Source of the DNA: Mycolicibacterium cosmeticum
Lineage (GTDB): Bacteria; Actinomycetota; Actinomycetes; Mycobacteriales; Mycobacteriaceae
Length of the DNA: 64,000 nucleotides
Assembly (NCBI RefSeq): GCF_000613185.1
Contig: NZ_CCBB010000001.1
Location: 1,550,001-1,614,000, forward strand
Reading direction: 5' to 3'
Of the stretch, positions 1-64,000 are shown one piece after another. The number at the start of each line of letters is the position of its first letter. Position 1 is the first letter of the stretch. The translations under genes and the position numbers were made by a program. The notes beneath the pieces were generated by a model that saw only the letters and a program-made list of their open reading frames with translations, was not told the origin of the DNA and made no database searches.

Positions 1-1
1 A

Positions 2-2419
2 TTTCTCGTGGGGCTGGCTGTCCTCAACTTGTTCTCCAACGTCGCCGCCGACCGCCCCTTGCTCTGCCTGATCGATGACGAACAGTGGCTGGACCGGGCG
101 TCGGCGCAGATCCTCGCATTCGTTGCCCGCCGATTGGGATCCGAGTCGGTGGGGATGGTCTTTGCCGCCAGACAACCCACTCAAGCCGTGGCCGGGCTGC
201 CAACTTTGGTGATTCGAGGTTTGCGTGGACCCGATGCGAAGGCACTGCTCGATTCCGCGCTCACGGTTCCGGTGGACCCGCGGATCCGCCAGCAGATCAT
301 CGCCGAGACCCATGGCAATCCACTGGCATTACTGGAATTGCCCCGTGGGCTGAACCCCGACGAGTTGGCGGGCGGGTTCGGATTGCCGGGCGGCGTGCAC
401 TTACCAGCCGAGATGGAACAGACCTTCGGCTCCCGTATCCGGGCATTACCCGACGCCACGCGGCGCTTGCTGCTGCTGGCTGCAGCCGAACCGACCGGTG
501 ACTCCGCCCTGATTTGGCGGGCCGCCGGTGACGTCGGGGTGGCATCCGAGGAAGCCGCTCCCGCGATCGAAGCCGGGCTGGCGTCATTCGGTGGCCGGGT
601 GAAGTTCCGCCATCCGTTGGTGCGTTCTGCGGCATATCGGTCAGCGTCGCTATCCGAGCGACAGCAGGCCCACCGCGCCCTGGCCACCGCCACCGACCCG
701 GGATCAGACCCTGATCGACGCGCTTGGCACCTTGCTCATGCTGTTACCGGCCCAGACGAAACCGTCGCCGCAGAACTGGAAGCCTCCGCAGGCCGCGCAC
801 ACGCCCGCGGCGGAATCAGCGCCACGGCAGCCTTCCTGGAGCGGGCTGCCATACTGTCGGTCGATTCCGCGAAACGCAGCGAACGGGCACTGGCAGCGGC
901 ATCGGCGAAAGTTCAGCTGGGCGCCTTCGACAGTGCCCAGGACCTGCTGACAATGGCAGAAGCGCAGCGCCCCAGCGATCTTCAACAAGCGCGAGGGGAT
1001 CTCATCCGGGCGCATATCGCGTATATCTCCAACCATGGCCGCGACTCGCCGCCGCTGCTACTGAGCGCGGCCAAACGCCTGGAATCGATTGACGTCACCC
1101 TGTCCCGAGTCACCTACTTGGACGCGATGTTGGCTGCCATGTTCGCGGGTCGCCTCGCCGTCAACGCCAACGTTTTCGACGTCGCCCTCGCCGCGCAGAC
1201 AGCACCCCGACCGGCCGGCACTCCCGACCGGCGGGATCACTTGCTGGATTGGCTGGTTCTGCATTACCGCCAGGGGTACGTCGCGGCCAGGCCCGCTCTG
1301 GGAGCCGTTCTCACAGCGTTCGACGACGGCTTATCACCTGACGAACAGCTCATCTGCGCGCTACTCTCGTCGTCGGCAGCCCACTTGGCCTGGGATGACG
1401 ACCGTTTCGACCTGGCGACGAGGCGCCATGTCGACGTTGCCCGCCATCGCGGTGCGATCGGTGACATCCCGGTCGCGCTGAGTTCCCGCGCAACAGCGTT
1501 GTTGTTCTTCGGTGACCTCGCCGGTGCCGCGGCGGTGATCGATGAGCTCGAAGCCGCACAGGATGCGACCGGCAGCAGCCTCGCTCCGTACGCGGCGTTG
1601 GGCCTTGCCGCCCTGCGCGGTGACCGAGCACAGGCCATGGCACTCATCGAGGCGACGGTGGCCGAAGTGACGGCGCGGGGCGAGGGCAACGGTCTCACGG
1701 TGGCCTGGTGGGCTGAAGCGGTCCTGCACAACGGTTCCGGAGATTATCGCCGGGCTCTGGGCGCTGCCGAGCTGGCCGCACAGTTTCCGCCCGAATTGGC
1801 ATCGGCGAATTGGGCGCTGCCCGAACTCGTCGAGGCGGCGGCCCGCGGCGGCGCCTCCGAGAAGGCAGCGGATGCGTTCACCCGATTGGAAGAGCTGACC
1901 GCCGCCAGCGGTACCGATTGGGCATTGGGACTCGGCGCGCGCTCAGCGGCACTGCTGCATCAGGGCGCGGACGCCGAGCGTCTCTACCTGGAGTCGATCG
2001 AACGGTTCGGTCGGACACGTGTTCGCGGGGATCTGGCTCGCGCGCACCTGCTCTACGGAGAATGGTTGCGGCGCGAACGGCGACGCGCGGATGCCCGAGA
2101 ACATCTGCGCATTGCCCACACGATGTTCGTTTCGATGACGATGAGCGCATTCGCCGAGCGGACACAGCGTGAGTTGAGGGCGGTGGGTGACACGGCGATG
2201 CACGAACGAACCCCGTTCGATGCCGACCGGGGCCTCACCGCACAGGAGTCACAGGTCGCGCGGCTTGCCCGCGATGGATTGTCCAACGCCGAGATCGGAG
2301 CCCGGCTGTTCATCAGCGCCCGCACGGTGCAGTACCACCTCAGCAAGGTCTTCGCGAAGCTCGAGGTGAGCTCCCGCAGTCAGCTCGATCGCGCATTGCC
2401 GCCCGGGGACCAGACGTGA
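2..2419 (+). CDS. LuxR-family regulator with AAA/TPR body, 5' end outside window
   Basis: Large ATPase-type LuxR regulator (LAL/MalT-like) expected to sense a ligand and activate transcription. The reading frame is open to the left edge, and the visible protein begins just before a Walker B-like stretch (LLCLIDDEQWLD). The Walker A part of the ATPase domain must therefore lie upstream, so the GTG at base 8 is not the true start. The middle (about 250-720) is alanine-rich helical repeat sequence of the TPR type. The last 65 residues form a clear LuxR helix-turn-helix (LTAQESQVARLARDGLSNAE, then ARTVQYHLSKVFAKL). The ligand is unknown. The DUF1348 and oxidoreductase genes follow on the same strand after about 200 bp and may be targets; that is inference. 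Confidence 0.85.
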   Translation, partial: FLVGLAVLNLFSNVAADRPLLCLIDDEQWLDRASAQILAFVARRLGSESVGMVFAARQPTQAVAGLPTLVIRGLRGPDAKALLDSALTVPVDPRIRQQIIAETHGNPLALLELPRGLNPDELAGGFGLPGGVHLPAEMEQTFGSRIRALPDATRRLLLLAAAEPTGDSALIWRAAGDVGVASEEAAPAIEAGLASFGGRVKFRHPLVRSAAYRSASLSERQQAHRALATATDPGSDPDRRAWHLAHAVTGPDETVAAELEASAGRAHARGGISATAAFLERAAILSVDSAKRSERALAAASAKVQLGAFDSAQDLLTMAEAQRPSDLQQARGDLIRAHIAYISNHGRDSPPLLLSAAKRLESIDVTLSRVTYLDAMLAAMFAGRLAVNANVFDVALAAQTAPRPAGTPDRRDHLLDWLVLHYRQGYVAARPALGAVLTAFDDGLSPDEQLICALLSSSAAHLAWDDDRFDLATRRHVDVARHRGAIGDIPVALSSRATALLFFGDLAGAAAVIDELEAAQDATGSSLAPYAALGLAALRGDRAQAMALIEATVAEVTARGEGNGLTVAWWAEAVLHNGSGDYRRALGAAELAAQFPPELASANWALPELVEAAARGGASEKAADAFTRLEELTAASGTDWALGLGARSAALLHQGADAERLYLESIERFGRTRVRGDLARAHLLYGEWLRRERRRADAREHLRIAHTMFVSMTMSAFAERTQRELRAVGDTAMHERTPFDADRGLTAQESQVARLARDGLSNAEIGARLFISARTVQYHLSKVFAKLEVSSRSQLDRALPPGDQT

Positions 2420-2625
2420 CGAGCGGAGCCGCTACGACGCGCACCACGATGACGGCGAGACTGGTCACTGGACAGGACGGACACACCGACACTGTCCGGT
2501 TGGACTGTCCGATGGCGGATTCGCCCGCACCGCCTGACGACGACACTGGGTGAAGCTGTCCGCTGCGTCGGTCGACGCAGAAGGGCAGCCCTTTCCCACC
2601 CCTCACCGACGCCCGGGAGATGAGC

Positions 2626-3096
2626 ATGACGGTATCCGCACTGGTGCCTCCTTTCACCGACGAGTCCGCGACCGCGAAAGTCCGCGCCGGCGAGAACCTC
2701 TGGAACACCCGCGATCCCCAGCGCGTCGCTCTGGGCTATACGCAGGACAGCTGGTGGCGAAACCGCTCCACCTTCCTTCGGGGCAGAGATCAGATCGTCG
2801 ATTTCCTCGCGGGCAAATGGGCCTCCGAACACGACTACCGGCTGATCAAAGAACTCTGGGCGCACGGTGAGAGCCGTATTGCCGTCCGGTTCGCCTATGA
2901 GTATCACGACGAGACCGGCCAGTGGTTCCGCGCATACGGCAACGAGAACTGGGAGTTCGCTCCAGACGGCTTGATGAAGACCAGGCACGCCAGCATCAAC
3001 GACGTCCGCATCACCGACTCTGCCCGCCTCTTCCACTGGGACAGTGCGGGGTCACGGCCCGCCGACCATCCTGGCCTCACGGAACTCGGGCTGTGA
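2626..3096 (+). CDS. DUF1348 family (NTF2-like) protein
   Basis: Protein of 156 residues with the DUF1348/SnoaL-like NTF2 fold signature: an N-terminal helix with [13 protein letters not shown], then [18 protein letters not shown], and a central [23 protein letters not shown] strand region split by aromatic residues. Members are small cone-shaped proteins without an agreed activity. I chose the second ATG because GGGAGA at 2615-2620 lies 5 bases ahead of it; the ATG at 2620 overlaps that ribosome site. The stop codon overlaps the next gene's ATG (TGATG), so the two are probably translated together. A role with the neighbouring quinone oxidoreductase in handling a reactive carbonyl is possible but unproven. 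Confidence 0.8.
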
Positions 3097-4085
3097 TGAA
3101 ACCGCACGCCCGGCTGATGAAAGCCGTCGGCCTCACCGAGTACGGCGGACCTGAGGTCCTCAAGCTGGTCGAAGTGCCGGTACCCGCAACCGGGGCACGG
3201 CAGATTCGCATCCGCGTGCATGCCGCCACGGTCAATCCGGGCGACACCTTGTTGCGCTCCGGAGACCTGGACGAACAGTTGCGCTCCGGGCCGTTGCGTC
3301 CGCCGTTCATCCCCGGCATGGAAGCCGCCGGCGTCGTGGACGAGATCGGACCCGAGGCGCGGACCGACCTGCACGTCGGTGACCGCGTGATGACCATCGT
3401 CATGCCGATTGACGCCACTGGCGGGGCGTACGCAGAGTACTTGGTGGTGGCCCCGGATCAAGTCACGCTCGCCCCCGCGGGCAGCGCCCACGCGGCTGCG
3501 GCGACATTGCCGATGAACGGTCTCACCGCGCGCCTCGCTCTGGACATGCTGAACCTGCACCCCGGCCAAACGCTTGCCGTCACGGGCGCGGCCGGCGCGG
3601 TGGGTGGGTACACCATCCAGCTGGCCAAGGCCGACGGGTTGCGCGTGATCGCCGACGCCGCCCCCGCCGACGAGACGCTGGTGGCGGACTTGGGCGCCGA
3701 CCAGATCGTCACGCGCGGTCCCGGGGTGGGAGAACGCATCCGCCAGTGGTGGCCCGGCGGGGTCGACGCAGTTGTCGACGGTTCGTTGCAGGGGGTGGAC
3801 GTGGTGCCCGCACTGCGCGACGGCGGACAACTCGCCACGGTCCGCGGCTGGGAACTGCGCGGCGGCCCGGACCCCCGTGCGGACCGCGATATCACCGTCC
3901 GGGAGGTCTTCGTCCCGGAGTACACCCACGCCCACGCCAAACTCGACGAGCTCCGCATGCTGGCCGAGAAAGGGCTGCTGACGTTGCGGGTGGGGCGAAC
4001 CTATCCGGCTGCCGAGGCTGCCGAAGCCCATCGCGCCATCCAGTCCGGCGGCATCCGCGGCCGGATCGTGCTGACCTTCGACTGA
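3096..4085 (+). CDS. zinc-independent quinone oxidoreductase / MDR-family alcohol dehydrogenase
   Basis: Medium-chain dehydrogenase/reductase of the quinone oxidoreductase branch, predicted to use NADPH to reduce quinones or enals in the cytosol. After the GroES-like N-terminal domain (MKAVGLTEYGGPEVLKLVEV, then NPGDTLLRSG and FIPGMEAAGVV) comes a Rossmann domain with the nucleotide loop VTGAAGAVGGYTIQLAK. The cysteine ligands of zinc alcohol dehydrogenases are missing, as expected for this branch. The ATG at 3096 overlaps the upstream stop; the internal ATG at 3117 (MKAVGLTEYGG) is the usual family start and is a reasonable alternative. The next gene begins one base after the stop, so this lies in a tight operon. 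Confidence 0.85.
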   Translation: MKPHARLMKAVGLTEYGGPEVLKLVEVPVPATGARQIRIRVHAATVNPGDTLLRSGDLDEQLRSGPLRPPFIPGMEAAGVVDEIGPEARTDLHVGDRVMTIVMPIDATGGAYAEYLVVAPDQVTLAPAGSAHAAAATLPMNGLTARLALDMLNLHPGQTLAVTGAAGAVGGYTIQLAKADGLRVIADAAPADETLVADLGADQIVTRGPGVGERIRQWWPGGVDAVVDGSLQGVDVVPALRDGGQLATVRGWELRGGPDPRADRDITVREVFVPEYTHAHAKLDELRMLAEKGLLTLRVGRTYPAAEAAEAHRAIQSGGIRGRIVLTFD

Positions 4086-4721
4086 ATGAGTGCCACCGTG
4101 GACCTGATGAAGACGATGGGAGTCGACACCGCCGGAGCCGGCCCCGGCATCATGTCTGCCGCTGCCGCACACATTCAGGAAGTCGTGCATCCGGAGATCT
4201 ACCACCACAGCGTCCGGACGTTTCTGCTCGGACGGCAGGCGGCCCTGCGGGATGGAGTGCCGAATCTCGACACCGAGGCACTGTGTCTCGCAGCGCTTTT
4301 CCATGACGCGGGGACGGCGGATCGGTACAACGGCCCCGCGCGGTTCGAGGTGGAGGGCGCCGATGCCGCCGCTGCGTTCCTGAGCCGGCACGGTTGGAGC
4401 GCCGCGAAGATCGACTCCGTCTGGGAAGCGATAGCCCTGCACACCACACCGGGCATTCCCCAGCGCCGGGGTCCCATAGCTCACTACCTACGCCGCGGTG
4501 TCGAGATCGAGTTCGGCCCAGCGGCGTTACGCGCCGCGTTTGCTTCTCCCATCGCGGAGGCAGAGAAGCGGTTTCCCCGCGACCGCCTAGAAGAGATCTT
4601 GCAGACCTTGGTCATCGAACAGGCTCTGCAACAACCGGCCAAAGCCCGCGCGCCGTCCTGGGCGGCAGATCTTGTCCGACAGCACCGACCGGGACATCCC
4701 GGAATCAATCCCGGCTTCTGA
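4086..4721 (+). CDS. HD-domain phosphohydrolase-like protein
   Basis: Protein of 211 residues with an HD metal-binding domain: His41 in the first helix (EIYHHSVRTFLLG), the HD pair at residues 73-74 (ALFHDAG), and a later His near residue 118 (AIALHTTPG). The layout resembles cyanamide hydratase-like HD proteins, which hydrolyse or hydrate small nitriles, as well as general HD phosphohydrolases. The substrate cannot be told from sequence. It starts directly after the stop of the oxidoreductase gene and is the third member of a close-packed run, suggesting that the three products act on one compound. Confidence 0.8.
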   Translation: MSATVDLMKTMGVDTAGAGPGIMSAAAAHIQEVVHPEIYHHSVRTFLLGRQAALRDGVPNLDTEALCLAALFHDAGTADRYNGPARFEVEGADAAAAFLSRHGWSAAKIDSVWEAIALHTTPGIPQRRGPIAHYLRRGVEIEFGPAALRAAFASPIAEAEKRFPRDRLEEILQTLVIEQALQQPAKARAPSWAADLVRQHRPGHPGINPGF

Positions 4722-4757
4722 TAGTTCGTCAAGAAGGCCGCGACAGTGAGGAAGACC

Positions 4758-5186
4758 ATGACAGAAGCATTCGATTTCGACGCGATGAACCGTCAGGTGA
4801 TCAGCGAGTTCCGGGCCAACGGCGGCACCGCGGGCGGCGTGTTCGAAGGCAAGCCGCTGGTGCTGGTGCACCACATCGGCGCGAAGTCCGGCAAGGAACG
4901 CATCGCTCCGCTGGTCCCCCTGATCGAGGGCGACCGCATCTACATCTTCGCCAGCAAGGGCGGCGCCGACACCAACCCCGACTGGTTCCACAACCTCGTC
5001 GCGCATCCCGAGGTGACCGTCGAGTGGAAGACCGAGACCTTCCCGGTGACGGCGCGGGTGCTCGAGGGCGCCGAGCGCGACGCCATCTATGCCAAGCAGA
5101 CCGCCGTCGAGCCGCAGTTCGGTGACTACCAGCGCAACACCACGCGGGTGATTCCGGTGGTCGAGCTGGTCCGGCGTCCGGCGTAG
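4758..5186 (+). CDS. deazaflavin (F420)-dependent nitroreductase family protein
   Basis: Small protein (142 residues) of the Ddn/Rv3547 family, a split-barrel fold that binds F420 and reduces quinones or nitro compounds. Recognisable family features are VLVHHIGAKSGKERIAPL, then IYIFASKGGADTNPDWFHNL and the closing QFGDYQRNTTRVIPVVEL. The ATG at 4758 was chosen because GAGGAAG sits about 5-9 bases upstream; a GTG at 4746 is an alternative that would place the ribosome site inside the gene. It follows the HD gene by 36 bases and probably belongs to the same transcript. The native substrate is unknown; paralogues are numerous in mycobacteria. Confidence 0.88.
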   Translation: MTEAFDFDAMNRQVISEFRANGGTAGGVFEGKPLVLVHHIGAKSGKERIAPLVPLIEGDRIYIFASKGGADTNPDWFHNLVAHPEVTVEWKTETFPVTARVLEGAERDAIYAKQTAVEPQFGDYQRNTTRVIPVVELVRRPA

Positions 5187-5320
5187 CCCGCCGCTCACCG
5201 CCACCCACCGACCGTTCGGCGCACCGGCCAGAAGCTTCGGCGCCGCCCACACCCGTGTGACTCACATCTCATTTAGGTTCGACTTCAAGCTGGTTCACAG
5301 TCGACCTCAAGGAGTCACCG

Positions 5321-5662
5321 GTGCCCACAACCGACAGTCCGCCCGCCCCCACGGGCGCCGAGTTCCTGCACATGCAGGACAGTCCCGAGTTCCAGGAGTT
5401 GCGCAGCAAGCTGCGTCGGTTCGTCTTCCCGATGACGGCGTTCTTCCTCGTCTGGTACGGGCTGTACGTGGTGCTCGGCGCCTTCGCCCACGACTTCATG
5501 GCCACCAAGGTGTTCGGCAACGTCAACGTCGGGTTGCTGCTCGGCCTGGGGCAGTTCGTCACCACCTTCCTCATCACCGGCATCTACGTCCGGTTCGCCA
5601 ACCGTGAGCTGGATCCGCGGGCCGCGGCCATCCGGTCCGAGCTGGAAGGCCCGGCGAAGTGA
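5321..5662 (+). CDS. DUF485 membrane protein (YjcH-like)
   Basis: Protein of 113 residues with a soluble N-terminus and two predicted transmembrane helices, about residues 35-58 (FPMTAFFLVWYGLYVVLGAF) and 68-92 (VGLLLGLGQFVTTFLITGIY). This is the DUF485 pattern of YjcH, the small partner encoded just before acetate permease in many bacteria. It starts with GTG, with AAGGAG-like bases (5307-5312) ahead. Its stop overlaps the GTG of the symporter gene (GTGA), so the two are translationally coupled. It probably supports assembly or activity of the transporter; its exact job is not established. Confidence 0.88.
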   Translation: MPTTDSPPAPTGAEFLHMQDSPEFQELRSKLRRFVFPMTAFFLVWYGLYVVLGAFAHDFMATKVFGNVNVGLLLGLGQFVTTFLITGIYVRFANRELDPRAAAIRSELEGPAK

Positions 5663-7290
5663 CCACCCTTGTCGCCGCCGCCGACTCGGTGGGCAACCCG
5701 GTCGCCAATATCGCCATCTTCGGCCTGTTCGTCGCCGTCACCATGTACGTGGTGATCCGCGCCAGCGGCAACAACAAGTCCGCCGACCAGTTCTTCACCG
5801 GCGGCCGCGCCTTCTCCGGGCCGCAGAACGGCATCGCCATCGCCGGTGACTACCTGTCGGCGGCCAGCTTCCTGGGTATCGCCGGGGCCATCGCGGTGTA
5901 CGGCTACGACGGGTTCCTGTACTCGATCGGCTTCCTGGTCGCCTGGCTGGTGGCCCTGCTGCTGGTGGCCGAACTGCTGCGCAACACCGGCCGGTTCACC
6001 ATGGCCGACGTGCTGAGCTTCCGGCTCAAGCAACGCCCGGTCCGGCTGGCGGCCGCCACCACGACGTTGACGGTGTCGCTGTTCTACCTGCTGGCCCAGA
6101 TGGCCGGCGCCGGCGGCCTGGTCGCCCTGCTGCTCAACGTGCACAGCAAGGCGGGCCAGTCGCTGGTGATCGCCGTCGTCGGCATCCTGATGATCGTCTA
6201 CGTCCTGGTCGGCGGGATGAAGGGCACCACCTGGGTGCAGATCATCAAGGCCGTCCTGCTGATCACCGGCGCCGCCCTGATGACCGTCATGGTGCTGGCC
6301 AAGTTCGGGCTGAACTTCTCCGAGATCCTCGGTGCCGCCCAGTCCGCCGTCTCCGACGCCACCACCAAGGGCGTTGCCAGCCGTGACGTGCTCGCACCCG
6401 GCGCCCAGTACGGCGGGTCCACGGAATCGAAGATCAACTTCCTGTCGCTGGGTCTGGCGCTGGTGCTGGGCACCGCGGGCCTGCCGCACGTGCTGATGCG
6501 CTTCTACACCGTGCCCACCGCCAAGGAAGCCCGCCGCTCGGTGGTGTGGGCGATCGCCCTCATCGGCGCCTTCTACCTGTTCACCCTGGTGCTGGGTTAC
6601 GGCGCCGCCGCGATCGTCGGGCCGGACCGCATCCTGTCCGCGGCCGGCGGGCAGAACTCGGCGGCCCCGCTGCTGGCCCTGGAACTGGGGGGCGTGGTGC
6701 TGCTCGGCATCATCTCGGCGGTGGCGTTCGCCACCATCCTGGCGGTGGTGGCCGGCCTGACCATCACGGCCTCGGCGTCGTTCGCCCACGACGTGTACGC
6801 GTCGGTGCTCAAGGGCCACAAAGTAACCGAAGAGGAGCAGGTCAAGGTCTCCCGGATCACCGCGGTGGTGCTCGGGCTGGTGGCCATCGGGCTGGGCATC
6901 CTGGCCAACGGGCAGAACATCGCCTTCCTGGTGGCACTGGCCTTCGCGGTGGCCGCCGCGGCCAACCTGCCCACCATCGTGTACTCGCTGTACTGGCGCC
7001 GGTTCAACACCCGCGGCGCGCTGTGGAGCATGTACGGCGGGCTGATCTCGACCATCGTGCTGATCGTCTTCTCCCCCGCTGTTTCGGGCTCGAAGACGGC
7101 GATGATCCCGGGTGCGGATTTCGCGTGGTTCCCGCTGGCCAATCCCGGCATCGTGTCCATCCCGCTGGCCTTCCTGCTGGGCATCGTCGGCACCCTGACC
7201 TCGTCCGACCGGGGCAATCCGGAGGTCAACGCCGAGATGGAGGTGCGTTCGCTCACCGGTGTCGGCGCCGAGAAGGCCGTCATGCACTGA
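5659..7290 (+). CDS. actP: sodium/cation:acetate symporter ActP (SSS family)
   Basis: Integral membrane transporter of 543 residues with the solute:sodium symporter fold, expected to import acetate or other short monocarboxylates with a cation. Family landmarks are ADQFFTGGRAFSGPQNGIAI near the N-terminus, GDYLSAASFLGIAG in the second helix, and VYGYDGFLYSIGFLVAWLVA after it. About 13 hydrophobic segments are visible. The GTG start overlaps the DUF485 stop, the arrangement known from yjcH-actP. The usual acs gene is not adjacent. Length is close to family members (about 540-550). Substrate assignment rests on the family and the DUF485 partner; a related organic acid remains possible. Confidence 0.85.
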   Translation: MTTLVAAADSVGNPVANIAIFGLFVAVTMYVVIRASGNNKSADQFFTGGRAFSGPQNGIAIAGDYLSAASFLGIAGAIAVYGYDGFLYSIGFLVAWLVALLLVAELLRNTGRFTMADVLSFRLKQRPVRLAAATTTLTVSLFYLLAQMAGAGGLVALLLNVHSKAGQSLVIAVVGILMIVYVLVGGMKGTTWVQIIKAVLLITGAALMTVMVLAKFGLNFSEILGAAQSAVSDATTKGVASRDVLAPGAQYGGSTESKINFLSLGLALVLGTAGLPHVLMRFYTVPTAKEARRSVVWAIALIGAFYLFTLVLGYGAAAIVGPDRILSAAGGQNSAAPLLALELGGVVLLGIISAVAFATILAVVAGLTITASASFAHDVYASVLKGHKVTEEEQVKVSRITAVVLGLVAIGLGILANGQNIAFLVALAFAVAAAANLPTIVYSLYWRRFNTRGALWSMYGGLISTIVLIVFSPAVSGSKTAMIPGADFAWFPLANPGIVSIPLAFLLGIVGTLTSSDRGNPEVNAEMEVRSLTGVGAEKAVMH

Positions 7291-7308
7291 ATCGGGTATG
7301 GATTACCC

Positions 7309-8520
7309 ATGGCGGCGGCGGCGTTGTTCACCCGAGTGAGCACCCGCCGCCGTCTGGCCTTTCCGCTGCTGGCCTTCGCGTTCGCCGCCGTCATGCTCGG
7401 CACCACGTTGCCGACGCCGATGTACGCGCTGTACGCGGACGAGATGCACTTCGCGGTGCTGACCACCACCATCGTGTTCGCGGCCTACGCCGTCGGGGTG
7501 CTGGGCGCGTTGCTCGTCTTCGGCCGCTGGTCCGATGCGATCGGTCGGCGCCCGGTTCTGCTGGGTGGCATCGTCTTCGCGCTGGCCAGTGCCGTGGTGT
7601 TCATCTTCGCCGACAGCGTTGCGGTGCTGCTGGTGGGACGGCTGCTGTCGGGGCTGTCGGCGGGTGTCTTCACCGGGACGGCCACCGCGGCCGTCGTCGA
7701 GGCGCTGCCCGCCGCCGAGCGGGAGCGGGCCGCCACGGTCGCGACCATCGCCAACGTCGGTGGGCTGGGCAGCGGACCGGTGCTGGCCGGGCTGCTGGTG
7801 CAGTACGTCCCGCACCCGCTGGTGGTGCCGTTCGTCGTGCACATCGTGCTGATGGGGCTGGCGCTGGTGGCGGTGCTGATCGCCCCGGAAACCTCCGATC
7901 GCACCGGCCGGATCGGGTTCCAGCGGCTGTCCATTCCCGCCGAGGCGCGCGCCGTGTTTCTGACCGCCGCGACCGCGGCGTTCGCCGGTTTCGCGGTGAT
8001 GGGGTTGTTCACCTCGGTAGCGCCGGCGTTCGTGGCCAACGTGGCGGGCATCGGCAACCACGCCGTCGGCGGCGCGGTCGCGGCGTCGATCTTCGTCGCC
8101 TCGGCGCTGGCACAGCTGCTCGGCCGGCGGATCCCCCCGGCGCGTGCGGTCGCGGCGGGGTGCGCCATCCTGGTGCTCGGTATGGCGATACTGGCTGTGG
8201 CGCTGCGACTTTCGTCACTGGCCGGCATCCTGGTGGCGGCGTTGATCGCCGGTACCGGGCAGGGCATCAGCTTCAGCCGCGGGCTGGCCGCCGTCGTCGA
8301 GCAGGTTCCGGCCGACCGCCGCGCCGAGGTCAGCTCGACCTATTTCGTGGTCGCGTATGTGGCGATCTCGCTGCCCGTGGTGGGCGCGGGATTGGCCGCG
8401 CACGAATGGGGGCTGCGTACCGCCGGCGAGGTGTTCGCCATGGCCGTCGGGGTGCTGGCCGCACTGTGCTTCGCCGCGATCCTGGTGCAGGAGCGCCGGG
8501 CCACCGCCGCCAACGTGTGA
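7309..8520 (+). CDS. MFS transporter
   Basis: Major facilitator protein of 403 residues with about 12 predicted transmembrane segments, in the drug:H+ antiporter style. The cytoplasmic loop between helices 2 and 3 carries motif A (GRWSDAIGRRPVLLGG), and helix 5 resembles motif C (NVGGLGSGPVLAGLL). The start follows the acetate symporter stop by 18 bases, so the two may share a transcript, though a link in function is not evident. It most likely exports a small hydrophobic compound; no substrate can be assigned from sequence. Confidence 0.85.
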   Translation: MAAAALFTRVSTRRRLAFPLLAFAFAAVMLGTTLPTPMYALYADEMHFAVLTTTIVFAAYAVGVLGALLVFGRWSDAIGRRPVLLGGIVFALASAVVFIFADSVAVLLVGRLLSGLSAGVFTGTATAAVVEALPAAERERAATVATIANVGGLGSGPVLAGLLVQYVPHPLVVPFVVHIVLMGLALVAVLIAPETSDRTGRIGFQRLSIPAEARAVFLTAATAAFAGFAVMGLFTSVAPAFVANVAGIGNHAVGGAVAASIFVASALAQLLGRRIPPARAVAAGCAILVLGMAILAVALRLSSLAGILVAALIAGTGQGISFSRGLAAVVEQVPADRRAEVSSTYFVVAYVAISLPVVGAGLAAHEWGLRTAGEVFAMAVGVLAALCFAAILVQERRATAANV

Positions 8521-8575
8521 TGATGTGAGTGGTTCTACTCAGGCGGCGCCGGTGAGCGCGGCTTAGCGTCGAGCC

Positions 8576-9844
8576 ATGCCCGTGACCGCGTTTCCCTCCG
8601 TCGCCGAGGTCGCCAGCGCCACCCCGCCCGACCGCGACCGCGCCATCGACGTCATTCGCATCGGCTCCCTGCTCGGCGTGATCGCCGGGCACACCCTGAT
8701 GGCCACCAGCATCATCACCGACGAGGTGTTCCACTGGGACAACCTGCTCACCACCTCGGTCGTCTTCCAGGCACTCACCTGGGTGTTCCAGATCATGCCG
8801 CTGTTCTTCTTCGCCGGCGTAGCCGCGACGGTGCAGACATATCACGGCAATTGGGGCGGCTGGCTGTTGAAGCGCTGCACCCGGTTGTACCGACCGGTGT
8901 TCTATTACCTGGCGTTCTGGGCAGTCGCCCTGACGGTGCTGCACCGCACGATGCCCGTGCACGTCTACGAACCGATCGCCGGCATCTCGACCCAATTGCT
9001 GTGGTTCTTGGGCGCGTATGTCCTTGTGCTCGCGGCCGTTCCGCTGCTGGCCCGGGTCACCAGCACCGCCCGGCTGGCCGGTGCGGTGGTGCTGGGCTAC
9101 GGGTTCGTCGCGGTGGTCGACGCGGTGCGCCTCGCCGATCCGGGGCTGGGCTGCCTGGGCTATGCGAACCTGTCGGTATGGCTGCTGCCGGGCCTGTTCG
9201 GCGTGGCCTACCGGCGCGGCCTGCTGCGCCCGCCGGGTGCCGCCGTGCTGGGTGTGATGATGCTGGCCGCCAATATGGCGCTGCTGCGGTTCGGGCCGTA
9301 CGAGCTGAGCCTGGTGGGCATCGAGGGACAACACCTGAAGAACATGACGCCACCGTCGCTGCTACTGGCTGGGCACGCAATCATGATGTGCGCCTTCGCG
9401 ATCGCCGCGGCGCCCGCGCTCACGCGGTGGGCCACCCGACCCCGGGTGTGGTGGCTGACGGTGATCGGCAACAGCGGGGCGATGACGCTGTACCTGTGGC
9501 ACATGCCGGCGCTGCTGGGCATGCATCTGGCGTTCGACCGTCTCGGCCTGCCGCGTTATCCCGGGCAACCGCATTTCGTCGCCCTGAGCATCGCCCAACT
9601 GGTGATCATGGCCGCTGTGGTCGCCGCCCTCTTCGTCGCGCTGCGCCCGCTGGAGAACGCTCCGCTGCCCTGCTGGGACGGCGGCGCGGTCACCGCCGCG
9701 CGCAGCACCGTGGTGGGCATGTTGCTCTGCGTCGCCGGTGCCGCGACCCTGGCCTCGGTCGGCTGGGGACTGAAGGGCCCTGGCGTGTGGTGCGTGGCGG
9801 CGCTGCTCGCCGCGCTGGCGGCGGCGCGCAGCCTGGCGCGTTAA
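8576..9844 (+). CDS. acyltransferase family 3 membrane protein
   Basis: Integral membrane protein of 422 residues of the acyltransferase 3/OafA-like superfamily, which moves acyl groups onto sugars or lipids at the membrane. It begins with the family's typical DRAIDVIRIGSLLGVIAGH segment (His near residue 40 is the presumed catalytic base). A later FFFAGVAATVQTY region and RLYRPVFYYLAFW resemble the conserved FF.SG and R-rich loop. Ten or so hydrophobic segments are visible. The stop codon overlaps the stop of the convergent DUF5302 gene by three bases. The acceptor is unknown. Confidence 0.82.
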   Translation: MPVTAFPSVAEVASATPPDRDRAIDVIRIGSLLGVIAGHTLMATSIITDEVFHWDNLLTTSVVFQALTWVFQIMPLFFFAGVAATVQTYHGNWGGWLLKRCTRLYRPVFYYLAFWAVALTVLHRTMPVHVYEPIAGISTQLLWFLGAYVLVLAAVPLLARVTSTARLAGAVVLGYGFVAVVDAVRLADPGLGCLGYANLSVWLLPGLFGVAYRRGLLRPPGAAVLGVMMLAANMALLRFGPYELSLVGIEGQHLKNMTPPSLLLAGHAIMMCAFAIAAAPALTRWATRPRVWWLTVIGNSGAMTLYLWHMPALLGMHLAFDRLGLPRYPGQPHFVALSIAQLVIMAAVVAALFVALRPLENAPLPCWDGGAVTAARSTVVGMLLCVAGAATLASVGWGLKGPGVWCVAALLAALAAARSLAR

Positions 9845-10011
9845 CCGCTCTTGCGGCGGAACTCCCGGCGGTTCTCCACGGCGCCGTGGGCGCGGGACTG
9901 CTTGCGACCGCCGTCGGTGTGCGACGCACCCGCCGACGATTGCGCCTTCTTTCGTTCCAACGCCTCCCGGAACTTGCGCTTGGTGTCGTCCTCTTCCGGT
10001 TTCTCGGCCAT
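9841..10011 (-). CDS. DUF5302 small protein (56 aa)
   Basis: A short gene read from the reverse strand: MAEKPEEDDTKRKFREALER and then a basic tail ending in NRREFRRKSG. The sequence is strongly charged, with an acidic start, a KKAQSSAGASHTDGGRKQ middle and an arginine-rich end. This is the DUF5302 pattern that is common and conserved in mycobacteria and related actinobacteria; no function is established. It starts 19 bases downstream of the PPOX-type gene on the same strand and probably shares its transcript. The stop overlaps the convergent acyltransferase stop. Confidence 0.8.
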   Translation of the reverse strand: MAEKPEEDDTKRKFREALERKKAQSSAGASHTDGGRKQSRAHGAVENRREFRRKSG

Positions 10012-10029
10012 GTGGTCAGCCTAAACGAC

Positions 10030-11070
<1,041 letters not shown>

Positions 11071-11095
11071 CCCGGGCGTGGGTAGATTCGGCTCC

Positions 11096-11953
11096 GTGAC
11101 TTCGGAGAAGATCGACGGCTCGGCACTGACCGGGGTGTCCGAGACGGCGCTGTTGACGTTGCAGGTCCGCGCCAACGAGGCCCGCAGGCCCGATGCCATC
11201 CTCGACGATCCGGTGGCGATCGACCTCGTCGACGCCATCGACTTCGACTTCGCCAAGTTCGGCCCGTCCCGGCGCCAGGACATGGCGCTGCGCGCGCTCA
11301 CCTTCGACGCCGCCACCCGCGACTACCTCCGCGATCATCCGGCCGCCACCGTCGTCGCCCTCGCCGAGGGGCTGCAGACCAGTTTCTACCGCATCGACGC
11401 CTCCGACGTCGGCGACCGGTTCCGTTGGCTCACCGTCGATCTGCCGCCGATCGTGGCGCTGCGCGAGAGTCTGCTACCGCCGTCGGACCGGGTCCGGGCG
11501 TGCGCACAATCGGCACTGGACTACAGCTGGATGGATGAGGTCGGAGCCGCGGCGACATCGAGCTCGGACTCCGACGACGGTGTCTTCATCACCGCGGAGG
11601 GGCTGTTGATGTACCTGCAGCCCGACGAGGCGCTCGGCTTGATCGCCGCCTGCGCGCAGCGGTTCCCCGGTGGGCAGATGATGTTCGACCTGCCGCCGCA
11701 TTGGTTCGCCTGGGGTTCGCGCAACGGCCTGCTGCGGCCGTCGTTGCGCTACCGGGTTCCGCCGATGCCGTTCAGCCTGTCGGTCGCCCAGGCGGCGGAG
11801 CTGGCCGCCACGATTCCCGGTGTCCGCGCCGTGCATGATGTCCCGCTGCAGCCGGGACGCGGCCGGGTGGTGAACACCTTGATCTGGGCCGCGCACCGGC
11901 TTCCACTGCTGAACTCGGTGCGCGGAGTGGTCATCTTGCTGGAGTTCGGCTGA
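11096..11953 (+). CDS. SAM-dependent methyltransferase, leucine carboxyl methyltransferase (PF04072) type
   Basis: Protein of 285 residues of the mycobacterial S-adenosylmethionine methyltransferase family related to leucine carboxyl methyltransferase. It contains LTGVSETALLTLQVRANEA near the start, the LRALTFDAATRDYLRDHP helix, the SAM-loop region AATVVALAEGLQTSFYR and the acidic strand LTVDLPPIVALRESLLP. The VFITAEGLLMYL segment is typical of these enzymes. It is likely the counterpart of the Omt protein near Rv1155 in M. tuberculosis (from memory). Start is GTG. The 3' end overlaps the convergent hydrolase gene by 23 bases. The substrate is unknown. Confidence 0.83.
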   Translation: MTSEKIDGSALTGVSETALLTLQVRANEARRPDAILDDPVAIDLVDAIDFDFAKFGPSRRQDMALRALTFDAATRDYLRDHPAATVVALAEGLQTSFYRIDASDVGDRFRWLTVDLPPIVALRESLLPPSDRVRACAQSALDYSWMDEVGAAATSSSDSDDGVFITAEGLLMYLQPDEALGLIAACAQRFPGGQMMFDLPPHWFAWGSRNGLLRPSLRYRVPPMPFSLSVAQAAELAATIPGVRAVHDVPLQPGRGRVVNTLIWAAHRLPLLNSVRGVVILLEFG

Positions 11954-12839
11954 CCCGGCCGCGGGCCGCGTTCTGACCGATCACCGTCACCAGGCGGCGG
12001 ATGAGGCCGGGAGCCAGGTCGTGGCCCATCCCCGGGATCGTGAGATGGCGGGCAGCCGGGATCGCGGCCGCGGTGGCGGCGCCACCGCTGGGATGCACGA
12101 TCCGGTCCCGGTCGCCGTGCACGACCAGTGTCGGGGCGGTGATCCGGCCGAGTTCGGCGGTACGGTCGCCGGATTTGAAGATCGCGTTGATCTGGCGCGC
12201 CACCCCGGCGCCGGCACAGGGACCCGGTCCGCGCTCCCACGCACCGCCGGCGTAGTCGGCCGCCGCCTCGACATCCAGCGGGAAGCCCCTGCCGGCAAGA
12301 TGTTTCATCATCGCGACGTGTCGATCGATGAACGCCTGCTTGGTCCGTGGCGGCCGCTTGGCCAACAACGCCAACGTGGAAAGGGCCGGCTGCCCGACGT
12401 CCGGCGCTCCGGTCGTCGAGAAGATGGAGGTCAGGGTCAGCACCCGGTCGGGATACCGGGCGGCGACCGTCTGGGCGATCATGCCGCCCATCGACATCCC
12501 CACCAGGTGCGCCCGATCGATGTCGAGGTGGTCGAGCAGGGCGATGACGTCGGCGGCCATGTCGCCCAGGTCGTAGCCGTCTGCGCGGGGGCGGCGAGTG
12601 AGCTGGCGCAGCGTACCGGGCGGCGCGGTGGTAGCCCAGGTGGACCGCCCGACGTCGCGGTTGTCCAGCCTGATGACGCGGAAGCCCTGCCCGGTCAGCC
12701 CGTCGACCATCTCCGCCGGCCAGGAGGTGAGATCCAGCGTGAGACCGGCGATGAGCACCAGCGGCTGTCCCATCGGATCGCCGTCGACGCGGTAGCAGAC
12801 CCGGTTCCCACCCGGGCGCACACAGTACCGATCGGTCAT
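11931..12839 (-). CDS. alpha/beta-fold hydrolase, coupled to Baeyer-Villiger monooxygenase
   Basis: Alpha/beta hydrolase of 302 residues. The nucleophile elbow is HLVGMSMGGMIAQ (GxSxG), the oxyanion region follows LVLIAGLTLDL, and the late catalytic pair is in VVHGDRDRIVHP (Asp) and IPGMGHDL (His). Its ATG overlaps the stop of the upstream flavin monooxygenase (ATGA, bases 12836-12839), so both are made together. That pairing fits a pathway in which a ketone is converted to an ester by the monooxygenase and the ester is cleaved by this hydrolase. The ketone is unknown. The gene overlaps the convergent methyltransferase by 23 bases. Confidence 0.87.
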   Translation of the reverse strand: MTDRYCVRPGGNRVCYRVDGDPMGQPLVLIAGLTLDLTSWPAEMVDGLTGQGFRVIRLDNRDVGRSTWATTAPPGTLRQLTRRPRADGYDLGDMAADVIALLDHLDIDRAHLVGMSMGGMIAQTVAARYPDRVLTLTSIFSTTGAPDVGQPALSTLALLAKRPPRTKQAFIDRHVAMMKHLAGRGFPLDVEAAADYAGGAWERGPGPCAGAGVARQINAIFKSGDRTAELGRITAPTLVVHGDRDRIVHPSGGAATAAAIPAARHLTIPGMGHDLAPGLIRRLVTVIGQNAARGRVSRTPAR

Positions 12840-14320
12840 CGAGCGGCGACGGGTTCGGTTGCCGCGACGCGCGTGCTGAACCGCAGGTTCGGGTCGGTCA
12901 CCGGCCCGTTGCGCAGCGTTTCGGCGTCGGCCGTGTAGTTCATCGTCATCTGCCAGGGGCCGTTCGCCCCTTGGCGGGGCAGCTCGGCGGCGCTGCGGCT
13001 GATATAGCCGGCGCCGAAGTCGATCAGCGGCAGCGTCGTCATGGCCGGGTCGCTGAATTCCGGGCGGACCGCGTCGAAACCGTTGGCGTCCATGTAGGAC
13101 AGCAACCGGCAGAAGTGCTCGCACAGCAGCCCGACCTTGAGCGTCCACGACGAGTTGGTGTAGCCGAACGCGAAGGCGAAATTGGGCACGCCGGAAAGCA
13201 TGATGCCCTTGTAGGCCACGGTTTCCGCGGGGTTCACCGGCACCCCGTCCACGGTGAGCCGCATCCCGCCGAACAGCTGGACCTGCAAACCCGTTGCGGT
13301 GACGATGATGTCGGCCTCCAGCTCACGGCCGGACTCCAGTGCGATACCGCGCTCGGTGAAGGTGGCGATCCGGTCGGTGACCACCGAGGCGCTGCCGTCG
13401 CCGAGCACCTTGAACAGGTCGCCGTCGGGCACCGCGCACAGCCGCTGATCCCACGGGTTGTAGCTCGGGTTGAAGTGCTCGTCGACCGGGTAGCCGGCGG
13501 GCAACTGTTTGGTGTTGATGTACCGGATCAGCTTGCGGGCGGCCCGCGGGTACTTCTGGCAGAAGACGTAGACCGAGCGCTGTTTGAGGATGTTCTTGCG
13601 CCGGGTGAGGGCGTAGCCGCGTTTGTCACCCAACAGTTTCTTGGCGGTGTTGGCGAAGCCGTCCTTGGCCGGGACCGGCATCACGTAGGTGGGTGAGCGC
13701 TGCAGCATGGTGACGTGTCCGGCGGTCGGCGCCATCGCCGGGATCAGTGTCACCGCGGTGGCGCCGCTGCCGATCACCACGACCTTCTTGCCGGTGTAGT
13801 CCAGGTCGTGCGGCCAGTGCTGCGGATGCACCACCTGGCCGGTGAACCGCTCGCGGCCGGGGAACTCCGGGGTGTAGCCCTGGTCGTAGCGGTAGTAGCC
13901 GCCGGCGCAGAACAGCCAGTTGGCCGAGATCTGGATCAGCTCGCCGTCCCGCTCGATGTCGACCACCCAGCGCGAGTCCGCGCTGTGCCATGCCGCGGCG
14001 ATCACCTTGTGGTGGAACCGGATCCGGCGGTCGATCCCGTTCTCGGCCACCGTCTCGCGCAGGTAGGCCAGGATCTTGTCGGCGGTGGCGATGGCATGCT
14101 CGTCGCGCCACGGCTTGAACTCGTACCCGAAGGTGTGCAGGTCGGAGTCCGACCGGATGCCCGGATAGCGGAACAGGTCCCACGTGCCGCCGGTGGCGCC
14201 GCGCGCCTCGATGATGGCGTAGCTGCGGCCCGGGTGCTCCCGCTGCAGATAGTAGGCAGCGCCGATACCCGAGATGCCGGCGCCGACGATCAGCACGTCG
14301 AGGTGTTCGGTGTGAGTCAT
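12836..14320 (-). CDS. flavin-containing Baeyer-Villiger monooxygenase, EthA-like
   Basis: FAD- and NADPH-dependent monooxygenase of 494 residues. It has an FAD loop near the N-terminus (IVGAGISGIGAAYY), the NADPH loop (VVIGSGATAVTLIP), and between them the Baeyer-Villiger fingerprint FTGQVVHPQHWP, matching FxGxxxHxxxW[P/D]. Length and the YPGIRSDSDLHTFGY block resemble EthA/MymA-type enzymes, which oxidise ketones to esters and can activate thioamide drugs. It is first in a two-gene operon with the hydrolase and is divergent from a PucR-type regulator. The ATG at 14320 begins the usual MTHTEHLDVLIVGAG sequence. The natural substrate is not known. Confidence 0.9.
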   Translation of the reverse strand: MTHTEHLDVLIVGAGISGIGAAYYLQREHPGRSYAIIEARGATGGTWDLFRYPGIRSDSDLHTFGYEFKPWRDEHAIATADKILAYLRETVAENGIDRRIRFHHKVIAAAWHSADSRWVVDIERDGELIQISANWLFCAGGYYRYDQGYTPEFPGRERFTGQVVHPQHWPHDLDYTGKKVVVIGSGATAVTLIPAMAPTAGHVTMLQRSPTYVMPVPAKDGFANTAKKLLGDKRGYALTRRKNILKQRSVYVFCQKYPRAARKLIRYINTKQLPAGYPVDEHFNPSYNPWDQRLCAVPDGDLFKVLGDGSASVVTDRIATFTERGIALESGRELEADIIVTATGLQVQLFGGMRLTVDGVPVNPAETVAYKGIMLSGVPNFAFAFGYTNSSWTLKVGLLCEHFCRLLSYMDANGFDAVRPEFSDPAMTTLPLIDFGAGYISRSAAELPRQGANGPWQMTMNYTADAETLRNGPVTDPNLRFSTRVAATEPVAAR

Positions 14321-14383
14321 GTCTCCATGGTCCCCGGGCGTACCGGGCCACCCTAGGCCAAAATGCCTCACATTTCCGGTGCT

Positions 14384-14405
14384 GATGTGCAGTTTGCACC
14401 ACATC
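14384..14405. promoter_or_regulatory. inverted repeat between monooxygenase operon and PucR regulator
   Basis: GATGTG (14384-14389) and CACATC (14400-14405) form perfect 6-base arms around 10 bases. A further CACAT at 14369-14373 gives three half-sites about 15-16 bases apart, one helical turn and a half. The site lies in the 99-base divergent promoter region, 15 bases before the regulator's GTG. It is a good candidate operator for that regulator; binding is inferred. Confidence 0.45.
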
Positions 14406-14419
14406 GGTAGGCTGGCCGG

Positions 14420-15634
14420 GTGGAGTGGAAGGCGCCGTCGCCACGGGTTCGCGAGCTGATCCGGCACTGCGCCCAGATCGTCGTCAACCCCCGGCCGGAA
14501 TGGCTCGACGAATTCGACGCCGCGGTGCTGGCCGCCAGCCCGATGATCGCCGCCGATCCCGAGCTGGCCGCGGCGGTCAGCCGCAGCAACCGCGCCAACC
14601 TGTACTTCTGGGCGACCGCCAACGTGCGTGACCCCGGCGCCCCCGTGCCGCCCAATACCGGGCCCGAGCCGCTGGCCATCGCCCGCGAGCTGGTGCGTCG
14701 CGGCATCAACGCGTTCCCCTCGGACGCCTACCGAGTCGGCGAGGGCGTCGCCTGGCGCCGCCTGATGGAGATCGCCTTCGAGCTCACCTCCGATGCGGCC
14801 GAATTGCACGAGTTGCTGCAGATCTGTTCCCTGTCCATCAGCACGTTCATCGAGGCGACGCTGCAGGGGATCGACGCCCAGATCGAGCTGGAGCGCGACG
14901 AACTCACCCTGGGCACACACGCCGAGCGGCGGGAGACGGTCGCACTGCTGCTCGACGGGGCGCCCATCCCCCACCGGCGAGCGGAGGCCCGCCTCGGTTA
15001 CGCGCTGACGGGCGCCCATACCGCGGCGGTGATCTGGAGCGTGCGGTCCGACGGGGATCTGTCCGTGTTGGACGGGGTCGCCGAGGCGTTCGGACAGGCG
15101 TGCGGCAGCCCGCGGGTGCTCAGCGTGCCGGCCAGCACCGCCACCCGGTGGGTGTGGGCGCCGGGTTCGGGTGGAACCGACATCGCCGCCCTGCTCCAGA
15201 TGGTGCGCGCCGCTCCCGATATCCGCGTGGCGATCGGCCCGACGGCTGACGGTATCGACGGTTTCCGGCGCAGCCATTTCGACGCCATCACCACTCAGCA
15301 GATGATGGCGCGCCTGCACTCACCGCAGCAGCTGGCGTTGTTCACCGACATCCAGTTGGTCGCTTTGATCACCGCCGACGCGGATCGGGCCGCGGAGTTC
15401 GTGCACCGGGTGCTCGGCGACTTCGAGTCCGCGAGCCCCGAACTGCACGACACCGTGCGCGTCTTCGTGACCGAGCAGTGCAATGCCTCACGCGCGGCGG
15501 CCCGGCTGTACACGCACCGCAACACGCTGCTGCGCAGGCTGGCCCGCGCCGACGAGCTGTTGCCCCGCCCGCTGGCCGAGTGCAGCGTCGACGTCGCCGT
15601 CGCGCTGGACGTGCTGCGCTGGCGTGGGCCTTAG
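14420..15634 (+). CDS. PucR-family transcriptional regulator
   Basis: Regulator of 404 residues. The C-terminus carries the PucR-type helix-turn-helix (CNASRAAARLYTHRNTLLRRLARADELL), which binds DNA. The middle is a GGDEF-like region (about 190-300) and the N-terminal 180 residues form a helical sensory part resembling the RsbRD-N/CdaR class. It starts with GTG just after a palindromic site and is divergent from the monooxygenase-hydrolase operon, so it is the likely controller of that pair. The inducer is unknown. The small GntR gene follows convergently with only three bases between. Confidence 0.82.
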   Translation: MEWKAPSPRVRELIRHCAQIVVNPRPEWLDEFDAAVLAASPMIAADPELAAAVSRSNRANLYFWATANVRDPGAPVPPNTGPEPLAIARELVRRGINAFPSDAYRVGEGVAWRRLMEIAFELTSDAAELHELLQICSLSISTFIEATLQGIDAQIELERDELTLGTHAERRETVALLLDGAPIPHRRAEARLGYALTGAHTAAVIWSVRSDGDLSVLDGVAEAFGQACGSPRVLSVPASTATRWVWAPGSGGTDIAALLQMVRAAPDIRVAIGPTADGIDGFRRSHFDAITTQQMMARLHSPQQLALFTDIQLVALITADADRAAEFVHRVLGDFESASPELHDTVRVFVTEQCNASRAAARLYTHRNTLLRRLARADELLPRPLAECSVDVAVALDVLRWRGP

Positions 15635-15637
15635 CGG

Positions 15638-16003
15638 TCAGTCGAAGACGGCGTCGAGGTAGCGCAGCGCCTCGGCCTTGCCCAGGCCCACCTGGCGGGC
15701 GGCCTCGGCGAACGCGTGCGCGGCCGTCGCCATCGCGGCATCCGCCGGATCCACCCGAGCCACGAATGTGCCGAAACGGCCCCGAGTTTCGAGAACTCCC
15801 GCGGTCTCCAGTTCCCGGTACGCCCGCGCGACGGTGTTGACCGCCAGCCCCACCTGCCCGGCCAGATCGCGCACCGTCGGCAACCGTGTTCCCGGCTCCA
15901 GCCGCCCGTCCCGAACCCCATCAATGATCTGGGTGCGCAGCTGGTCGAACAATGGGCTTGCCCCCTGCGCGTCCAACCTGACCCAATCCCCCAACCCGGC
16001 CAT
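15638..16003 (-). CDS. small GntR (YtrA-type) regulator, Rv1152-like
   Basis: GntR-family repressor of 121 residues with only the winged helix and a short tail. The DNA-binding part reads [20 protein letters not shown], then [20 protein letters not shown] and [20 protein letters not shown]. The compact length fits the YtrA subfamily, often linked to transport or stress genes. From memory M. tuberculosis Rv1152 has the same size and sits next to the sirtuin gene as here. It is divergent from the sirtuin, with 36 bases between starts, so mutual control is plausible. No effector can be assigned. Confidence 0.85.
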
Positions 16004-16039
16004 GTGCCCAGTATTGCCCACACCGGCTACTTTGGTGGG

Positions 16040-16753
16040 GTGCAGGTGACGGTGCTCAGCGGAGCGGGCATGTCCGCCGAGAGCGGTGTCCCGACGTTCC
16101 GCGACGTCGAGACGGGTTTGTGGGCGAAGGTGGACCCGTACGAGATCTCCAGCAGCGAGGGCTGGCAGCGGCACCCGGAGAAGGTGTGGGCCTGGTACCT
16201 GTGGCGGCATTACCTGATGGACGCGGTGCAGCCGAACAACGGTCACCGCGCCGTCGCGGCGTGGGAAGACTACGCCGACGTGCACATCGCCACCCAGAAC
16301 GTCGACAACCTCCATGAACGGGCCGGCAGTACCCGGGTGCACCATCTGCACGGCAGCCTGTTCGAATTCCGTTGCGACCGTTGCCAAATGCCCTTCACCG
16401 GGGAGCTGCCGACGATGCCGGAACCGGTGGAGGTCGTCGAGCCGCCGCGCTGCGGCTGCGGCGGACTGATCCGCCCCGACGTGGTGTGGTTCGGCGAAGG
16501 GCTGCCCGACGACGCCTGGGACGCCGCCGTGCAGGCGGTGGCCGGCGCCGATGTGGTGATCGTGGTGGGCACGTCGTCGGTCGTCTACCCCGCCGCGGGC
16601 CTGCCGGAGGCCGCGCTGGCCAACGGGATTCCGGTTATCGAGGTGAACCCACAGGCCACCCCGCTGTCGGCGGCGGCCACCGCGGTGGTGCGCGAGCCCG
16701 CCGCTCTTGCGCTGCCCGGCCTGCTGCAGCGGCTGCCGGCCCTGCTGGGCTGA
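16040..16753 (+). CDS. Sir2-family NAD-dependent protein deacylase
   Basis: Class III sirtuin of 237 residues that uses NAD to remove acyl groups from protein lysines. Motifs in order: NAD loop [29 protein letters not shown], catalytic His in [10 protein letters not shown], zinc cysteines CDRC and [13 protein letters not shown] and [13 protein letters not shown]. Tyr and Arg spaced Y-x-x-R (WYLWRHYL) are the marks of SIRT5/CobB-type enzymes that prefer succinyl or malonyl lysine. Size and start ([13 protein letters not shown]) fit M. tuberculosis Rv1151c from memory. Divergent from the GntR gene. Confidence 0.92.
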
Positions 16754-16832
16754 CGGTTCACCGCCACCCAACGTGCACTCGTGCACGAAGGACGGGCCCG
16801 ACGTCGCGCACGAGCTCACGCTCGCGCGACAC

Positions 16833-17459
16833 TCAGGGCCGCGTCGCCTGCCCGATCGCGAGCTCGGTGACCGGCAGCGGCACCCAAGCCGGCAGGGCCT
16901 GCTCCCGGCGGGACTGGGATACGGCGAATCCCGCGCCGGCGATCGAGGCCTCGGTGTCGCGGTGGGTGTGGCAGTTGCCCAGCAGGCGCGGCCACACCGT
17001 CGCGTCGGCCACCCGCTGCAGCGACGCCCGCGCTCCGGTGCCGGCGACGTGTTCCAGATACCGCAGCTCACCGCCCGGCTTGAGCATCGAAAAGATCTGC
17101 CGCAGCACGTCATCCGGTTCGCCGACCGAGCACAGCACCAAAGCGCACACCACGGCATCGAACGGTTGAGTCGCGGCGTAGCCCTCGACCGTGTCGATGC
17201 GCACGGTCACCGGAACCGGAGCCGACCGGGCGGCACGGGTCGCGATCTCGGCCAGCCGCCGTTCCGGTTCGATGGCGACCACCTCGGTGACCCCGGCGGG
17301 ATAGTGGGCGAAGTTGGTGCCGGTACCGGCGCCGACCTCGAGCACCCGGCCGGTCAATCCGGCGAGGTTCTCCACCCGCAGCCGGCGCAGCGATTCGGGC
17401 TCATGCCCCGCCATCACCGTCCACAGCCGCGCGAAGAAGGGGTTCTCTATGTCAGTCAT
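16833..17459 (-). CDS. class I SAM-dependent methyltransferase
   Basis: Methyltransferase of 208 residues. The SAM loop is [18 protein letters not shown], followed by the acidic residue in [10 protein letters not shown], the [13 protein letters not shown] motif and [14 protein letters not shown]. The pattern is that of UbiE/PmtA-like enzymes that methylate small lipids or quinones; a phospholipid or small-molecule acceptor is possible. The ATG at 17459 is preceded by a strong GAAGGAGG site. The convergent sirtuin ends 79 bases away. The acceptor cannot be named. Confidence 0.85.
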
Positions 17460-17569
17460 TCGCGCGTCCTCCTTCAGATCGGCGCCCCCGGGTCGGCTCT
17501 GCCGACACCATCGTCGCGTCCTCACACGCTACTGTCTGTCGGGAAGTCAGGATCACGACGGGATGATCT

Positions 17570-18433
17570 GTGCTGCACAGAAACACACCGACATGGCCGG
17601 CGCTGCTCGCGGTCGCCGCGACGATGGTCCAAGAGATCGGCGCCGCCTTCGCCGTCGGACTGTTCGACGCGCTGGGGGTGGCCGGCACGGTGTTCGCGCG
17701 GTTCGGCGTGGCCGCCGCAGTGCTGTGCGTGGTGTTCCGCCCACGCCTGCGCGGGCTCGATGGTCGAGCGTTCGCCGCGATCGCCGCGCTGGCCGTGACG
17801 TTGACCGCGATGAACCTGTGTTTCTACGGCGCGCTTTCCCGGATTCCACTCGGGGTTGCCGTCACCATCGAGATAACCGGGCCCCTGCTGTTGTCGGTGA
17901 TATTGAACCGCCGCTGGTCGGGGTGGCTCTGGGCCGTCGTGGCCTTCGCGGGCGTCGCGCTGCTCGGACTCGGCGGCGGCCCCCTGCCCGCGTCGGACAT
18001 CGTCGGCTTTGCTCTCGCCGGGGCAGCGGCGGTCAGTTGGATGGGTTACATCTTGGCCAGTGCGCATGCGAGCAAGGTGTTCGCCAACTTGGACGCTCTC
18101 GCGTTGGCGACCGTGCTGGGCGCGGTGTTGACCGCCCCCGCGGCGGCATTGTCGGTCGATATCCATTCGGCCGCGCGGTGGGAGGTGGCAGGGTTGGCGA
18201 TCGTCGTCGGCCTGATGTGTTCGGTCATTCCGTACTCGCTGGAACTCATCTCCTTGCGTACGCTGCCCGCCAGCACTTTTGCCATCCTGACCAGTCTGTC
18301 GCCGGCCATCGCGGCCGTGGCGGGCTGGATCGTTCTCGGCCAACGCCTCAGCCCGGCCGGGTACCTCGCCGTGGCCCTGGTCGTGATCGCCAGCGCTGGG
18401 GCGGTGCGCTCGACGCGCATCATCACCCCCTGA
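17570..18433 (+). CDS. EamA/DMT family transporter, RhtA-like
   Basis: Membrane protein of 287 residues with ten predicted transmembrane segments in two EamA repeats (about 10-130 and 145-285). The text FYGALSRIPLGVAVTIEITG and the C-terminal PASTFAILTSLSPAIAAVAG are close to RhtA-type exporters of threonine and homoserine. The GTG at 17570 is used. It lies just upstream of the GntR-controlled catabolic cluster but no operator is seen before it, so it is probably outside the regulon. A role in amino-acid efflux is inferred from the family. Confidence 0.85.
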   Translation: MLHRNTPTWPALLAVAATMVQEIGAAFAVGLFDALGVAGTVFARFGVAAAVLCVVFRPRLRGLDGRAFAAIAALAVTLTAMNLCFYGALSRIPLGVAVTIEITGPLLLSVILNRRWSGWLWAVVAFAGVALLGLGGGPLPASDIVGFALAGAAAVSWMGYILASAHASKVFANLDALALATVLGAVLTAPAAALSVDIHSAARWEVAGLAIVVGLMCSVIPYSLELISLRTLPASTFAILTSLSPAIAAVAGWIVLGQRLSPAGYLAVALVVIASAGAVRSTRIITP

Positions 18434-18447
18434 TCCATCCCTTGCGC

Positions 18448-18476
18448 ATTGTCGACAATAATCTATTGTCGACAGC
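18448..18476. promoter_or_regulatory. double GntR operator (site A) before LLM gene
   Basis: A perfect 12-base palindrome ATTGTCGACAAT (18448-18459) is followed by a second copy, ATTGTCGACAGC (18465-18476), with centres 17 bases apart. The same core recurs before five other units of the cluster, including the GntR gene itself. The sites sit 55-83 bases upstream of the LLM start, a normal operator position. Binding by the GntR protein encoded at 21.7 kb is inferred. Confidence 0.75.
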
Positions 18477-18530
18477 GCGACGCGGCCTTGGCGTCCCTGA
18501 CGAGTCGCTGCAATCAGGAAAAGGTGACAG

Positions 18531-19457
18531 ATGATGGTGCCCCAGCCGGTGCGCGTCCACGGTGCCCCCGCGCGTGTGGGCGTGGTCTGGCGTCCGGACT
18601 TCCCTCCCGGGGCGCTTGCGGAGTTCGCCTGCGCGGCCGAACACGCCGGTGTCGACGAGTTATGGCTGTGGGAAGACTGTTTTCTGCAGGGCGGCATCGC
18701 GCAGGCGGCGGTCGCGCTGGCGCAGACCAGATCGCTCGTGGTGGGCATCGGGGTATTGCCGGCACCCTTGCGCGGCGTGGTTGCGACCGCACTGGAAATC
18801 TCCACGCTGGCAACGATGTTCCCCGGTCGCGTGCAGCTGGCGATCGGACACGGCGTGCAGCGGTGGATGCGTCAAGCAGGGGCCGCGGTGCCGTCCCCAC
18901 TGACCCTCCTGCGCGAATACGTGACGGCCCTGCGCGGCTTGTTGGCCGGCCACACGATCAGCATGTCCGGTGACTACGTCCAACTCGACGCGGTGCGCCT
19001 GCAATTCGTTCCCGATGGTGCGGTACCGGTGCTCATCGGTGGCGCCGGCCCCAAGACGTTGGCGTTGGCGGGCGGAATCGCCGACGGCGTCCTGCTGGAT
19101 TGCCAACACACGGCGTCCAGCGCCGGCACCGCACTCGATCTCGCCGACCGCGCACGGAGTGCCAGCGACATCCCGGACTTTCGTCGGGTGATGTATATCG
19201 CCTGCGCGCCTGGGCCGTTCGCAGCCGAGCGGTTGACGGCGGAAGCCCAGCACTGGAACGTGACGCCGGCCCAGGACTTCGGCGTCGGCGGCTCGGCCAC
19301 CGATATCAGCGCCGCCGTCGAGCCGTACTGCGCCGCCGGACTGGACACCATCGTGCTGCAGCCCATCGGCGAGGAAACCGGCACACCCGATCTTCTGGCA
19401 ACGGCCGCAGCTCTTGTCCGAGCATGGCGGCATCCCTCGTCCAACCTGCCCGGCTAG
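18531..19457 (+). CDS. LLM-class flavin-dependent oxidoreductase (first of cluster)
   Basis: Luciferase-like (TIM-barrel) oxidoreductase of 308 residues using FMN or F420. Typical elements are the N-terminal strand RVGVVWRPDFPPGALAEFAC, ELWLWEDCF, the VVGIGVLPAPLRGVVATALEI segment, FPGRVQLAIGHGV and VPVLIGGAGPKTLALAGGIADG. It is the first gene behind a double GntR operator and directly precedes the deaminase and racemase-type genes. Its place suggests that it oxidises an intermediate of the same route, perhaps the D-hydroxyproline step for which no standard enzyme is found. That is a hypothesis. Start ATG at 18531 follows AGGAAAAGG. Confidence 0.82.
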   Translation: MMVPQPVRVHGAPARVGVVWRPDFPPGALAEFACAAEHAGVDELWLWEDCFLQGGIAQAAVALAQTRSLVVGIGVLPAPLRGVVATALEISTLATMFPGRVQLAIGHGVQRWMRQAGAAVPSPLTLLREYVTALRGLLAGHTISMSGDYVQLDAVRLQFVPDGAVPVLIGGAGPKTLALAGGIADGVLLDCQHTASSAGTALDLADRARSASDIPDFRRVMYIACAPGPFAAERLTAEAQHWNVTPAQDFGVGGSATDISAAVEPYCAAGLDTIVLQPIGEETGTPDLLATAAALVRAWRHPSSNLPG

Positions 19458-19520
19458 TCGATCCGTCCCGCGCCTCGCATTCGGCGAAGCCGGCTTCCTT
19501 CCCCGCATCCAGTGCAGTAC

Positions 19521-19532
19521 ATTGTCGACAAC
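19521..19532. promoter_or_regulatory. GntR operator (site B) before DapA-family gene
   Basis: ATTGTCGACAAC with the core TTGTCGACAA, 52 bases before the start of the DapA-family gene. An extra ACAAT half-site (19535-19539) lies 7 bases downstream of the matching ACAA in the palindrome. The same 7-base spacing occurs at sites D and E, so the operator is probably longer than 12 bases. Confidence 0.72.
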
Positions 19533-19583
19533 ACACAATGACCCAGGTGTGTTGATCCCAGATCCCGACAGAGGAGTTCCCAT

Positions 19584-20474
19584 ATGAGCACGCAGCCGTG
19601 GCACGGCGTGGTGGTAGCGAGTGCGCTGCCATTCCACGCCGATCTATCGGTCGACTTCGATGCCTTCGCCGATCACGTCCGCTGGCTGGCCCAGAACGGC
19701 TGCCGGGGTATCACCCCCAACGGTTCGCTCGGCGAGTACTCATGCCTGAGCGCAGAGGAGAGGGCCAAGGTCGTCGAGGTCGCCGTCGAGACCGCGCCCG
19801 ACGGGTTCAGCGTGGTACCCGGGACCGGCGCCTACGGCTCGCGGGAGGCCACCTTCTGGGCGAGACAAGCCAAGGACGCCGGCGCCGACGCGGTGCTGGC
19901 CCTCCCGCCGAACGCCTACCGCGCCGACGACGACATCGTGTTCGCCCACTACGAAGCGGTCGCTTCGGCCGGCCTGCCGGTCGTGGCGTACAACAATCCG
20001 CTCGACACGAAGGTCGACCTGACGCCGGCGCTGCTGTCCCGCTTGCACGCCGCCGGCCTGATCGTCGCGGTCAAGGAATTCTCCGGCGATGTGCGCAGGA
20101 TCTACGAACTGCAGGAACTGGCGCCCGAACTCGACGTGCTCGTCGGTACCGATGACGTGGTGCTCGAACTCGCGCTGGCCGGCGCCAAGGGGTGGATCGC
20201 CGGCTATCCCAACGCGCTGCCGGCCGCCTCGGTGGAACTGTGGGAGCTTTCGGCGGCCAGGGATCTGGACAAGGCCCTGCCGATGTACCGCGACCTCCAT
20301 TCGTTGCTGCGGTGGGACTCCAAGCCCGCCTTCGTCCAAGCCATCAAGCTGTCGATGGACGTCGCGGGGCGCCCCGGCGGCGCCTGCCGCCCGCCTCGGC
20401 TGGCCCTGCCGGCCGATGTCGCGGCCACGGTGCGCAAGGATACCGAGAAGGCGCTGGCCAGCGGCTACCGCTGA
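19584..20474 (+). CDS. DapA-family lyase, probable pyrroline-4-hydroxy-2-carboxylate deaminase
   Basis: Class I aldolase of the dihydrodipicolinate synthase family, 296 residues. Schiff-base Lys164 (VAVKEFSGD) and Tyr136 (VVAYNNP) are present, along with the GITPNGSLGEY loop. In hydroxyproline breakdown a protein of this family deaminates pyrroline-4-hydroxy-2-carboxylate to alpha-ketoglutarate semialdehyde. That fits the racemase-type gene downstream and the semialdehyde dehydrogenase in the same regulon. A lysine-biosynthesis role is unlikely because the gene is inducible-looking and away from dap genes. GAGGAG precedes the ATG. Other keto-acid lyase activities remain possible. Confidence 0.8.
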   Translation: MSTQPWHGVVVASALPFHADLSVDFDAFADHVRWLAQNGCRGITPNGSLGEYSCLSAEERAKVVEVAVETAPDGFSVVPGTGAYGSREATFWARQAKDAGADAVLALPPNAYRADDDIVFAHYEAVASAGLPVVAYNNPLDTKVDLTPALLSRLHAAGLIVAVKEFSGDVRRIYELQELAPELDVLVGTDDVVLELALAGAKGWIAGYPNALPAASVELWELSAARDLDKALPMYRDLHSLLRWDSKPAFVQAIKLSMDVAGRPGGACRPPRLALPADVAATVRKDTEKALASGYR

Positions 20475-20486
20475 CCGTCAGCAGAT

Positions 20487-20524
20487 CCGTTGGAGGCCGA
20501 AGCACACGCCTTGGCCTCCAACGG
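20487..20524 (+). other. hairpin between DapA-family and racemase genes
   Basis: Perfect 12-base arms (20487-20498 and 20513-20524) around a 14-base loop, followed only by TTT. Without a real U tract it is a weak terminator; it may trim or stabilise the mRNA, or lower expression of the downstream gene. It begins 12 bases after the deaminase stop. Confidence 0.6.
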
Positions 20525-20570
20525 TTTATGGCCACCTACCACGAGATCAACGAGAGAGCGGAGCCAGCCA

Positions 20571-21623
20571 GTGCGGTTCAACAACATGGTCGACGTCGTC
20601 GGCTGCCACGCCGAAGGCGAGATCGGCAATGTCGTCGTGGGAGGCATCGGCAACGTTCCCGGGGACACGATGCTCGACAAGCGCAACTACCTGCAGGAGC
20701 ATCGTGACGATCTGCGCCGGCGGCTTCTGCACGAACCCCGCGGCAACGTGGTGCGGTCGGTCAACGTCGTACTTCCGTCGAACAATCCCGCAGCCGCAAT
20801 GGGTTACGTGATCATGGAGTCCACTGAGTATCCGGTCATGTCGGGCAGCAACACGATCTGTGTGGCCACCGTCCTGCTGGAAACCGGGATGGTGCCGATG
20901 ACCGAGCCCGTCACGACTCTGACGCTGGAATCGCCGGCCGGGCTCATCGACCTGGAGTGCACCTGCCACGACGGCAAGGTCACCAGTGTCCGATTCCTCA
21001 ACCAGCCGGCTTTCGTCTATCACCTGGACGCTCCGATCGAAGTGCCCGGCTACGGCACGGTGACCGTCGACGTCGCTTGGGGCGGCATGGCCTACGTGCT
21101 GGTCGATGCGGCAAGCGTCGGCTTCGCCCTCGAACCGTCCGAAGCCCGTGATCTCTGCGTCGCCGGTCAGGTGATCAAGACGGCGGCCGCCGAACAGCTT
21201 TCGGCGGTTCATCCGGTGAACCCAGCATTCCCGGGCATCACCCAGACGGAGTTCACCACGCCGCTGCGCCGTGTCGACGGGGTGCTGACGGCCCGCAACG
21301 CGGTGATCGTCTCGCCCGGACGGATCGACCGCTCGGCCTGCGGGACCGGCACCTCGGCGCGCCTGGCGGCCATCCATGCCCGTGGCCAGATCGCACCCGG
21401 GGAACACTTCGTCCACCGGTCGATCCTGGACACCCACTTCGATGGCGTCATCGAGCGCGTGACGACGGTCGCGGGCGTGCCCGCGGTGGTGCCGAGCATC
21501 GCCGGGCAGGCGTGGATCACCGACTTCAGCAAGGTGGGGGTCGATCCGAGCGATCCGTTCCCGACCGGCTTCACCCTGTCGGACACCTGGTTGGGACCCG
21601 CCGCGGACCCGTCGACGATCTGA
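20571..21623 (+). CDS. proline racemase-family protein, Ser/Cys type (hydroxyproline epimerase or dehydratase)
   Basis: Cofactor-free enzyme of 350 residues from the proline racemase fold, with two catalytic positions. The first is Ser91 (VMSGSNTICV) and the second is Cys257 (DRSACGTGTSA). Proline racemase and many 4-hydroxyproline epimerases have Cys at both; Ser or Thr at the first position is found in trans-3-hydroxyproline dehydratases and dual-function members. It therefore acts on a hydroxyproline by epimerisation or by dehydration. The GTG at 20571 starts the conserved RFNNMVDVVGCHAEGEIG text. Genes before and after complete the presumed route to alpha-ketoglutarate. Confidence 0.85.
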   Translation: MRFNNMVDVVGCHAEGEIGNVVVGGIGNVPGDTMLDKRNYLQEHRDDLRRRLLHEPRGNVVRSVNVVLPSNNPAAAMGYVIMESTEYPVMSGSNTICVATVLLETGMVPMTEPVTTLTLESPAGLIDLECTCHDGKVTSVRFLNQPAFVYHLDAPIEVPGYGTVTVDVAWGGMAYVLVDAASVGFALEPSEARDLCVAGQVIKTAAAEQLSAVHPVNPAFPGITQTEFTTPLRRVDGVLTARNAVIVSPGRIDRSACGTGTSARLAAIHARGQIAPGEHFVHRSILDTHFDGVIERVTTVAGVPAVVPSIAGQAWITDFSKVGVDPSDPFPTGFTLSDTWLGPAADPSTI

Positions 21624-21674
21624 GGTCGTTCGCCCCCGGCGGGTGCAACCGCGGTCGACGCAGCACAGCGGTGT

Positions 21675-21686
21675 ATTGTCGACTAA
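21675..21686. promoter_or_regulatory. GntR operator (site C), autoregulatory
   Basis: ATTGTCGACTAA, an imperfect copy of the cluster palindrome with one arm altered, ends 21 bases before the GTG of the GntR gene. The close position overlapping the likely promoter suggests that the repressor limits its own synthesis, with weaker binding than at the perfect sites. Confidence 0.62.
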
Positions 21687-21707
21687 ATCCCAAAGAGGGG
21701 GAATGAC

Positions 21708-22391
21708 GTGGCGACCTTCGTTCCGCTGGCACACCAGAAAGCGCCGACCGCGGTGCTCGCTCAGATCCGACAGGCGATTCTGTCCGGCGAATTGCCTGCC
21801 GGCGCGCAATTGCGCGAAGCGCACATCGCCGAGGAGATGGGGATCAGCCGCTCCCCCGTCCGGGAAGCCTTGAGCCGCCTGGAAGAAGAGGGCCTCGTCG
21901 AGAAAGTGCCTTTCAAGGGCGCTTTCGTCGCGTCGGTCTCGCCCGAGACGATCGCCGAGATCGCGGCCATTCGCGCATTGCTGGAGCCGTACGCCGTCAC
22001 CCAGGCGCTACCTCACCTCGGTCAAGCCGATTGGAAGCAACTGCGCAAATTGCTGGAGCAGCTGGACCGCGCGTCCGGCCGCGATCTGGTGTCGGCAATC
22101 GAGAAGCACCTCGCGTTCCACCGCTACTTCTACGAAAAGTCCGGCAACGCAACACTGCTCGCGCTGTGGCAAGACTGGGAGCTGAAGCTGCGGCTGTTCT
22201 TCATCTTCGACCACGAGGCGTTCCAGTCGGCCCAGGATGTCGCAGGCGTGCACGAGGAACTCATCGCCGTCATCGAAACCGGTGACCACGACCGGATCCG
22301 CGAGGCCTTCGGCCACCACGTCCACTTCGCGCCGGGGGTCGAAGTCGGCAATCCATTGCGCGATACCCGCGGCTCGGACCGCTCCGCGTAG
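21708..22391 (+). CDS. GntR/FadR-type regulator of the catabolic cluster
   Basis: Transcription factor of 227 residues. N-terminal winged helix (AVLAQIRQAILSGELPAGAQ, then EEMGISRSPVREALSRLEEE) and a C-terminal FCD ligand domain (about 85-215) containing His residues in LAFHRYFYEKSGN and FGHHVHF that usually hold a metal. Such proteins are normally repressors released by a pathway metabolite. The gene lies between the racemase and permease genes, and TTGTCGAC palindromes stand before it and five other units, which argues that it controls all of them. The inducer may be hydroxyproline or an early product. GTG start after AGAGGGGGA. Confidence 0.88.
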   Translation: MATFVPLAHQKAPTAVLAQIRQAILSGELPAGAQLREAHIAEEMGISRSPVREALSRLEEEGLVEKVPFKGAFVASVSPETIAEIAAIRALLEPYAVTQALPHLGQADWKQLRKLLEQLDRASGRDLVSAIEKHLAFHRYFYEKSGNATLLALWQDWELKLRLFFIFDHEAFQSAQDVAGVHEELIAVIETGDHDRIREAFGHHVHFAPGVEVGNPLRDTRGSDRSA

Positions 22392-22542
22392 TCATAGGCA
22401 CCCGCCCCGACATTGCCCAGCCGATGTCGGGGATTTGTCGTATCCAGCCTGATCACGCCCGCCTTCCCGGGCCGCCGGACCGCGCCCGGAGCGGTGTGTT
22501 CCAGATCGCATTTCCGTCTTGCACGCATCGCCGCTGTGGCAT

Positions 22543-22554
22543 ATTGTCGACAAC
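22543..22554. promoter_or_regulatory. GntR operator (site D) before permease operon
   Basis: ATTGTCGACAAC with the core TTGTCGACAA 70 bases before the permease start, followed 7 bases on by an ACAAT half-site (22557-22561). The half-site overlaps an ATG that opens a 24-residue reading frame, as at site B. Confidence 0.72.
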
Positions 22555-22623
22555 GCACAATGAACCAAGCTGAGATCGAAGGCTTGCACCATCCCACGCC
22601 GACCACCCAGAAGCGAAGAGTCC

Positions 22624-24102
22624 ATGACAGTTGACAATCCCCCACCCGTACCGACGGGAACAGGTAAACCGTTGACCCATACCGTCGCCGACGACGAGCA
22701 CCATCTGCACAAGTACGGGTACAAGCAGGAACTCCATCGAGCGCTCGGCCTGTTCTCCTCCTTCGGAGTCCAGTTCACCTCGATCTCGGTGGGCTCGGTC
22801 GTGTTCACCACGATCGTCGTCGGTTTCGGATTCTTCGGCCCGGCGTCCTTCTGGCCGTTCGTCATCGGCGGCGCCCTGCAGGTTTTCGGAGTGGGTTTGG
22901 CTGTGGCTCAGCTGGTTTCGGCCTTTCCGCTCTCCGGTGGGGTCTACCAGATCGTCAGCCGGCTCGCGCCACGGCAACAGTGGCTCGCCTGGCAGGGCGG
23001 CTGGTGGCTGATCATCGCCCACACCGTGGCGGTGGCCGCACTGTCGGTCAGCATGGTGCCCTTCATCGCGGGCTGGTTCGGTCTCGGTGAACTGTCCGGG
23101 ACGCAGATCACGCTGTTCGCCATCGGCATCATCGTCCTGGTCACCGTGGTCAACATCGCCGGCGTGAAGGCCGCCGCGCTGCTCAACAACATCGGTGTGG
23201 TCGCCGAGGCGGCGATCATCGTCATGGTCATCGTCGCGCTCGTGGTCGCCAAGTACGACCGCGCACCCGCATCGGTCCTCTTCGACACGGCCGGCACCGT
23301 CGGCCCCGGCGGCAACGCCCCCTGGATCGGCTTCCTGTTCGCGATGATCCTGCCGGCGTACACCATCTCCAGCTTCGATGCGACCGGCAACGCGGCCGAG
23401 GAGACCAAGAACGCCGCCCGCACCGCCGCGTGGGGCACCGTGCTGGCCAATACCGCGGCACTCATCGGCGGCACCATCTTCTTCTATCTGCTGGTGCGTG
23501 CGATCCCCGACGTCGACGCGGTGATGCAAAGCGCCATCCCCGTGAAGCTGATCCTGGATTCGGCCGTGGGCAGCACCCTCACCACCATCTTCGAGGCGGT
23601 GGCCATCGTCGCCCTGATGGCCTGCATCGCCATGCTGCAACTGACCGCGGTCCGGGTGGTGTGGTCGCAAGCCCGCGACCGCCAGATGCCCGCGGCGCAT
23701 TGGCTGCACAAGCTGAACGGCAACCGCATCCCCATGAACGCCACCTTCGTGGTCACCCTGATCTCGATCGTGGTGTGCTGCTGGTCCTCACTGCTGAGCG
23801 TGCTCTCGGCGATGACCGCACTGGCGTGGGCACTGGCTTACGGTGTGGTCGTCGTGGTCGGCTTCGTCGCGGTGCTCCGCCGACGGCTGCCCGAGCACCC
23901 CTTCAACCTGAAAGCCGCATCCCCCTTCGTATTCGCCGTCGCCATCGTGTGGTCGATCGTGCTGTGCGCCTTGCTGATCTGGTCGGATTGGCTGCGCGTC
24001 GGCGTCGGCATGCTGGTGGCCATCGCCATCGGATTCGGCATCTACGCACTCATTCCCTCCGCGCACCGCGGCAAACTGGAACGCGAAGGCATCCACGACT
24101 GA
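22624..24102 (+). CDS. APC-superfamily amino-acid permease
   Basis: Membrane transporter of 492 residues with 12 predicted helices, belonging to the amino acid choline transporter branch of the APC superfamily (relatives carry GABA, choline or amino acids). Recognisable parts are LHRALGLFSSFGVQFTSISV, FPLSGGVYQIVSRLAPRQQW and the SSFDATGNAAEETKNAARTA loop typical of the branch. It is first in the operon after operator D, with aldehyde dehydrogenases downstream, so it is the likely importer of the substrate. Hydroxyproline is a good candidate; a betaine or GABA-like compound cannot be excluded. Confidence 0.85.
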   Translation: MTVDNPPPVPTGTGKPLTHTVADDEHHLHKYGYKQELHRALGLFSSFGVQFTSISVGSVVFTTIVVGFGFFGPASFWPFVIGGALQVFGVGLAVAQLVSAFPLSGGVYQIVSRLAPRQQWLAWQGGWWLIIAHTVAVAALSVSMVPFIAGWFGLGELSGTQITLFAIGIIVLVTVVNIAGVKAAALLNNIGVVAEAAIIVMVIVALVVAKYDRAPASVLFDTAGTVGPGGNAPWIGFLFAMILPAYTISSFDATGNAAEETKNAARTAAWGTVLANTAALIGGTIFFYLLVRAIPDVDAVMQSAIPVKLILDSAVGSTLTTIFEAVAIVALMACIAMLQLTAVRVVWSQARDRQMPAAHWLHKLNGNRIPMNATFVVTLISIVVCCWSSLLSVLSAMTALAWALAYGVVVVVGFVAVLRRRLPEHPFNLKAASPFVFAVAIVWSIVLCALLIWSDWLRVGVGMLVAIAIGFGIYALIPSAHRGKLEREGIHD

Positions 24103-24107
24103 ACCCG

Positions 24108-24135
24108 GCAGGGTGGTGCCGAACCACCACCCTGC
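24108..24135 (+). other. hairpin between permease and aldehyde dehydrogenase genes
   Basis: Perfect 11-base arms (24108-24118, 24125-24135) and a 6-base loop start five bases after the permease stop, with no U tract. It resembles an mRNA processing or stability element and could set different amounts of transporter and enzymes. Confidence 0.55.
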
Positions 24136-24176
24136 GGCTCAGCCACCTCCCGCTCACACAAGGAAGACACCACACC

Positions 24177-25625
24177 ATGGCATTCACCGCCCCCGCCCTG
24201 CCCACCGTCGCCAATCTGATCAACGGCCAGTGGGTGGACGGTTCCGGCTCCGAGATCCTGACCGTTTTGAATCCGGGCACCGGTGCGGAATTGACCAGCT
24301 TCTCGTCCTCCACCGCCGAGGATGTCGATCGTGCGGTGGCCGCGGCCCGCGCCGCGCAACCGGCGTGGGCCGCACTCTCGGCCCGGCAGAGATCGGTGGC
24401 GCTACACGCGATTGCGGACGAATTCGTCAGCCGCCTGCCGGAATTCATCGGCCTGGAAGTTCTCGACGCCGGCAAGCCGGTGACCGCCGCCACCGAGGAG
24501 GAACTGCCGGACATCGCCGATTCGGTGCGCCACTTCGCCGGCGCCGCCCGGGTACTCAGCGGTCAGGCAGCCGGTGAATACGTACCCGGCACCACGACAT
24601 TCGTGCGCCGCGAACCGCTCGGCGTCGTCGCCGGTGTCACACCGTGGAACTACCCGCTGTGGCAGGCGGTCTGGAAGATCATGCCCGCGCTGGCCGTCGG
24701 CAACACCGTGGTCATCAAACCTGCCGAGATCACGCCGCTGTCCACCGTGGCATTCGCCGCCATGGCTCAACGGCACCTACCGGCCGGTGTGCTCAACGTC
24801 GTCAACGGCCACGGCAGCGTTGTGGGTGCGGCGCTGGCCGCGCACCCCGGCGTCAACCTGGTGTCGTTCACCGGATCGACCGTCACCGGCCGCAAGATCG
24901 CCGCGGCCGCGGCGCAGCATCCCACCCGGGCGATCCTCGAACTCGGTGGTAACGCACCGGTCATCGTCTTCGACGACGTCGATGTCGACTCCGCCGCCGA
25001 GAGCATCACCGGTGCCGCGCTCTACAACGCCGGCCAGGAGTGCATGGCAGCCACCAGGCTCATCATCGCCGAACCGGTCGCCGAGCGGTTCCTGGACGCC
25101 ATCGTGGCCAACCTCGCGAAGGTCAGACTGGGCGACCCGACCGATGAGTCCACCACGCTGGGACCACTGATCTCGGCCGACCAACGTGACCGCGCCGAAA
25201 AGCTGATCGCCAATCGACCCGCCTCCTCGACCTTGCGGTACGGCGGCAAGCGACCGGACCGGCCCGGCTTCTACCTGGAGCCCACGCTCATCACCGGCCT
25301 CAGCCAGGACGACGACCTCGTGCAGCAGGAGATCTTCGCGCCGGTCATGACCGCGCAGACTTTCACCACCGAATCCGAGGCGATCACACTGGCCAACGGC
25401 GTCGACTTCGGCCTGGCCGGATCGGTGTGGACCCGTGATATCGGACGCGGGCTGCGCGTGGTCAACGCCCTCGACTACGGCAACGTCTGGATCAACAACC
25501 ACCTCGTCGTCGCGCCCGATCTGCCGATCGGGGGCCTGAACGCATCCGGCTACGGCAAAGAGGGTGGGCAACTCGGCATCGAGGAATTCACCCGCGTCAA
25601 GCAGATCGGCATCAGCCTGACCTGA
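24177..25625 (+). CDS. aldehyde dehydrogenase, aminobutyraldehyde dehydrogenase-like
   Basis: NAD(P)-dependent aldehyde dehydrogenase of 482 residues. Catalytic Cys289 lies in NAGQECMAATR and the catalytic Glu in ILELGGNAPVIVF; the VTPWNYPLWQAVWKIMPALA segment and FTGSTVTGRKI are standard. The sequence is closest to PatD-type gamma-aminobutyraldehyde and betaine-aldehyde dehydrogenases. Two aldehyde dehydrogenases in one operon suggest two aldehydes in the pathway, or a broad-range helper. ATG at 24177 follows AAGGAAG with 10 bases between. Confidence 0.87.
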   Translation: MAFTAPALPTVANLINGQWVDGSGSEILTVLNPGTGAELTSFSSSTAEDVDRAVAAARAAQPAWAALSARQRSVALHAIADEFVSRLPEFIGLEVLDAGKPVTAATEEELPDIADSVRHFAGAARVLSGQAAGEYVPGTTTFVRREPLGVVAGVTPWNYPLWQAVWKIMPALAVGNTVVIKPAEITPLSTVAFAAMAQRHLPAGVLNVVNGHGSVVGAALAAHPGVNLVSFTGSTVTGRKIAAAAAQHPTRAILELGGNAPVIVFDDVDVDSAAESITGAALYNAGQECMAATRLIIAEPVAERFLDAIVANLAKVRLGDPTDESTTLGPLISADQRDRAEKLIANRPASSTLRYGGKRPDRPGFYLEPTLITGLSQDDDLVQQEIFAPVMTAQTFTTESEAITLANGVDFGLAGSVWTRDIGRGLRVVNALDYGNVWINNHLVVAPDLPIGGLNASGYGKEGGQLGIEEFTRVKQIGISLT

Positions 25626-25662
25626 CCGATGCACGGAGCCACCCACCGAAAGGCACGACCAC

Positions 25663-27186
25663 ATGACCTACGCCGCCGGCGTCGATCCCCGCACCGCGAA
25701 CCCGCTTCCGGCAGTCACCGAAGAAACCTCCGAGCAGCAGGTCGACAACATCGCCGAGCGCGCCGCGACCGCGTGCGCCGGCCTGGAAGCCATGGGCCGG
25801 CACGGCCGAGGTGAGCTGCTCGACACCATGGCCGACGCGGTGGAGCGGCACCGCGACGAACTCGTCGAGACTGCCGCGCTCGAGACCGGCTTCACCACAG
25901 GAAAACTCGAGGGTGAACTGACTCGCGCCGGGTATCAACTCCGATTCTTCGCCGACGTGATCCGGGACGGCGGCTACCTCGAAGCGACCATCGACCGGGC
26001 GCGCACCACACCGATGGGTCCGCGGCCGGATCTGCGGCGGCTGCTGCTACCGATCGGCCCGGTCGCAGTCTTCGGGGCCAGCAACTTTCCCTTCGCGTTC
26101 TCGGTGCTGGGCGGGGACACCGCCTCCGCGCTCGCCGCCGGATGCCCGGTTGTGGTGAAGGCGCATGCGTCCCACCCGGCCACCTCCAAACTGTCCTTCG
26201 ACGTGTTGGCCGAGGCGATCGCCGGCACGCCGGCACCCGTTGCCGCACTGGGCATCGTGTACGGGCGCGAGGCCGGCGCTCGGCTGGTCGCTCATCCCGC
26301 CATCCGGGCCGTCGGCTTCACCGGTTCGCTCGGCGGCGGAAATGCTCTGTTGGACATCATCAACCGCCGCCCGGACCCGATCCCCTTCTACGGCGAGTTG
26401 AGCAGCATCAATCCGGTGATCGTCACCCCGACGGCCGCCGCGGAACGCGGCGAGGCGATCGCAGCAGATCTGGTCACCTCATTCACCCTCGGAGCCGGCC
26501 AGCTGTGCACCAAACCGGGGCTGGTCCTGGTTCCCGACAACGCCGGCGGTGATGCCCTGGTGCGCGCCGTCGACAAAGCCGTGGCGGAAGTGGCTTCCGC
26601 TCCCCTGCTCAACGAGCGCATCTTCGACAGTTACCGCAGCGGGACACGGGAACTGCGCGAGCATCCGCGCGTGTCCGCCCTGGGCGCTCCCGACGAGAAC
26701 CCCGCCGCCGGCTTCACCGTCGAGCCGATGGCCTTCGAGACCGGTATCGATGATCTGCACGAAGGTCTGGTCACCGAGATCTTCGGCCCGGTCACCGTCC
26801 TGGTGCGTTATCCGGCAGCCCATCCTGACGTTGCCACCCGTTCGGCGCTCGCCGTGCTGCCGTACTCGTTGACGGCCACCATCATTCACGCTGCCGGCGA
26901 GGACGAGTTGCTGGCCCGGCTCACCGACATCACCCGGCCGGCGGCCGGGCGCATCGTCTACAACGGCTTCCCCACCGGGGTCGCGGTCTCGTGGGCCCAG
27001 ACGCACGGCGGACCGTGGCCGTCGACGAACTCGCTGCACACCTCCGTCGGTGCCACCGCGATCCGCCGCTTCCTGCGCCCGGTGACCTACCAGAACGCCC
27101 CGGAATCGATTCTGCCCGAAGAGCTACGTGACGGCTACGAGGCCATCGTGCGCCGGCTCGACGGCGTCGTGACGCTGCCAGGCTGA
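25663..27186 (+). CDS. alpha-ketoglutaric semialdehyde dehydrogenase (2,5-dioxovalerate dehydrogenase)
   Basis: Aldehyde dehydrogenase of 507 residues from the distinct semialdehyde branch: DPRTANPLPAVTEETSEQQV near the start, the IGPVAVFGASNFPFAFSVLG block, VVVKAHASHPATSKL, and catalytic Cys282 in GAGQLCTKPGL. These mark alpha-ketoglutaric semialdehyde dehydrogenases, which turn 2,5-dioxopentanoate into alpha-ketoglutarate at the end of hydroxyproline, arabinose and glucarate pathways. No sugar-acid gene is near, while deaminase and racemase-type genes are, so hydroxyproline is the best fit. It is preceded by GAAAGG and follows the other dehydrogenase by 37 bases. Confidence 0.88.
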   Translation: MTYAAGVDPRTANPLPAVTEETSEQQVDNIAERAATACAGLEAMGRHGRGELLDTMADAVERHRDELVETAALETGFTTGKLEGELTRAGYQLRFFADVIRDGGYLEATIDRARTTPMGPRPDLRRLLLPIGPVAVFGASNFPFAFSVLGGDTASALAAGCPVVVKAHASHPATSKLSFDVLAEAIAGTPAPVAALGIVYGREAGARLVAHPAIRAVGFTGSLGGGNALLDIINRRPDPIPFYGELSSINPVIVTPTAAAERGEAIAADLVTSFTLGAGQLCTKPGLVLVPDNAGGDALVRAVDKAVAEVASAPLLNERIFDSYRSGTRELREHPRVSALGAPDENPAAGFTVEPMAFETGIDDLHEGLVTEIFGPVTVLVRYPAAHPDVATRSALAVLPYSLTATIIHAAGEDELLARLTDITRPAAGRIVYNGFPTGVAVSWAQTHGGPWPSTNSLHTSVGATAIRRFLRPVTYQNAPESILPEELRDGYEAIVRRLDGVVTLPG

Positions 27187-27189
27187 GCG

Positions 27190-27720
27190 ATGACCGTCGA
27201 TCACGGCCATCCCGCGCCGGCACCGTCGGCCGCGACACAGCGGACTCCCGACCACGCGATCACCATGACCGTTCTGATGTCCCCCGACATGGCGAACTTT
27301 TCGGGCAACGTGCACGGCGGTGCCATCCTGAAGACCCTCGATCAGGTGGCGTACGCGTGCGCGAGCACCTTCGCGCGCAGTTACGTGGTGACCCTGTCGG
27401 TGGACCGGGTGCTCTTTCGCGAGGCCATCCATGTCGGTGAACTGGTCACCTTCTCTGCGGCGATCAACTACACCGGACGCACATCGATGGAAGTGGGCAT
27501 CAGGGTCGACACCGTCGAACCCCGCACGGGCGTCACCCGCCACACCAACAGCTGCTATTTCACCATGATCGCGGTAGACGGCGACGGTAATCCCGCTCAG
27601 GTGCCACAGTTGAGGCCGCGCGACCCCCTTGCCGTACGTCGTTACGAAGACGCGCGCCGACGCCGGCGCGCCCAGCGGCGTCAGTTCGAAGGCGAGCACG
27701 CCTGCGAACCCACCGAGTGA
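27190..27720 (+). CDS. hotdog-fold acyl-CoA thioesterase
   Basis: Thioesterase of the YciA/BFIT hotdog group, 176 residues, that hydrolyses acyl-CoA. The signature reads MSPDMANFSGNVHGGAILKT, followed by YVVTLSVDRVLFREAIHVGE; the conserved Asn/Asp-His region precedes the long helix. The tail is arginine-rich (RRYEDARRRRRAQRR), possibly disordered. It begins four bases after the semialdehyde dehydrogenase stop, so it is in the operon. Why a thioesterase is needed for an imino-acid route is unclear; it may deal with an acylated side product. Confidence 0.82.
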   Translation: MTVDHGHPAPAPSAATQRTPDHAITMTVLMSPDMANFSGNVHGGAILKTLDQVAYACASTFARSYVVTLSVDRVLFREAIHVGELVTFSAAINYTGRTSMEVGIRVDTVEPRTGVTRHTNSCYFTMIAVDGDGNPAQVPQLRPRDPLAVRRYEDARRRRRAQRRQFEGEHACEPTE

Positions 27721-27735
27721 AAGCTGGTGTACCCC

Positions 27736-28509
27736 ATGACATCACCCGTAACCATCGTCACGGGAGCCTCCTCCGGGATCGGCGCGGCCACGGCCCAACT
27801 GCTGGCCAGGAAAGGCCACGCGGTCGCGCTGTTGGCGCGCGACGAGGCGGCGCTGCGTGACGTTGCGGCCACCCTGCCCGCCGGCACACCGCAACTGGTC
27901 CGGCCCTGCGATGTGACGGCACCCCAGCAAGTCGCCGAGGCGGTCGCCGCCGTCGTGGAAGAACTGGGAACACCGTTCGGACTGGTCAATGCCGCGGGCG
28001 TCTGCGTGCCCAGCCCGTTACCGCAGACCAGCACGGCAGACTGGGACACGACCCTGGCGGTCAACCTCACCGGCACATTTCTGATGTGCCAAGCCGTCGC
28101 CCCTCACATGTGCGCCTCGAGCGAGGTGGGGAGCATCGTGAACTTCGGCTCCGAAGCCGGGTCGATCGGCATGCCGCACTATTCCGCGTACTGCGCCAGC
28201 AAGGCCGGTGTTCTCGGCCTCACCAGGGCGCTGGCGGCCGAGCTGGCTCCGGCGGTGCGGGTGAACGCCTTGTGCCCGGGACCGGTCGACACTCCGATGC
28301 TGCGCAGCGAATTCGCGTTGACCGGGGATGTCGACAAGGCCTACCGAGCGGAGGTCGACCGGGTTCCGTTGCGTGCCATCGCGACCGCAGCCGAGGTGGC
28401 CGACGCCGCGGTCTGGCTGTTGCACGCCGGTGGCGCCACGGGTACCGCGCTCGCGCTCGACGGCGGAACCACCGTGGCCTGCTACGGCGCCGCGCCGCAC
28501 CAACACTAG
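27736..28509 (+). CDS. short-chain dehydrogenase/reductase
   Basis: NAD(P)-dependent SDR of 257 residues: glycine loop TGASSGIGAATAQLLA, NAAG motif (VNAAGVCVP), Ser in NFGSEAGSIG, and catalytic YSAYCASKAG (Tyr and Lys), then PGPVDTPML. The ATG at 27736 is favoured over a GTG at 27727. In the operon it could oxidise a hydroxyl group of the substrate or reduce a carbonyl. Sequence alone does not say which. Confidence 0.83.
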   Translation: MTSPVTIVTGASSGIGAATAQLLARKGHAVALLARDEAALRDVAATLPAGTPQLVRPCDVTAPQQVAEAVAAVVEELGTPFGLVNAAGVCVPSPLPQTSTADWDTTLAVNLTGTFLMCQAVAPHMCASSEVGSIVNFGSEAGSIGMPHYSAYCASKAGVLGLTRALAAELAPAVRVNALCPGPVDTPMLRSEFALTGDVDKAYRAEVDRVPLRAIATAAEVADAAVWLLHAGGATGTALALDGGTTVACYGAAPHQH

Positions 28510-28534
28510 ACACCCGGCAACACAGGAGACCACC

Positions 28535-29344
28535 CTGACTCTCAAACAGGCACTCAACGTACCCAACGTCGGAAATGCCGACGCCATCGTCGAATTGGCA
28601 GTGCAAGCCGAGGCGGCCGGGTGGGACGGGTTCTTCGTCTGGGACACCCTGCAAACCGAGGCCGCCACGCCCGTCGACGTGCTCGACCCGGCGGCGGTTC
28701 TGGCCGCGATCGCCGTATCGACCTCCCGCATCGCGCTCGGTCCGATGGTCATCGCGCTCCCTCGTCGCCGGCCCTGGAAGGTCGCCAAGGAGATCATCAC
28801 CATCGACCATCTGGCTGGTGGCCGCGTCATCGCCGGATTCGGTTTGGGGGCACCCCCCAAGGAGGAGTTCGCCGACTTCGGTGAGCCGACCGACCTGCGC
28901 GCCCGCGCCGAGTTACTGGACGAGGGCCTTGCCATCATCGACGCGATGTTCGCCGGCCAGAAGCTCGACCATGACGGGCCCGCCTACCGGGTGCATGCGC
29001 ACCTGAGCCCCAGGGGGTTCCAGCGACCACGGCCACCGATCTGGGTGGCGTCCATCGGCACCAACCGCGGACCGGTGGCGCGCGCCCGCCGATGGGACGG
29101 GGTGTTCACCCTCACCGAGGACTTCCAGGGACTCACCCCGGGCGATGTCCATGCGTGGCGGGACCGGGTCGGCCGCGAGGACTCGTACGTCATCACCACC
29201 ACCGCGCGTGCCGGCATCCGATCCCGCGATCTCGAGGCCGCCGGGCTGAACTGGCGCGTCAGCGAACCACCGCACCTGCACAACGACTGGATCACCGACC
29301 TGCGCCCACTCGTCCTGGCGGGGCCCGACGCGTCGGACTTCTGA
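28535..29344 (+). CDS. LLM-class flavin-dependent oxidoreductase with apparent CTG start
   Basis: Luciferase-like oxidoreductase of 269 residues, TIM-barrel fold with FMN or F420. Elements are ALNVPNVGNADAIVELAVQA, WDGFFVWDTL, ALGPMVIALPRRRPWKVAKE, LAGGRVIAGFGLGAP and PPIWVASIGTN. There is no ATG or GTG ahead of the conserved N-terminus: AGGAG at 28523-28527 lies seven bases before a CTG that begins TLKQALNVPN in frame. The next in-frame GTG (28601) would remove the first barrel strand. A CTG start is rare but consistent. Last gene of the permease operon; convergent to the GMC pair. Confidence 0.75.
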   Translation: MTLKQALNVPNVGNADAIVELAVQAEAAGWDGFFVWDTLQTEAATPVDVLDPAAVLAAIAVSTSRIALGPMVIALPRRRPWKVAKEIITIDHLAGGRVIAGFGLGAPPKEEFADFGEPTDLRARAELLDEGLAIIDAMFAGQKLDHDGPAYRVHAHLSPRGFQRPRPPIWVASIGTNRGPVARARRWDGVFTLTEDFQGLTPGDVHAWRDRVGREDSYVITTTARAGIRSRDLEAAGLNWRVSEPPHLHNDWITDLRPLVLAGPDASDF

Positions 29345-29425
29345 CCGGCGTACGTGCACGACGACGGGGGCATCGGGGACGCCTTGTGTCTCAGACCGAT
29401 TCGATGTCGGACCGACGCGTGACCA

Positions 29426-29929
29426 TCATTCGCCGGCAGCCGGGACGTAGATGTGACCGCGTTCCAGCACCGGGTCGAGGATACCGCTGCCGATCTCGTC
29501 GGCAGCCAGTTCCAGTGGTGCCGGGTCGCGGTGCTGGCCCGGGTAGCCGATGAGTTTCATGACTTGAGGGGTCATGAAATAGGCGCCGGCCAACACCGAA
29601 GACATCGGGTCGAAGGTGAACTTGTCCTCGGCGGACATCCTCTTGAGCGCGTCCCACAACTCGCCGTCGGGAACCTCGCTGAGCTTGCAGGCGCCGCCGA
29701 CGACGGCGTCGAACACGTCGGTCCGCGCCGCCAGTGCCAGCTCCAGGTAAGAGGTGTACTGCTCGGCCTCACTGGCTTTCGGATTGGGGCCCGACTCCGG
29801 GATCAGGCAATCGGCCACCCGCAGGAGCGCCGCCAACTCGGTCTCCGTCAGCGCCCGAGGGGGCTGGGTGTTGCGCGGCGGCACGGATAACCGTTGCCGG
29901 GGCACGTGCCGATGTCCATTCGAAGTCAT
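29426..29929 (-). CDS. gluconate 2-dehydrogenase subunit 3-like protein
   Basis: Small subunit of 167 residues of the Gluconate_2-dh3 family. It reads LTETELAALLRVADCLIPES, a helix carrying the family signature, and YLELALAARTDVFDAVVG; MTPQVMKLIGYPG is a later conserved segment. In known systems this subunit pairs with a GMC flavoprotein and helps its export or electron transfer. Its ATG overlaps the GMC stop by four bases, so the two are coupled. No clear twin-arginine motif (RR followed by large hydrophobics) was seen, so export is not supported. Confidence 0.82.
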   Translation of the reverse strand: MTSNGHRHVPRQRLSVPPRNTQPPRALTETELAALLRVADCLIPESGPNPKASEAEQYTSYLELALAARTDVFDAVVGGACKLSEVPDGELWDALKRMSAEDKFTFDPMSSVLAGAYFMTPQVMKLIGYPGQHRDPAPLELAADEIGSGILDPVLERGHIYVPAAGE

Positions 29930-31563
29930 GCGTGTGCCTTTCGGGCCGTGACCTGCTCGACGACACTCTTGGCGACGCGCAGCGCCAGAGCGGTGATGGT
30001 GCAGGTGGGGTTGGCGGATCCAGAGGTGACGAAGATGCTGCCGTCGGCGATGTACAGGTTGTCGACATCGTGGGTCCGGCCGTACGAGTCGACGACGGAG
30101 GTCGCCGGGTCGTCACCCATGCGCGCGGTGCCCAGCAGGTGACCAGGCTGGTCTACCCAGATCTCCTGGGTGAGGACGCGGACGGCGCCCGCCGCCTGGT
30201 GGAGTTCGACCATGCGGTCGACGGTGAATTTCAGTATCTTGCGGGTGTTTTCGCTGATCCGGTATTCGATTTTCGGTGCCGGCAGTCCGTCCCCGTCGAC
30301 CAGCTCCGAGGAGAGGGTGACGCGGTTGTGCAGCTCGGGCAGATCCTCGGTATTGGCGGCCCACAGAATCCCGTTCTGCGCCAGTCGGGCCACGTCATGA
30401 ACCGCCGGACCCCACAAGTCTTCGAAATCGAGTTGTCGGTGGGCTTCGATGGCGTTGAGTGGGCCGGGCGTCGGCAGGATGTGCATCTTGCTACCGCGCA
30501 CGAAGCCGCGGGAGGTATCCGTTTCGTAGAACTGGAGTGAATGGATCAGCTGACCGGCCGGCCCGCGCCAGCTTTCCAGCGGCTCGTCGTAGAACCCCAG
30601 CGCACTGCAATTGGGGTGCAGCATGAGATTTCTGCCCACCATGTCCGACGAGTTGGCCAGCCCGTTGGGGTGTCGGTCGCCGGCGGACAGGAGTAGTAGG
30701 CGTGGCGTACCAACCCCGTTGGCGCACAGCACCACGGTGCGGGCGGCCTGGAACCGCGCGGTGCCGGCGCGGTCGACGTATTCCACGCCGGTGGCCAGCC
30801 CGGTGTCGTCGTCCGTCACCACCCTGCGGACCCGGGCGCCGGTGACGATATCGGCACCGAGCTTCTGCGCCTGAGGTAGATAGATCAGGTCGAAGGACGC
30901 CTTCGCCCCCTGGGGACAACCCCACTCACACGTCCCCCAACGGCCGCACTGCTCAAGGGTTTTGAATTTCTGACTGGCGATGGCGTTGGTTCCCGGCCAC
31001 CAGTGCCAGCCCAGCGCGTTGGCCGCCTGGGCACCCTTGAGCCCGGCCTTCCCGAGCGGATTCGGGGGCAGCGGATAGGTCAGGCCGTCCGGGTAGGCGG
31101 TGTCACCGTCGACACCCGAAACGCCGATGAATGCGTCGACCTCGTCGTGGTACGGCTTGAGGTCATCGTAGGAGATCGGCCAGTCGTCCCCGACGCCGTC
31201 GAGGGTCTTGACCCGGAAGTCGGAAGGCACCAGGCGTGGCCATTCAGCGCCGTAGAAGATCGAACTGCCGCCGACGGCGTTGAACATCACCGGCCACATA
31301 TCGGACTCGGACACGTCGACCGGATAGTCCGCCGGAAGGTGGCGGACGTTGGGATCGTGCGACCAGTCGTGCTGGATCAGCAGTTCCCATTCCGGGTGGT
31401 TTGCCGGGAAGTCACTCGGATTAACCCAGTCACCCTGTTCCAGCACCATCACGCTCAGGCCCGCGGCCGCGGCGGTGTGCGCGACGACCGCACCGGAGGG
31501 TCCGGCACCGATCACGAGCACGTCGACCGTCGACTTCGTTTCACCGGGAGTTTCTGATGCCAT
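29926..31563 (-). CDS. GMC-family FAD dehydrogenase (gluconate/choline dehydrogenase type)
   Basis: FAD enzyme of 545 residues in the glucose-methanol-choline family. The N-terminal loop is VIGAGPSGAVVAHTAAAAG; the middle has CGRWGTCEWGCPQGAKAS, the cysteine-rich sequence typical of bacterial gluconate dehydrogenase-like members; the C-terminus reads TARMGDDPATSVVDSYGRTH and ADGSIFVTSGSANPTCT. It oxidises an alcohol, passing electrons on, with the small subunit encoded next. Operator E lies 97 bases upstream, so it is part of the GntR regulon. It is one candidate for the missing oxidation step. GAGAGG precedes the ATG. Confidence 0.85.
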   Translation of the reverse strand: MASETPGETKSTVDVLVIGAGPSGAVVAHTAAAAGLSVMVLEQGDWVNPSDFPANHPEWELLIQHDWSHDPNVRHLPADYPVDVSESDMWPVMFNAVGGSSIFYGAEWPRLVPSDFRVKTLDGVGDDWPISYDDLKPYHDEVDAFIGVSGVDGDTAYPDGLTYPLPPNPLGKAGLKGAQAANALGWHWWPGTNAIASQKFKTLEQCGRWGTCEWGCPQGAKASFDLIYLPQAQKLGADIVTGARVRRVVTDDDTGLATGVEYVDRAGTARFQAARTVVLCANGVGTPRLLLLSAGDRHPNGLANSSDMVGRNLMLHPNCSALGFYDEPLESWRGPAGQLIHSLQFYETDTSRGFVRGSKMHILPTPGPLNAIEAHRQLDFEDLWGPAVHDVARLAQNGILWAANTEDLPELHNRVTLSSELVDGDGLPAPKIEYRISENTRKILKFTVDRMVELHQAAGAVRVLTQEIWVDQPGHLLGTARMGDDPATSVVDSYGRTHDVDNLYIADGSIFVTSGSANPTCTITALALRVAKSVVEQVTARKAHA

Positions 31564-31659
31564 GGAGACCTCTCTCGAAGGACACCGCCGAAGTGCGGGC
31601 CGCATCGAACGGATGGACGTCGCTCCCGCCATACGGTGCATCGGTCCGCAGATTTGTGC

Positions 31660-31671
31660 ATTGTCGACAGG
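31660..31671. promoter_or_regulatory. GntR operator (site E) before GMC dehydrogenase operon
   Basis: ATTGTCGACAGG, with an ACAAT half-site (31674-31678) at the same 7-base offset as sites B and D. It sits 97 bases upstream of the reverse-strand GMC start and within the 272-base divergent promoter region. Confidence 0.68.
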
Positions 31672-31768
31672 AGACAATTTATTCTGGACTTGATCCCCGT
31701 CGTCGTCAAGTATTCGGCACGCCGGCGCACCCGGCAGCTCATGAGACCAGCAGCGTCGACTGTTGCAC

Positions 31769-31780
31769 ATTGTCGACAAA
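31769..31780. promoter_or_regulatory. GntR operator (site F) before uncharacterised gene
   Basis: ATTGTCGACAAA with the full core TTGTCGACAA, 56 bases before the start of the uncharacterised gene on the forward strand. Together with site E it places both divergent units under the same regulator. Confidence 0.68.
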
Positions 31781-31835
31781 CAACCGATACTGGCCCGGGC
31801 TGCGATCGTCGGCCCCGGCCGCGAGAGGATGGACG

Positions 31836-32312
31836 ATGGAGAAATGGCGTACGGCGCAAGACATTGCAGCAGCCCATGATCGCTTCGCCGCAAGGCTGGC
31901 GGATTGGTGCCCGCCGTACGCGCACGGCGTCGGCCTCATACCGGCCGACGCGCGCACACCTGCGGCCGATCACTTCTCGGTGGTGAACGTCGGGCCGGGA
32001 TCTCTGCCCGGCGTGGTGATGGCCGAGGTGACCGGATATCGCGGCGGAACAGCCGCATACACTCTCGGCCGGGCCGAGCTCGAACGCGCGATCGACCAGC
32101 TGACGCCTGCCGAAGCGTGCACCGAGCACCCCCACCCGAATCTCTGGACCTGGCGTGACACCTACTTGCCCGCTCTGAGCGCCGATCCGCGTGCGCGGTT
32201 GGTAGCAGTCTTCGTGGCCACCGCAGAGACCGGTATCGACGAAGGGGCCGAGGTCACGGCATTCCGGCACGCGCTGGAGATACACCACCGTCACCGCGCC
32301 GGAACCGTCTAG
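31836..32312 (+). CDS. uncharacterised 158-residue protein of the GntR regulon
   Basis: I do not recognise this family. The protein begins MEKWRTAQDIAAAHDRFAAR and is a soluble mixed alpha/beta sequence with tryptophans at the start and in NLWTWRDTYLPAL, no cysteine-rich motif except one Cys in WCPPYAHGVGLIP, and a His-rich end (EIHHRHRAG). No membrane segment or signal peptide is seen. GAGAGGA stands 7 bases before the ATG. Operator F is just upstream and the UPF0303 gene follows 60 bases later. It may be an accessory enzyme or binding protein of the pathway. Confidence 0.7.
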   Translation: MEKWRTAQDIAAAHDRFAARLADWCPPYAHGVGLIPADARTPAADHFSVVNVGPGSLPGVVMAEVTGYRGGTAAYTLGRAELERAIDQLTPAEACTEHPHPNLWTWRDTYLPALSADPRARLVAVFVATAETGIDEGAEVTAFRHALEIHHRHRAGTV

Positions 32313-32372
32313 CGCTGTCCGGCACCGCCATCAGACCGGCAGACCTACTCGCCACGCACACCGGAGGACACC

Positions 32373-32855
32373 ATGGAACTACCCACCGACTCGTCGGGAT
32401 GGCTCGAGCTCTTCGAGTCCGTTCTGGCAGAAGAGAACACCATCGACTTCGACCGATTCACCTACGACGACGCATGGGACCTCGGCACCGCAATGGCGTC
32501 AAGAGCAGTGGCGTCGTCGCTGCCGGTCGCCATCGCCATCCACTTCGGCGAGCAAAAGGTGTTCCATCGCGCCTTGAGTGGCTCGTCGGCCACGAATGAC
32601 GACTGGCTGATGCGCAAGTTCCGCGCCGTCGCCAAGCACAACTGCTCGTCCTTCGCCATGGCCTGTAAACACCGGGCGAGCGACTCCGACTACTTCGTCG
32701 AAGGCGGATACGATCCCGCGTTCATCGCATTGGCCGGCGGTGCGGTACCGCTGCGCGTGCGCGGATCGCTGATCGGCGCGGTGGGCGTCTCGGGACTCGC
32801 CGGCGAGGACGACCACCGTTTCGTCGTCGACGCACTGCTCGCCTTCCGTCGCTAG
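32373..32855 (+). CDS. UPF0303/GlcG-HbpS-like domain protein
   Basis: Protein of 160 residues with the UPF0303 layout (relatives of yeast YBR137W and of the heme-binding HbpS/GlcG fold). It shows LPVAIAIHFGEQKVFHRALS, then NDDWLMRKFRAVAKHNCSSF and a C-terminal VPLRVRGSLIGAVGVSGLAG that is shared with GlcG. The fold binds small ligands or heme in some members. It lies downstream of the uncharacterised gene and probably in its transcript. GAGGACACC precedes the ATG. Confidence 0.8.
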   Translation: MELPTDSSGWLELFESVLAEENTIDFDRFTYDDAWDLGTAMASRAVASSLPVAIAIHFGEQKVFHRALSGSSATNDDWLMRKFRAVAKHNCSSFAMACKHRASDSDYFVEGGYDPAFIALAGGAVPLRVRGSLIGAVGVSGLAGEDDHRFVVDALLAFRR

Positions 32856-32883
32856 CGGCGAACCACCGGCTGGTCCGACGCCC

Positions 32884-33558
32884 TCATCGCAACGCCTGCA
32901 ATCTGGCGATGGTCTCCTCCGGGGTAGCGTCCGGCCCGACGATGCCGTAGACGATCCGCCCGCAGCACACCGCACTCAACACCCGGTCGGTGAACGCCTC
33001 GACATCACCCCACGGCAGATACGGCTTGGCGATCAGCAGCGCCGCGACACCGTGCACGGCGGCCCACAGCTCCAGCGCCGCGTCCGTCGAATCCCCTTGC
33101 GGGTAGACACCTTCGGCCATCAACGCCTCGATCGACGCGCGCATGTGCTGAAAGGCCGAGCTGGCCAGCGTCACGTCGACATCACTGCCCGGGTTGCCCT
33201 CACCCATGGTCGCGATGCGGTAGAGCTCCGGGGTCTGGCGGGCGAAGCGCACATAGGCCAGCCCTTGGGCCCGCAACACCTCGATCGTGGAGGTCTGGCC
33301 GACCGCGACCCGCTGCATCTCCTCGTCGAGCTTTTCGAAATAGCGCGCGCACACCGCGTCCAGTAGCGCGTCCTTGTCGGCGAAATGCAGGTAGATCGAC
33401 GGCGGGGTGACCCCGACCCGCTGGGCTACCGCCCGGATCGACACCGACTTGGCATGCCCGGTTTCCAGCAGCAGCTCGGTGGTCGCGTCCAGGATCTCCT
33501 CGCGCAACTGGTCACCCGAGCCGCGTGCGGCGCGGCGGCGTTTGAGTGCTTCAACCAC
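32884..33558 (-). CDS. TetR-family regulator coupled to MMPL gene
   Basis: Repressor of 224 residues. DNA-binding part: LREEILDATTELLLETGHAK, then IRAVAQRVGVTPPSIYLHFADKD. The C-terminal ligand domain is of the WHG type (LWAAVHGVAALLIAK). It begins with GTG overlapping the end of the MMPL gene by eight bases, so it is translated after the transporter from one message. It probably senses a substrate of that exporter. A palindrome upstream of the MMPL gene is a suitable operator. Confidence 0.85.
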   Translation of the reverse strand: MVEALKRRRAARGSGDQLREEILDATTELLLETGHAKSVSIRAVAQRVGVTPPSIYLHFADKDALLDAVCARYFEKLDEEMQRVAVGQTSTIEVLRAQGLAYVRFARQTPELYRIATMGEGNPGSDVDVTLASSAFQHMRASIEALMAEGVYPQGDSTDAALELWAAVHGVAALLIAKPYLPWGDVEAFTDRVLSAVCCGRIVYGIVGPDATPEETIARLQALR

Positions 33559-35887
33559 GCTGACCAGTGTCCGTCACGCCCGCGGTCACGGGTTCACGCC
33601 GCTCCGAGTCCGGCCCCGATTCGCTGATCCCGATCCGCTGGTGCAGCCAGACCAGCGGTGCGGGCGCCCACCAGTTCCACCGGCCCGCGACGTGCATGAA
33701 CGCCGGCACCAGCACCATCCGCACCAGGGTGGCGTCGACCAGGACGGCCAGTGTCAGGCCGACCCCGAACATCCGCATGAACGACACCTGCGCGGCGATC
33801 AGGGCGGCGAAGGTGATCGACATGACCAGGGCTGCGGCGGTGATGACCTTGCCGGTGCGGGCCAGGCCGAGGGCCACCGCCTTGTCGTTCCGCTGACGTG
33901 CCGGACCGTCCAGCGCCAGCCAGTACTCCCGGATGCGGGCCGCCAGGAACACCTCGTAGTCCATGGACAGGCCGAACGCGATGCAGAACAGCAGCACCGG
34001 CATATTGGCCACCAGGGTGCCCGTCGGTGTGGTGCCGAGCGCGGACAGGTGCCCGTCCTGGAAGATCCACACCAGCGCACCGAATGCGGCGGTCAGCGAA
34101 AGAACGTTGAGCACAAGGGCTTTCAATGGCAGCACCACGCTGCCGGTGAGCAGGAACAGCAGCCCGAACGTGATCACCGCGATCACACCCAACACCCAGG
34201 GCAACCGGGTGGTGATGGCGGTGACGCTGTCGCGGTTGATCTGCGCGATGCCGCCGAGTTCGACGGTGCGCCCGTCCGGCCCGGTGACGGCGTGCAGCGC
34301 GTCGAGCTGGCGCTCGGAGGCGTCGGAGAACAGCGGCGCCGTGCTGCCGACGGTGAGGAAGGCGCTGCCCTCGGCGATGCCGGCCTGCCCGGCGGGGCCG
34401 ACCTTGCGGCCGTCCACGAACGTCCCGGTCGGGCCCGCGACCGACGACACATCGGCCACCCGGGAGAGTTCGGTTGCGTAACGGTCGAATTCGGCCGGGG
34501 TGAGCCCGTCGGCATCGGGAATGACGGCGGTCACCGCGGTGGCTGAGTTGTCGGTGAAGTCGTTGCGCAGTTGATCGCCGACCTGGCGCGCCGACGCCGA
34601 GGCGGGCAGCACCCGATCGTCCGGGAAGCCCCACTTGACGCCGAGGAACGGCGCTCCCAACAGCACCAGCAGCGCGACCACGGCCAAGCCGACCGGCACG
34701 GCGCGGCGCATCACCTTGCCTGTCCAGCGGTACCAGAACTGTTGCTCCACCGGCTTCGGCGACCGGTCCACGACCCGACGGAACACCCACCGCACATCGA
34801 GCGCGTCGAGCCGCTCGCCGAGCAGCCAGATGGCCGCCGGCGCAACGACGATGGCCGCCAGCGCCGCGAAGCCCACCGTCGCGACACCGGCGTAGGCGAA
34901 CGACTTGAGGAAGTACATCGGGAACAACAGCATGGCCGCCATCGACAGCGCGACCGTCGTCGCCGAGAACAGCACCGTGCGGCCCGCCGTCGCCATCGTG
35001 CGGATCAGCGCGCGATCGCGCGGCTGCCCCTCGGCGAGCTCGTCGCGGTACCGGCTGATGATCAGCAACGTGTAGTCGATGGCCAGGGCCAGCCCCATCG
35101 CGGTGGACAGGTTCAGCGCGAAGATCGACACGTCGGTGGAGAAGGTGATCAACCGCAGCACCGACATGGTGCCCACGATCGCCATCCCGCCGACGATCAT
35201 CGGCAGCGCGGCGGCCACCAGTCCACCGAACACCCAGACCAGCACCAAAAAGCTCAGCGGAATGGCGATGGATTCCATGAGCAGCAGGTCGCGTTCGGTC
35301 TGCGCGTTGATCTGGGCGTACACCATCGAGGTGCCGCCGGTCTTGATCGTCACGCCGGGGTGGCCGTCGGCGACGTGCATCAGCGAGTCGGACAGCTCCT
35401 TGGCGTATTTCTGCGCATTGTTCTCGCCGCCGGTGATGCCGGCGACGATGAGACCCGCGGTCTTGTCCTTGCTGACCAGGTCCCCGCTCGCCCCGGGATC
35501 ATTCCCCGTCGCTCCGCTCGCCCCGGGATCATTCCCCGTCGCTCCGCTCGCCCCGGGCGGCACGGTCCACGCCGAGGTCACCTGGGCGACGTGTGGCGAC
35601 CGGCGGAGCACGCCGGCGATCTGCTCGGCGACCGCTGTCGCCCCTGGGCTGGTGACGCCGTCGGGTGAGCTGACCGTGAAGATCAGCTGCATATCGCCCT
35701 GGTGGAACTTGTCGGTGAGCAGTTGCGTGGCGCGCGCCGACTCCGAGGTTGGGTCCTGGAACCCGCCGGCGGACAGGCTCTTGGCGACCGGGATGCCGAA
35801 GATGGCGGCGGCGACCATGACGAGTGCGGACAACACCAGCACGCGCCGCGGTGCGGCGATCGCGAGGAGTGCGATTCGGTTCAGCAT
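33551..35887 (-). CDS. MMPL/RND-family transporter
   Basis: Large membrane exporter of 778 residues with 12 predicted helices in two halves, each starting with one helix and a periplasmic loop. The RND-type segments are ALNLSTAMGLALAIDYTLLI and FGLSMDYEVFLAARIREYW, both with the acid residues of the proton path. Relatives move lipids or drugs. From the map order it could be the intact counterpart of M. tuberculosis mmpL13, which is split there (recollection). The first loop carries a 10-residue in-frame repeat (see tandem repeat). Expression is likely controlled by the TetR protein. Confidence 0.87.
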   Translation of the reverse strand: MLNRIALLAIAAPRRVLVLSALVMVAAAIFGIPVAKSLSAGGFQDPTSESARATQLLTDKFHQGDMQLIFTVSSPDGVTSPGATAVAEQIAGVLRRSPHVAQVTSAWTVPPGASGATGNDPGASGATGNDPGASGDLVSKDKTAGLIVAGITGGENNAQKYAKELSDSLMHVADGHPGVTIKTGGTSMVYAQINAQTERDLLLMESIAIPLSFLVLVWVFGGLVAAALPMIVGGMAIVGTMSVLRLITFSTDVSIFALNLSTAMGLALAIDYTLLIISRYRDELAEGQPRDRALIRTMATAGRTVLFSATTVALSMAAMLLFPMYFLKSFAYAGVATVGFAALAAIVVAPAAIWLLGERLDALDVRWVFRRVVDRSPKPVEQQFWYRWTGKVMRRAVPVGLAVVALLVLLGAPFLGVKWGFPDDRVLPASASARQVGDQLRNDFTDNSATAVTAVIPDADGLTPAEFDRYATELSRVADVSSVAGPTGTFVDGRKVGPAGQAGIAEGSAFLTVGSTAPLFSDASERQLDALHAVTGPDGRTVELGGIAQINRDSVTAITTRLPWVLGVIAVITFGLLFLLTGSVVLPLKALVLNVLSLTAAFGALVWIFQDGHLSALGTTPTGTLVANMPVLLFCIAFGLSMDYEVFLAARIREYWLALDGPARQRNDKAVALGLARTGKVITAAALVMSITFAALIAAQVSFMRMFGVGLTLAVLVDATLVRMVLVPAFMHVAGRWNWWAPAPLVWLHQRIGISESGPDSERREPVTAGVTDTGQRG
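35487..35557. repeat. 30-bp tandem repeat inside the MMPL gene
   Basis: Two identical 30-base units (35487-35516, 35517-35546) plus an 11-base part copy. On the coding strand each adds ten residues (repeated GASGATGNDP) in the first extracytoplasmic loop, keeping the frame. It is a GC-rich minisatellite that could vary in copy number by slippage. Confidence 0.9.
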
Positions 35888-36298
35888 GGCGGATTCCCCT
35901 CCGTTGCATATCGCCGTTAAGTTAACAACGGTAAGTTGGGCGCGTCAATTGTCGTTCTGGTCACGGACCGGGCGGCCGGCGGGTTCAACACATTGCGGGT
36001 GTGACCCACAAGTCACACAGATAACTCTGGTAACAGCCCGCCTTACTCGAAAGTAGAACCCAGAAGTAACGTTTGCTGCCGCGCCAGGTGCGTTCGAACG
36101 GTCCGGCACACACGCCACGGGCGCCGCGGGCCTCCTCGCGAAGCGCATAGCAGCAGGTCACGCCGCTCCTGACCGCCGAGTAGCAAGATCAACCGCGAGG
36201 CCCGCAAACATCGGAAACCTACCCGGCGGTAAGAATTGCCAAGGTTTTCAGAATCGTGACTCAAAGATTCCTTAAGCGTGACCCATACGCTCAGTGAC
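35888..36298. other. 411-base gene-poor region upstream of MMPL
   Basis: No convincing gene on either strand. It holds the candidate TetR operator, then a perfect 7-base inverted repeat GTGTGAC-N6-GTCACAC (35999-36018) similar to cyclic-AMP receptor sites but with a 2-base longer spacer, and AT-richer DNA (about 36210-36290) that could hold a promoter for the small reading frame downstream. Confidence 0.55.
35914..35931. promoter_or_regulatory. candidate TetR operator before MMPL-TetR operon
   Basis: CCGTT (35914-35918) and AACGG (35927-35931) flank AAGTTAAC, an inverted repeat 27-44 bases upstream of the reverse-strand MMPL start. It is AT-rich in an otherwise GC-rich setting. Binding by the operon's TetR protein is inferred. 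Confidence 0.5.
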
Positions 36299-36421
36299 AT
36301 GTGGATCGACGACACCAGTGCCGATGTCATCAAAGTCGACTTTGACGCCCTGTACCACGGGGATGTCCTCGTCGAGGGTGACACCTCCGAGCAGTTCCCC
36401 GACCTCGCTGCAGCGGTCTGA
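36299..36421 (+). CDS. possible 40-residue acidic small protein
   Basis: Reading frame ATG to TGA that encodes MWIDDTSADVIKVDFDALYH and ends in EQFPDLAAAV, an acidic peptide without membrane helix. There is no ribosome site in the six to twelve bases before the ATG, so a leaderless start would be needed. It is followed 26 bases later by a very good intrinsic terminator on the same strand, which supports transcription of this block. No family recognised; it could instead be part of a small RNA. Confidence 0.4.
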   Translation: MWIDDTSADVIKVDFDALYHGDVLVEGDTSEQFPDLAAAV

Positions 36422-36447
36422 CCGCAGCAGTCCCTCCTAGCACCACG

Positions 36448-36478
36448 ACGCCGCTGAGCCTTGCCTCGGCGGCGTTTT
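36448..36478 (+). terminator. intrinsic terminator after small reading frame
   Basis: Arms 36448-36458 and 36465-36475 pair over 11 bases with one G-T wobble, a 6-base loop and TTTT at the end. It is one of the few clear intrinsic terminators in the window and points to a short forward transcript ending here. Confidence 0.75.
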
Positions 36479-36561
36479 GGTGTCCGGGATCCGGCCGGCA
36501 ACCCTGGGAAACCGCGCGACCGGATGCCATTGTCCGGCCGCGCGGTGGTCAGCGGGCAGCG

Positions 36562-38338
<1,777 letters not shown>

Positions 38339-38377
38339 TTGGTGTGTTTCCTTCCTATCGGGGTCGTTACCCGGTTG

Positions 38378-39460
38378 CTAGGCCCACTCGTCGAGGATGG
38401 TGTCGTTGTCCGCGCCGACCACCGGCGGCGGCGTGGGTTGCCCTGGGCGACTGCGTGAGAAGCGGGGCGCGGGCATCGGCTGCAACCCGGCACCGGTCTC
38501 GTAGAAGGTGTCGCGTTCGGCGAGGTGCGGCTCGGTGAGCACTTCACCGAACGCCAATACCGGTGTGGCACAGGCATCCGAGCCGGCGAAGATTCGCGCC
38601 CATTCGTCGCGGCTCCTGGTCTTGAACACCTCGGTGAAGGTGGCCCGCAGTTCCGGCCAGCGCGCCATGTCGTTCTGCCCCGGCAGGGCCGCCGGGTCCA
38701 GGCCCAACCTGTCCAGCAGTTCGGCATAGAACTGCGGCTCGATCGCGCCGACGGCGACGTACTTGCCGTCGGCGGTCTCGTAGGTGTCGTAGTAGGGAGC
38801 GCCGGTGTCGAGCATGTTGGTGCCCCGCTCGTCGCTCCACAACCCTTGCGCACGGAACGCCCACATCATCTGGATCAGCACACTGGAACCGTCGACCATG
38901 GCGGCGTCGACCACCTGGCCCTTCCCCGAGGTCTGCCGTTCCCACAGCGCCGCGAGAATGCCCAACAGCAGGAACATCGACCCACCACCGAAATCGCCGA
39001 CCAGGTTCAGCGGCGGCACCGGCCGCTCCCCCTTGCGGCCGATCGCGTGCAGCACCCCGTTGAGCGAGATGTAGTTGATGTCGTGGCCGGCCTGCTGGGC
39101 GCGCGGACCGGTCTGTCCCCAACCGGTCATCCGGGCGTAGATCAGCTTCTCGTTGACCTTGGCGCAGTCGTCCGGTCCCAGCCCGAGCCGCTCGGTGACA
39201 CCGGGACGGAAACCCTCGATGAGCACGTCGGCCTTGCTGACCAGGTTCAGCACGAATTCGCGGCCCTGTTCGGATTTGAGATCGGCGGTCACCGAGCGCC
39301 GGTTCCGCAGCATCGCGTCCTTGGCCGCGCCGTTGGCGGCGGACGGGCGGTCCACCCGCACCACCTCGGCACCCAGATCGCCGAGAATCATCGCCGCGTG
39401 CGGGCCGGGGCCGATACCGGCCAATTCGACAACGCGCAATCCGTGCAGTGGTCCCGTCAT
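38378..39460 (-). CDS. mcr: alpha-methylacyl-CoA racemase
   Basis: CoA-transferase family III enzyme of 360 residues that interconverts R and S forms of 2-methylacyl-CoA, needed before beta-oxidation of branched chains and sterol side chains. His126 ([10 protein letters not shown]), Asp156 (LVGDFGGGS) and Glu241 (AIEPQFY) fall exactly at the catalytic positions known for M. tuberculosis MCR, and the length is the same. It begins with the ATG at 39460, giving [13 protein letters not shown]. First gene of an operon with the SDR (39 bases apart) and the nitronate monooxygenase family gene. Confidence 0.94.
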
Positions 39461-39583
39461 ACCGACCGTCCTTCGTCGTTGAGTGTCTCGTCGAGTACCG
39501 AGTAGTTGACCGCCGACATAGCTTACTTGTATAACCAGGTCGAACCAGCCGGGGGCCACCCGGTCTAACCTGAGGGCGTGTCC

Positions 39584-40378
39584 ATGACGTATCGCAGCAT
39601 CGAATCTCTGCTCGTCGAGCTATCCGATGGCGTGTTGTCGCTGACCCTGAACCGGCCCGACAGCCTGAACTCGTTGTCCGAGGCCATGCTCGACGGGATC
39701 GGTGATGCGCTGGAACAGGCCGCCACCGATCCCGCGGTACGGGTGGTCAAGCTCGCGGGCGCCGGCCGAGGGTTCAGCTCCGGCGCCGGGATCAGCGAAG
39801 AGGACACCGCGGGTCACGCCACCGGCGGTCCCGAGGCGGTGCTGGATGCGGCCAACCGGGCGGTGCGGTCCATCGTCGCGCTGCCCAAACCCGTCGTCGC
39901 GGTGGTGCAGGGCCCGGCCGCCGGGGTAGGCGTCTCGCTGGCCTTGTCCTCGGACATCGTATTGGCTTCGGAGAACGCCTTTTTCATGCTCGCCTTCACC
40001 AAGATCGGGTTGATGCCCGACGGTGGCGCCTCGGCCCTGATCGCGGCGGCGATCGGGCGCATCCGGGCCCAACGGATGGCCCTGCTGGCCGAGCGGATCA
40101 CCGCGGCCGAGGCCTACGACTGGGGTTTGGTGACCTCCGTGCACGCGGCCGAGGCGCTCGACGACGAGGTCGCCTCGGTGCTGACCACCCTGTCGACGGG
40201 GCCGGCGGTGGCCCTGCGGAAGACCAAGCAGGCGATCAACGCCGCCACCCTGACCGAACTCGAGGCGGCCCTGGAGCGCGAGCGCGAGGGCCAGCTCCTG
40301 CTGTTGCGCTCCGACGATTTCCAGGAGGGCACCAAGGCCTTCCAACAACGACGTCGGGCCGACTTCACCGACAGTTAG
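39584..40378 (+). CDS. enoyl-CoA hydratase/isomerase family protein
   Basis: Crotonase of 264 residues. Oxyanion residues are in [14 protein letters not shown] and [20 protein letters not shown], followed by [20 protein letters not shown]. The ATG at 39584 lies seven bases after GAGGG; a GTG at 39578 is too close to that site. Divergent from mcr, as in the echA10/echA11-mcr region of M. tuberculosis (from memory). It hydrates or isomerises an enoyl-CoA in branched lipid breakdown. The catalytic Glu pair is not certain, as this branch varies there. Confidence 0.87.
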
Positions 40379-40432
40379 TCGCACCGGAAAATAAGTGGAT
40401 TCACCGGTGCCCGATCGGTCACCATCGACCGT

Positions 40433-41692
40433 GTGAGTACACAACTCGAGCGGTCGGGCTGGCGGGTACTCGCACCGTTTCATCACCGCGAGTACCGCCT
40501 GCTGATCACCGCGGTGTCGCTGTCGATCTTCGCCGAAGGCATGTGGGCCGTGGTGATGGCCCTGCAGGTCATCGAACTCGACAACAATCCGACGTCGCTG
40601 TCGCTGGTGGCAACCTGCCTGGGCGCCGGTCTGGTGGGTTTCGTGCTGGTCGGTGGTATCGCGGCCGACCGGCTCAACCAGCGCAGCATCATCATCGCCG
40701 TCGAGACGGTCAACGTCGCCGCGGTCACCGTGGTGGCCGTGCTGGGTTCGCTTGGGCTGCTGAAGGTTTGGCACCTGGCCGTGGCGGCGGGCACGCTCGG
40801 CATCGCCGCGGCCTTCTTCTTCCCGGCCTACAGCGCGATCCTGCCGCGCATTCTGCCGCCGGAACAACTGCTGGCCGCCAACGGTGTCGAGGGTGTCGTG
40901 CGGCCGGTGTTCCAGCGCGCGGTCGGACCCGCGGTCGCCGGCATCGTGGTCGGCGCGACCATGCCCTCGGTCGGCGCCGTCGTGGTCGCCGTGCTGTTCG
41001 CGATCGGTCTGGCGCTGCTGGTGGCCACCCGCTCGCCGGCCGCCGCGGCACCCGACGGTGATCGGCCGCATGTGCTGCGGGACCTGCGTGACGGTTTCAC
41101 CTTCGTGGTGCGTACACCCTGGCTACTGGCCACCCTGTTGTTCGCCAGCATCTTCGTGCTGCTGGTGCTCGGCCCGATCGAGGTGCTGCTGCCCTTCATC
41201 GCGCAGCAGCGCTTCACCGAGGGCGCCCGCACATACGGATTCATCCTGGCGTTCTTCGGTGTCGGCAGCGCCTTCGGCGCGCTCGCGGTGTCCTCCCGCC
41301 GGCTGCCACGGCGCTACCTGACGGTGATGATGGCGATGTGGGGTCTGGGCTCGCTGCCGTTGGTGATCATCGGCACCACATGGTCGTTCGGCTGGATGGC
41401 GCTGGCGTCGTTCATCGTCGGGGTGACCGACGGTGCCGGCATGGTCATCTGGGGCACGCTGCTGCAGCGCCGAGTTCCCACGGCGATGCTCGGGCGGGTA
41501 TCGAGCCTGGATTTCTTTGTGTCGCTGGCCTTCATGCCCGTCTCGTTCGCGATCGTCGGACCGTTGTCGAAGGTGGTGTCGATGGAGGCCATCTTCCTGG
41601 TCGCCGGCGTGGTACCGGTGCTGATCGGCCTGACGGCCTGGGCCGCGGCGAAGATGCCCCACGACGAGCTGGCCCACCCGCTGGGCGGCTAG
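40433..41692 (+). CDS. MFS transporter, enterobactin/macrolide-exporter (MFS_3) type
   Basis: Membrane protein of 419 residues with 12 predicted helices. N-terminal FHHREYRLLITAVSLSIFAE and GGIAADRLNQRSIIIAVETV are characteristic of the MFS_3 branch (EntS, Tap, Mef-like exporters), followed by FFFPAYSAILPRILPPEQLL. The GTG at 40433 is used. Likely exports a siderophore-like or drug-like molecule. It overlaps the end of the convergent CPBP protease gene by four bases. Confidence 0.85.
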   Translation: MSTQLERSGWRVLAPFHHREYRLLITAVSLSIFAEGMWAVVMALQVIELDNNPTSLSLVATCLGAGLVGFVLVGGIAADRLNQRSIIIAVETVNVAAVTVVAVLGSLGLLKVWHLAVAAGTLGIAAAFFFPAYSAILPRILPPEQLLAANGVEGVVRPVFQRAVGPAVAGIVVGATMPSVGAVVVAVLFAIGLALLVATRSPAAAAPDGDRPHVLRDLRDGFTFVVRTPWLLATLLFASIFVLLVLGPIEVLLPFIAQQRFTEGARTYGFILAFFGVGSAFGALAVSSRRLPRRYLTVMMAMWGLGSLPLVIIGTTWSFGWMALASFIVGVTDGAGMVIWGTLLQRRVPTAMLGRVSSLDFFVSLAFMPVSFAIVGPLSKVVSMEAIFLVAGVVPVLIGLTAWAAAKMPHDELAHPLGG

Positions 41693-42363
41693 ACCCCGAA
41701 GATCGGCGGCAGCGCCAGCACCATGACCAGTCCCCAGCAGAAATGGGTCAGCATCGGTGCCAGCACGCCGCCGGTCATCCGGCGTTGCAGCGCACATGCC
41801 GCGCCGAGCAGGATGGCGGCGAAGCCCAGCATCGGGTTGCCCGCCGCCATCACGGCGACGAAGTAGATCGCCGTGGATACCAACACCGGACGGCGCCCGC
41901 CCAGCGCGCTGTACAGCGCCCCGCGGAAGAACAGTTCCTCGGCCACCCCGTTGACCACGGTGATGAACACGACCAGCAGCAGCGGGCCGTGATTGGCGAA
42001 TTCCAGTACGGCGGTGACGTAGTCGCGCACCGGCGGGATGAGCCGTGCGATCAGGCCGCCCACCACGAACACCGCGCCCAGTCCCAGCCCGACACCGATG
42101 CCGAGCAGCACCGGGCGGCGCCCACTGCCCGGCAGCCGGCCCATGTGCAACGGACCGGATGACACCGCCCCCACCGTCCACACCGCGGCCATGACGAGGG
42201 TGAGCACGTAGAAGGAGCTGTCCCCGGGATGCCGGCTCAGCGAATACGCTTGCAGCGCAGCACCGATCACCAGCACCCCGATGACGGTGATGCGCCGGCG
42301 TCGCACCACGTGCGGCGTCTCTTCGGCCGCCGGGGCCACGGTGCGCCAGGGTGGCGGGATCAT
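41689..42363 (-). CDS. CPBP-family intramembrane glutamic protease
   Basis: Membrane protein of 224 residues with six to seven helices. The catalytic motif EExxxR is present as VAEELFFRGALY, with later conserved His in LAPMLTHFCWGLV, as in Rce1/Abi-type CAAX proteases. Its target is unknown; in bacteria such proteins often process peptides or protect against bacteriocins. The ATG overlaps the stop of the upstream nucleotide-sugar-like reductase (ATGA), so the two are coupled. Confidence 0.87.
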   Translation of the reverse strand: MIPPPWRTVAPAAEETPHVVRRRRITVIGVLVIGAALQAYSLSRHPGDSSFYVLTLVMAAVWTVGAVSSGPLHMGRLPGSGRRPVLLGIGVGLGLGAVFVVGGLIARLIPPVRDYVTAVLEFANHGPLLLVVFITVVNGVAEELFFRGALYSALGGRRPVLVSTAIYFVAVMAAGNPMLGFAAILLGAACALQRRMTGGVLAPMLTHFCWGLVMVLALPPIFGV

Positions 42364-43493
42364 CCGGGACGCTCCGCGGGCATCAGGTCGGCCAGCAGGT
42401 CGATGCCCGTGCGCAGCGCGGCGGTGGCCGGACCCGGCAGCAGCGGCAGCAGGGCCAGGGCGGGGCGGGCGATCGGCGGCGTCAGCTCGCGGATGCGCGA
42501 CACGTCACCACCGGCCCATGGTGGATCGGTGTCGGCCAGATGGTGCGGGTCGGCGAGTCTGTCGACGGGCCGCCGGGTCCGGGTGGCGACCGACCGGCGG
42601 ATGGCATCCTCCACGGTGAGCAGCCCGCCCGGCGGGTCGGGCACCAGTTCACGCAATCCGGATCCGGTCGCCGTCATCGGATGCGCCAGGGACGCAGTGA
42701 GATCCGCGGCGAGCCCACCGGGCACCGGGAGCGCCAGCGCGGACACCCGCGACGCCAGGGCCGTCGGCAACCCGGGCGCGGGCAACCGCCACTGCCGGGT
42801 GCCGCTCAACCGACCGTAAGCCGCCAGCAGATCCCGGTACCGCACGGTCTGCGGGCCGCGGATGTCATAGGCGCCGGCGGGCACCCGCGCGGTGTCTGCC
42901 GCCGCGGTGAGGTAGTACAACACATCGCGGATGGAGATCGGGTCGATCGGGTTGTCCAGCCACGACGGGCGCGGCAACAGCGGAAAGCGGTCGCCCACAT
43001 AGCGCAGCATCTCGAACGAGGTGGAGCCGGCACCGATGATCACCCCGGCCCCCAGCCAGACCACCTCCGCGCCACCGGCGATCGTCAGGGCCTCTGCCAC
43101 CTCCGCGCGCCCGGCCAGGTGCTCGGACAGATTGCGTGCGTCGGGCACGAATCCGCCGAGGTAGACGATGCGGCGCACACCGGCCCGTGCCGCCGCTTCG
43201 GCGACCCGGTGAGCGGCGGCGTTGTCGGCGGCCCGGAAGCCGGGTTCACCGATGCCGTGGATCAGGTAGTAGAGGACGTCGACCGGCCCGCACCGGTGGA
43301 AAAGCGTTGCGACCGAATCCGGTTCGCGGGTATCGAGCCCGGTCGTCGTCACCTCGCCGTACCAGCCGAAGCTGCTGAGCCGCTCCGGCGTGCGACTGCT
43401 GACCACCACCTGGTGGCCCGCGGCAAGCAGTTCGGCGACCAGTCGCGAGCCGATATAGCCGGTGGCACCGGTGACCAGGATGCGCTCGGTCAT
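42360..43493 (-). CDS. NAD(P)-binding (NmrA/SDR-extended) protein
   Basis: Extended SDR-like protein of 377 residues: N-terminal Rossmann loop RILVTGATGYIGSRLVAELL, NAAAHRVAEAAARAGVRRIV and the YLGGFVPDARNLSEHLAGRA block, which are typical of the mycobacterial DUF2867/NmrA-like group. The last 150 residues are proline- and alanine-rich and less conserved. The classical YxxxK pair is not clear. It probably binds NADPH as a reductase or regulator. First gene of a two-gene operon with the CPBP protease. Confidence 0.82.
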   Translation of the reverse strand: MTERILVTGATGYIGSRLVAELLAAGHQVVVSSRTPERLSSFGWYGEVTTTGLDTREPDSVATLFHRCGPVDVLYYLIHGIGEPGFRAADNAAAHRVAEAAARAGVRRIVYLGGFVPDARNLSEHLAGRAEVAEALTIAGGAEVVWLGAGVIIGAGSTSFEMLRYVGDRFPLLPRPSWLDNPIDPISIRDVLYYLTAAADTARVPAGAYDIRGPQTVRYRDLLAAYGRLSGTRQWRLPAPGLPTALASRVSALALPVPGGLAADLTASLAHPMTATGSGLRELVPDPPGGLLTVEDAIRRSVATRTRRPVDRLADPHHLADTDPPWAGGDVSRIRELTPPIARPALALLPLLPGPATAALRTGIDLLADLMPAERPG

Positions 43494-43643
43494 GCGCCAC
43501 TCATATCAGCGCTCGACGCCCGCATCCGCACTCATGCCTCCCATGACCCACCGCTAGTCCTATCACTGCCCGCGGTGGGCCATACCCTGTTCGGTGACGC
43601 GCTACACCCGATGGAGTTGCTCGTCACACCGGCCGCGGGCCGG

Positions 43644-44060
43644 TCAGCGGGTGTGGTGGCGGGCAGCCCGCGGGTCGTCGACCACGACGCGATCGGGCTC
43701 GTCGTCGCCGCCGGGCTGCTTGATCCTCGGGTCGATCTTGTCGGCGTGCTCGCGGCGTGCCTCGAGGCGCTCGCGCGTCGAGTCGACCTCGTCGCGGTGG
43801 CTTGCCGCCCGATCCTGCAGGCGCGCCGCCTCGGCGGCTTTGGCGTCCGCCTCGGCCTGCGCGGCCCGCGCCTTCGCCTCGGTTTCGGCGGCGGCGGCCG
43901 CGCGCCGGTCCAGGCGTTGACGCTCCTCCTGGACCTCTTCGCGGATACGGTCGGCCTTGGCGGTGCGGCGGCGCTGGCTGGCGGTGCGGATCAGGAACGC
44001 GACGAGCGCCAGCACCACGACGGCGACGACGGCGAGGACGATCCAGCTGGTGGTGCTCAT
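43644..44060 (-). CDS. small membrane-anchored coiled-coil protein
   Basis: Protein of 138 residues: one N-terminal transmembrane helix (WIVLAVVAVVVLALVAFLI), then about 85 residues of heptad-rich, Ala/Glu/Arg coiled coil (EEVQEERQRLDRRAAAAAET onward), and a short acidic end. It is a single-pass protein with the body probably inside the cell. GGAGGAG seven bases before the ATG supports the start. No known family is recognised, though similar small proteins are frequent in mycobacteria. Confidence 0.75.
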   Translation of the reverse strand: MSTTSWIVLAVVAVVVLALVAFLIRTASQRRRTAKADRIREEVQEERQRLDRRAAAAAETEAKARAAQAEADAKAAEAARLQDRAASHRDEVDSTRERLEARREHADKIDPRIKQPGGDDEPDRVVVDDPRAARHHTR

Positions 44061-44194
44061 GAGGGCTCCTCCAATCGACGGGTGCGCGCACAGGTTATTG
44101 ACGCGCCTGCTGGTTTTGGGATGCCCACTGGGCCCGTCCTTAAACCCGCGATGGAAGGTGAGTGCGAGAACCGTTGCCGCCGTTGACCGTCGGT

Positions 44195-44716
44195 TCAGTC
44201 GGGCCGGCGGTGCAGCTCGATGAGGCCGCGATAGGCCTGCGCGTTGAACCGGTTGGCGGCAACCTCGTCGTCGGTGAGGCTGCGGCGCACCTTGCCGGGC
44301 ACACCGGCGACCAGGGACCGCGGCGGGATCACCGCCCCCTGCGGCACCACCGCACCCGCGGCCACCAGCGTGCCCGCTCCGACGACGGCACCGTTGAGCA
44401 CGATGGCGCCCATTCCGACCAGCACGTCGTCCTCGATGGTGCAGCCGTGCAGGACGGCGTTGTGCCCGACCGTGACCCCGGCGCCGATGCGGGCCGGGAA
44501 GCCCGGATCCACGTGCACGGTCACACCGTCCTGGATGTTGCTGCCCGCACCGACCTCGATGGGCTCGAATTCGGCACGCAGCGTGGCGTTGTACCAAACA
44601 CTCACGTGTGCAGCCAGCGTCACCGGACCGATCAGGGTGGCATTGGGTGCGACCCAGGATTCGGCGTGCAGCTGCGGGGCGCGCCCCCGGATGGGGATGA
44701 TCAACGGCTCAGGCAT
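44195..44716 (-). CDS. gamma-class carbonic anhydrase family protein
   Basis: Left-handed beta-helix protein of 173 residues made of hexapeptide repeats (WVAPNATLIGPVTLAAHVSV onward). Three histidines in HVDPGF and VGHNAVLHGC lie at the zinc positions of gamma carbonic anhydrases (PaaY, CaiE and YrdA relatives). It may hydrate CO2 or act on CoA thioesters. MPEPLIIPIRGRAPQLH at 44716 is the usual start; an ATG three codons earlier (44725) is possible. The GlxA-type gene lies upstream on the same strand, 26 bases away. Confidence 0.85.
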   Translation of the reverse strand: MPEPLIIPIRGRAPQLHAESWVAPNATLIGPVTLAAHVSVWYNATLRAEFEPIEVGAGSNIQDGVTVHVDPGFPARIGAGVTVGHNAVLHGCTIEDDVLVGMGAIVLNGAVVGAGTLVAAGAVVPQGAVIPPRSLVAGVPGKVRRSLTDDEVAANRFNAQAYRGLIELHRRPD

Positions 44717-44742
44717 GGCCGTCATCGTAATCAGGTGCCTGG

Positions 44743-45699
44743 TCAGGAACCCTGGTACACCTTGCGATAACTCGACGGGGACATCCCCATCCCACGGCGC
44801 AGGTGGTGACGCAGGTTGCCACCGGTACCCAGCCCGGACAGCCGTGCCACCTCGTCGACCGGAATGTCCCGGGATTCCAGCAGTTCCCTGGCCCGGTCGA
44901 TGCGACGCTGCCGGATCCAGTTGCCGGGCGCCTCACCCGTCTCCTCCCGGAAGCGGCGGTTGAACGTCCGCAGGCTCATGTGGGCGTGCTTGGCCAGCGC
45001 CTGGACGGTCAGCTCGGCGTCCAGGTGCGCCATCGCCCAGGCCCGGGTGCGCGCCGTCGAGGCGTGGTCGACCACCGGCAGGTGGCGGTCGATGAACTGG
45101 GCCTGACCACCCTCCCGCCACGGCGGCACCACGCAGTAGCGCGCGACGGTGTTGGCCACCTGCGCGCCGTGATCGCACCGAATGATGTGCAGGCACAAGT
45201 CGATTCCCGCGGCCAGCCCCGCCGAGGTGAGCACGTCACCGTCGTCGACGAACAACACGTTCTCATCCACTCGCACCGCCGGGTACAGCCGGCGCAGGGT
45301 GTCGGCGAACTGCCAGTGCGTCGTCGCGGTCCGGCCGTCGAGGCGCCCCAGCGCCGCCAGCACGAACGCGCCGGTGCAGATCGACACCAGCCGGGTGCCC
45401 GGCCGGATCCGGGCGAACGCGGCGGTCACCGCGTCGTCGACGCCACCACCGGTGCGTGCCGGTGGGTAGCGGGTGCCGGGGATGACGACGGTGTCGGCGG
45501 TGTCCAGGGCCTCGGGTCCGGCACTGGGCACCATCGCGAAACCGTTGGTGGACTGGACCGGCCCGGGTTCGACGGCGCACGTCGTCACGTCGTACAACGA
45601 CGTGCCGTCGGCTCCGGTGGCGGCACCGAACAGGGTGGGCGCGATGGTGGCGTCGAACCCCACCACCGGAGGCAGCATCAGAACGGCGACACGGTGCAC
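44743..45699 (-). CDS. GlxA-type transcriptional regulator (DJ-1/PfpI plus AraC domain)
   Basis: Regulator of 318 residues: an N-terminal DJ-1/PfpI amidase-like domain (about 5-175) with the elbow LVSICTGAFVLAALG, and a C-terminal AraC pair of helix-turn-helices (AHMSLRTFNRRFREETGEAP and LSGLGTGGNLRHHLRRGMGM). Such proteins activate catabolic operons in response to small metabolites. The GTG start at 45699 is divergent from an MFS gene, and an inverted repeat lies between, so the transporter is the probable target. Confidence 0.87.
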   Translation of the reverse strand: MHRVAVLMLPPVVGFDATIAPTLFGAATGADGTSLYDVTTCAVEPGPVQSTNGFAMVPSAGPEALDTADTVVIPGTRYPPARTGGGVDDAVTAAFARIRPGTRLVSICTGAFVLAALGRLDGRTATTHWQFADTLRRLYPAVRVDENVLFVDDGDVLTSAGLAAGIDLCLHIIRCDHGAQVANTVARYCVVPPWREGGQAQFIDRHLPVVDHASTARTRAWAMAHLDAELTVQALAKHAHMSLRTFNRRFREETGEAPGNWIRQRRIDRARELLESRDIPVDEVARLSGLGTGGNLRHHLRRGMGMSPSSYRKVYQGS

Positions 45700-45709
45700 C
45701 CGACCAGTC

Positions 45710-45744
45710 TGGCACGTTTTTGACGAATCGTGTCGTTTGTGCCA
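45710..45744. promoter_or_regulatory. inverted repeat between GlxA-type regulator and MFS gene
   Basis: TGGCAC (45710-45715) and GTGCCA (45739-45744) are perfect arms around 23 bases, which hold a second, smaller repeat (ACGA...TCGT). The spacing fits an AraC-type dimer. If the MFS gene used its earlier GTG at 45730, the site would lie inside it, so the later GTG at 45781 is preferred. Confidence 0.48.
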
Positions 45745-45780
45745 CTAGGCGGTGCGCGTTCTTTCCGCGACAGTGGGCCG

Positions 45781-47043
45781 GTGACACTTCTCGGTACGCG
45801 TACGCGCCTGCACTGGGCCTGGGTGGTCGCCGCGGTCAGCTTCGTCGCCATCCTCGGCGCGGCGGCCTTCCGGTCCGTGCCCGGCGTGATGATGAACCCG
45901 CTGCACCACGAGTTCGGCTGGAGCCACGGCACCGTCGGCGCGGCGATGGCGGTCAACATGACGCTCTACGGTCTGACGGCCCCGTTCGCCGCCGCACTGA
46001 TGGATCGCTTCGGGGTGCGCCCGGTGCTCACCGCGGCCCTGTCCCTGATCGCGGCCGGCTCGGCGCTCAGCGTGGCGATGACCGCCAGCTGGCAGCTGGT
46101 GCTGCTGTGGGGCGTCCTGGTCGGGCTGGGCACCGGCGCCATCTCGATGGGGTTCGTGGCGACCGTCGCGACCCGGTGGTTCGAGGCCCGCCGCGGCCTG
46201 GTCACCGGCGTGCTGACGGCCGCCAGCGCCACCGGGCAGCTGGTCTTCCTGCCCGTGGTGGCCGCGGTGACCACGCAGCACGGGTGGCGCTGGGCGTCGC
46301 TGATCGTCGCCGCGGCGGCCGTCGCGGTGGTGCCTCTGGTCGCGCTGTTCATGCGCAACTATCCCCAGGACATCGGGCTGACGGCCTACGGCACCGACCC
46401 CTCTGATTCCGGCGCGCGCGAGCCCGAGGCGCTGCCCACCGGCACGTTCACCGCGGCGTTCGACGGCTTGCGGATCGGGCTGCGGTCCCGGGCGTTCTGG
46501 TTGCTGGCCGCCAGCTTCGCGATCTGCGGGATGACCACCAACGGCCTGATCGGCACCCACTTCATCCCCGCGGCCAACGATCACGGCATGCCCACGACGG
46601 TGGCCGCCGGCCTGCTGGCCACCATCGGCGTGCTGGACGTGCTGGGCACGGTGTTCTCCGGGTGGCTCACCGATCGGGTGGACCCGCGCCTGCTGCTGGT
46701 GGTCTATTACACCGGCCGGGGCCTGTCGCTGCTGCTGCTGCCGTCGCTGTTGTCACCGCAGGCCGAACCGAGCACCTGGGTGTTCATCATCTTCTACGGG
46801 CTGGACTGGGTGGCCACCGTGCCGCCGACCATCGTGCTGTGCCGGGACTATTTCGGCGCCCGCACCCCGGTGGTGTTCGGCTGGGTGTTCGCCTCGCATC
46901 AGTTGGGGGCGGCGGTCGCCGCGGCCGGTGCCGGCTGGATCCGGGATCTGCAGGGCAACTACGACCTGGCGTTTTATCTGGCAGCCGGGTTGTGCGTCAT
47001 CGCCGCCGGTCTTTGCGGCGCGGTCCGGCGGCCCGCATCCTGA
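45781..47043 (+). CDS. MFS transporter (oxalate/formate antiporter-like)
   Basis: Twelve-helix transporter of 420 residues (437 from the earlier GTG). LHWAWVVAAVSFVAILGAAA begins the first helix; DRFGVRPVLTAALSLIAAGS and WFEARRGLVTGVLTAASATG match the motif A and helix-5 region of the monocarboxylate/oxalate:formate group. Divergent from the GlxA-type regulator with a shared operator. Probably imports an organic acid, exact substrate unknown. Confidence 0.84.
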   Translation: MTLLGTRTRLHWAWVVAAVSFVAILGAAAFRSVPGVMMNPLHHEFGWSHGTVGAAMAVNMTLYGLTAPFAAALMDRFGVRPVLTAALSLIAAGSALSVAMTASWQLVLLWGVLVGLGTGAISMGFVATVATRWFEARRGLVTGVLTAASATGQLVFLPVVAAVTTQHGWRWASLIVAAAAVAVVPLVALFMRNYPQDIGLTAYGTDPSDSGAREPEALPTGTFTAAFDGLRIGLRSRAFWLLAASFAICGMTTNGLIGTHFIPAANDHGMPTTVAAGLLATIGVLDVLGTVFSGWLTDRVDPRLLLVVYYTGRGLSLLLLPSLLSPQAEPSTWVFIIFYGLDWVATVPPTIVLCRDYFGARTPVVFGWVFASHQLGAAVAAAGAGWIRDLQGNYDLAFYLAAGLCVIAAGLCGAVRRPAS

Positions 47044-47218
47044 GAGCCACCATTTTGTTCGTCCAGCCGGTACGCATAGCATGCAAGCGGCGCCGCGGGG
47101 ACGCCGAGGCTCGGATGGACCGTTAGCTGATGGTGCGCTGGCGTGCGCGTCACGTCCCCGCCCATCCGCGCCGCCCAGCGTCAGTAACTGGACCCAGGCA
47201 CGAGATGGAGGAATTCAC

Positions 47219-47929
47219 GTGCAAGCTCGCACCGGCAAGCTCATCGGCGGCATCGTCGCATCGGCGGCGGTCGCCCTTTCGGTAGCGGTGACGGCCCACG
47301 CCGACCCCACCCCCACCATCACCGCACCCGTTCCCACGCCGCAGGGCCCCGGCTGCGATGCCGGGATCAAGGCCGTGGCGTCGGGCCCGGGCTCGCTCAA
47401 CAGCCTGGTCAACGAGTCGTCGTCGGCCGCGCTGGCCGCCATCCCGGAGATCTCCACCTTCAGCCAGGCCGTCTCGGGTCAGCTGAACCCCGCGGTGAAC
47501 GTGGCCAGCGTGCTGGACAACGGCCCGTACGTGGTGTTCGCGCCCAGCAACGACGCCTTCGCCAAGCTCGATCCGGCGACGCTGGACGCGATCAAGGCCG
47601 ACCCGGCCAAGCTGACCGCGCTGGTCTACTACCACATGGTGCTGGGCATCCTGGGCCCCGACGACATCCACGGCACCATGTACACCCAGCAGGGCAAGCC
47701 CGTCGTGGTGAAGGGCAAGGGCGGCGATATCACCGTCAACGACGCCAAGGTGACCTGCGGCGGCATCAAGTCGCAGAACATGCGGATCTACATCATCGAC
47801 ACGGTGCTGGACCCGGCCGGCGCGCCCGAGGGTGTGACCCCGAGCCCGGTCACGTCGACCGAGACCACCTCGGCGCCCGCCACCACCTCGACGACAGCGA
47901 CGACGACGGCTCCGGCGCCCGCCGCCTGA
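47219..47929 (+). CDS. secreted fasciclin (FAS1) domain protein
   Basis: Exported protein of 236 residues. An N-terminal signal peptide (KLIGGIVASAAVALSVAVTA, likely cut after AHA) is followed by a short Pro-rich linker and one FAS1 domain with both signatures (PYVVFAPSNDAFAKLDPATL and ALVYYHMVLG). This is the MPT70/MPT83 architecture, though the end is a Thr/Ser/Ala/Pro-rich tail (VTSTETTSAPATTSTTATTT) that could be O-glycosylated. No lipobox was seen. GGAGGA six bases before the GTG fixes the start. A strong terminator follows. Confidence 0.88.
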   Translation: MQARTGKLIGGIVASAAVALSVAVTAHADPTPTITAPVPTPQGPGCDAGIKAVASGPGSLNSLVNESSSAALAAIPEISTFSQAVSGQLNPAVNVASVLDNGPYVVFAPSNDAFAKLDPATLDAIKADPAKLTALVYYHMVLGILGPDDIHGTMYTQQGKPVVVKGKGGDITVNDAKVTCGGIKSQNMRIYIIDTVLDPAGAPEGVTPSPVTSTETTSAPATTSTTATTTAPAPAA

Positions 47930-47936
47930 CACACCG

Positions 47937-47992
47937 CGAAACTGAAGCCAGGGACGGATCCTGTACGGATTCCGTCCCTGGCTTCAGTTTCG
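47937..47992. terminator. bidirectional terminator between convergent genes
   Basis: Perfect 22-base arms (47937-47958, 47971-47992) with a 12-base loop lie between the fasciclin stop and the end of the acyl-CoA dehydrogenase gene. TTTT follows on the forward side after a few bases. Works for either strand by symmetry. Confidence 0.8.
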
Positions 47993-48023
47993 GTGATTTT
48001 ATAGGCCGCGCCGGCGGTGCCGG

Positions 48024-49166
48024 CTATAGGCCCAGGTCTCGGCCGATGATCTCCTTCATGATCTCGGTGGTGCCACCGTAGATCGTCTGGATCCGGACGT
48101 CGACGTAGTCCTTGGCCACCCGGTATTCGTTCATGTAGCCGTACCCACCGTGCAGCTGCAGGCAGGCGTCGACGACCTTCTTGCCCAGTTCGGTGCACCA
48201 CCACTTGGCCTTGGCGGCCTCGACGGCGGTCAGCTCCTTGTCGACGACGGCGCGCAGGCAGCGGTCGACGTACTGCTCGGCGATGTCCAGCTCGGTCTCC
48301 AACTCGGCCATCACGAAGCGGCTGTTCTGGAAACTGCCGATCGGCTGCCCGAAAGCCTTGCGGTCCTTGACGTACTGCAGCGTCTCGGTGAAGGTGGCCC
48401 GGGCCCCGGCGACCCCGGCGATGGCGATGGACAGCCGCTCCGAGGGCAGGTTCTCCATCAGGTGGTAGAACCCACGCCCCTCTTTGCCGAGCAGGTTGGC
48501 CGACGGCACCCGGACGTTCTCGAAATGCAGCTCGGCGGTGTCGGCGGCGTGCTGACCCATCTTGTCCAGCTTGCGCCCGCGGGTGAAGCCCTCCATGTCA
48601 CGCTCGACCACCAGCAGCGAGAAGCCCTTGTGGCCGGCTTCCGGGTCGGTGCGCGCGACGACGACCACCAGGTCGGAGTTGATGCCGGCGGAGATGAACG
48701 TCTTGGCGCCGTTGATGATCCAGTCGTCGCCGTCGCGCACCGCGGTGGTACGGATGCCGGCCAGGTCACTGCCGGCGCCCGGCTCGCTCATCGCGATGGC
48801 ACCGATCAGCTCGCCGCTGGCGAAGCCCGGCATCCAGCGATCGAGCTGCTCCTTGGTGGCCAGGTTCTTGAAGTACGGCCCGACGATGTCGTTCTGCAGG
48901 CTCACCCCGGGGCAGGCCAGGCCGAATTTGGCGAACTCCTCGACGATCACGGCGTTGAAGCGGAAGTCGTCGACCCCGCCGCCGCCGTACTCCTCGGGCA
49001 TGTTGAAGCCGATCAGGCCGTAATTGCCCGCGGCCACATAGGCTTCGCGGTCGACCAGCCGATTGGCCTCCCACTTCTCGACGTTGGGCAGACATTCCTT
49101 CTCCAGGAATTGCCTGGCGGTCTCGCGGAGCTGCTCGTGCTCGGTTTCGAAAACCAGTCTCTTCAT
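48024..49166 (-). CDS. acyl-CoA dehydrogenase
   Basis: FAD enzyme of 380 residues catalysing the first step of beta-oxidation. ACAD signatures are present: AIAMSEPGAGSDLAGIRTTA and the C-terminal QLHGGYGYMNEYRVAKDYVD, then the base region IYGGTTEIMKEIIGRDLGL. The catalytic Glu near TTEIMK is in place. The ATG at 49166 gives MKRLVFETEHEQL, the normal N-terminus. It is the third gene of the thiolase/enoyl-CoA hydratase operon, so the set carries out a complete chain-shortening cycle apart from the dehydrogenase of hydroxyacyl-CoA. Confidence 0.9.
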   Translation of the reverse strand: MKRLVFETEHEQLRETARQFLEKECLPNVEKWEANRLVDREAYVAAGNYGLIGFNMPEEYGGGGVDDFRFNAVIVEEFAKFGLACPGVSLQNDIVGPYFKNLATKEQLDRWMPGFASGELIGAIAMSEPGAGSDLAGIRTTAVRDGDDWIINGAKTFISAGINSDLVVVVARTDPEAGHKGFSLLVVERDMEGFTRGRKLDKMGQHAADTAELHFENVRVPSANLLGKEGRGFYHLMENLPSERLSIAIAGVAGARATFTETLQYVKDRKAFGQPIGSFQNSRFVMAELETELDIAEQYVDRCLRAVVDKELTAVEAAKAKWWCTELGKKVVDACLQLHGGYGYMNEYRVAKDYVDVRIQTIYGGTTEIMKEIIGRDLGL

Positions 49167-49176
49167 ATCTTTTCGC

Positions 49177-49965
49177 TTACTTCGCTTTCCAGACGGGCTC
49201 GCGCTTCTGCGCGAAGGCCAGCGGTCCTTCCTGGGCATCCTCGGTTTTGAGCAGGGTGGCGAATTCCCCGAAGGTCTGCTTCCAGAACGGTTCGTCGGCG
49301 CCGACGATGCCGTCGATGGCGCCGTAGGACACCCGCTTGCTGGCCCGTACGGCCAACGGGGCGTTCACCGTGATGCGTTCGGCCAGCGCCAGAGCCGCGT
49401 CCAAGACGGTACCGTCGGGCACCACCTGGTTGATCAGGCCCCACTTCAGTGCCTCGGCCGACGACAGCGGTTCCCCGGTGTAGATCAGCTCCAGGGCCAC
49501 CTTCTTGGGCAGTTGCTGCACGATGCGGAACACGCCTCCGGCACCGGCAATCAGGCCGCGCTTCACCTCGGGCAGGCCGAATTTCGCTCGCTCCTCGGCC
49601 ACCACCAGATCGCTGGCCAGGGCCAGCTCGGTGCCGCCACCCAAGGCGGTGCCGTTGACGGCCGCGATGGTCGGCTTGTCGATGAAGTGCCGCACGTATC
49701 CGGCGAAGCCCCACTCCGGGTGGTCGGGGTGGAACAGATTCTCCCCGCGCGAGATGGCCTTGAGATCCGCTCCGGCGCAGAAGGATTTGTCCCCGGCGCC
49801 GGTGAGGATGACGGCCCGGACGTCGGGATCGTCCTGCGCCGCCGCCAATGCGTCACCGACGCCGATGGACACCGATGCGTTGACCGCGTTGCGGGCGTCG
49901 GGCCGGTTGATGGTGATGATCGAGATGTTGCCCTTGCGCTCGACCAGCGCGCCCGGCTCGGTCAC
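49177..49965 (-). CDS. enoyl-CoA hydratase
   Basis: Crotonase of 262 residues. ISIITINRPDARNAVNASVS, the oxyanion GDKSFCAGADLKAISRGE and GTALGGGTELALASDLVVAE are standard, followed by FGLPEVKRGLIAGAGGVFRI, which carries the Glu of true hydratases. The GTG start overlaps the thiolase stop by four bases, and the acyl-CoA dehydrogenase starts ten bases after the stop. Confidence 0.9.
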   Translation of the reverse strand: MTEPGALVERKGNISIITINRPDARNAVNASVSIGVGDALAAAQDDPDVRAVILTGAGDKSFCAGADLKAISRGENLFHPDHPEWGFAGYVRHFIDKPTIAAVNGTALGGGTELALASDLVVAEERAKFGLPEVKRGLIAGAGGVFRIVQQLPKKVALELIYTGEPLSSAEALKWGLINQVVPDGTVLDAALALAERITVNAPLAVRASKRVSYGAIDGIVGADEPFWKQTFGEFATLLKTEDAQEGPLAFAQKREPVWKAK

Positions 49966-51107
49966 AGCAGTTCCAGGATGGTGGCGTTGGCCTGGCCGCC
50001 GCCCTCGCACATGGTCTGTAATCCGTACTGAATGTTGTTGTCCCGCATGTGGTACAGCAACGTGGTCAGGATGCGAGCGCCGGATCCGCCGAGCGGGTGG
50101 CCCAGCGCGATGGCACCGCCATTGGGGTTGAGCTTGTTCTCGTCGGCGCCGATGTCCTTCAGCCACGCCATGGGCACCGGGGCGAAGGCCTCGTTCACCT
50201 CGAACGCGCCGATCTGGTCCAGGCTCAGGCCCGACTTGGCCAGTGCCTTCTGGGTGGCCGGGATGGGAGCGGTCAGCATGATGACGGGGTCGGCACCGGC
50301 CAGCACCGCGGTGTGCACCTTGGCGATCGGGTTGAGCCCCAGCTCTTTTGCCTTCTCCGCGGAGGTGATCAACAGCGCGGCCGAACCGTCGGAGATCTGG
50401 CTGGAGTTACCGGCGTGGATGACACCGTCCTCCTTGAAGGCGGGCTTGATGGCGGCCATGGATTCGACCGTACCGCCGCGACGGATGCCACCGTCCTCCA
50501 AGACCACGTTGCCCTCAGCGTCCTTGATGCCGACAATCTGGTCCTTGAACGCACCGGAATCCTGTGCCGCGGCCGCCTTTTCGTGCGACCGCAGGGAGAA
50601 CTCGTCGAGCTGGGTGCGCGACAGGCCCCACTGCTCGGCGATCATCTCCGCACCGACGCCCTGGTTGGGCGTCTGGTCGTAGCGCGCCCGGAAGGCCTCC
50701 GGGTAGGGATGGCCACCGTTGGCCAGCGAGGAGCCCATCGGGGTACGCGACATCGACTCGACACCACCGGCGACGACGACGTCATAGTGCCCGGCCACCA
50801 CGCCGGCGACGGCGAAGTGCAGCGACTGCTGACTGGATCCGCACTGCCGGTCGACGGTCACGCCGGGCACGGTCTCGGGCCACCCGGCGGCCAGTACCGC
50901 GGTGCGGGCGATGTCGAGGGCCTGTTCGCCGGCCTGCATCACGCAGCCCCAGATGACGTCGTCGACGAGGGCGGGGTCGATGCCGGCCCGTTGCACAAGG
51001 CCGTTGAGGACCTGAGCCGACAGGTCCGCGGGGTGCACACCCGACAGGGCGCCGTTGCGCTTCCCGACCGGGGAGCGCACCGCCTCGACGATGACCGCTT
51101 CTGCCAT
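49962..51107 (-). CDS. thiolase (acetyl-CoA acetyltransferase type)
   Basis: Thiolase of 381 residues. Nucleophile Cys lies in VTVDRQCGSSQQSLHFAVAG (near residue 89), catalytic His in NPNGGAIALGHPLGGSGARI and the second Cys in LQTMCEGGGQANATI; NEAFAPVPMAWLKD is also conserved. The family is closest to FadA-type ketoacyl-CoA thiolases of mycobacteria, including sterol-ring ones. First gene of the operon with enoyl-CoA hydratase and acyl-CoA dehydrogenase. The divergent FadR-type gene with a palindrome between is the likely regulator. Confidence 0.9.
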   Translation of the reverse strand: MAEAVIVEAVRSPVGKRNGALSGVHPADLSAQVLNGLVQRAGIDPALVDDVIWGCVMQAGEQALDIARTAVLAAGWPETVPGVTVDRQCGSSQQSLHFAVAGVVAGHYDVVVAGGVESMSRTPMGSSLANGGHPYPEAFRARYDQTPNQGVGAEMIAEQWGLSRTQLDEFSLRSHEKAAAAQDSGAFKDQIVGIKDAEGNVVLEDGGIRRGGTVESMAAIKPAFKEDGVIHAGNSSQISDGSAALLITSAEKAKELGLNPIAKVHTAVLAGADPVIMLTAPIPATQKALAKSGLSLDQIGAFEVNEAFAPVPMAWLKDIGADENKLNPNGGAIALGHPLGGSGARILTTLLYHMRDNNIQYGLQTMCEGGGQANATILELL

Positions 51108-51168
51108 GAACTTCTCCTTCGAAGTGTGCGAGGGGACTTAAAATGCAACCTAGAACAGAAGGTTTACT

Positions 51169-51194
51169 AGGTCAACCTACTGGTTGGTAGACCT
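51169..51194. promoter_or_regulatory. 26-base imperfect palindrome between thiolase operon and FadR-type gene
   Basis: Outer arms AGGTC (51169-51173) and GACCT (51190-51194), with CAACC and GGTTG inside; 20 of 26 bases match the reverse complement. It lies in the 161-base divergent promoter region, 62 bases from the thiolase start and 75 from the regulator. Probable operator for the FadR-type protein. Confidence 0.55.
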
Positions 51195-51268
51195 GCGGTG
51201 ACGCGGAGATGACCGCCGACATGGTTTACTGAGTTCACTAGCTGGCCAGAAGATGTGCAGGAGGCAAG

Positions 51269-52066
51269 GTGGCACCGTCCACCCCGTTATCGCCGATGAT
51301 CGGCCCGAACGCCGTGTCATCGACGACCGGCGCCCCCATCCGGAGCCCGAAGACCGCCGAACTCGTCGCAGGCACGCTACGCCGGATGGTGGTCGACGGC
51401 CAGCTCAAGGACGGCGACTTCCTGCCCAACGAGGCCGAGCTGATGGCGCACTTCGGGGTGAGTCGCCCCACCCTGCGTGAAGCGGTCCGCGTGCTGGAGT
51501 CCGAGCGGCTGGTCGAGGTGCGTCGCGGCTCCCGCACCGGCGCCCGAGTCCGGGTGCCGGGCCCGGAGATCGTCGCCCGCCCGGCCGGGCTGCTGCTGGA
51601 GCTGTCGGGCGCGACCATCGCCGACGTGATGACCGCGCGCTCGGGTATCGAACCGATGGCGGTGCGGCTGCTGACCGAATCGGGGAACACCGCGGCGTTC
51701 GACGAGCTGGAGACGATGCTCACCGAATACGTCCCGTCCGGACGGGAGACCGGCCGGATGGCCGAGACCACCGGTGATTTCCACCGCCGGATGGTGGAGC
51801 TGTCCGGTAACGCGACGCTGACCATCATCGCGGGCATGCTGCACGAGATCACGGTGCGGCACACCGCCTTCGCGATGAAGGAGAACCGCCCGATGTCCAA
51901 GTCGGACTACGACCTGCTGATGCGGTCGTACAAGCGGTTGATGACGTTGATGCGCTCGGGCGACGGCGAGGGGGCCGAGGCGCATTGGCGCAAGCACCTG
52001 GACACCGCCCGCGACCTGTTGCTGAAGGGTATGGAGACGGTCAAGGTCCGCGACGTGATGGGCTAG
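51269..52066 (+). CDS. FadR-type GntR regulator
   Basis: Regulator of 265 residues: N-terminal winged helix (LVAGTLRRMVVDGQLKDGDF, ELMAHFGVSRPTLREAVRVL) and C-terminal FCD domain (about 110-260) with the usual metal His positions (DFHRRMVEL, LHEITVRH and WRKHLDTA). Divergent from the beta-oxidation operon and most likely its repressor, released by an acyl-CoA or other product. GTG start behind AGGAGGCAAG. Its stop overlaps the convergent amidohydrolase by four bases. Confidence 0.87.
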   Translation: MAPSTPLSPMIGPNAVSSTTGAPIRSPKTAELVAGTLRRMVVDGQLKDGDFLPNEAELMAHFGVSRPTLREAVRVLESERLVEVRRGSRTGARVRVPGPEIVARPAGLLLELSGATIADVMTARSGIEPMAVRLLTESGNTAAFDELETMLTEYVPSGRETGRMAETTGDFHRRMVELSGNATLTIIAGMLHEITVRHTAFAMKENRPMSKSDYDLLMRSYKRLMTLMRSGDGEGAEAHWRKHLDTARDLLLKGMETVKVRDVMG

Positions 52067-53289
52067 CGGAGCGACGCACCCAGCCAGGTCCGCGCGGCGA
52101 CGGTCAGCGCCTGGACCCCCGTCGTCAACGTCGGCTCCAGCACCGGCGCGAATTCCGGAGCGTGATTCGTCGGCGGCAGTTCACCTTTCGCGAAGGCGTC
52201 GGTAAAGGTCTGCGCGTCCACCCCGCCCCAGAACCAGAACACCGTCGGCACGCCGATGGCGTTGCCGAACACCCCGACGTCCTCGCTGGCCGACAGCGGC
52301 GGCAGCGGCCACACCTTGTCCGCACCGAAATGCGCGCGTAGGGCGGCGACGGTCTTCTCGGTCGCGGCCGGTTCGCTGATCAGGACCGGCGCCGTCACCG
52401 TCCAGTCGAAATCCGGTTCGCGGGGAGCGTTCGAGGCGGCCGCCTCGGCGCGCACGATCCGCTGCACCGCCGCCTTCACCGCGTCCCGCACGTGCTCGGA
52501 GTAGGTGCGCAGATTGATGCCCAGCTCGGCGGTGTCCGGGATGATGTTCTCCTTGGTGCCGGCCTGCAGCCGGCCGACCGTGACCACCGCCTGCTCGTGC
52601 GGCGGCACCTCACGCGCCACGATGCCCTGCAACCGCAGCACCACCGCCGCGGCCATCACCACCGGGTCGATGGTGTTCTCCGGCGACGATCCGTGTCCGC
52701 CCCGGCCGTACAGCGTCACCTCCACCGAATCGGTGCCGGCCATGATCGGGCCGGTACCGAAGCCGAGCACGCCGGCCGGCAGCGGGCCGACGTGCTGGCC
52801 GATGACGACGGCCGGCCGGGGAAACCGGTCGAACAACCCGTCGTCGAGCATCGCCTGGGCACCGCTGGCCAGTTCCTCGGCCGGCTGAAACACCGCCAGC
52901 ACGGTGCCACACCACTGGTCGCGGGTGGCCGCCAGGGCGTGCACCGCGCCGACCAGGGCGGCGGTGTGCATGTCATGCCCACAGGCATGCGCCACCGGTA
53001 CCTGCCGGCCGGCGGCGTCGGTCACGGTTTTGGTGCTGGCATAGGGCAATCCGGTGTTCTCCCGGACCGGGAGCGCGTCCATATCGGCGCGCAGCATGAC
53101 CACCGGGCCATCCCCGTTGCGCAGCACCGCAACCACGCCGGTGCCGCCGACGCCCGCGGTGATCTCGGCTTTGCTGCCGTCGAGCGCGGCGATCACCCGC
53201 TCCGCGGTGGCGTGCTCCTGCCTCGACAGTTCGGGGTCGCTGTGCAGCGTGCGGTACAGGTCGGCCAGAGCTCCGGCATCGATCGCCAT
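52063..53289 (-). CDS. M20-family amidohydrolase (hippurate hydrolase-like)
   Basis: Zinc peptidase of 408 residues from the M20D group. Metal ligands are in VAHACGHDMHTAALVGAVHA and in QPAEELASGAQAML (Glu pair); FGTGPIMAGTDSVEVTLYGR and GGHGSSPENTIDPVVMAAAV belong to the lid domain. It cuts N-acyl bonds, for example N-acyl amino acids. It starts with the ATG at 53289 and is the last of a reverse run; the DUF3556 gene upstream ends 16 bases away. Confidence 0.88.
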   Translation of the reverse strand: MAIDAGALADLYRTLHSDPELSRQEHATAERVIAALDGSKAEITAGVGGTGVVAVLRNGDGPVVMLRADMDALPVRENTGLPYASTKTVTDAAGRQVPVAHACGHDMHTAALVGAVHALAATRDQWCGTVLAVFQPAEELASGAQAMLDDGLFDRFPRPAVVIGQHVGPLPAGVLGFGTGPIMAGTDSVEVTLYGRGGHGSSPENTIDPVVMAAAVVLRLQGIVAREVPPHEQAVVTVGRLQAGTKENIIPDTAELGINLRTYSEHVRDAVKAAVQRIVRAEAAASNAPREPDFDWTVTAPVLISEPAATEKTVAALRAHFGADKVWPLPPLSASEDVGVFGNAIGVPTVFWFWGGVDAQTFTDAFAKGELPPTNHAPEFAPVLEPTLTTGVQALTVAARTWLGASLR

Positions 53290-53304
53290 ATCCGACAGTC
53301 TCGT

Positions 53305-55038
53305 CTACGCCCGCGTCACCCCGTACACCGGCACGTCATGCTCCCAGGGCTGGCGGACCACCATGTCGGCCACCTTGACGTATCCCGACTCGAACTGCCC
53401 GGTGGCGGCATCGACGAGACGGTACTGCTGGGTCTGGCGGTGGATCGGTTGGGCGTCGAGCATGACGACGCGCACCTCACCGGGTTCGAAATGGCAGCGC
53501 GCCTGCAGGGCGGCCACCAACTGTTCGTTGCTCATGTGACCGTCACCGAAGTTCCAGCCGATGGCGGTGGAGACGATGCGCTCACCGTCGGTCAGGGTGT
53601 AGTCGTCCTCGTTGTGGCCGGCCATCGCCCGCTGCGCGAGGGTGAACAGCGCCCGGCCGTGAGTGTTGAAGGAGCGGAACGCGTATCCCATGTAGAGCGG
53701 GATCTGCGCTGCCTCCTTGCTGCCGTAGAACCGTTCCAGCTGCGCGGCGGGCATGCTGGCGATGGCGACGATGCCCTTGGCGATCTTCTCGTCGGCCGAC
53801 GGTTTGATGCACCACAACGAGGTGTCCCAGTTGCCGGCGTAGTACCGCATGCCCGGCAGGAAGGACACCTTGCGCGGGAACAGGTTACCCACCGCGACGG
53901 TGCCCGCGACGACCACGAAAAGCACGATGGGCCACGGGGTTTGGAGATCACCGAGGCCTATCCCGGCCTGCCCCACGAACAGCGTCAGCACCGAGAACAT
54001 CATGAAGACGTTCCACTCCAGCGGCACGCCCATCGGGATCGAACTCAGGATGCCGAAATGGAAACACAGCATGACGAAGGCGGCGATATAGGTCGGCCAG
54101 CCGCCGTGCGAGAAGAACAGCACCAGGGGCACCAAACCCTCCACGGCGGTGGAGAAGTGGGCCAGGAAGCGGGACGGCGGGCCGGGTCGCAGGTCGTCGG
54201 GGAAGTGCTCGAAGAACCGGCGTTTGATCCAGCGCGGCCGGAACACCGGGTTGTTGCTCATCATCGTGGAGATGACGAACGGGAAGTGCTTGTTCAGTTT
54301 CGAGGTCGCCGCACCCAGCCAGATGACCAGACAGACCAGCTTGGCCGCGATGACGATATCGGCGCCGACGAACAGGAAACACACCGCGAGTGACCCGTAC
54401 ACCTCGCCGCGCGCGGCCAGGAAGATCACCTTGTCGCGCAACCCGGCCACGGCCAGCAGGCCGATGATGGTCGCGGTCTGCCACACCGGCAGAATCCCGA
54501 CGGCGGAGCCGAGTTCGGGGATGGGGCCGGTGCCATCGGAGAATATGGCGAGGATCAGCACCACCAGCAGCGCACCGTACAGCGCGACGTCGACCGGGGT
54601 GCGGGTGTCACCGGCGGTCAGCGGGATCCGGCCCGGCCACGGTGGCAGCCGAATGGTCTTGGGCCGCAACCAGTACAGGATCGACCCCATCGGCGGGAAG
54701 AACCGGTTGTTCAGCGGACCGAAGCCGCAGCCCAGGCCCACCACCTCGAACAGCATCGTGTAGAAGACGATCTTCTGATACACGATGGGCTCGGCGTACC
54801 AGTGCGAAACATCGAAGAACCCGTCCGACCCGCCCAGCCCGGACGTCGTCCAGACCACCAGCCAGCCGCCCAGGATGTAGGCCAGGATCTTCACCACGTA
54901 GAACAGGTGCAGCGCCACCGGCGTGCCGAAGCCGACCTCGGCCCAGTGCCGGGCCATCGGGATGATCCGCTCGGAGCGGGTGCCCTTGCTCCATTCCTCG
55001 AAATCGATCTGCGGAGTTTCCTGCTTCAGAAAGCCCAT
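53305..55038 (-). CDS. DUF3556 transmembrane protein
   Basis: Large membrane protein of 577 residues with about ten hydrophobic helices between residues 35 and 400 (e.g. VALHLFYVVKILAYILGGWL) and a soluble C-terminal third with AFRSFNTHGRALFTLAQRAM. It begins MGFLKQETPQIDFEEWSKGT, typical of the DUF3556 family of actinobacteria. No activity has been assigned; the fold resembles membrane enzymes of lipid or isoprenoid metabolism. Upstream is the FAAL gene on the same strand, after 85 bases. Confidence 0.8.
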   Translation of the reverse strand: MGFLKQETPQIDFEEWSKGTRSERIIPMARHWAEVGFGTPVALHLFYVVKILAYILGGWLVVWTTSGLGGSDGFFDVSHWYAEPIVYQKIVFYTMLFEVVGLGCGFGPLNNRFFPPMGSILYWLRPKTIRLPPWPGRIPLTAGDTRTPVDVALYGALLVVLILAIFSDGTGPIPELGSAVGILPVWQTATIIGLLAVAGLRDKVIFLAARGEVYGSLAVCFLFVGADIVIAAKLVCLVIWLGAATSKLNKHFPFVISTMMSNNPVFRPRWIKRRFFEHFPDDLRPGPPSRFLAHFSTAVEGLVPLVLFFSHGGWPTYIAAFVMLCFHFGILSSIPMGVPLEWNVFMMFSVLTLFVGQAGIGLGDLQTPWPIVLFVVVAGTVAVGNLFPRKVSFLPGMRYYAGNWDTSLWCIKPSADEKIAKGIVAIASMPAAQLERFYGSKEAAQIPLYMGYAFRSFNTHGRALFTLAQRAMAGHNEDDYTLTDGERIVSTAIGWNFGDGHMSNEQLVAALQARCHFEPGEVRVVMLDAQPIHRQTQQYRLVDAATGQFESGYVKVADMVVRQPWEHDVPVYGVTRA

Positions 55039-55123
55039 GCGAGTCAGATTAGAACGTGTTCCATTTCCGCGGAAATACTTCCCCGAAACACGCCGTCCGA
55101 TGCCCCTGCCAGCGGGGCGGCAC

Positions 55124-56953
55124 TCAGGGCGTTGCCGAAGCCTGCTCGGCCGGGCGCCCGCCGAACGTCCCGGCCAGGTACTCCGAGCGCGACGCCTGCC
55201 GGGCCAACTTGCCACTGGTGGTGCGCGGGACCGCGCCCGCACTGACGAGCCGGATGTCGGCGACCGCCAGCCCGTGTCCGCGCGAGACGGCGGCCCGGAT
55301 GGCGGTGATCACCGATTCGGGATCGACGCGGCCGAAGCCGGCGGCCCGTTCCGCCACGATCACCAGTTCCTCGCGGCCCGACGGCCCGGGCACCGCGATG
55401 GCCACCACGAAACCGGCCCGCACCGCGGGTGTCGCCTGCGCCACCGTGTGTTCGATGTCCTGGGGATAGTGGTTGCGCCCGTCCACGATGAGCACGTCCT
55501 TGACGCGCCCGGTGATGAACAGTTCCCCGTCGACGTAGACGCCCAGGTCACCGGTTCGCAACCACAGGGCGTCGGTGTCGGTGTCTTCGGCGTGGCTGCC
55601 GTCGGGCACCTTGGATTGCAGCTTGTTGCGGAACGTCGTCTCGGTTTCGACCGGCCGGCCCCAGTACCCGGTGCCGACGTTGTCGCCGTGCAGCCAGATC
55701 TCGCCCACCTCACCATCGGGCAACTCGGCACCGGTGGCGGCGTCGACGATCACCGCCCACTGGCTCGGCGCCACATGACCGCACGCGACATGCGTGCTGG
55801 CCGAGGGGTCGGAGGGGTCGACCTGCACCGCATGGCCGGCGCCCAGCTGGTGGCGATCGAGGTAGATCACCCGGGGCGCGTCGGCCGGGTCCGTCGTCGA
55901 GACGAACAGGGTGGCCTCGGCCAGGCCGTAGGACGGTTTGACCGCCGTCGGCGCCAGGCCGTACGGCGCGAACGCCTCGTGGAACCGGCTGATCGACTCG
56001 GCGCTGACCGGTTCGGAACCGTTGATCAGACCGGCGACATTGCTCAGGTCGAGCTCGTCACCGGCGGGCGGCAGGCCGCGGGTGGCGGCGAGGTCGAAGG
56101 CGAAGTTCGGCGCCGCGGCGAACACCCGGCCCGGTTCGGTACCGGCGCCGAGTTCCTTGATCCACCGATACGGCCGCCGGATGAAGGCCGACGGCGACAT
56201 CAGCGTGATGTGCCCACCCAACAGCGCCGGGAACATGATCATGAGCAGCCCCATGTCATGGAACAGCGGCAGCCAGCTGACGCTGCGGATATCCCAGTCC
56301 AGCCCGACGGCCATCACCATCTGCAGGACGTTGGTGCACACCGACCGGTGCGTGATCTCCACGCCCGCCGGTTTGCGGGTGGAACCCGACGTGTACTGCA
56401 GGTAGGCGATGTCGTCCATGCCGATGGGCATGGGTCGGTACTCGGTGGCCAGCGTCTCGGGGACGGCGTCGACGGCGAGCATGCGGGGCCGGTGCGCGAT
56501 GGCGCGGCGGCGCAGCGTTTCGCGCACCCGCTCGGCGCTGTCGGTGGTCGTGAGCACGACGGTCGGCTGGGCGTCGGTGACGACGTTGTCCAGCCGCTCG
56601 GCCTGCCCCGCCATTTCCGGCGCGAACAGCGGAACGGCGATGCAGCCGGCCTTGATCGCGGCGAAGAAGGCGACGACGTAGTCCACGCTCTGGGGCGCCA
56701 GGATGGCCACCCGGTCACCGGGTTGGGTGACCTGCTGTAATCGCGCGGCCACCGCGCAGACACGCAGCTTCATCTGCTGCCACGACAAGTCGATCCGCCT
56801 GACGCTCTGGTCTGGACCGAAATCCAGATACCGATACGCGACGGCGGGCGAGGCAGCCTCGAAGTTGCGGTCCAGATACGTACAAATCGTCGTATCCGTC
56901 GGCAGCTCGATTCGGCCGCTCTCGCCGAGGTAGTCCTCCAGCTTCAGCGCCAC
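55124..56953 (-). CDS. fatty-acyl-AMP ligase (FAAL, FadD type)
   Basis: Adenylating enzyme of 609 residues. P-loop YTSGSTRKPAGVEITHRSVC, the SWLPLFHDMGL motif and YGLAEATLFVS are typical, and the small domain has TGDLGVYVDGELFITGRVKD and VLIVDGRNHYPQDIEHTV. The RNHYPQDIE sequence is that of FAALs, which give acyl-AMP to a polyketide synthase rather than making CoA esters. The catalytic Lys is in RTTSGKLAR. No PKS gene lies nearby, so the acyl receiver must be elsewhere. ATG at 56953. Confidence 0.9.
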   Translation of the reverse strand: MALKLEDYLGESGRIELPTDTTICTYLDRNFEAASPAVAYRYLDFGPDQSVRRIDLSWQQMKLRVCAVAARLQQVTQPGDRVAILAPQSVDYVVAFFAAIKAGCIAVPLFAPEMAGQAERLDNVVTDAQPTVVLTTTDSAERVRETLRRRAIAHRPRMLAVDAVPETLATEYRPMPIGMDDIAYLQYTSGSTRKPAGVEITHRSVCTNVLQMVMAVGLDWDIRSVSWLPLFHDMGLLMIMFPALLGGHITLMSPSAFIRRPYRWIKELGAGTEPGRVFAAAPNFAFDLAATRGLPPAGDELDLSNVAGLINGSEPVSAESISRFHEAFAPYGLAPTAVKPSYGLAEATLFVSTTDPADAPRVIYLDRHQLGAGHAVQVDPSDPSASTHVACGHVAPSQWAVIVDAATGAELPDGEVGEIWLHGDNVGTGYWGRPVETETTFRNKLQSKVPDGSHAEDTDTDALWLRTGDLGVYVDGELFITGRVKDVLIVDGRNHYPQDIEHTVAQATPAVRAGFVVAIAVPGPSGREELVIVAERAAGFGRVDPESVITAIRAAVSRGHGLAVADIRLVSAGAVPRTTSGKLARQASRSEYLAGTFGGRPAEQASATP

Positions 56954-57149
56954 GTCAGCTCGCTCTTCGCACCCAGTTCCGCCAATACCACGGGAGTCTA
57001 GAGAGACTTGCCAGGAATCACGGGCTGCGACACCGCCCGAATCGGATTTCCCGTCGAGCGTCGATCACGACCAGCGATTTCCGGCATGTGCACTCTGTAC
57101 CCCCGTGCACACCGTAACTAACGTCTCAGGTTCGGCGCGCAGATACCTG

Positions 57150-57668
57150 TCACTTTGCGGGTGGACGGAAGAAAAGGGCCAGCTGACCGACCCCGCCGAG
57201 CAGGCCGAGCAGCACAGCGATCGCCAAGCCGCCCCAGCCCTGCACGTACTGCCACATCCCGGTGCCGTAGAACAGCGCATGGTCCAGGCTGTAGCGGCCG
57301 GCGCCGGTGCCGGCGACCGCGACGGCGGCCACCGCCAGGACGAGGTTGTACTCCCAGCCCTCCTTGACGATGAAGAAGCCGTTGTGCCGATGCACGCTCC
57401 AGGCCGCGACCAGCATCAGGGCCACGAAGCCGGCGGCCGCGACGGGGGTCAGCAGGCCCACGGCCAGTCCCAGGCCGGCGGCGATCTCGGTGGTGGCGGC
57501 CACCCTGGCATGGAACATCCCCGGCTTCATCCCGATGCTGTCGAACCAGCCCGCGGTGCCGGGGATCCGGCCGCCGCCGAAGAACTTGTTGTAGCCGTGT
57601 GCGGCCATGGTCAGGCCGAGAACCACACGCAGGACCAGGATCGCGGTGTCGAAAGCAGGATCAGCCAC
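57150..57668 (-). CDS. DoxX-family membrane protein
   Basis: Membrane protein of 172 residues with four predicted helices (first AILVLRVVLGLTMAAHGYNK). The DoxX family includes subunits of quinol oxidases and the mycobacterial protein linked to detoxifying superoxide at the membrane. The long middle segment has TPVAAAGFVALMLVAAWSVH. It stands alone; the SDR gene upstream is separated by 22 bases on the same strand. Confidence 0.85.
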   Translation of the reverse strand: MADPAFDTAILVLRVVLGLTMAAHGYNKFFGGGRIPGTAGWFDSIGMKPGMFHARVAATTEIAAGLGLAVGLLTPVAAAGFVALMLVAAWSVHRHNGFFIVKEGWEYNLVLAVAAVAVAGTGAGRYSLDHALFYGTGMWQYVQGWGGLAIAVLLGLLGGVGQLALFFRPPAK

Positions 57669-57690
57669 GTAACAGAATCTAGGCCATCTG

Positions 57691-58455
57691 TTACACGGCC
57701 GCCCACCCTCCGTCGACGCTGAGCACCGCGCCGTGGATGTTCGCCGCCTCGGTACCGGCCAGGAAGACCACGGCGGCGGCCACCTCCTCGGGGGTGCTCA
57801 TCCGGCGCGACGGGATTCGTTCGAGCGTGGGGCCGATGTGGTCGGCGATCTCCAACACCCGGTCGGTGCCGATCGGTCCGGGCGCCACGGCGTTCACGCG
57901 AACCCCCAGCGGCCCGTATTCGGCGGCCCACGACTTGGTCAGCGAGTGCACGGCGGCCTTGGTCGAACTGTAGAGCGCCGACTTGTCACCCCCGATCAGG
58001 CCGGTGATCGAGCCGATGTTGACCACCGCTCCCTCGCCGCGCTCGGCCATCGCCGGCACCAGCGCCCCGGTCAACAGGAACGGTGCGACGACGTTGGTGC
58101 GGTAGGACTCCAGCAGCGCCGCCTCGGTGACCTCGGCGGTGGGCTCCGGCAGCGACCACGCGGCGGCGTTGTTGACCAGGATGTCGATCCGGCCACCGGC
58201 CGCCGCCAGCGCGCCGTCGGCCAGGGCCCGGATCTGCGCGCCACCGGCGCCCAGGTCGGCGGCGACGAACTCGGCGTGCCCGCCGGCCGCCCGGACATCG
58301 GCGACGACGGCGTCTCCCCTGGCTTTATCGCGACCGCTGACCACCACCAGGGCGCCCTCGGCCGCCAGCGCCTTGACGATGGCGACACCTAAGCCGCCGG
58401 TGGAACCTGTGACCAGTGCGGTGCGGCCCGCAAGCCGCGTAGTGTTTGGACTCAT
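57691..58455 (-). CDS. short-chain dehydrogenase/reductase controlled by divergent TetR
   Basis: Classical SDR of 254 residues: TGSTGGLGVAIVKALAAEGA, VNNAAAWSLPEP, VVNIGSITGLIGG and catalytic ALYSSTKAAVHSLTKSWAAE, then APGPIGTDRV. Its ATG lies inside a perfect 16-base palindrome (58447-58462) that the divergent TetR is likely to bind, so repression would block translation start and transcription together. The substrate is unknown; a xenobiotic ketone or aldehyde is likely. Confidence 0.86.
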   Translation of the reverse strand: MSPNTTRLAGRTALVTGSTGGLGVAIVKALAAEGALVVVSGRDKARGDAVVADVRAAGGHAEFVAADLGAGGAQIRALADGALAAAGGRIDILVNNAAAWSLPEPTAEVTEAALLESYRTNVVAPFLLTGALVPAMAERGEGAVVNIGSITGLIGGDKSALYSSTKAAVHSLTKSWAAEYGPLGVRVNAVAPGPIGTDRVLEIADHIGPTLERIPSRRMSTPEEVAAAVVFLAGTEAANIHGAVLSVDGGWAAV

Positions 58456-58462
58456 GAGTCCA
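58447..58462. promoter_or_regulatory. TetR operator 1 (TGGACTCATGAGTCCA)
   Basis: Perfect 16-base palindrome of the form TGGAC-N6-GTCCA that contains the SDR start codon (58453-58455). A second site with the same arms lies 34 bases downstream. Twin sites of one pattern between divergent genes are strong evidence for autoregulation by the TetR protein. Confidence 0.7.
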
Positions 58463-58479
58463 CAAGTACGGAAGTGAAA

Positions 58480-59094
58480 ATGGACCCGCAAGTCCAAAAT
58501 CTCAGTACTCCGGCGACCAGGAAAGGCGCGGCCACCCGCGATCGCATCGTGCGGGGCGCGGCCGCCGTGATCCGCGACCGCGGCGTCGCGATGACCACGC
58601 TCGACGACATCCGGGCCCGTACCGGCACGTCCAAGAGTCAGTTGTTCCACTACTTTCCCGGCGGCAAGGACCAGTTGCTGCTCGCGGTCGCCGCGCACGA
58701 GGCCGAGCAGGTGCTCGCCGACCAACAACCCCATCTGGGCGGGCTGACCTCATGGGCGGCCTGGCAGCGGTGGCGCGATGCGGTGCTGGACCGCTACCGG
58801 CGACAGGGGCAGAGCTGCCCGCTGAGCATGTTGATGTCGGAGATCGGCCGCACCACCCCCGGCGCCCAGGCGGTCACCACGGCCCTGATGCGTCGCTGGC
58901 ACGACGAGATCGCCGATGGCATCCGGGCGATGCAGGCCCAGGACAAGATCGACGCCGGGGTGCACCCGGAGAAGGCCGCGGCGGCCCTGCTGGCCGGCAT
59001 CCAAGGAGGTGTCGGCATCCTGCTGGCCACCGGTGATCTGTCCTACCTGCAACACGCCCTGGACGTGGGGATCGAAAACCTGCGCGCCGCTTAG
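58480..59094 (+). CDS. TetR-family regulator
   Basis: Repressor of 204 residues from the ATG at 58480 (a GTG two codons earlier at 58474 is also possible). The DNA-binding part reads TRDRIVRGAAAVIRDRGVAM, then LDDIRARTGTSKSQLFHYFP and GGKDQLLLAVAAHE, the TetR_C_6-like subgroup. The following ligand domain includes CPLSMLMSEIGRTTPG. It probably controls the divergent SDR and itself through the two palindromes. Confidence 0.85.
   Translation: MDPQVQNLSTPATRKGAATRDRIVRGAAAVIRDRGVAMTTLDDIRARTGTSKSQLFHYFPGGKDQLLLAVAAHEAEQVLADQQPHLGGLTSWAAWQRWRDAVLDRYRRQGQSCPLSMLMSEIGRTTPGAQAVTTALMRRWHDEIADGIRAMQAQDKIDAGVHPEKAAAALLAGIQGGVGILLATGDLSYLQHALDVGIENLRAA
58481..58496. promoter_or_regulatory. TetR operator 2 (TGGACCCGCAAGTCCA)
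   Basis: Same TGGAC-N6-GTCCA arms as operator 1, with different inner bases. It falls within the first codons of the TetR gene, right after its ATG (58480), so the regulator's own message starts inside the site. Confidence 0.62.
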
Positions 59095-59531
59095 GGTTTG
59101 CCGCGCAGGTGCTCGACCAGTTGATCACACACCCCGGCCCAGCCGTTCTGGAAGTCGCGGAACACCTCCGACGGCAACAGCGTGTGCTCGATCGACATGA
59201 GCGTCTCGCCGTCCCCGTGCGGCTCGAACGTCACGGTGACCACACTGGTGGCCGTCGGATCCGGCCAATCCGAGTTGGACCAGGTGAAGCGCAGCAGCCG
59301 CGGACGTTCGATGGCCAGGAACTGACCGCTGATGATCACCAGCCCGCCGGTATGGTCGACGTCGAATCGCACCTTGCCGCCCACATAGGGCTGCACGGTG
59401 ACGGCGACACAGCGATCCGGGCGGGGACACATCCACTCCGCCAACGACTCCGGGTCCAGCCATTCGTCGAACACCACCGCGGGATCCGCGGGCATGATGC
59501 GCTCGACGCGGGCGGTGACGGTCTCGGTCAT
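59091..59531 (-). CDS. AHSA1/SRPBCC domain protein
   Basis: Protein of 146 residues with the START-like AHSA1 fold: TARVERIMPADPAVVFDEWL, then GGKVRFDVDHTGGLVIISGQ and RLLRFTWSN. Such proteins bind small lipophilic molecules and are commonly encoded with an ArsR repressor, as here: its ATG overlaps the ArsR stop. Its stop overlaps the TetR stop by four bases. Confidence 0.85.
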   Translation of the reverse strand: MTETVTARVERIMPADPAVVFDEWLDPESLAEWMCPRPDRCVAVTVQPYVGGKVRFDVDHTGGLVIISGQFLAIERPRLLRFTWSNSDWPDPTATSVVTVTFEPHGDGETLMSIEHTLLPSEVFRDFQNGWAGVCDQLVEHLRGKP

Positions 59532-59890
59532 CGGGACCGCCCCTGCCCGGGTCCCTGAGATCGGCGACCGTTGTTCCGCCGCAACCGGGCTGCCAGTGCA
59601 TCGGCGCGGGCCGACCAGAAGTCCGTCTGGTCGCTGATCCACTGCTGAGCGGCGGCCAGCCCCTGCGGCTGCAACGACAGCCAATGCTCGCGCCCACGCA
59701 CCTCCCGGCGCACCAGTCCGGCCGCCTCCAGCACCCCCACGTGTCGGGACACCCCGGCGAACGTCATGGGCAGCGGCGCGGCCAGGTCGGTGATCCGCGC
59801 GTCACCGCCCCGCAGCGCCTCCAGCAGCCGCCTGCGGGTCGGGTCCGCGAGCGCCGCGTAGGCGCGGTCGAGCACCTGATCTTCAACCAT
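59528..59890 (-). CDS. ArsR-family regulator
   Basis: Winged-helix repressor of 120 residues: ALADPTRRRLLEALRGGDAR, MTFAGVSRHVGVLEAAGLVR and REVRGREHWLSLQPQGLAAA. The cysteine metal sites of metal-sensing ArsR proteins are missing, so it probably senses something else through or with the AHSA1 partner. The next gene on the other strand, encoding a DUF899 protein, is divergent with an AT-rich repeat between. Confidence 0.86.
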   Translation of the reverse strand: MVEDQVLDRAYAALADPTRRRLLEALRGGDARITDLAAPLPMTFAGVSRHVGVLEAAGLVRREVRGREHWLSLQPQGLAAAQQWISDQTDFWSARADALAARLRRNNGRRSQGPGQGRSR

Positions 59891-59936
59891 TCTGTTGACT
59901 ATAGCCGCCGGGCCGTGCTTCCCTGGAGACACATCG

Positions 59937-59954
59937 TTAAACACATTTGTTGAA
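59937..59954. promoter_or_regulatory. candidate ArsR operator
   Basis: TTAAACA-CATT-TGTTGAA, inverted over 7 bases with one mismatch, between the ArsR and DUF899 starts. Another TGTTGA half-site lies near the ArsR start (59893-59898). ArsR operators of this form are common. Confidence 0.45.
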
Positions 59955-59970
59955 TTATTGGAGGATCGTG

Positions 59971-60747
59971 ATGGACAAGCCGGCGGTCGTCTCAGCCGAC
60001 GAATGGCAGCAGGCACTCAACGAAATGCTGGTCAAGGAAAAGCAATTCACCAAGGCCCGCGATGCGCTGGCCGCCGAGCGACGGCGGATGCCGTGGACGG
60101 AAGTGGCCAAGGACTACCGGTTCGACGGACCCTACGGCGCCGTCAGCCTGCTGGACCTGTTCGCCGGCCGACGCCAACTGCTGGTCTACCGCGCCTTCGT
60201 CGACCCCGGCGTGCACGGCTGGCCCGAGCACGGCTGCGTCGGGTGTTCACTGATGGCCGACCACATCGGCAACCTGGCGCATCTGAACGCCCGCGACACC
60301 ACCCTGGTCTACGCGTCGCGCGGCTCACAGACCGACCTGGCCCGGATCAAGGCGCGGATGGGCTGGGACATCCCCTGGTACACCATCCTGCCCACCGCGG
60401 ACGCCGCGTTCGACGTCGACTTCGGGGTGCACGAGTGGCACGGCACCAACGCGTTCATCCGGGACGGCGAACGCATCTACCGGACCTACTTCATCAACAA
60501 CCGCGGCGACGAGGTGTTCGTCAACACCTGGAACTTCCTCGACATGACCGCCCTGGGCCGACAGGAGACGTGGGAGGACTCCCCCGCCGGTTACCCGCAG
60601 ACCAAACCGTACGAATGGTGGTGCTGGCACGACGAATACGGGCAACGGGTACCGTCGCGCTGGTTCGGTGACCCGGATCCGACGGATCCCAACGATCCCC
60701 GCCCGGCCGCCACCTCGCCCGGCTGCGACTGCCATGACCGCGCCTGA
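59971..60747 (+). CDS. DUF899 thioredoxin-like family protein
   Basis: Protein of 258 residues of the DUF899 family, which has a thioredoxin-like fold: LLVYRAFVDPGVHGWPEHGC, followed by VGCSLMADHIGNL with the family's CxxC, and VYASRGSQTDLARIKARMGW. Activity is unknown though a redox function is usual. GGAGGAT seven bases before the ATG supports the start. The end overlaps the next gene by 14 bases. Confidence 0.85.
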   Translation: MDKPAVVSADEWQQALNEMLVKEKQFTKARDALAAERRRMPWTEVAKDYRFDGPYGAVSLLDLFAGRRQLLVYRAFVDPGVHGWPEHGCVGCSLMADHIGNLAHLNARDTTLVYASRGSQTDLARIKARMGWDIPWYTILPTADAAFDVDFGVHEWHGTNAFIRDGERIYRTYFINNRGDEVFVNTWNFLDMTALGRQETWEDSPAGYPQTKPYEWWCWHDEYGQRVPSRWFGDPDPTDPNDPRPAATSPGCDCHDRA

Positions 60748-61393
60748 TCCCCTCGGCGTGTGGTCGCTGTACCGCGCCACCGCGGACCGCATCGTCGGAC
60801 TGCTCGACGACGATGCGGCATGGGACACCCGCCTGCCGTGCTGCCCGTTGTGGTCGGTCCGCGACGTCATCGCGCACCTGACCGCCGTCGCCGAGGATTG
60901 GGCCACCGGCACGCTCACCGGCCCGCCCGGTGATGCCGAAACGGCCGCGCAGGTGGCCCGGTTCGCCGATCACGACGTCCCGGCGCTGCTGGCTGCCTGG
61001 GAGGCCGCGACCGAGCGGTTGCACCGACACGCCGCCGCGGGCACCGCACCCCCACTCGGGGACATCGTCTCGCACGAACACGATATCCGCGGCGCCCTCG
61101 CCGTGCCGGGTGCCCGCGATGACGTCTCGGTCCGCCACGTCGCCGACCAGTTGCTGGCCATGCTGGACACCCCGGTCGCCCTGCGGGTGTGCACACCGGA
61201 TCGGGAGTACCGCAGCGGTCCGCGATCGGGCACCGAGATCACCCTGCACACCGACGATTTCGAGGCGTTGCGCTGGCGGACCGGCAGGCGCAGCCCGGCC
61301 CAGATGGCGGCCATGGCGTGGTCGGCCGACCCCGCCCCGGTGCTGGAGCACCTCTATCTGTTCGGCCCGGCCCAGGACGACATCGTCGAGTAG
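60734..61393 (+). CDS. mycothiol-dependent maleylpyruvate isomerase-type (DinB) protein
   Basis: Protein of 219 residues with the MDMPI N-terminal/DinB_2 fold: LYRATADRIVGLLDDDAAWD, CCPLWSVRDVIAHLTAVAED with a His in the usual metal position, and a second His near VSHEHDIRGALAVPG (HxxDIR, typical of the TIGR03083 type). In actinobacteria these are mycothiol-dependent isomerases or transferases. Follows DUF899 with overlap. Confidence 0.82.
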   Translation: MTAPDPLGVWSLYRATADRIVGLLDDDAAWDTRLPCCPLWSVRDVIAHLTAVAEDWATGTLTGPPGDAETAAQVARFADHDVPALLAAWEAATERLHRHAAAGTAPPLGDIVSHEHDIRGALAVPGARDDVSVRHVADQLLAMLDTPVALRVCTPDREYRSGPRSGTEITLHTDDFEALRWRTGRRSPAQMAAMAWSADPAPVLEHLYLFGPAQDDIVE

Positions 61394-61397
61394 AGAT

Positions 61398-62609
61398 TCA
61401 CCGGAGCCGGGCCACGTAGGCGTCCACATCGCCGATGGCCGACTCGGTGGCGAACACGTTGATCGAAACGGTGTCCCCCAGCCCCATCACACCGTGGGTC
61501 AGGCCCATCATCGGTGACAACCCGGGGAACACGGCGGCCACCCGCACCGGACACCCGCCGAAGCCGAAATCGGCGGCGCCGCAGTTGATGCTCGACACCA
61601 CGGTATTGCCGATGACCGTCGCCGACCGCGCCGTGGGGTCGAATTGGCTTATCCCCCACCGCAGCAGCGGCGCGGGGGTGGCGGCGAACGCCCGGTCCGA
61701 CGCCTGCATCGCCGGGTGCGCCGCCCGGTCCCGACGGGCCCGCAGTTCCGCGGCGATGGCAGCGATCCGCGGCTGCACCGCAAGCTCTGGATGCAGGCCC
61801 ACACCGGCAGCACGGAAGTGGTTGTATACCTGGCGCACACCGGGTTTGGTCATCGTGACCTCCGCGCCCAGCCCGCTGGTGTCCTCGCCGAGTTCGGCCA
61901 GGTGCGCGGCCAGCGCACCGGCGATGCGGGCCAGGGCCACCACGGTGACGGTGCCCCCGGACAGCGCCGCCCGGGGCAGCACCACGCTGCGCATCGCACG
62001 GCGCCCCGCCGGCGGCGCGTTGGTGCGCAACGGCGGGCGTCCCGGCGCCGCCGGCGGTACGCGCCCGGATTCGCTGTCACGCACCAGCTCTCGCTGCGCC
62101 CGGACCGCCTGAACGGTGCGCCACGGCAGCGACAGCGGGGCGGCACGCGGCGGCAGCACCGGCGGCACCGCGCCGGGCCGGCCGAACATCAGAGCCGCCG
62201 GCGCATTGGTGCGCCCGGCACCGCCGAGGGTATGGGTGATCTGCAAGACGGCCACCGTCCCCGGCCCGGCCGCGCCGGGGACACCGTCGATATCGGTGAA
62301 CACGTGCAGCCGCCAGGGTGTCACCTGCGGATCGAGCTGGTCGTCGACCAAGCCGTTGACCACGGAAAGGCAACCGTCCCAGGTTCGCTCGCCGGGTTCG
62401 CGGACCAGGAACCGGGACCGGTCGGGCGGGCACGGCGCCCAGCGCGGGTACCGCAGGCGCGACGAGTCGTCGATGCGCTGCGACAGGTCCGGGCTGGTGC
62501 GGGCCCGCTCGAGCAGCTCGTCGAGCGCCCGGTCCAGGTCGCCGGGCACCCCGTCGAACCCGAACACCATGAAGGTGTCGTTGGGAATCTTGGCCGACAT
62601 CCAGAACAT
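61398..62609 (-). CDS. WS/DGAT-like acyltransferase with altered active site
   Basis: Protein of 403 residues resembling wax ester synthase/diacylglycerol acyltransferases and condensation-domain folds. The region that should carry HHxxxDG reads VLQITHTLGGAGRTNAPAAL, keeping one His but lacking the first His and the Asp-Gly. The C-terminal half keeps TVIGNTVVSSINCGAADFGF and PGLSPMMGLTHGVMGLGDTV, similar to the ND-type motif of the family. It may have lost catalysis or changed its reaction. ATG at 62609, with an in-frame ATG at 62600 as alternative. Confidence 0.72.
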   Translation of the reverse strand: MFWMSAKIPNDTFMVFGFDGVPGDLDRALDELLERARTSPDLSQRIDDSSRLRYPRWAPCPPDRSRFLVREPGERTWDGCLSVVNGLVDDQLDPQVTPWRLHVFTDIDGVPGAAGPGTVAVLQITHTLGGAGRTNAPAALMFGRPGAVPPVLPPRAAPLSLPWRTVQAVRAQRELVRDSESGRVPPAAPGRPPLRTNAPPAGRRAMRSVVLPRAALSGGTVTVVALARIAGALAAHLAELGEDTSGLGAEVTMTKPGVRQVYNHFRAAGVGLHPELAVQPRIAAIAAELRARRDRAAHPAMQASDRAFAATPAPLLRWGISQFDPTARSATVIGNTVVSSINCGAADFGFGGCPVRVAAVFPGLSPMMGLTHGVMGLGDTVSINVFATESAIGDVDAYVARLR

Positions 62610-62641
62610 CTGGGCGTCGACGGGTGCGAGCCGGCTTATGG

Positions 62642-63307
62642 CTACACCGGGTCGAATTTGGAGATCAGCCAGCGATCGCCGTGCTTTTCCAGCGCCACGC
62701 GCACGCTGGATGCGGTGTCGGTGGGCGCGTCGGCGCCGACCACCACGGTCTGGTTGACGAACACCAACACCACGGCCTTGTTGGGGTCGGCCGATACCGA
62801 GGCCGCGGCCGGGACGGTCGCCACCGCCGAGATCTGCTTCTGCTTGGCGCCCGGGATGACCACGTCATGGGTCAGCGAGGTGTAGGCGTCCTGGAACTCG
62901 CCGGTCAGCAGATCACGCGCGGCATTGAGCTGTTGTTCGACGGTGTCGGGCTTGTAGGACAGCAGCGCGATGGTGCTGTCCTTGGCCACCTGGACGGACT
63001 CGGCGCGAGCCTTATCACCGTCGCGAACCGAGTTGTCCTGCCATTTGAGGAAACCCGCGGCCAGCGCCAACACCAGAGCCAGCCCCGGCAGCACGCCGTA
63101 CGCCACCACACGGGTCCAGTCGACGGACCGTTTCGGCTGCGGGGCGGCCTGGGCCTTGTCGGGGACGGTGGGCGTCGCAGCGGCCTCCGTGGCTTCGGTG
63201 GCCTCCGTGGCTTCGGTAGCTTCAGTGGCTTCGGTGGCCCCGGACTCGGTGATCTCCTGCGCTTCGTCGCTGGGCACGGTGTCGACGTCCTTGTTCGGTT
63301 CGGTCAC
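62642..63307 (-). CDS. Mce-associated membrane protein (second)
   Basis: Protein of 221 residues: a disordered, acidic N-terminus (with six TEA repeats), one transmembrane helix (VLPGLALVLALAAGFLKW region, about 70-90) and a C-terminal domain with LNAARDLLTGEFQDAYTSLT and KQISAVATVPAAASVSA, typical of Mam proteins that support Mce lipid importers. Its ATG overlaps the stop of the upstream Mam gene. Probably a tail of an mce operon. Confidence 0.82.
   Translation of the reverse strand: MTEPNKDVDTVPSDEAQEITESGATEATEATEATEATEATEAAATPTVPDKAQAAPQPKRSVDWTRVVAYGVLPGLALVLALAAGFLKWQDNSVRDGDKARAESVQVAKDSTIALLSYKPDTVEQQLNAARDLLTGEFQDAYTSLTHDVVIPGAKQKQISAVATVPAAASVSADPNKAVVLVFVNQTVVVGADAPTDTASSVRVALEKHGDRWLISKFDPV
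63182..63235. repeat. 9-bp tandem repeat coding (Thr-Glu-Ala)6
   Basis: Six 9-base units with three sequence variants (mostly synonymous) in the disordered start of the second Mce-associated protein. Changes in copy number keep the frame. Confidence 0.85.
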
Positions 63308-63969
63308 GGCACAAACTCCACGTTGGACACCTTCACGTCGTCACCCATCTTCTGCACGGTGATGCGCATCCGCCACAGCCGCGGCTGTTGCTCGGCGGCA
63401 CCGGCATTGGAGGTCTGCACCGTCACCGCCACCAGCACCTGCGCCCCGGTGTCGGTGTCGGATTCCAGACCGGCCTCGGTCACGGTGCCGACCGACTTGG
63501 ACTTCGCCTGCTTGACCACCTCGACGAACGGCCCGGCCCGCTTCTGGAAGTCGTCGTAGAACGTGCCGGTGGCCGAATCGAGGATGCGCTGCACGTCGGC
63601 GTCGGCGTGCTCGAAGTCGATGGTGGTCAGGTTGATCGCGCCCTGGCGCCCCACCTGAAGGAACACCTTGCGCTGATCGTCGAGTTGTTTGGACTGGTAG
63701 GCCCGGACGCCCAGCCAGCCGGTGAGCCCGCCGAGGGCGAGCACCAGCACCAGGCCGGCGATCAGGGCCAGTGTGACATGCGAACGCTCCGGGGCCGCGG
63801 TACCGGCATCCGGCTCGACGGCGTCGACCTCCGCACCGTCCTCGACCGCCGCGGCTTCGGCGGTCTCGGTGGCTTCACTGGTCTCGGTGGCGGCTTCGGT
63901 TTTGCCGTCGGCTGTCTGGTCTGCGGACTCGCTTACCGCCCCTTCGGGGGTAGCAGCATCGTCTGCCAT
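63304..63969 (-). CDS. Mce-associated membrane protein (first)
   Basis: Protein of 221 residues with the same plan: acidic, Ala/Thr/Glu-rich start, one helix (LALIAGLVLVLALGGLTGWL) and a periplasmic domain (DVQRILDSATGTFYDDFQKR) found in Mam proteins. Its stop overlaps the second gene's ATG (ATGA). GAGGAG stands ahead of the ATG. The rest of the operon would lie past the right edge. Confidence 0.83.
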   Translation of the reverse strand: MADDAATPEGAVSESADQTADGKTEAATETSEATETAEAAAVEDGAEVDAVEPDAGTAAPERSHVTLALIAGLVLVLALGGLTGWLGVRAYQSKQLDDQRKVFLQVGRQGAINLTTIDFEHADADVQRILDSATGTFYDDFQKRAGPFVEVVKQAKSKSVGTVTEAGLESDTDTGAQVLVAVTVQTSNAGAAEQQPRLWRMRITVQKMGDDVKVSNVEFVP

Positions 63970-64000
63970 GTTTGCTCCTCGCTCGCACTGCGGGCCAGAT

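Follow-up and report, generated by a model that had tools for sequence, protein, structure and literature searches.

The seven copies of the palindrome ATTGTCGACAAT in the window (the whole stretch of 64 kb of DNA that was analysed, from a Mycolicibacterium-like bacterium) are, in all likelihood, operators through which a GntR protein encoded within the same catabolic gene cluster represses a single local regulon. The palindrome is very probably the landing site of this GntR-type repressor. The switch is ordinary in kind and the evidence for it is solid, making it a new and well supported example of a familiar design. For a mycobacterial FCD regulator it yields a precise operator and a list of targets, both open to testing, and it links six units to a single catabolic programme, among them an uncharacterised gene and a GMC/small-subunit dehydrogenase. 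The features are collected in Table 1.

Table 1. Operators, genes and predicted promoter of the cluster in window coordinates.
Feature	Position	Strand	Details
Operator A1, 24-bp form, before LLM oxidoreductase gene	18442..18465	+	12-bp core 18448-18459; 35.2 bits
Operator A2, weak second copy before LLM gene	18465..18476	+	Without outer boxes; 12.2 bits
LLM-class (luciferase-like) oxidoreductase gene, target unit 1	18531..19457	+	PF00296
Operator B, before DapA-family gene	19515..19538	+	34.6 bits
DapA-family gene	19584..20474	+	PF00701
Proline-racemase-family gene	20586..21623	+	PF05544; Ser/Cys active-site pair (SGSNT / DRSACGTG)
Operator C, before gntR	21669..21692	+	27.6 bits
gntR, GntR winged helix + FCD domain regulator	21708..22391	+	PF00392, PF07729
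Predicted permease operon promoter	22519..22547	+	TTGCAC (22519-22524), 17-bp spacer, TATTGT (22542-22547)
Operator D, before permease operon	22537..22560	+	Left and right outer boxes; 35.4 bits
Permease operon, co-directional genes	22624..29344	+	Amino-acid permease 22624; aldehyde dehydrogenase about 24177; second aldehyde dehydrogenase 25663; 4HBT thioesterase 27190; SDR 27727; second LLM oxidoreductase 28535
GMC operon	29426..31563	-	GMC dehydrogenase 31563-29926; 167-aa small-subunit-like gene 29929-29426
Operator E, before GMC operon	31654..31677	-	Left and right outer boxes; 29.6 bits
Operator F, before uncharacterised gene	31763..31786	+	Outer box on left side only; 27.4 bits
Uncharacterised gene	31836..32312	+	Relatives 68-76% identical in 3 of 7 other close genomes (G109, G354, G251)

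Allowing up to three mismatches, ATTGTCGACAAT occurs 25 times in the window (shuffles: mean 10.9, s.d. 3.05; none of 100 reaches 25). Just seven positions lie within two mismatches, every one an operator reported earlier: 18448 is exact, 19521, 22543 and 31769 have one mismatch each, and 18465, 21675 and 31660 have two each. All seven contain ATTGTCGAC on the + strand. From the end of the site to the start codon, the distances are 71 and 54 for the LLM gene, 51 for the DapA-like gene, 21 for gntR, 69 for the permease, 96 for the GMC gene (minus strand) and 55 for the uncharacterised gene. The preliminary description, which placed seven copies before six transcription units at distances of 21-97 and saw no others in the intergenic DNA of the window, is borne out in both respects, with a measured range of 21-96 and no other place in the window at two mismatches or fewer. 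A matrix derived from 32 sites in seven other genomes with a close GntR puts the seven sites at ranks 1-7 among all window positions (the next scores 5.6 bits), a result that is partly expected as orthologous sites are not independent. The second copy before the LLM gene is weak, with 12.2 bits against 27.4-35.4 for the remaining six.

Matrix scoring covered the 64-kb window, and genome-wide counts are pattern searches. The 10-bp core TTGTCGACAA is found at six places in the 6.46 Mb genome, four of them inside the 13-kb cluster (binomial P about 3e-10). Counting matches wherever they fall, the looser ATTGTCGAC has 50 in the genome and eight in the cluster, and ATTGTCGACAA with at most one mismatch has 81 and 11, respectively. 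An equal frequency outside the cluster had been named as an argument against a regulon-specific motif; the 24-bp form is instead concentrated in the cluster, which holds all four of its genomic places at 0-1 mismatches. At exactly two mismatches there are five places, two in the cluster and three elsewhere within open frames. The looser core matches elsewhere may include a distant weak member of the regulon. Among the literature matches listed for the letters TTGTCGACAA, none concerns a GntR regulon as judged by titles and abstract openings.

The GntR protein matches PF00392 (2.7e-19) and PF07729 (2.7e-20), both above the cut-offs, and thus has the architecture of the FadR/FCD subfamily. His138, His182 and His204 are invariant in all 29 aligned sequences and, by analogy with the FCD domain described in PMC6608401, would be the three metal-coordinating histidines of the metal-binding type. 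The operator form described for the FadR subfamily in PMC4494728 is TKGT/ACMA with 2-3 nt between GT and AC, and the 2-nt gap of the core found here is in agreement with it. We compiled a table of 66 sites, hand-picked before recognised genes and with at most one core mismatch; as orthologous sites are not independent, n = 66 overstates the sample. TKGT-N2-ACMA fits exactly in 40 of these 66 preselected rows, 38 of the 66 are exactly TTGTCGACAA, and GT and AC are present in all 66, given the threshold of one core mismatch. Near matches in genes or without a recognised neighbour gene (L007, L061, L063, L064, L065, L071, L073, L075, L076, L077), duplicates, in L064-L067, of sites already entered and a truncated site at the end of L071 are omitted from the table, and the sites of L127 and L136-L138 lie outside it.

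The operator recurs at most corresponding places in seven genomes in which GntR is 64-96% identical. Absence from orthologous clusters had been proposed as a sign against the regulon; with the window included, the site is present before DapA in 8/8, before the permease in 7/8, before the GMC operon in 7/8 (six in the first comparison plus G251) and before gntR in 6/8. Each of the six close clusters with a gntR site shows a degenerate right half at operator C (ACTAA, ACTAG or ACGAA). Around GntR copies that are 42-50% identical, operators precede the SDR-GMC, gntR, permease and DapA units in most stretches examined. In one genome from a different genus, four exact cores share a stretch of 16 kb with GntR, GMC and DapA, and a variant of the operator is present in another family. 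The exact core near GntR is missing in G751, G586 and G771 (three of the four order- and class-level genomes besides G721), as is a gntR site at two mismatches or fewer in L062 and L063; the stretch examined around the second GntR copy of G290 (L074) contains no site.

Exact cores number 5-14 per genome (mean 9.9) in the seven genomes with a close GntR and six in the window's own genome, compared with 1-8 (mean 4.5) in 17 genomes without one; the reversed-pattern control gives 2.9 and 3.9, respectively. In G020, which has no close GntR, two cores 5.6 kb apart are found as a pair among the matches listed, and the cluster proteins have no match there. Neither do they have a match near four isolated cores in regulon-carrying genomes (one in G354, two in G213, one in G009). 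Clustering and conservation together with gntR thus support the initial proposal that a single palindromic operator marks one catabolic regulon. That a different regulator binds these sites is highly improbable. The nearest candidate, a TetR-family protein encoded at 32884-33558, adjoins the cluster, yet no copy at two mismatches or fewer precedes tetR or its MMPL neighbour, the operators are kept where the window's TetR has no match (L064-L067 and L127, in stretches spanning the corresponding place) and the core has the FadR-subfamily form.

Promoter-like elements overlap the operators in part of the units. A TTGNNN/TANNNT pair is present at 32 of the 66 sites against 3.7 in shuffles, including 7/7 class-D and 8/8 distant permease sites. 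It is scarce in classes B (1/8), C (1/6), E (2/6) and F (1/3) and at distant gntR (0/8) and SDR-GMC (1/7) sites, and none is seen at B, C, E or F of the window itself. A1 falls within a spacer of 16 bp that is flanked by TTGCGC (18442-18447) and TATTGT (18464-18469), and the latter, a predicted -10 element, is overlapped by the left half of A2. In the permease promoter, TATTGT overlaps the left half of operator D, a geometry that is identical in all seven class-D sites. As such promoters overlap the operator in several units, the most likely reading is a catabolic regulon of the hydroxyproline type under autoregulated repression. That the regulator activates, or both activates and represses, at these sites is very unlikely: according to PMC6608401 some FadR-subfamily proteins activate from upstream sites, and the distant DapA class, where the operator itself supplies the predicted -35 (4/4), leaves the mode open, but three classes (A, D and the distant permease sites) have the operator in the spacer or across the predicted -10, where a bound protein would obstruct polymerase.

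Outside the core, the preliminary description had noted an ACAAT 7 bases beyond a matching ACAA at B, D and E and suggested a third half-site. ACAAT is present at all three, although the inner half at E is ACAG, and the boxes are confirmed as one side of a mirror-symmetric pair, TKG on the left and CMA on the right, each 7 bp beyond the inner half-site. In the window, left TKG boxes are seen at A1, D, E and F and a CCCA box at C; 8 of 14 possible outer boxes are present, compared with 0.4 in shuffled flanks. Over the 66 sites, the left box at -5 to -3 has T in 42, G/T in 51 and G in 50, and the right box at 16 to 18 has C in 42, A/C in 56 and A in 63. In the distant GntR set the boxes lie 8 bp beyond the inner half-sites: the right box is at 17-19 in 18 of 27 sites against four at 16-18, and the left at -6 to -4 in nine against one at -5 to -3. 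The close set keeps the inner register (right 27/39, left 22/39), with one site each in the outer register. A separate peak in the CMA count at offset 23 (11/66, mainly classes D and B) probably reflects shared descent.

These boxes could be nothing more than promoter hexamers, the TTG belonging to the -35 and the A/T to the -10, at a fixed distance from the operator and with no contact to the regulator. We regard this as less likely, while giving it some weight: the left TTG is the predicted -35 in 5/6 class-A sites, and in four of these the right TA starts the predicted -10. In class D, however, the -35 starts at -23 and the -10 at 0, away from the boxes, and even so 7/7 sites have the left box and 6/7 the right; moreover, left and right boxes mirror each other over the 66 sites, and both move outward by one base in the distant set. 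Additional half-sites of this kind are on record for GntR-family operators: Suvorova et al. 2015 (PMC4494728) describe weaker boxes that flank the site on one side or on both, at 7-12 nt from its centre. At a distance of about 10 nt, the TKG/CMA boxes are alike; what sets them apart from that description is a 1-bp difference in box distance, seen on the left and on the right, between the close and the distant GntR subgroup. This shift between related regulators offers a clean natural data set on the role of extra half-sites in GntR-family operators.

On these sites, their clustering and conservation with gntR, the mirror symmetry and the overlapping promoter-like elements we build a model in which GntR binding, repression, oligomeric state and inducer are the parts that we infer. 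A GntR dimer would bind the core TTGT-CG-ACAA. The weaker TKG/CMA boxes, which flank it on either side at a distance of 7 bp, would probably make this contact stronger or longer, as a second dimer might do. The bound repressor would cover the -10 or the -35/-10 spacer and switch the target promoters off. GntR would also repress its own promoter through operator C, probably more weakly, and would be released by an intermediate of a hydroxyproline-type imino acid.

The proline-racemase-family enzyme is probably a 4-hydroxyproline 2-epimerase, as its Ser/Cys pair fits this activity; in this family Ser/Cys is described as marking epimerases and Ser/Thr dehydratases (PMC4113996). Its best NCBIfam match is trans-3-hydroxyproline dehydratase, below the cut-off (424 of 550 bits). 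The DapA-family gene is, from its context, a probable pyrroline-4-hydroxy-2-carboxylate deaminase, an enzyme whose pathway role is described in PMC4113996 and PMC6608401; for this family and the two aldehyde dehydrogenases of the cluster, candidates for the alpha-ketoglutarate-semialdehyde dehydrogenase of HypR-type regulons, every NCBIfam model shown is below its cut-off. Of those cluster proteins to which Pfam was applied, none is an enzyme of the D-amino-acid-oxidase type, the GMC protein matching PF01266 at residues 13-45 only. In its place the cluster has the GMC dehydrogenase/small-subunit pair, the former related to the large subunits of fructose and glucose dehydrogenase. The uncharacterised gene has no Pfam or NCBIfam match. 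Judged by title, none of the literature joining GMC oxidoreductase and hydroxyproline is on such a pathway. A bolder, combined proposal appears doubtful to us: that the four-box element TKGT-NNN-TTGT-CG-ACAA-NNN-ACMA loads two FCD dimers or a tetramer, with the box distance on the left and right co-varying with the GntR subgroup, and that the fructose-dehydrogenase-like GMC pair (or an LLM enzyme) replaces D-amino-acid-oxidase-type oxidation in a hydroxyproline-type pathway.

Among known systems, Atu1419 is described as a tetrameric FCD regulator that can join two palindromes 190 bp apart (PMC7797058). It resembles the present case in its 10-bp palindromes, an FCD domain with three metal-binding histidines and some operators overlapping the -10. 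HypR of Proteobacteria, a GntR-family and often autoregulated protein, is reported to control epimerase, oxidase, DapA-family deaminase and semialdehyde dehydrogenase genes (PMC5343134, PMC4494728; White et al. 2012 cited there), and PMC4494728 lists it with those FadR-subfamily groups whose GT and AC are separated by 2 nt, the spacing found here too. These regulons, which we compare by description and not by orthology, belong to another phylum; the present cluster has GMC, LLM, thioesterase and SDR genes in addition, and a D-amino-acid-oxidase-type enzyme was not found in it.

The literature joining GntR, hydroxyproline, mycobacteria and proline racemase yielded solely the work on Streptomyces coelicolor HypR (SCO6294), described as a FadR-subfamily repressor of the hydroxyproline regulon with weaker autorepression (PMC6608401). 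Its motif CTNTGC(A/C)ATGTCAC differs from TTGTCGACAA and forms no clear palindrome, and the dehydrogenase there is a predicted three-subunit D-hydroxyproline dehydrogenase. The three FCD histidines are equally spaced in both proteins, at 142/186/208 in HypR and 138/182/204 here.

The predicted palindromic operator ATTGTCGACAAT is present in seven copies ahead of six transcription units, at distances of 21–96 bases from the start codons: A1 and A2 before the LLM gene, B before the DapA-family gene, C before gntR, D before the permease operon, E before the GMC operon and F before an uncharacterised gene. Nowhere else in the 64 kb window does this sequence match with at most two mismatches, which confirms the observation in the preliminary description. 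Its reading of these predicted operators as a single regulon under GntR is supported by sequence comparison.

Six copies of TTGTCGACAA are found in the 6.46 Mb genome, and four of these fall inside the 13.3 kb cluster (binomial P ~3e-10). The other two (1026173 and 1203851) are both in long open frames, which are only suggestive of coding because the DNA is G+C-rich. Looser patterns are frequent: genome-wide, ATTGTCGAC matches 50 times, eight of them in the cluster, and ATTGTCGACAA with at most one mismatch 81 times, 11 of them in the cluster. When outer boxes are added (TKG to the left of the core and CMA to the right), the resulting 24 bp pattern with up to three mismatches is found at 28 places, compared with 68 for the reversed control, and a general excess is therefore absent. 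In this form the motif is not equally frequent outside the cluster: all four places with zero or one mismatch are cluster sites, as are two of the five with exactly two, while the remaining three lie inside open frames of 844, 616 and 192 codons.

Features of the window, with their positions
Feature	Position	Strand	Remark
A1 and A2	18442-18476		Interlock with one predicted promoter; A1 in spacer, A2 over -10
Further CMA triplet (site D)	22559-22567		Offset 23
GMC dehydrogenase and 167-aa small-subunit-like gene	29426-31563	-	
Uncharacterised gene	31836-32312		Own predicted operator
TetR-family regulator and adjoining MMPL transporter gene	32884-35887	-	Cluster edge; without this operator

A symmetric 24 bp matrix was built from 32 sites in seven other close genomes. 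It ranks the seven window sites 1–7 among all window positions, which is in part expected because the matrix derives from orthologous sites; six of them score 27.4–35.4 bits, A2 scores 12.2, and no other position exceeds 5.6. Using the 12 bp core on its own, site E (15.5) falls behind position 30058 within the GMC gene (15.9). The informative part of this test is the gain contributed by the outer bases.

The nearest named carriers of the window GntR are Mycolicibacterium and Mycobacterium species. A match at 1e-40 or better is found in 15 of 396 genomes of the genus, and in eight of these carriers the protein is 64–100% identical (the close set; window counted in both). Twelve matches at 42–50% identity (the distant set) come from the other seven carriers and from additional GntR copies in two close genomes. 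Far from being absent from orthologous clusters, the motif is present at most corresponding places in the eight close clusters: before the DapA gene in all eight and before gntR in six (window counted), and before the permease and GMC units in seven each (the G251 stretch counted). The right half of the gntR operator is degenerate (ACTAA, ACTAG or ACGAA) in all six clusters that have one, suggesting a weaker autoregulatory site. Beside most of the distant GntR copies, SDR-GMC, gntR, permease or DapA units are also preceded by this core, with a different gene order; beside one (L074) no site lies within the fetched stretch. An extra operator precedes a gene for an HbpS-like protein (haem-degrading family) in two relatives (L008:20481 and L127:4582), and none precedes the window's own copy (32373).

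Beyond the genus, GntR matches are found in five of 397 genomes of the order (1e-48) and two of 394 of the class (1e-50), window counted, and these searches added five genomes. In G721, from another genus of the same family, a 16 kb stretch contains four exact cores along with GntR, GMC and a DapA match. In G463, from another family, each of the two GntR copies has a nearby TTGTTGACAA, located 143 bp ahead of one gene and 3' of the other. The exact core is absent near GntR in G751, G586 and G771, two of which contain variants such as TTGTCGACCA or TGGTCGACAA; the L139 stretch gave no match of the form sought. At a more distant GntR locus, two TTGTCGACCA copies lie 22 bp apart (L142:6221 and 6243), a variant operator arrangement.

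Core counts also follow the regulator. Genomes with a close GntR contain 5–14 exact cores (mean 9.9, n = 7; six in the window's own genome) versus 1–8 (mean 4.5, n = 17) in genomes lacking one (Mann–Whitney P 0.003), the latter being a non-random set, the top of the genus-search genome list minus three incomplete genomes. The reversed-pattern control gives 2.9 and 3.9, respectively.

The preliminary description had proposed a third half-site. An alignment along the direction of transcription covered 66 sites (39 close, 27 distant), the orthologous ones among them being non-independent, with position 1 the first base of ATTGTCGACAAT and position 0 the base preceding it. The preferred bases are T, G/T and G at positions -5 to -3 (42, 51 and 50 of 66) and, in mirror image around the palindrome centre, C, A/C and A at 16 to 18 (42, 56 and 63 of 66). 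Of the 14 outer boxes that the window sites could have, eight agree with T[GT]G or C[AC]A, compared with 0.4 in shuffled flanks. The right box is found at 16–18 in 27/39 close sites and the left at -5 to -3 in 22/39; in the distant set both are one base further out (17–19 in 18/27 and -6 to -4 in 9/27), corresponding to a spacing past each inner half-site of 7 bp in the window and close set versus 8 bp in the distant one. From the mirrored preferences and these counts, the third half-site exists but is not single, being one side of a symmetric pair around the core. Weaker boxes lying 7–12 nt off centre, flanking the site on one side or both, are reported for 13 FadR-subfamily groups by Suvorova et al. 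2015, who give their function as unknown (PMC4494728). A further CMA triplet 7 bp past the right outer box is seen in 6/7 class D and 4/8 class B sites (window sites and their orthologous counterparts), and may reflect common ancestry or one more repetition at the 7 bp interval.

TTGNNN/TANNNT pairs with a spacing of 16–19 bp accompany 32 of the 66 sites, compared with 3.7 in shuffles. In all seven class D (permease) sites the predicted -10 (TATTGT) sits within the left half-site, and the -35 is separated from it by 17 bp; in all eight distant permease sites the predicted -10 extends into this half-site. The operator is within the promoter spacer at five of six LLM-gene sites, and itself provides the predicted -35 at all four distant DapA sites. 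Such pairs are absent at window sites B, C, E and F, few in other members of these classes and absent before distant gntR (0/8). The overlap with predicted promoters makes polymerase block the most likely action: bound GntR would block polymerase at its target promoters, much as S. coelicolor HypR is described as doing at its own gene, where it covers the -10 (PMC6608401). The regulator carries GntR and FCD domains, and three invariant histidines are spaced as in HypR; together, the FCD domain and these histidines make a metal-dependent carboxylate effector likely.

In the proline-racemase-family protein, the SGSN motif carries Ser and the DRSACGTG motif Cys. Both motifs are matched in 11 of 13 relatives; in L073 and L079 the second alone matched the search expression. 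A Ser/Cys family member is described as 4-hydroxyproline 2-epimerase and a Ser/Thr member as trans-3-hydroxyproline dehydratase (PMC4113996). In 4k7g, the solved chain that matches best, the second place is occupied by Thr, and the best NCBIfam model is trans-3-hydroxyproline dehydratase, with a score under the cut-off. Judged by family assignment, this protein, the DapA-family protein and two aldehyde dehydrogenases would match the hydroxyproline pathway, the oxidase excepted; no D-amino-acid-oxidase-type enzyme was identified among the proteins of the cluster. The GMC protein, similar to the fructose and glucose dehydrogenase large subunits, is the best candidate for a replacement enzyme carrying out the missing oxidation; its substrate could instead be another imino acid or alcohol. 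The M. komossense relative of its 167-aa partner carries the UniRef name gluconate 2-dehydrogenase subunit 3. The GMC protein is 80–84% identical in eight of the nine distant-set clusters containing one (62% in L077), although GntR is just 42–50% identical in these clusters. Of the seven other close genomes, three carry relatives of the uncharacterised gene, for which no Pfam or NCBIfam match was found.
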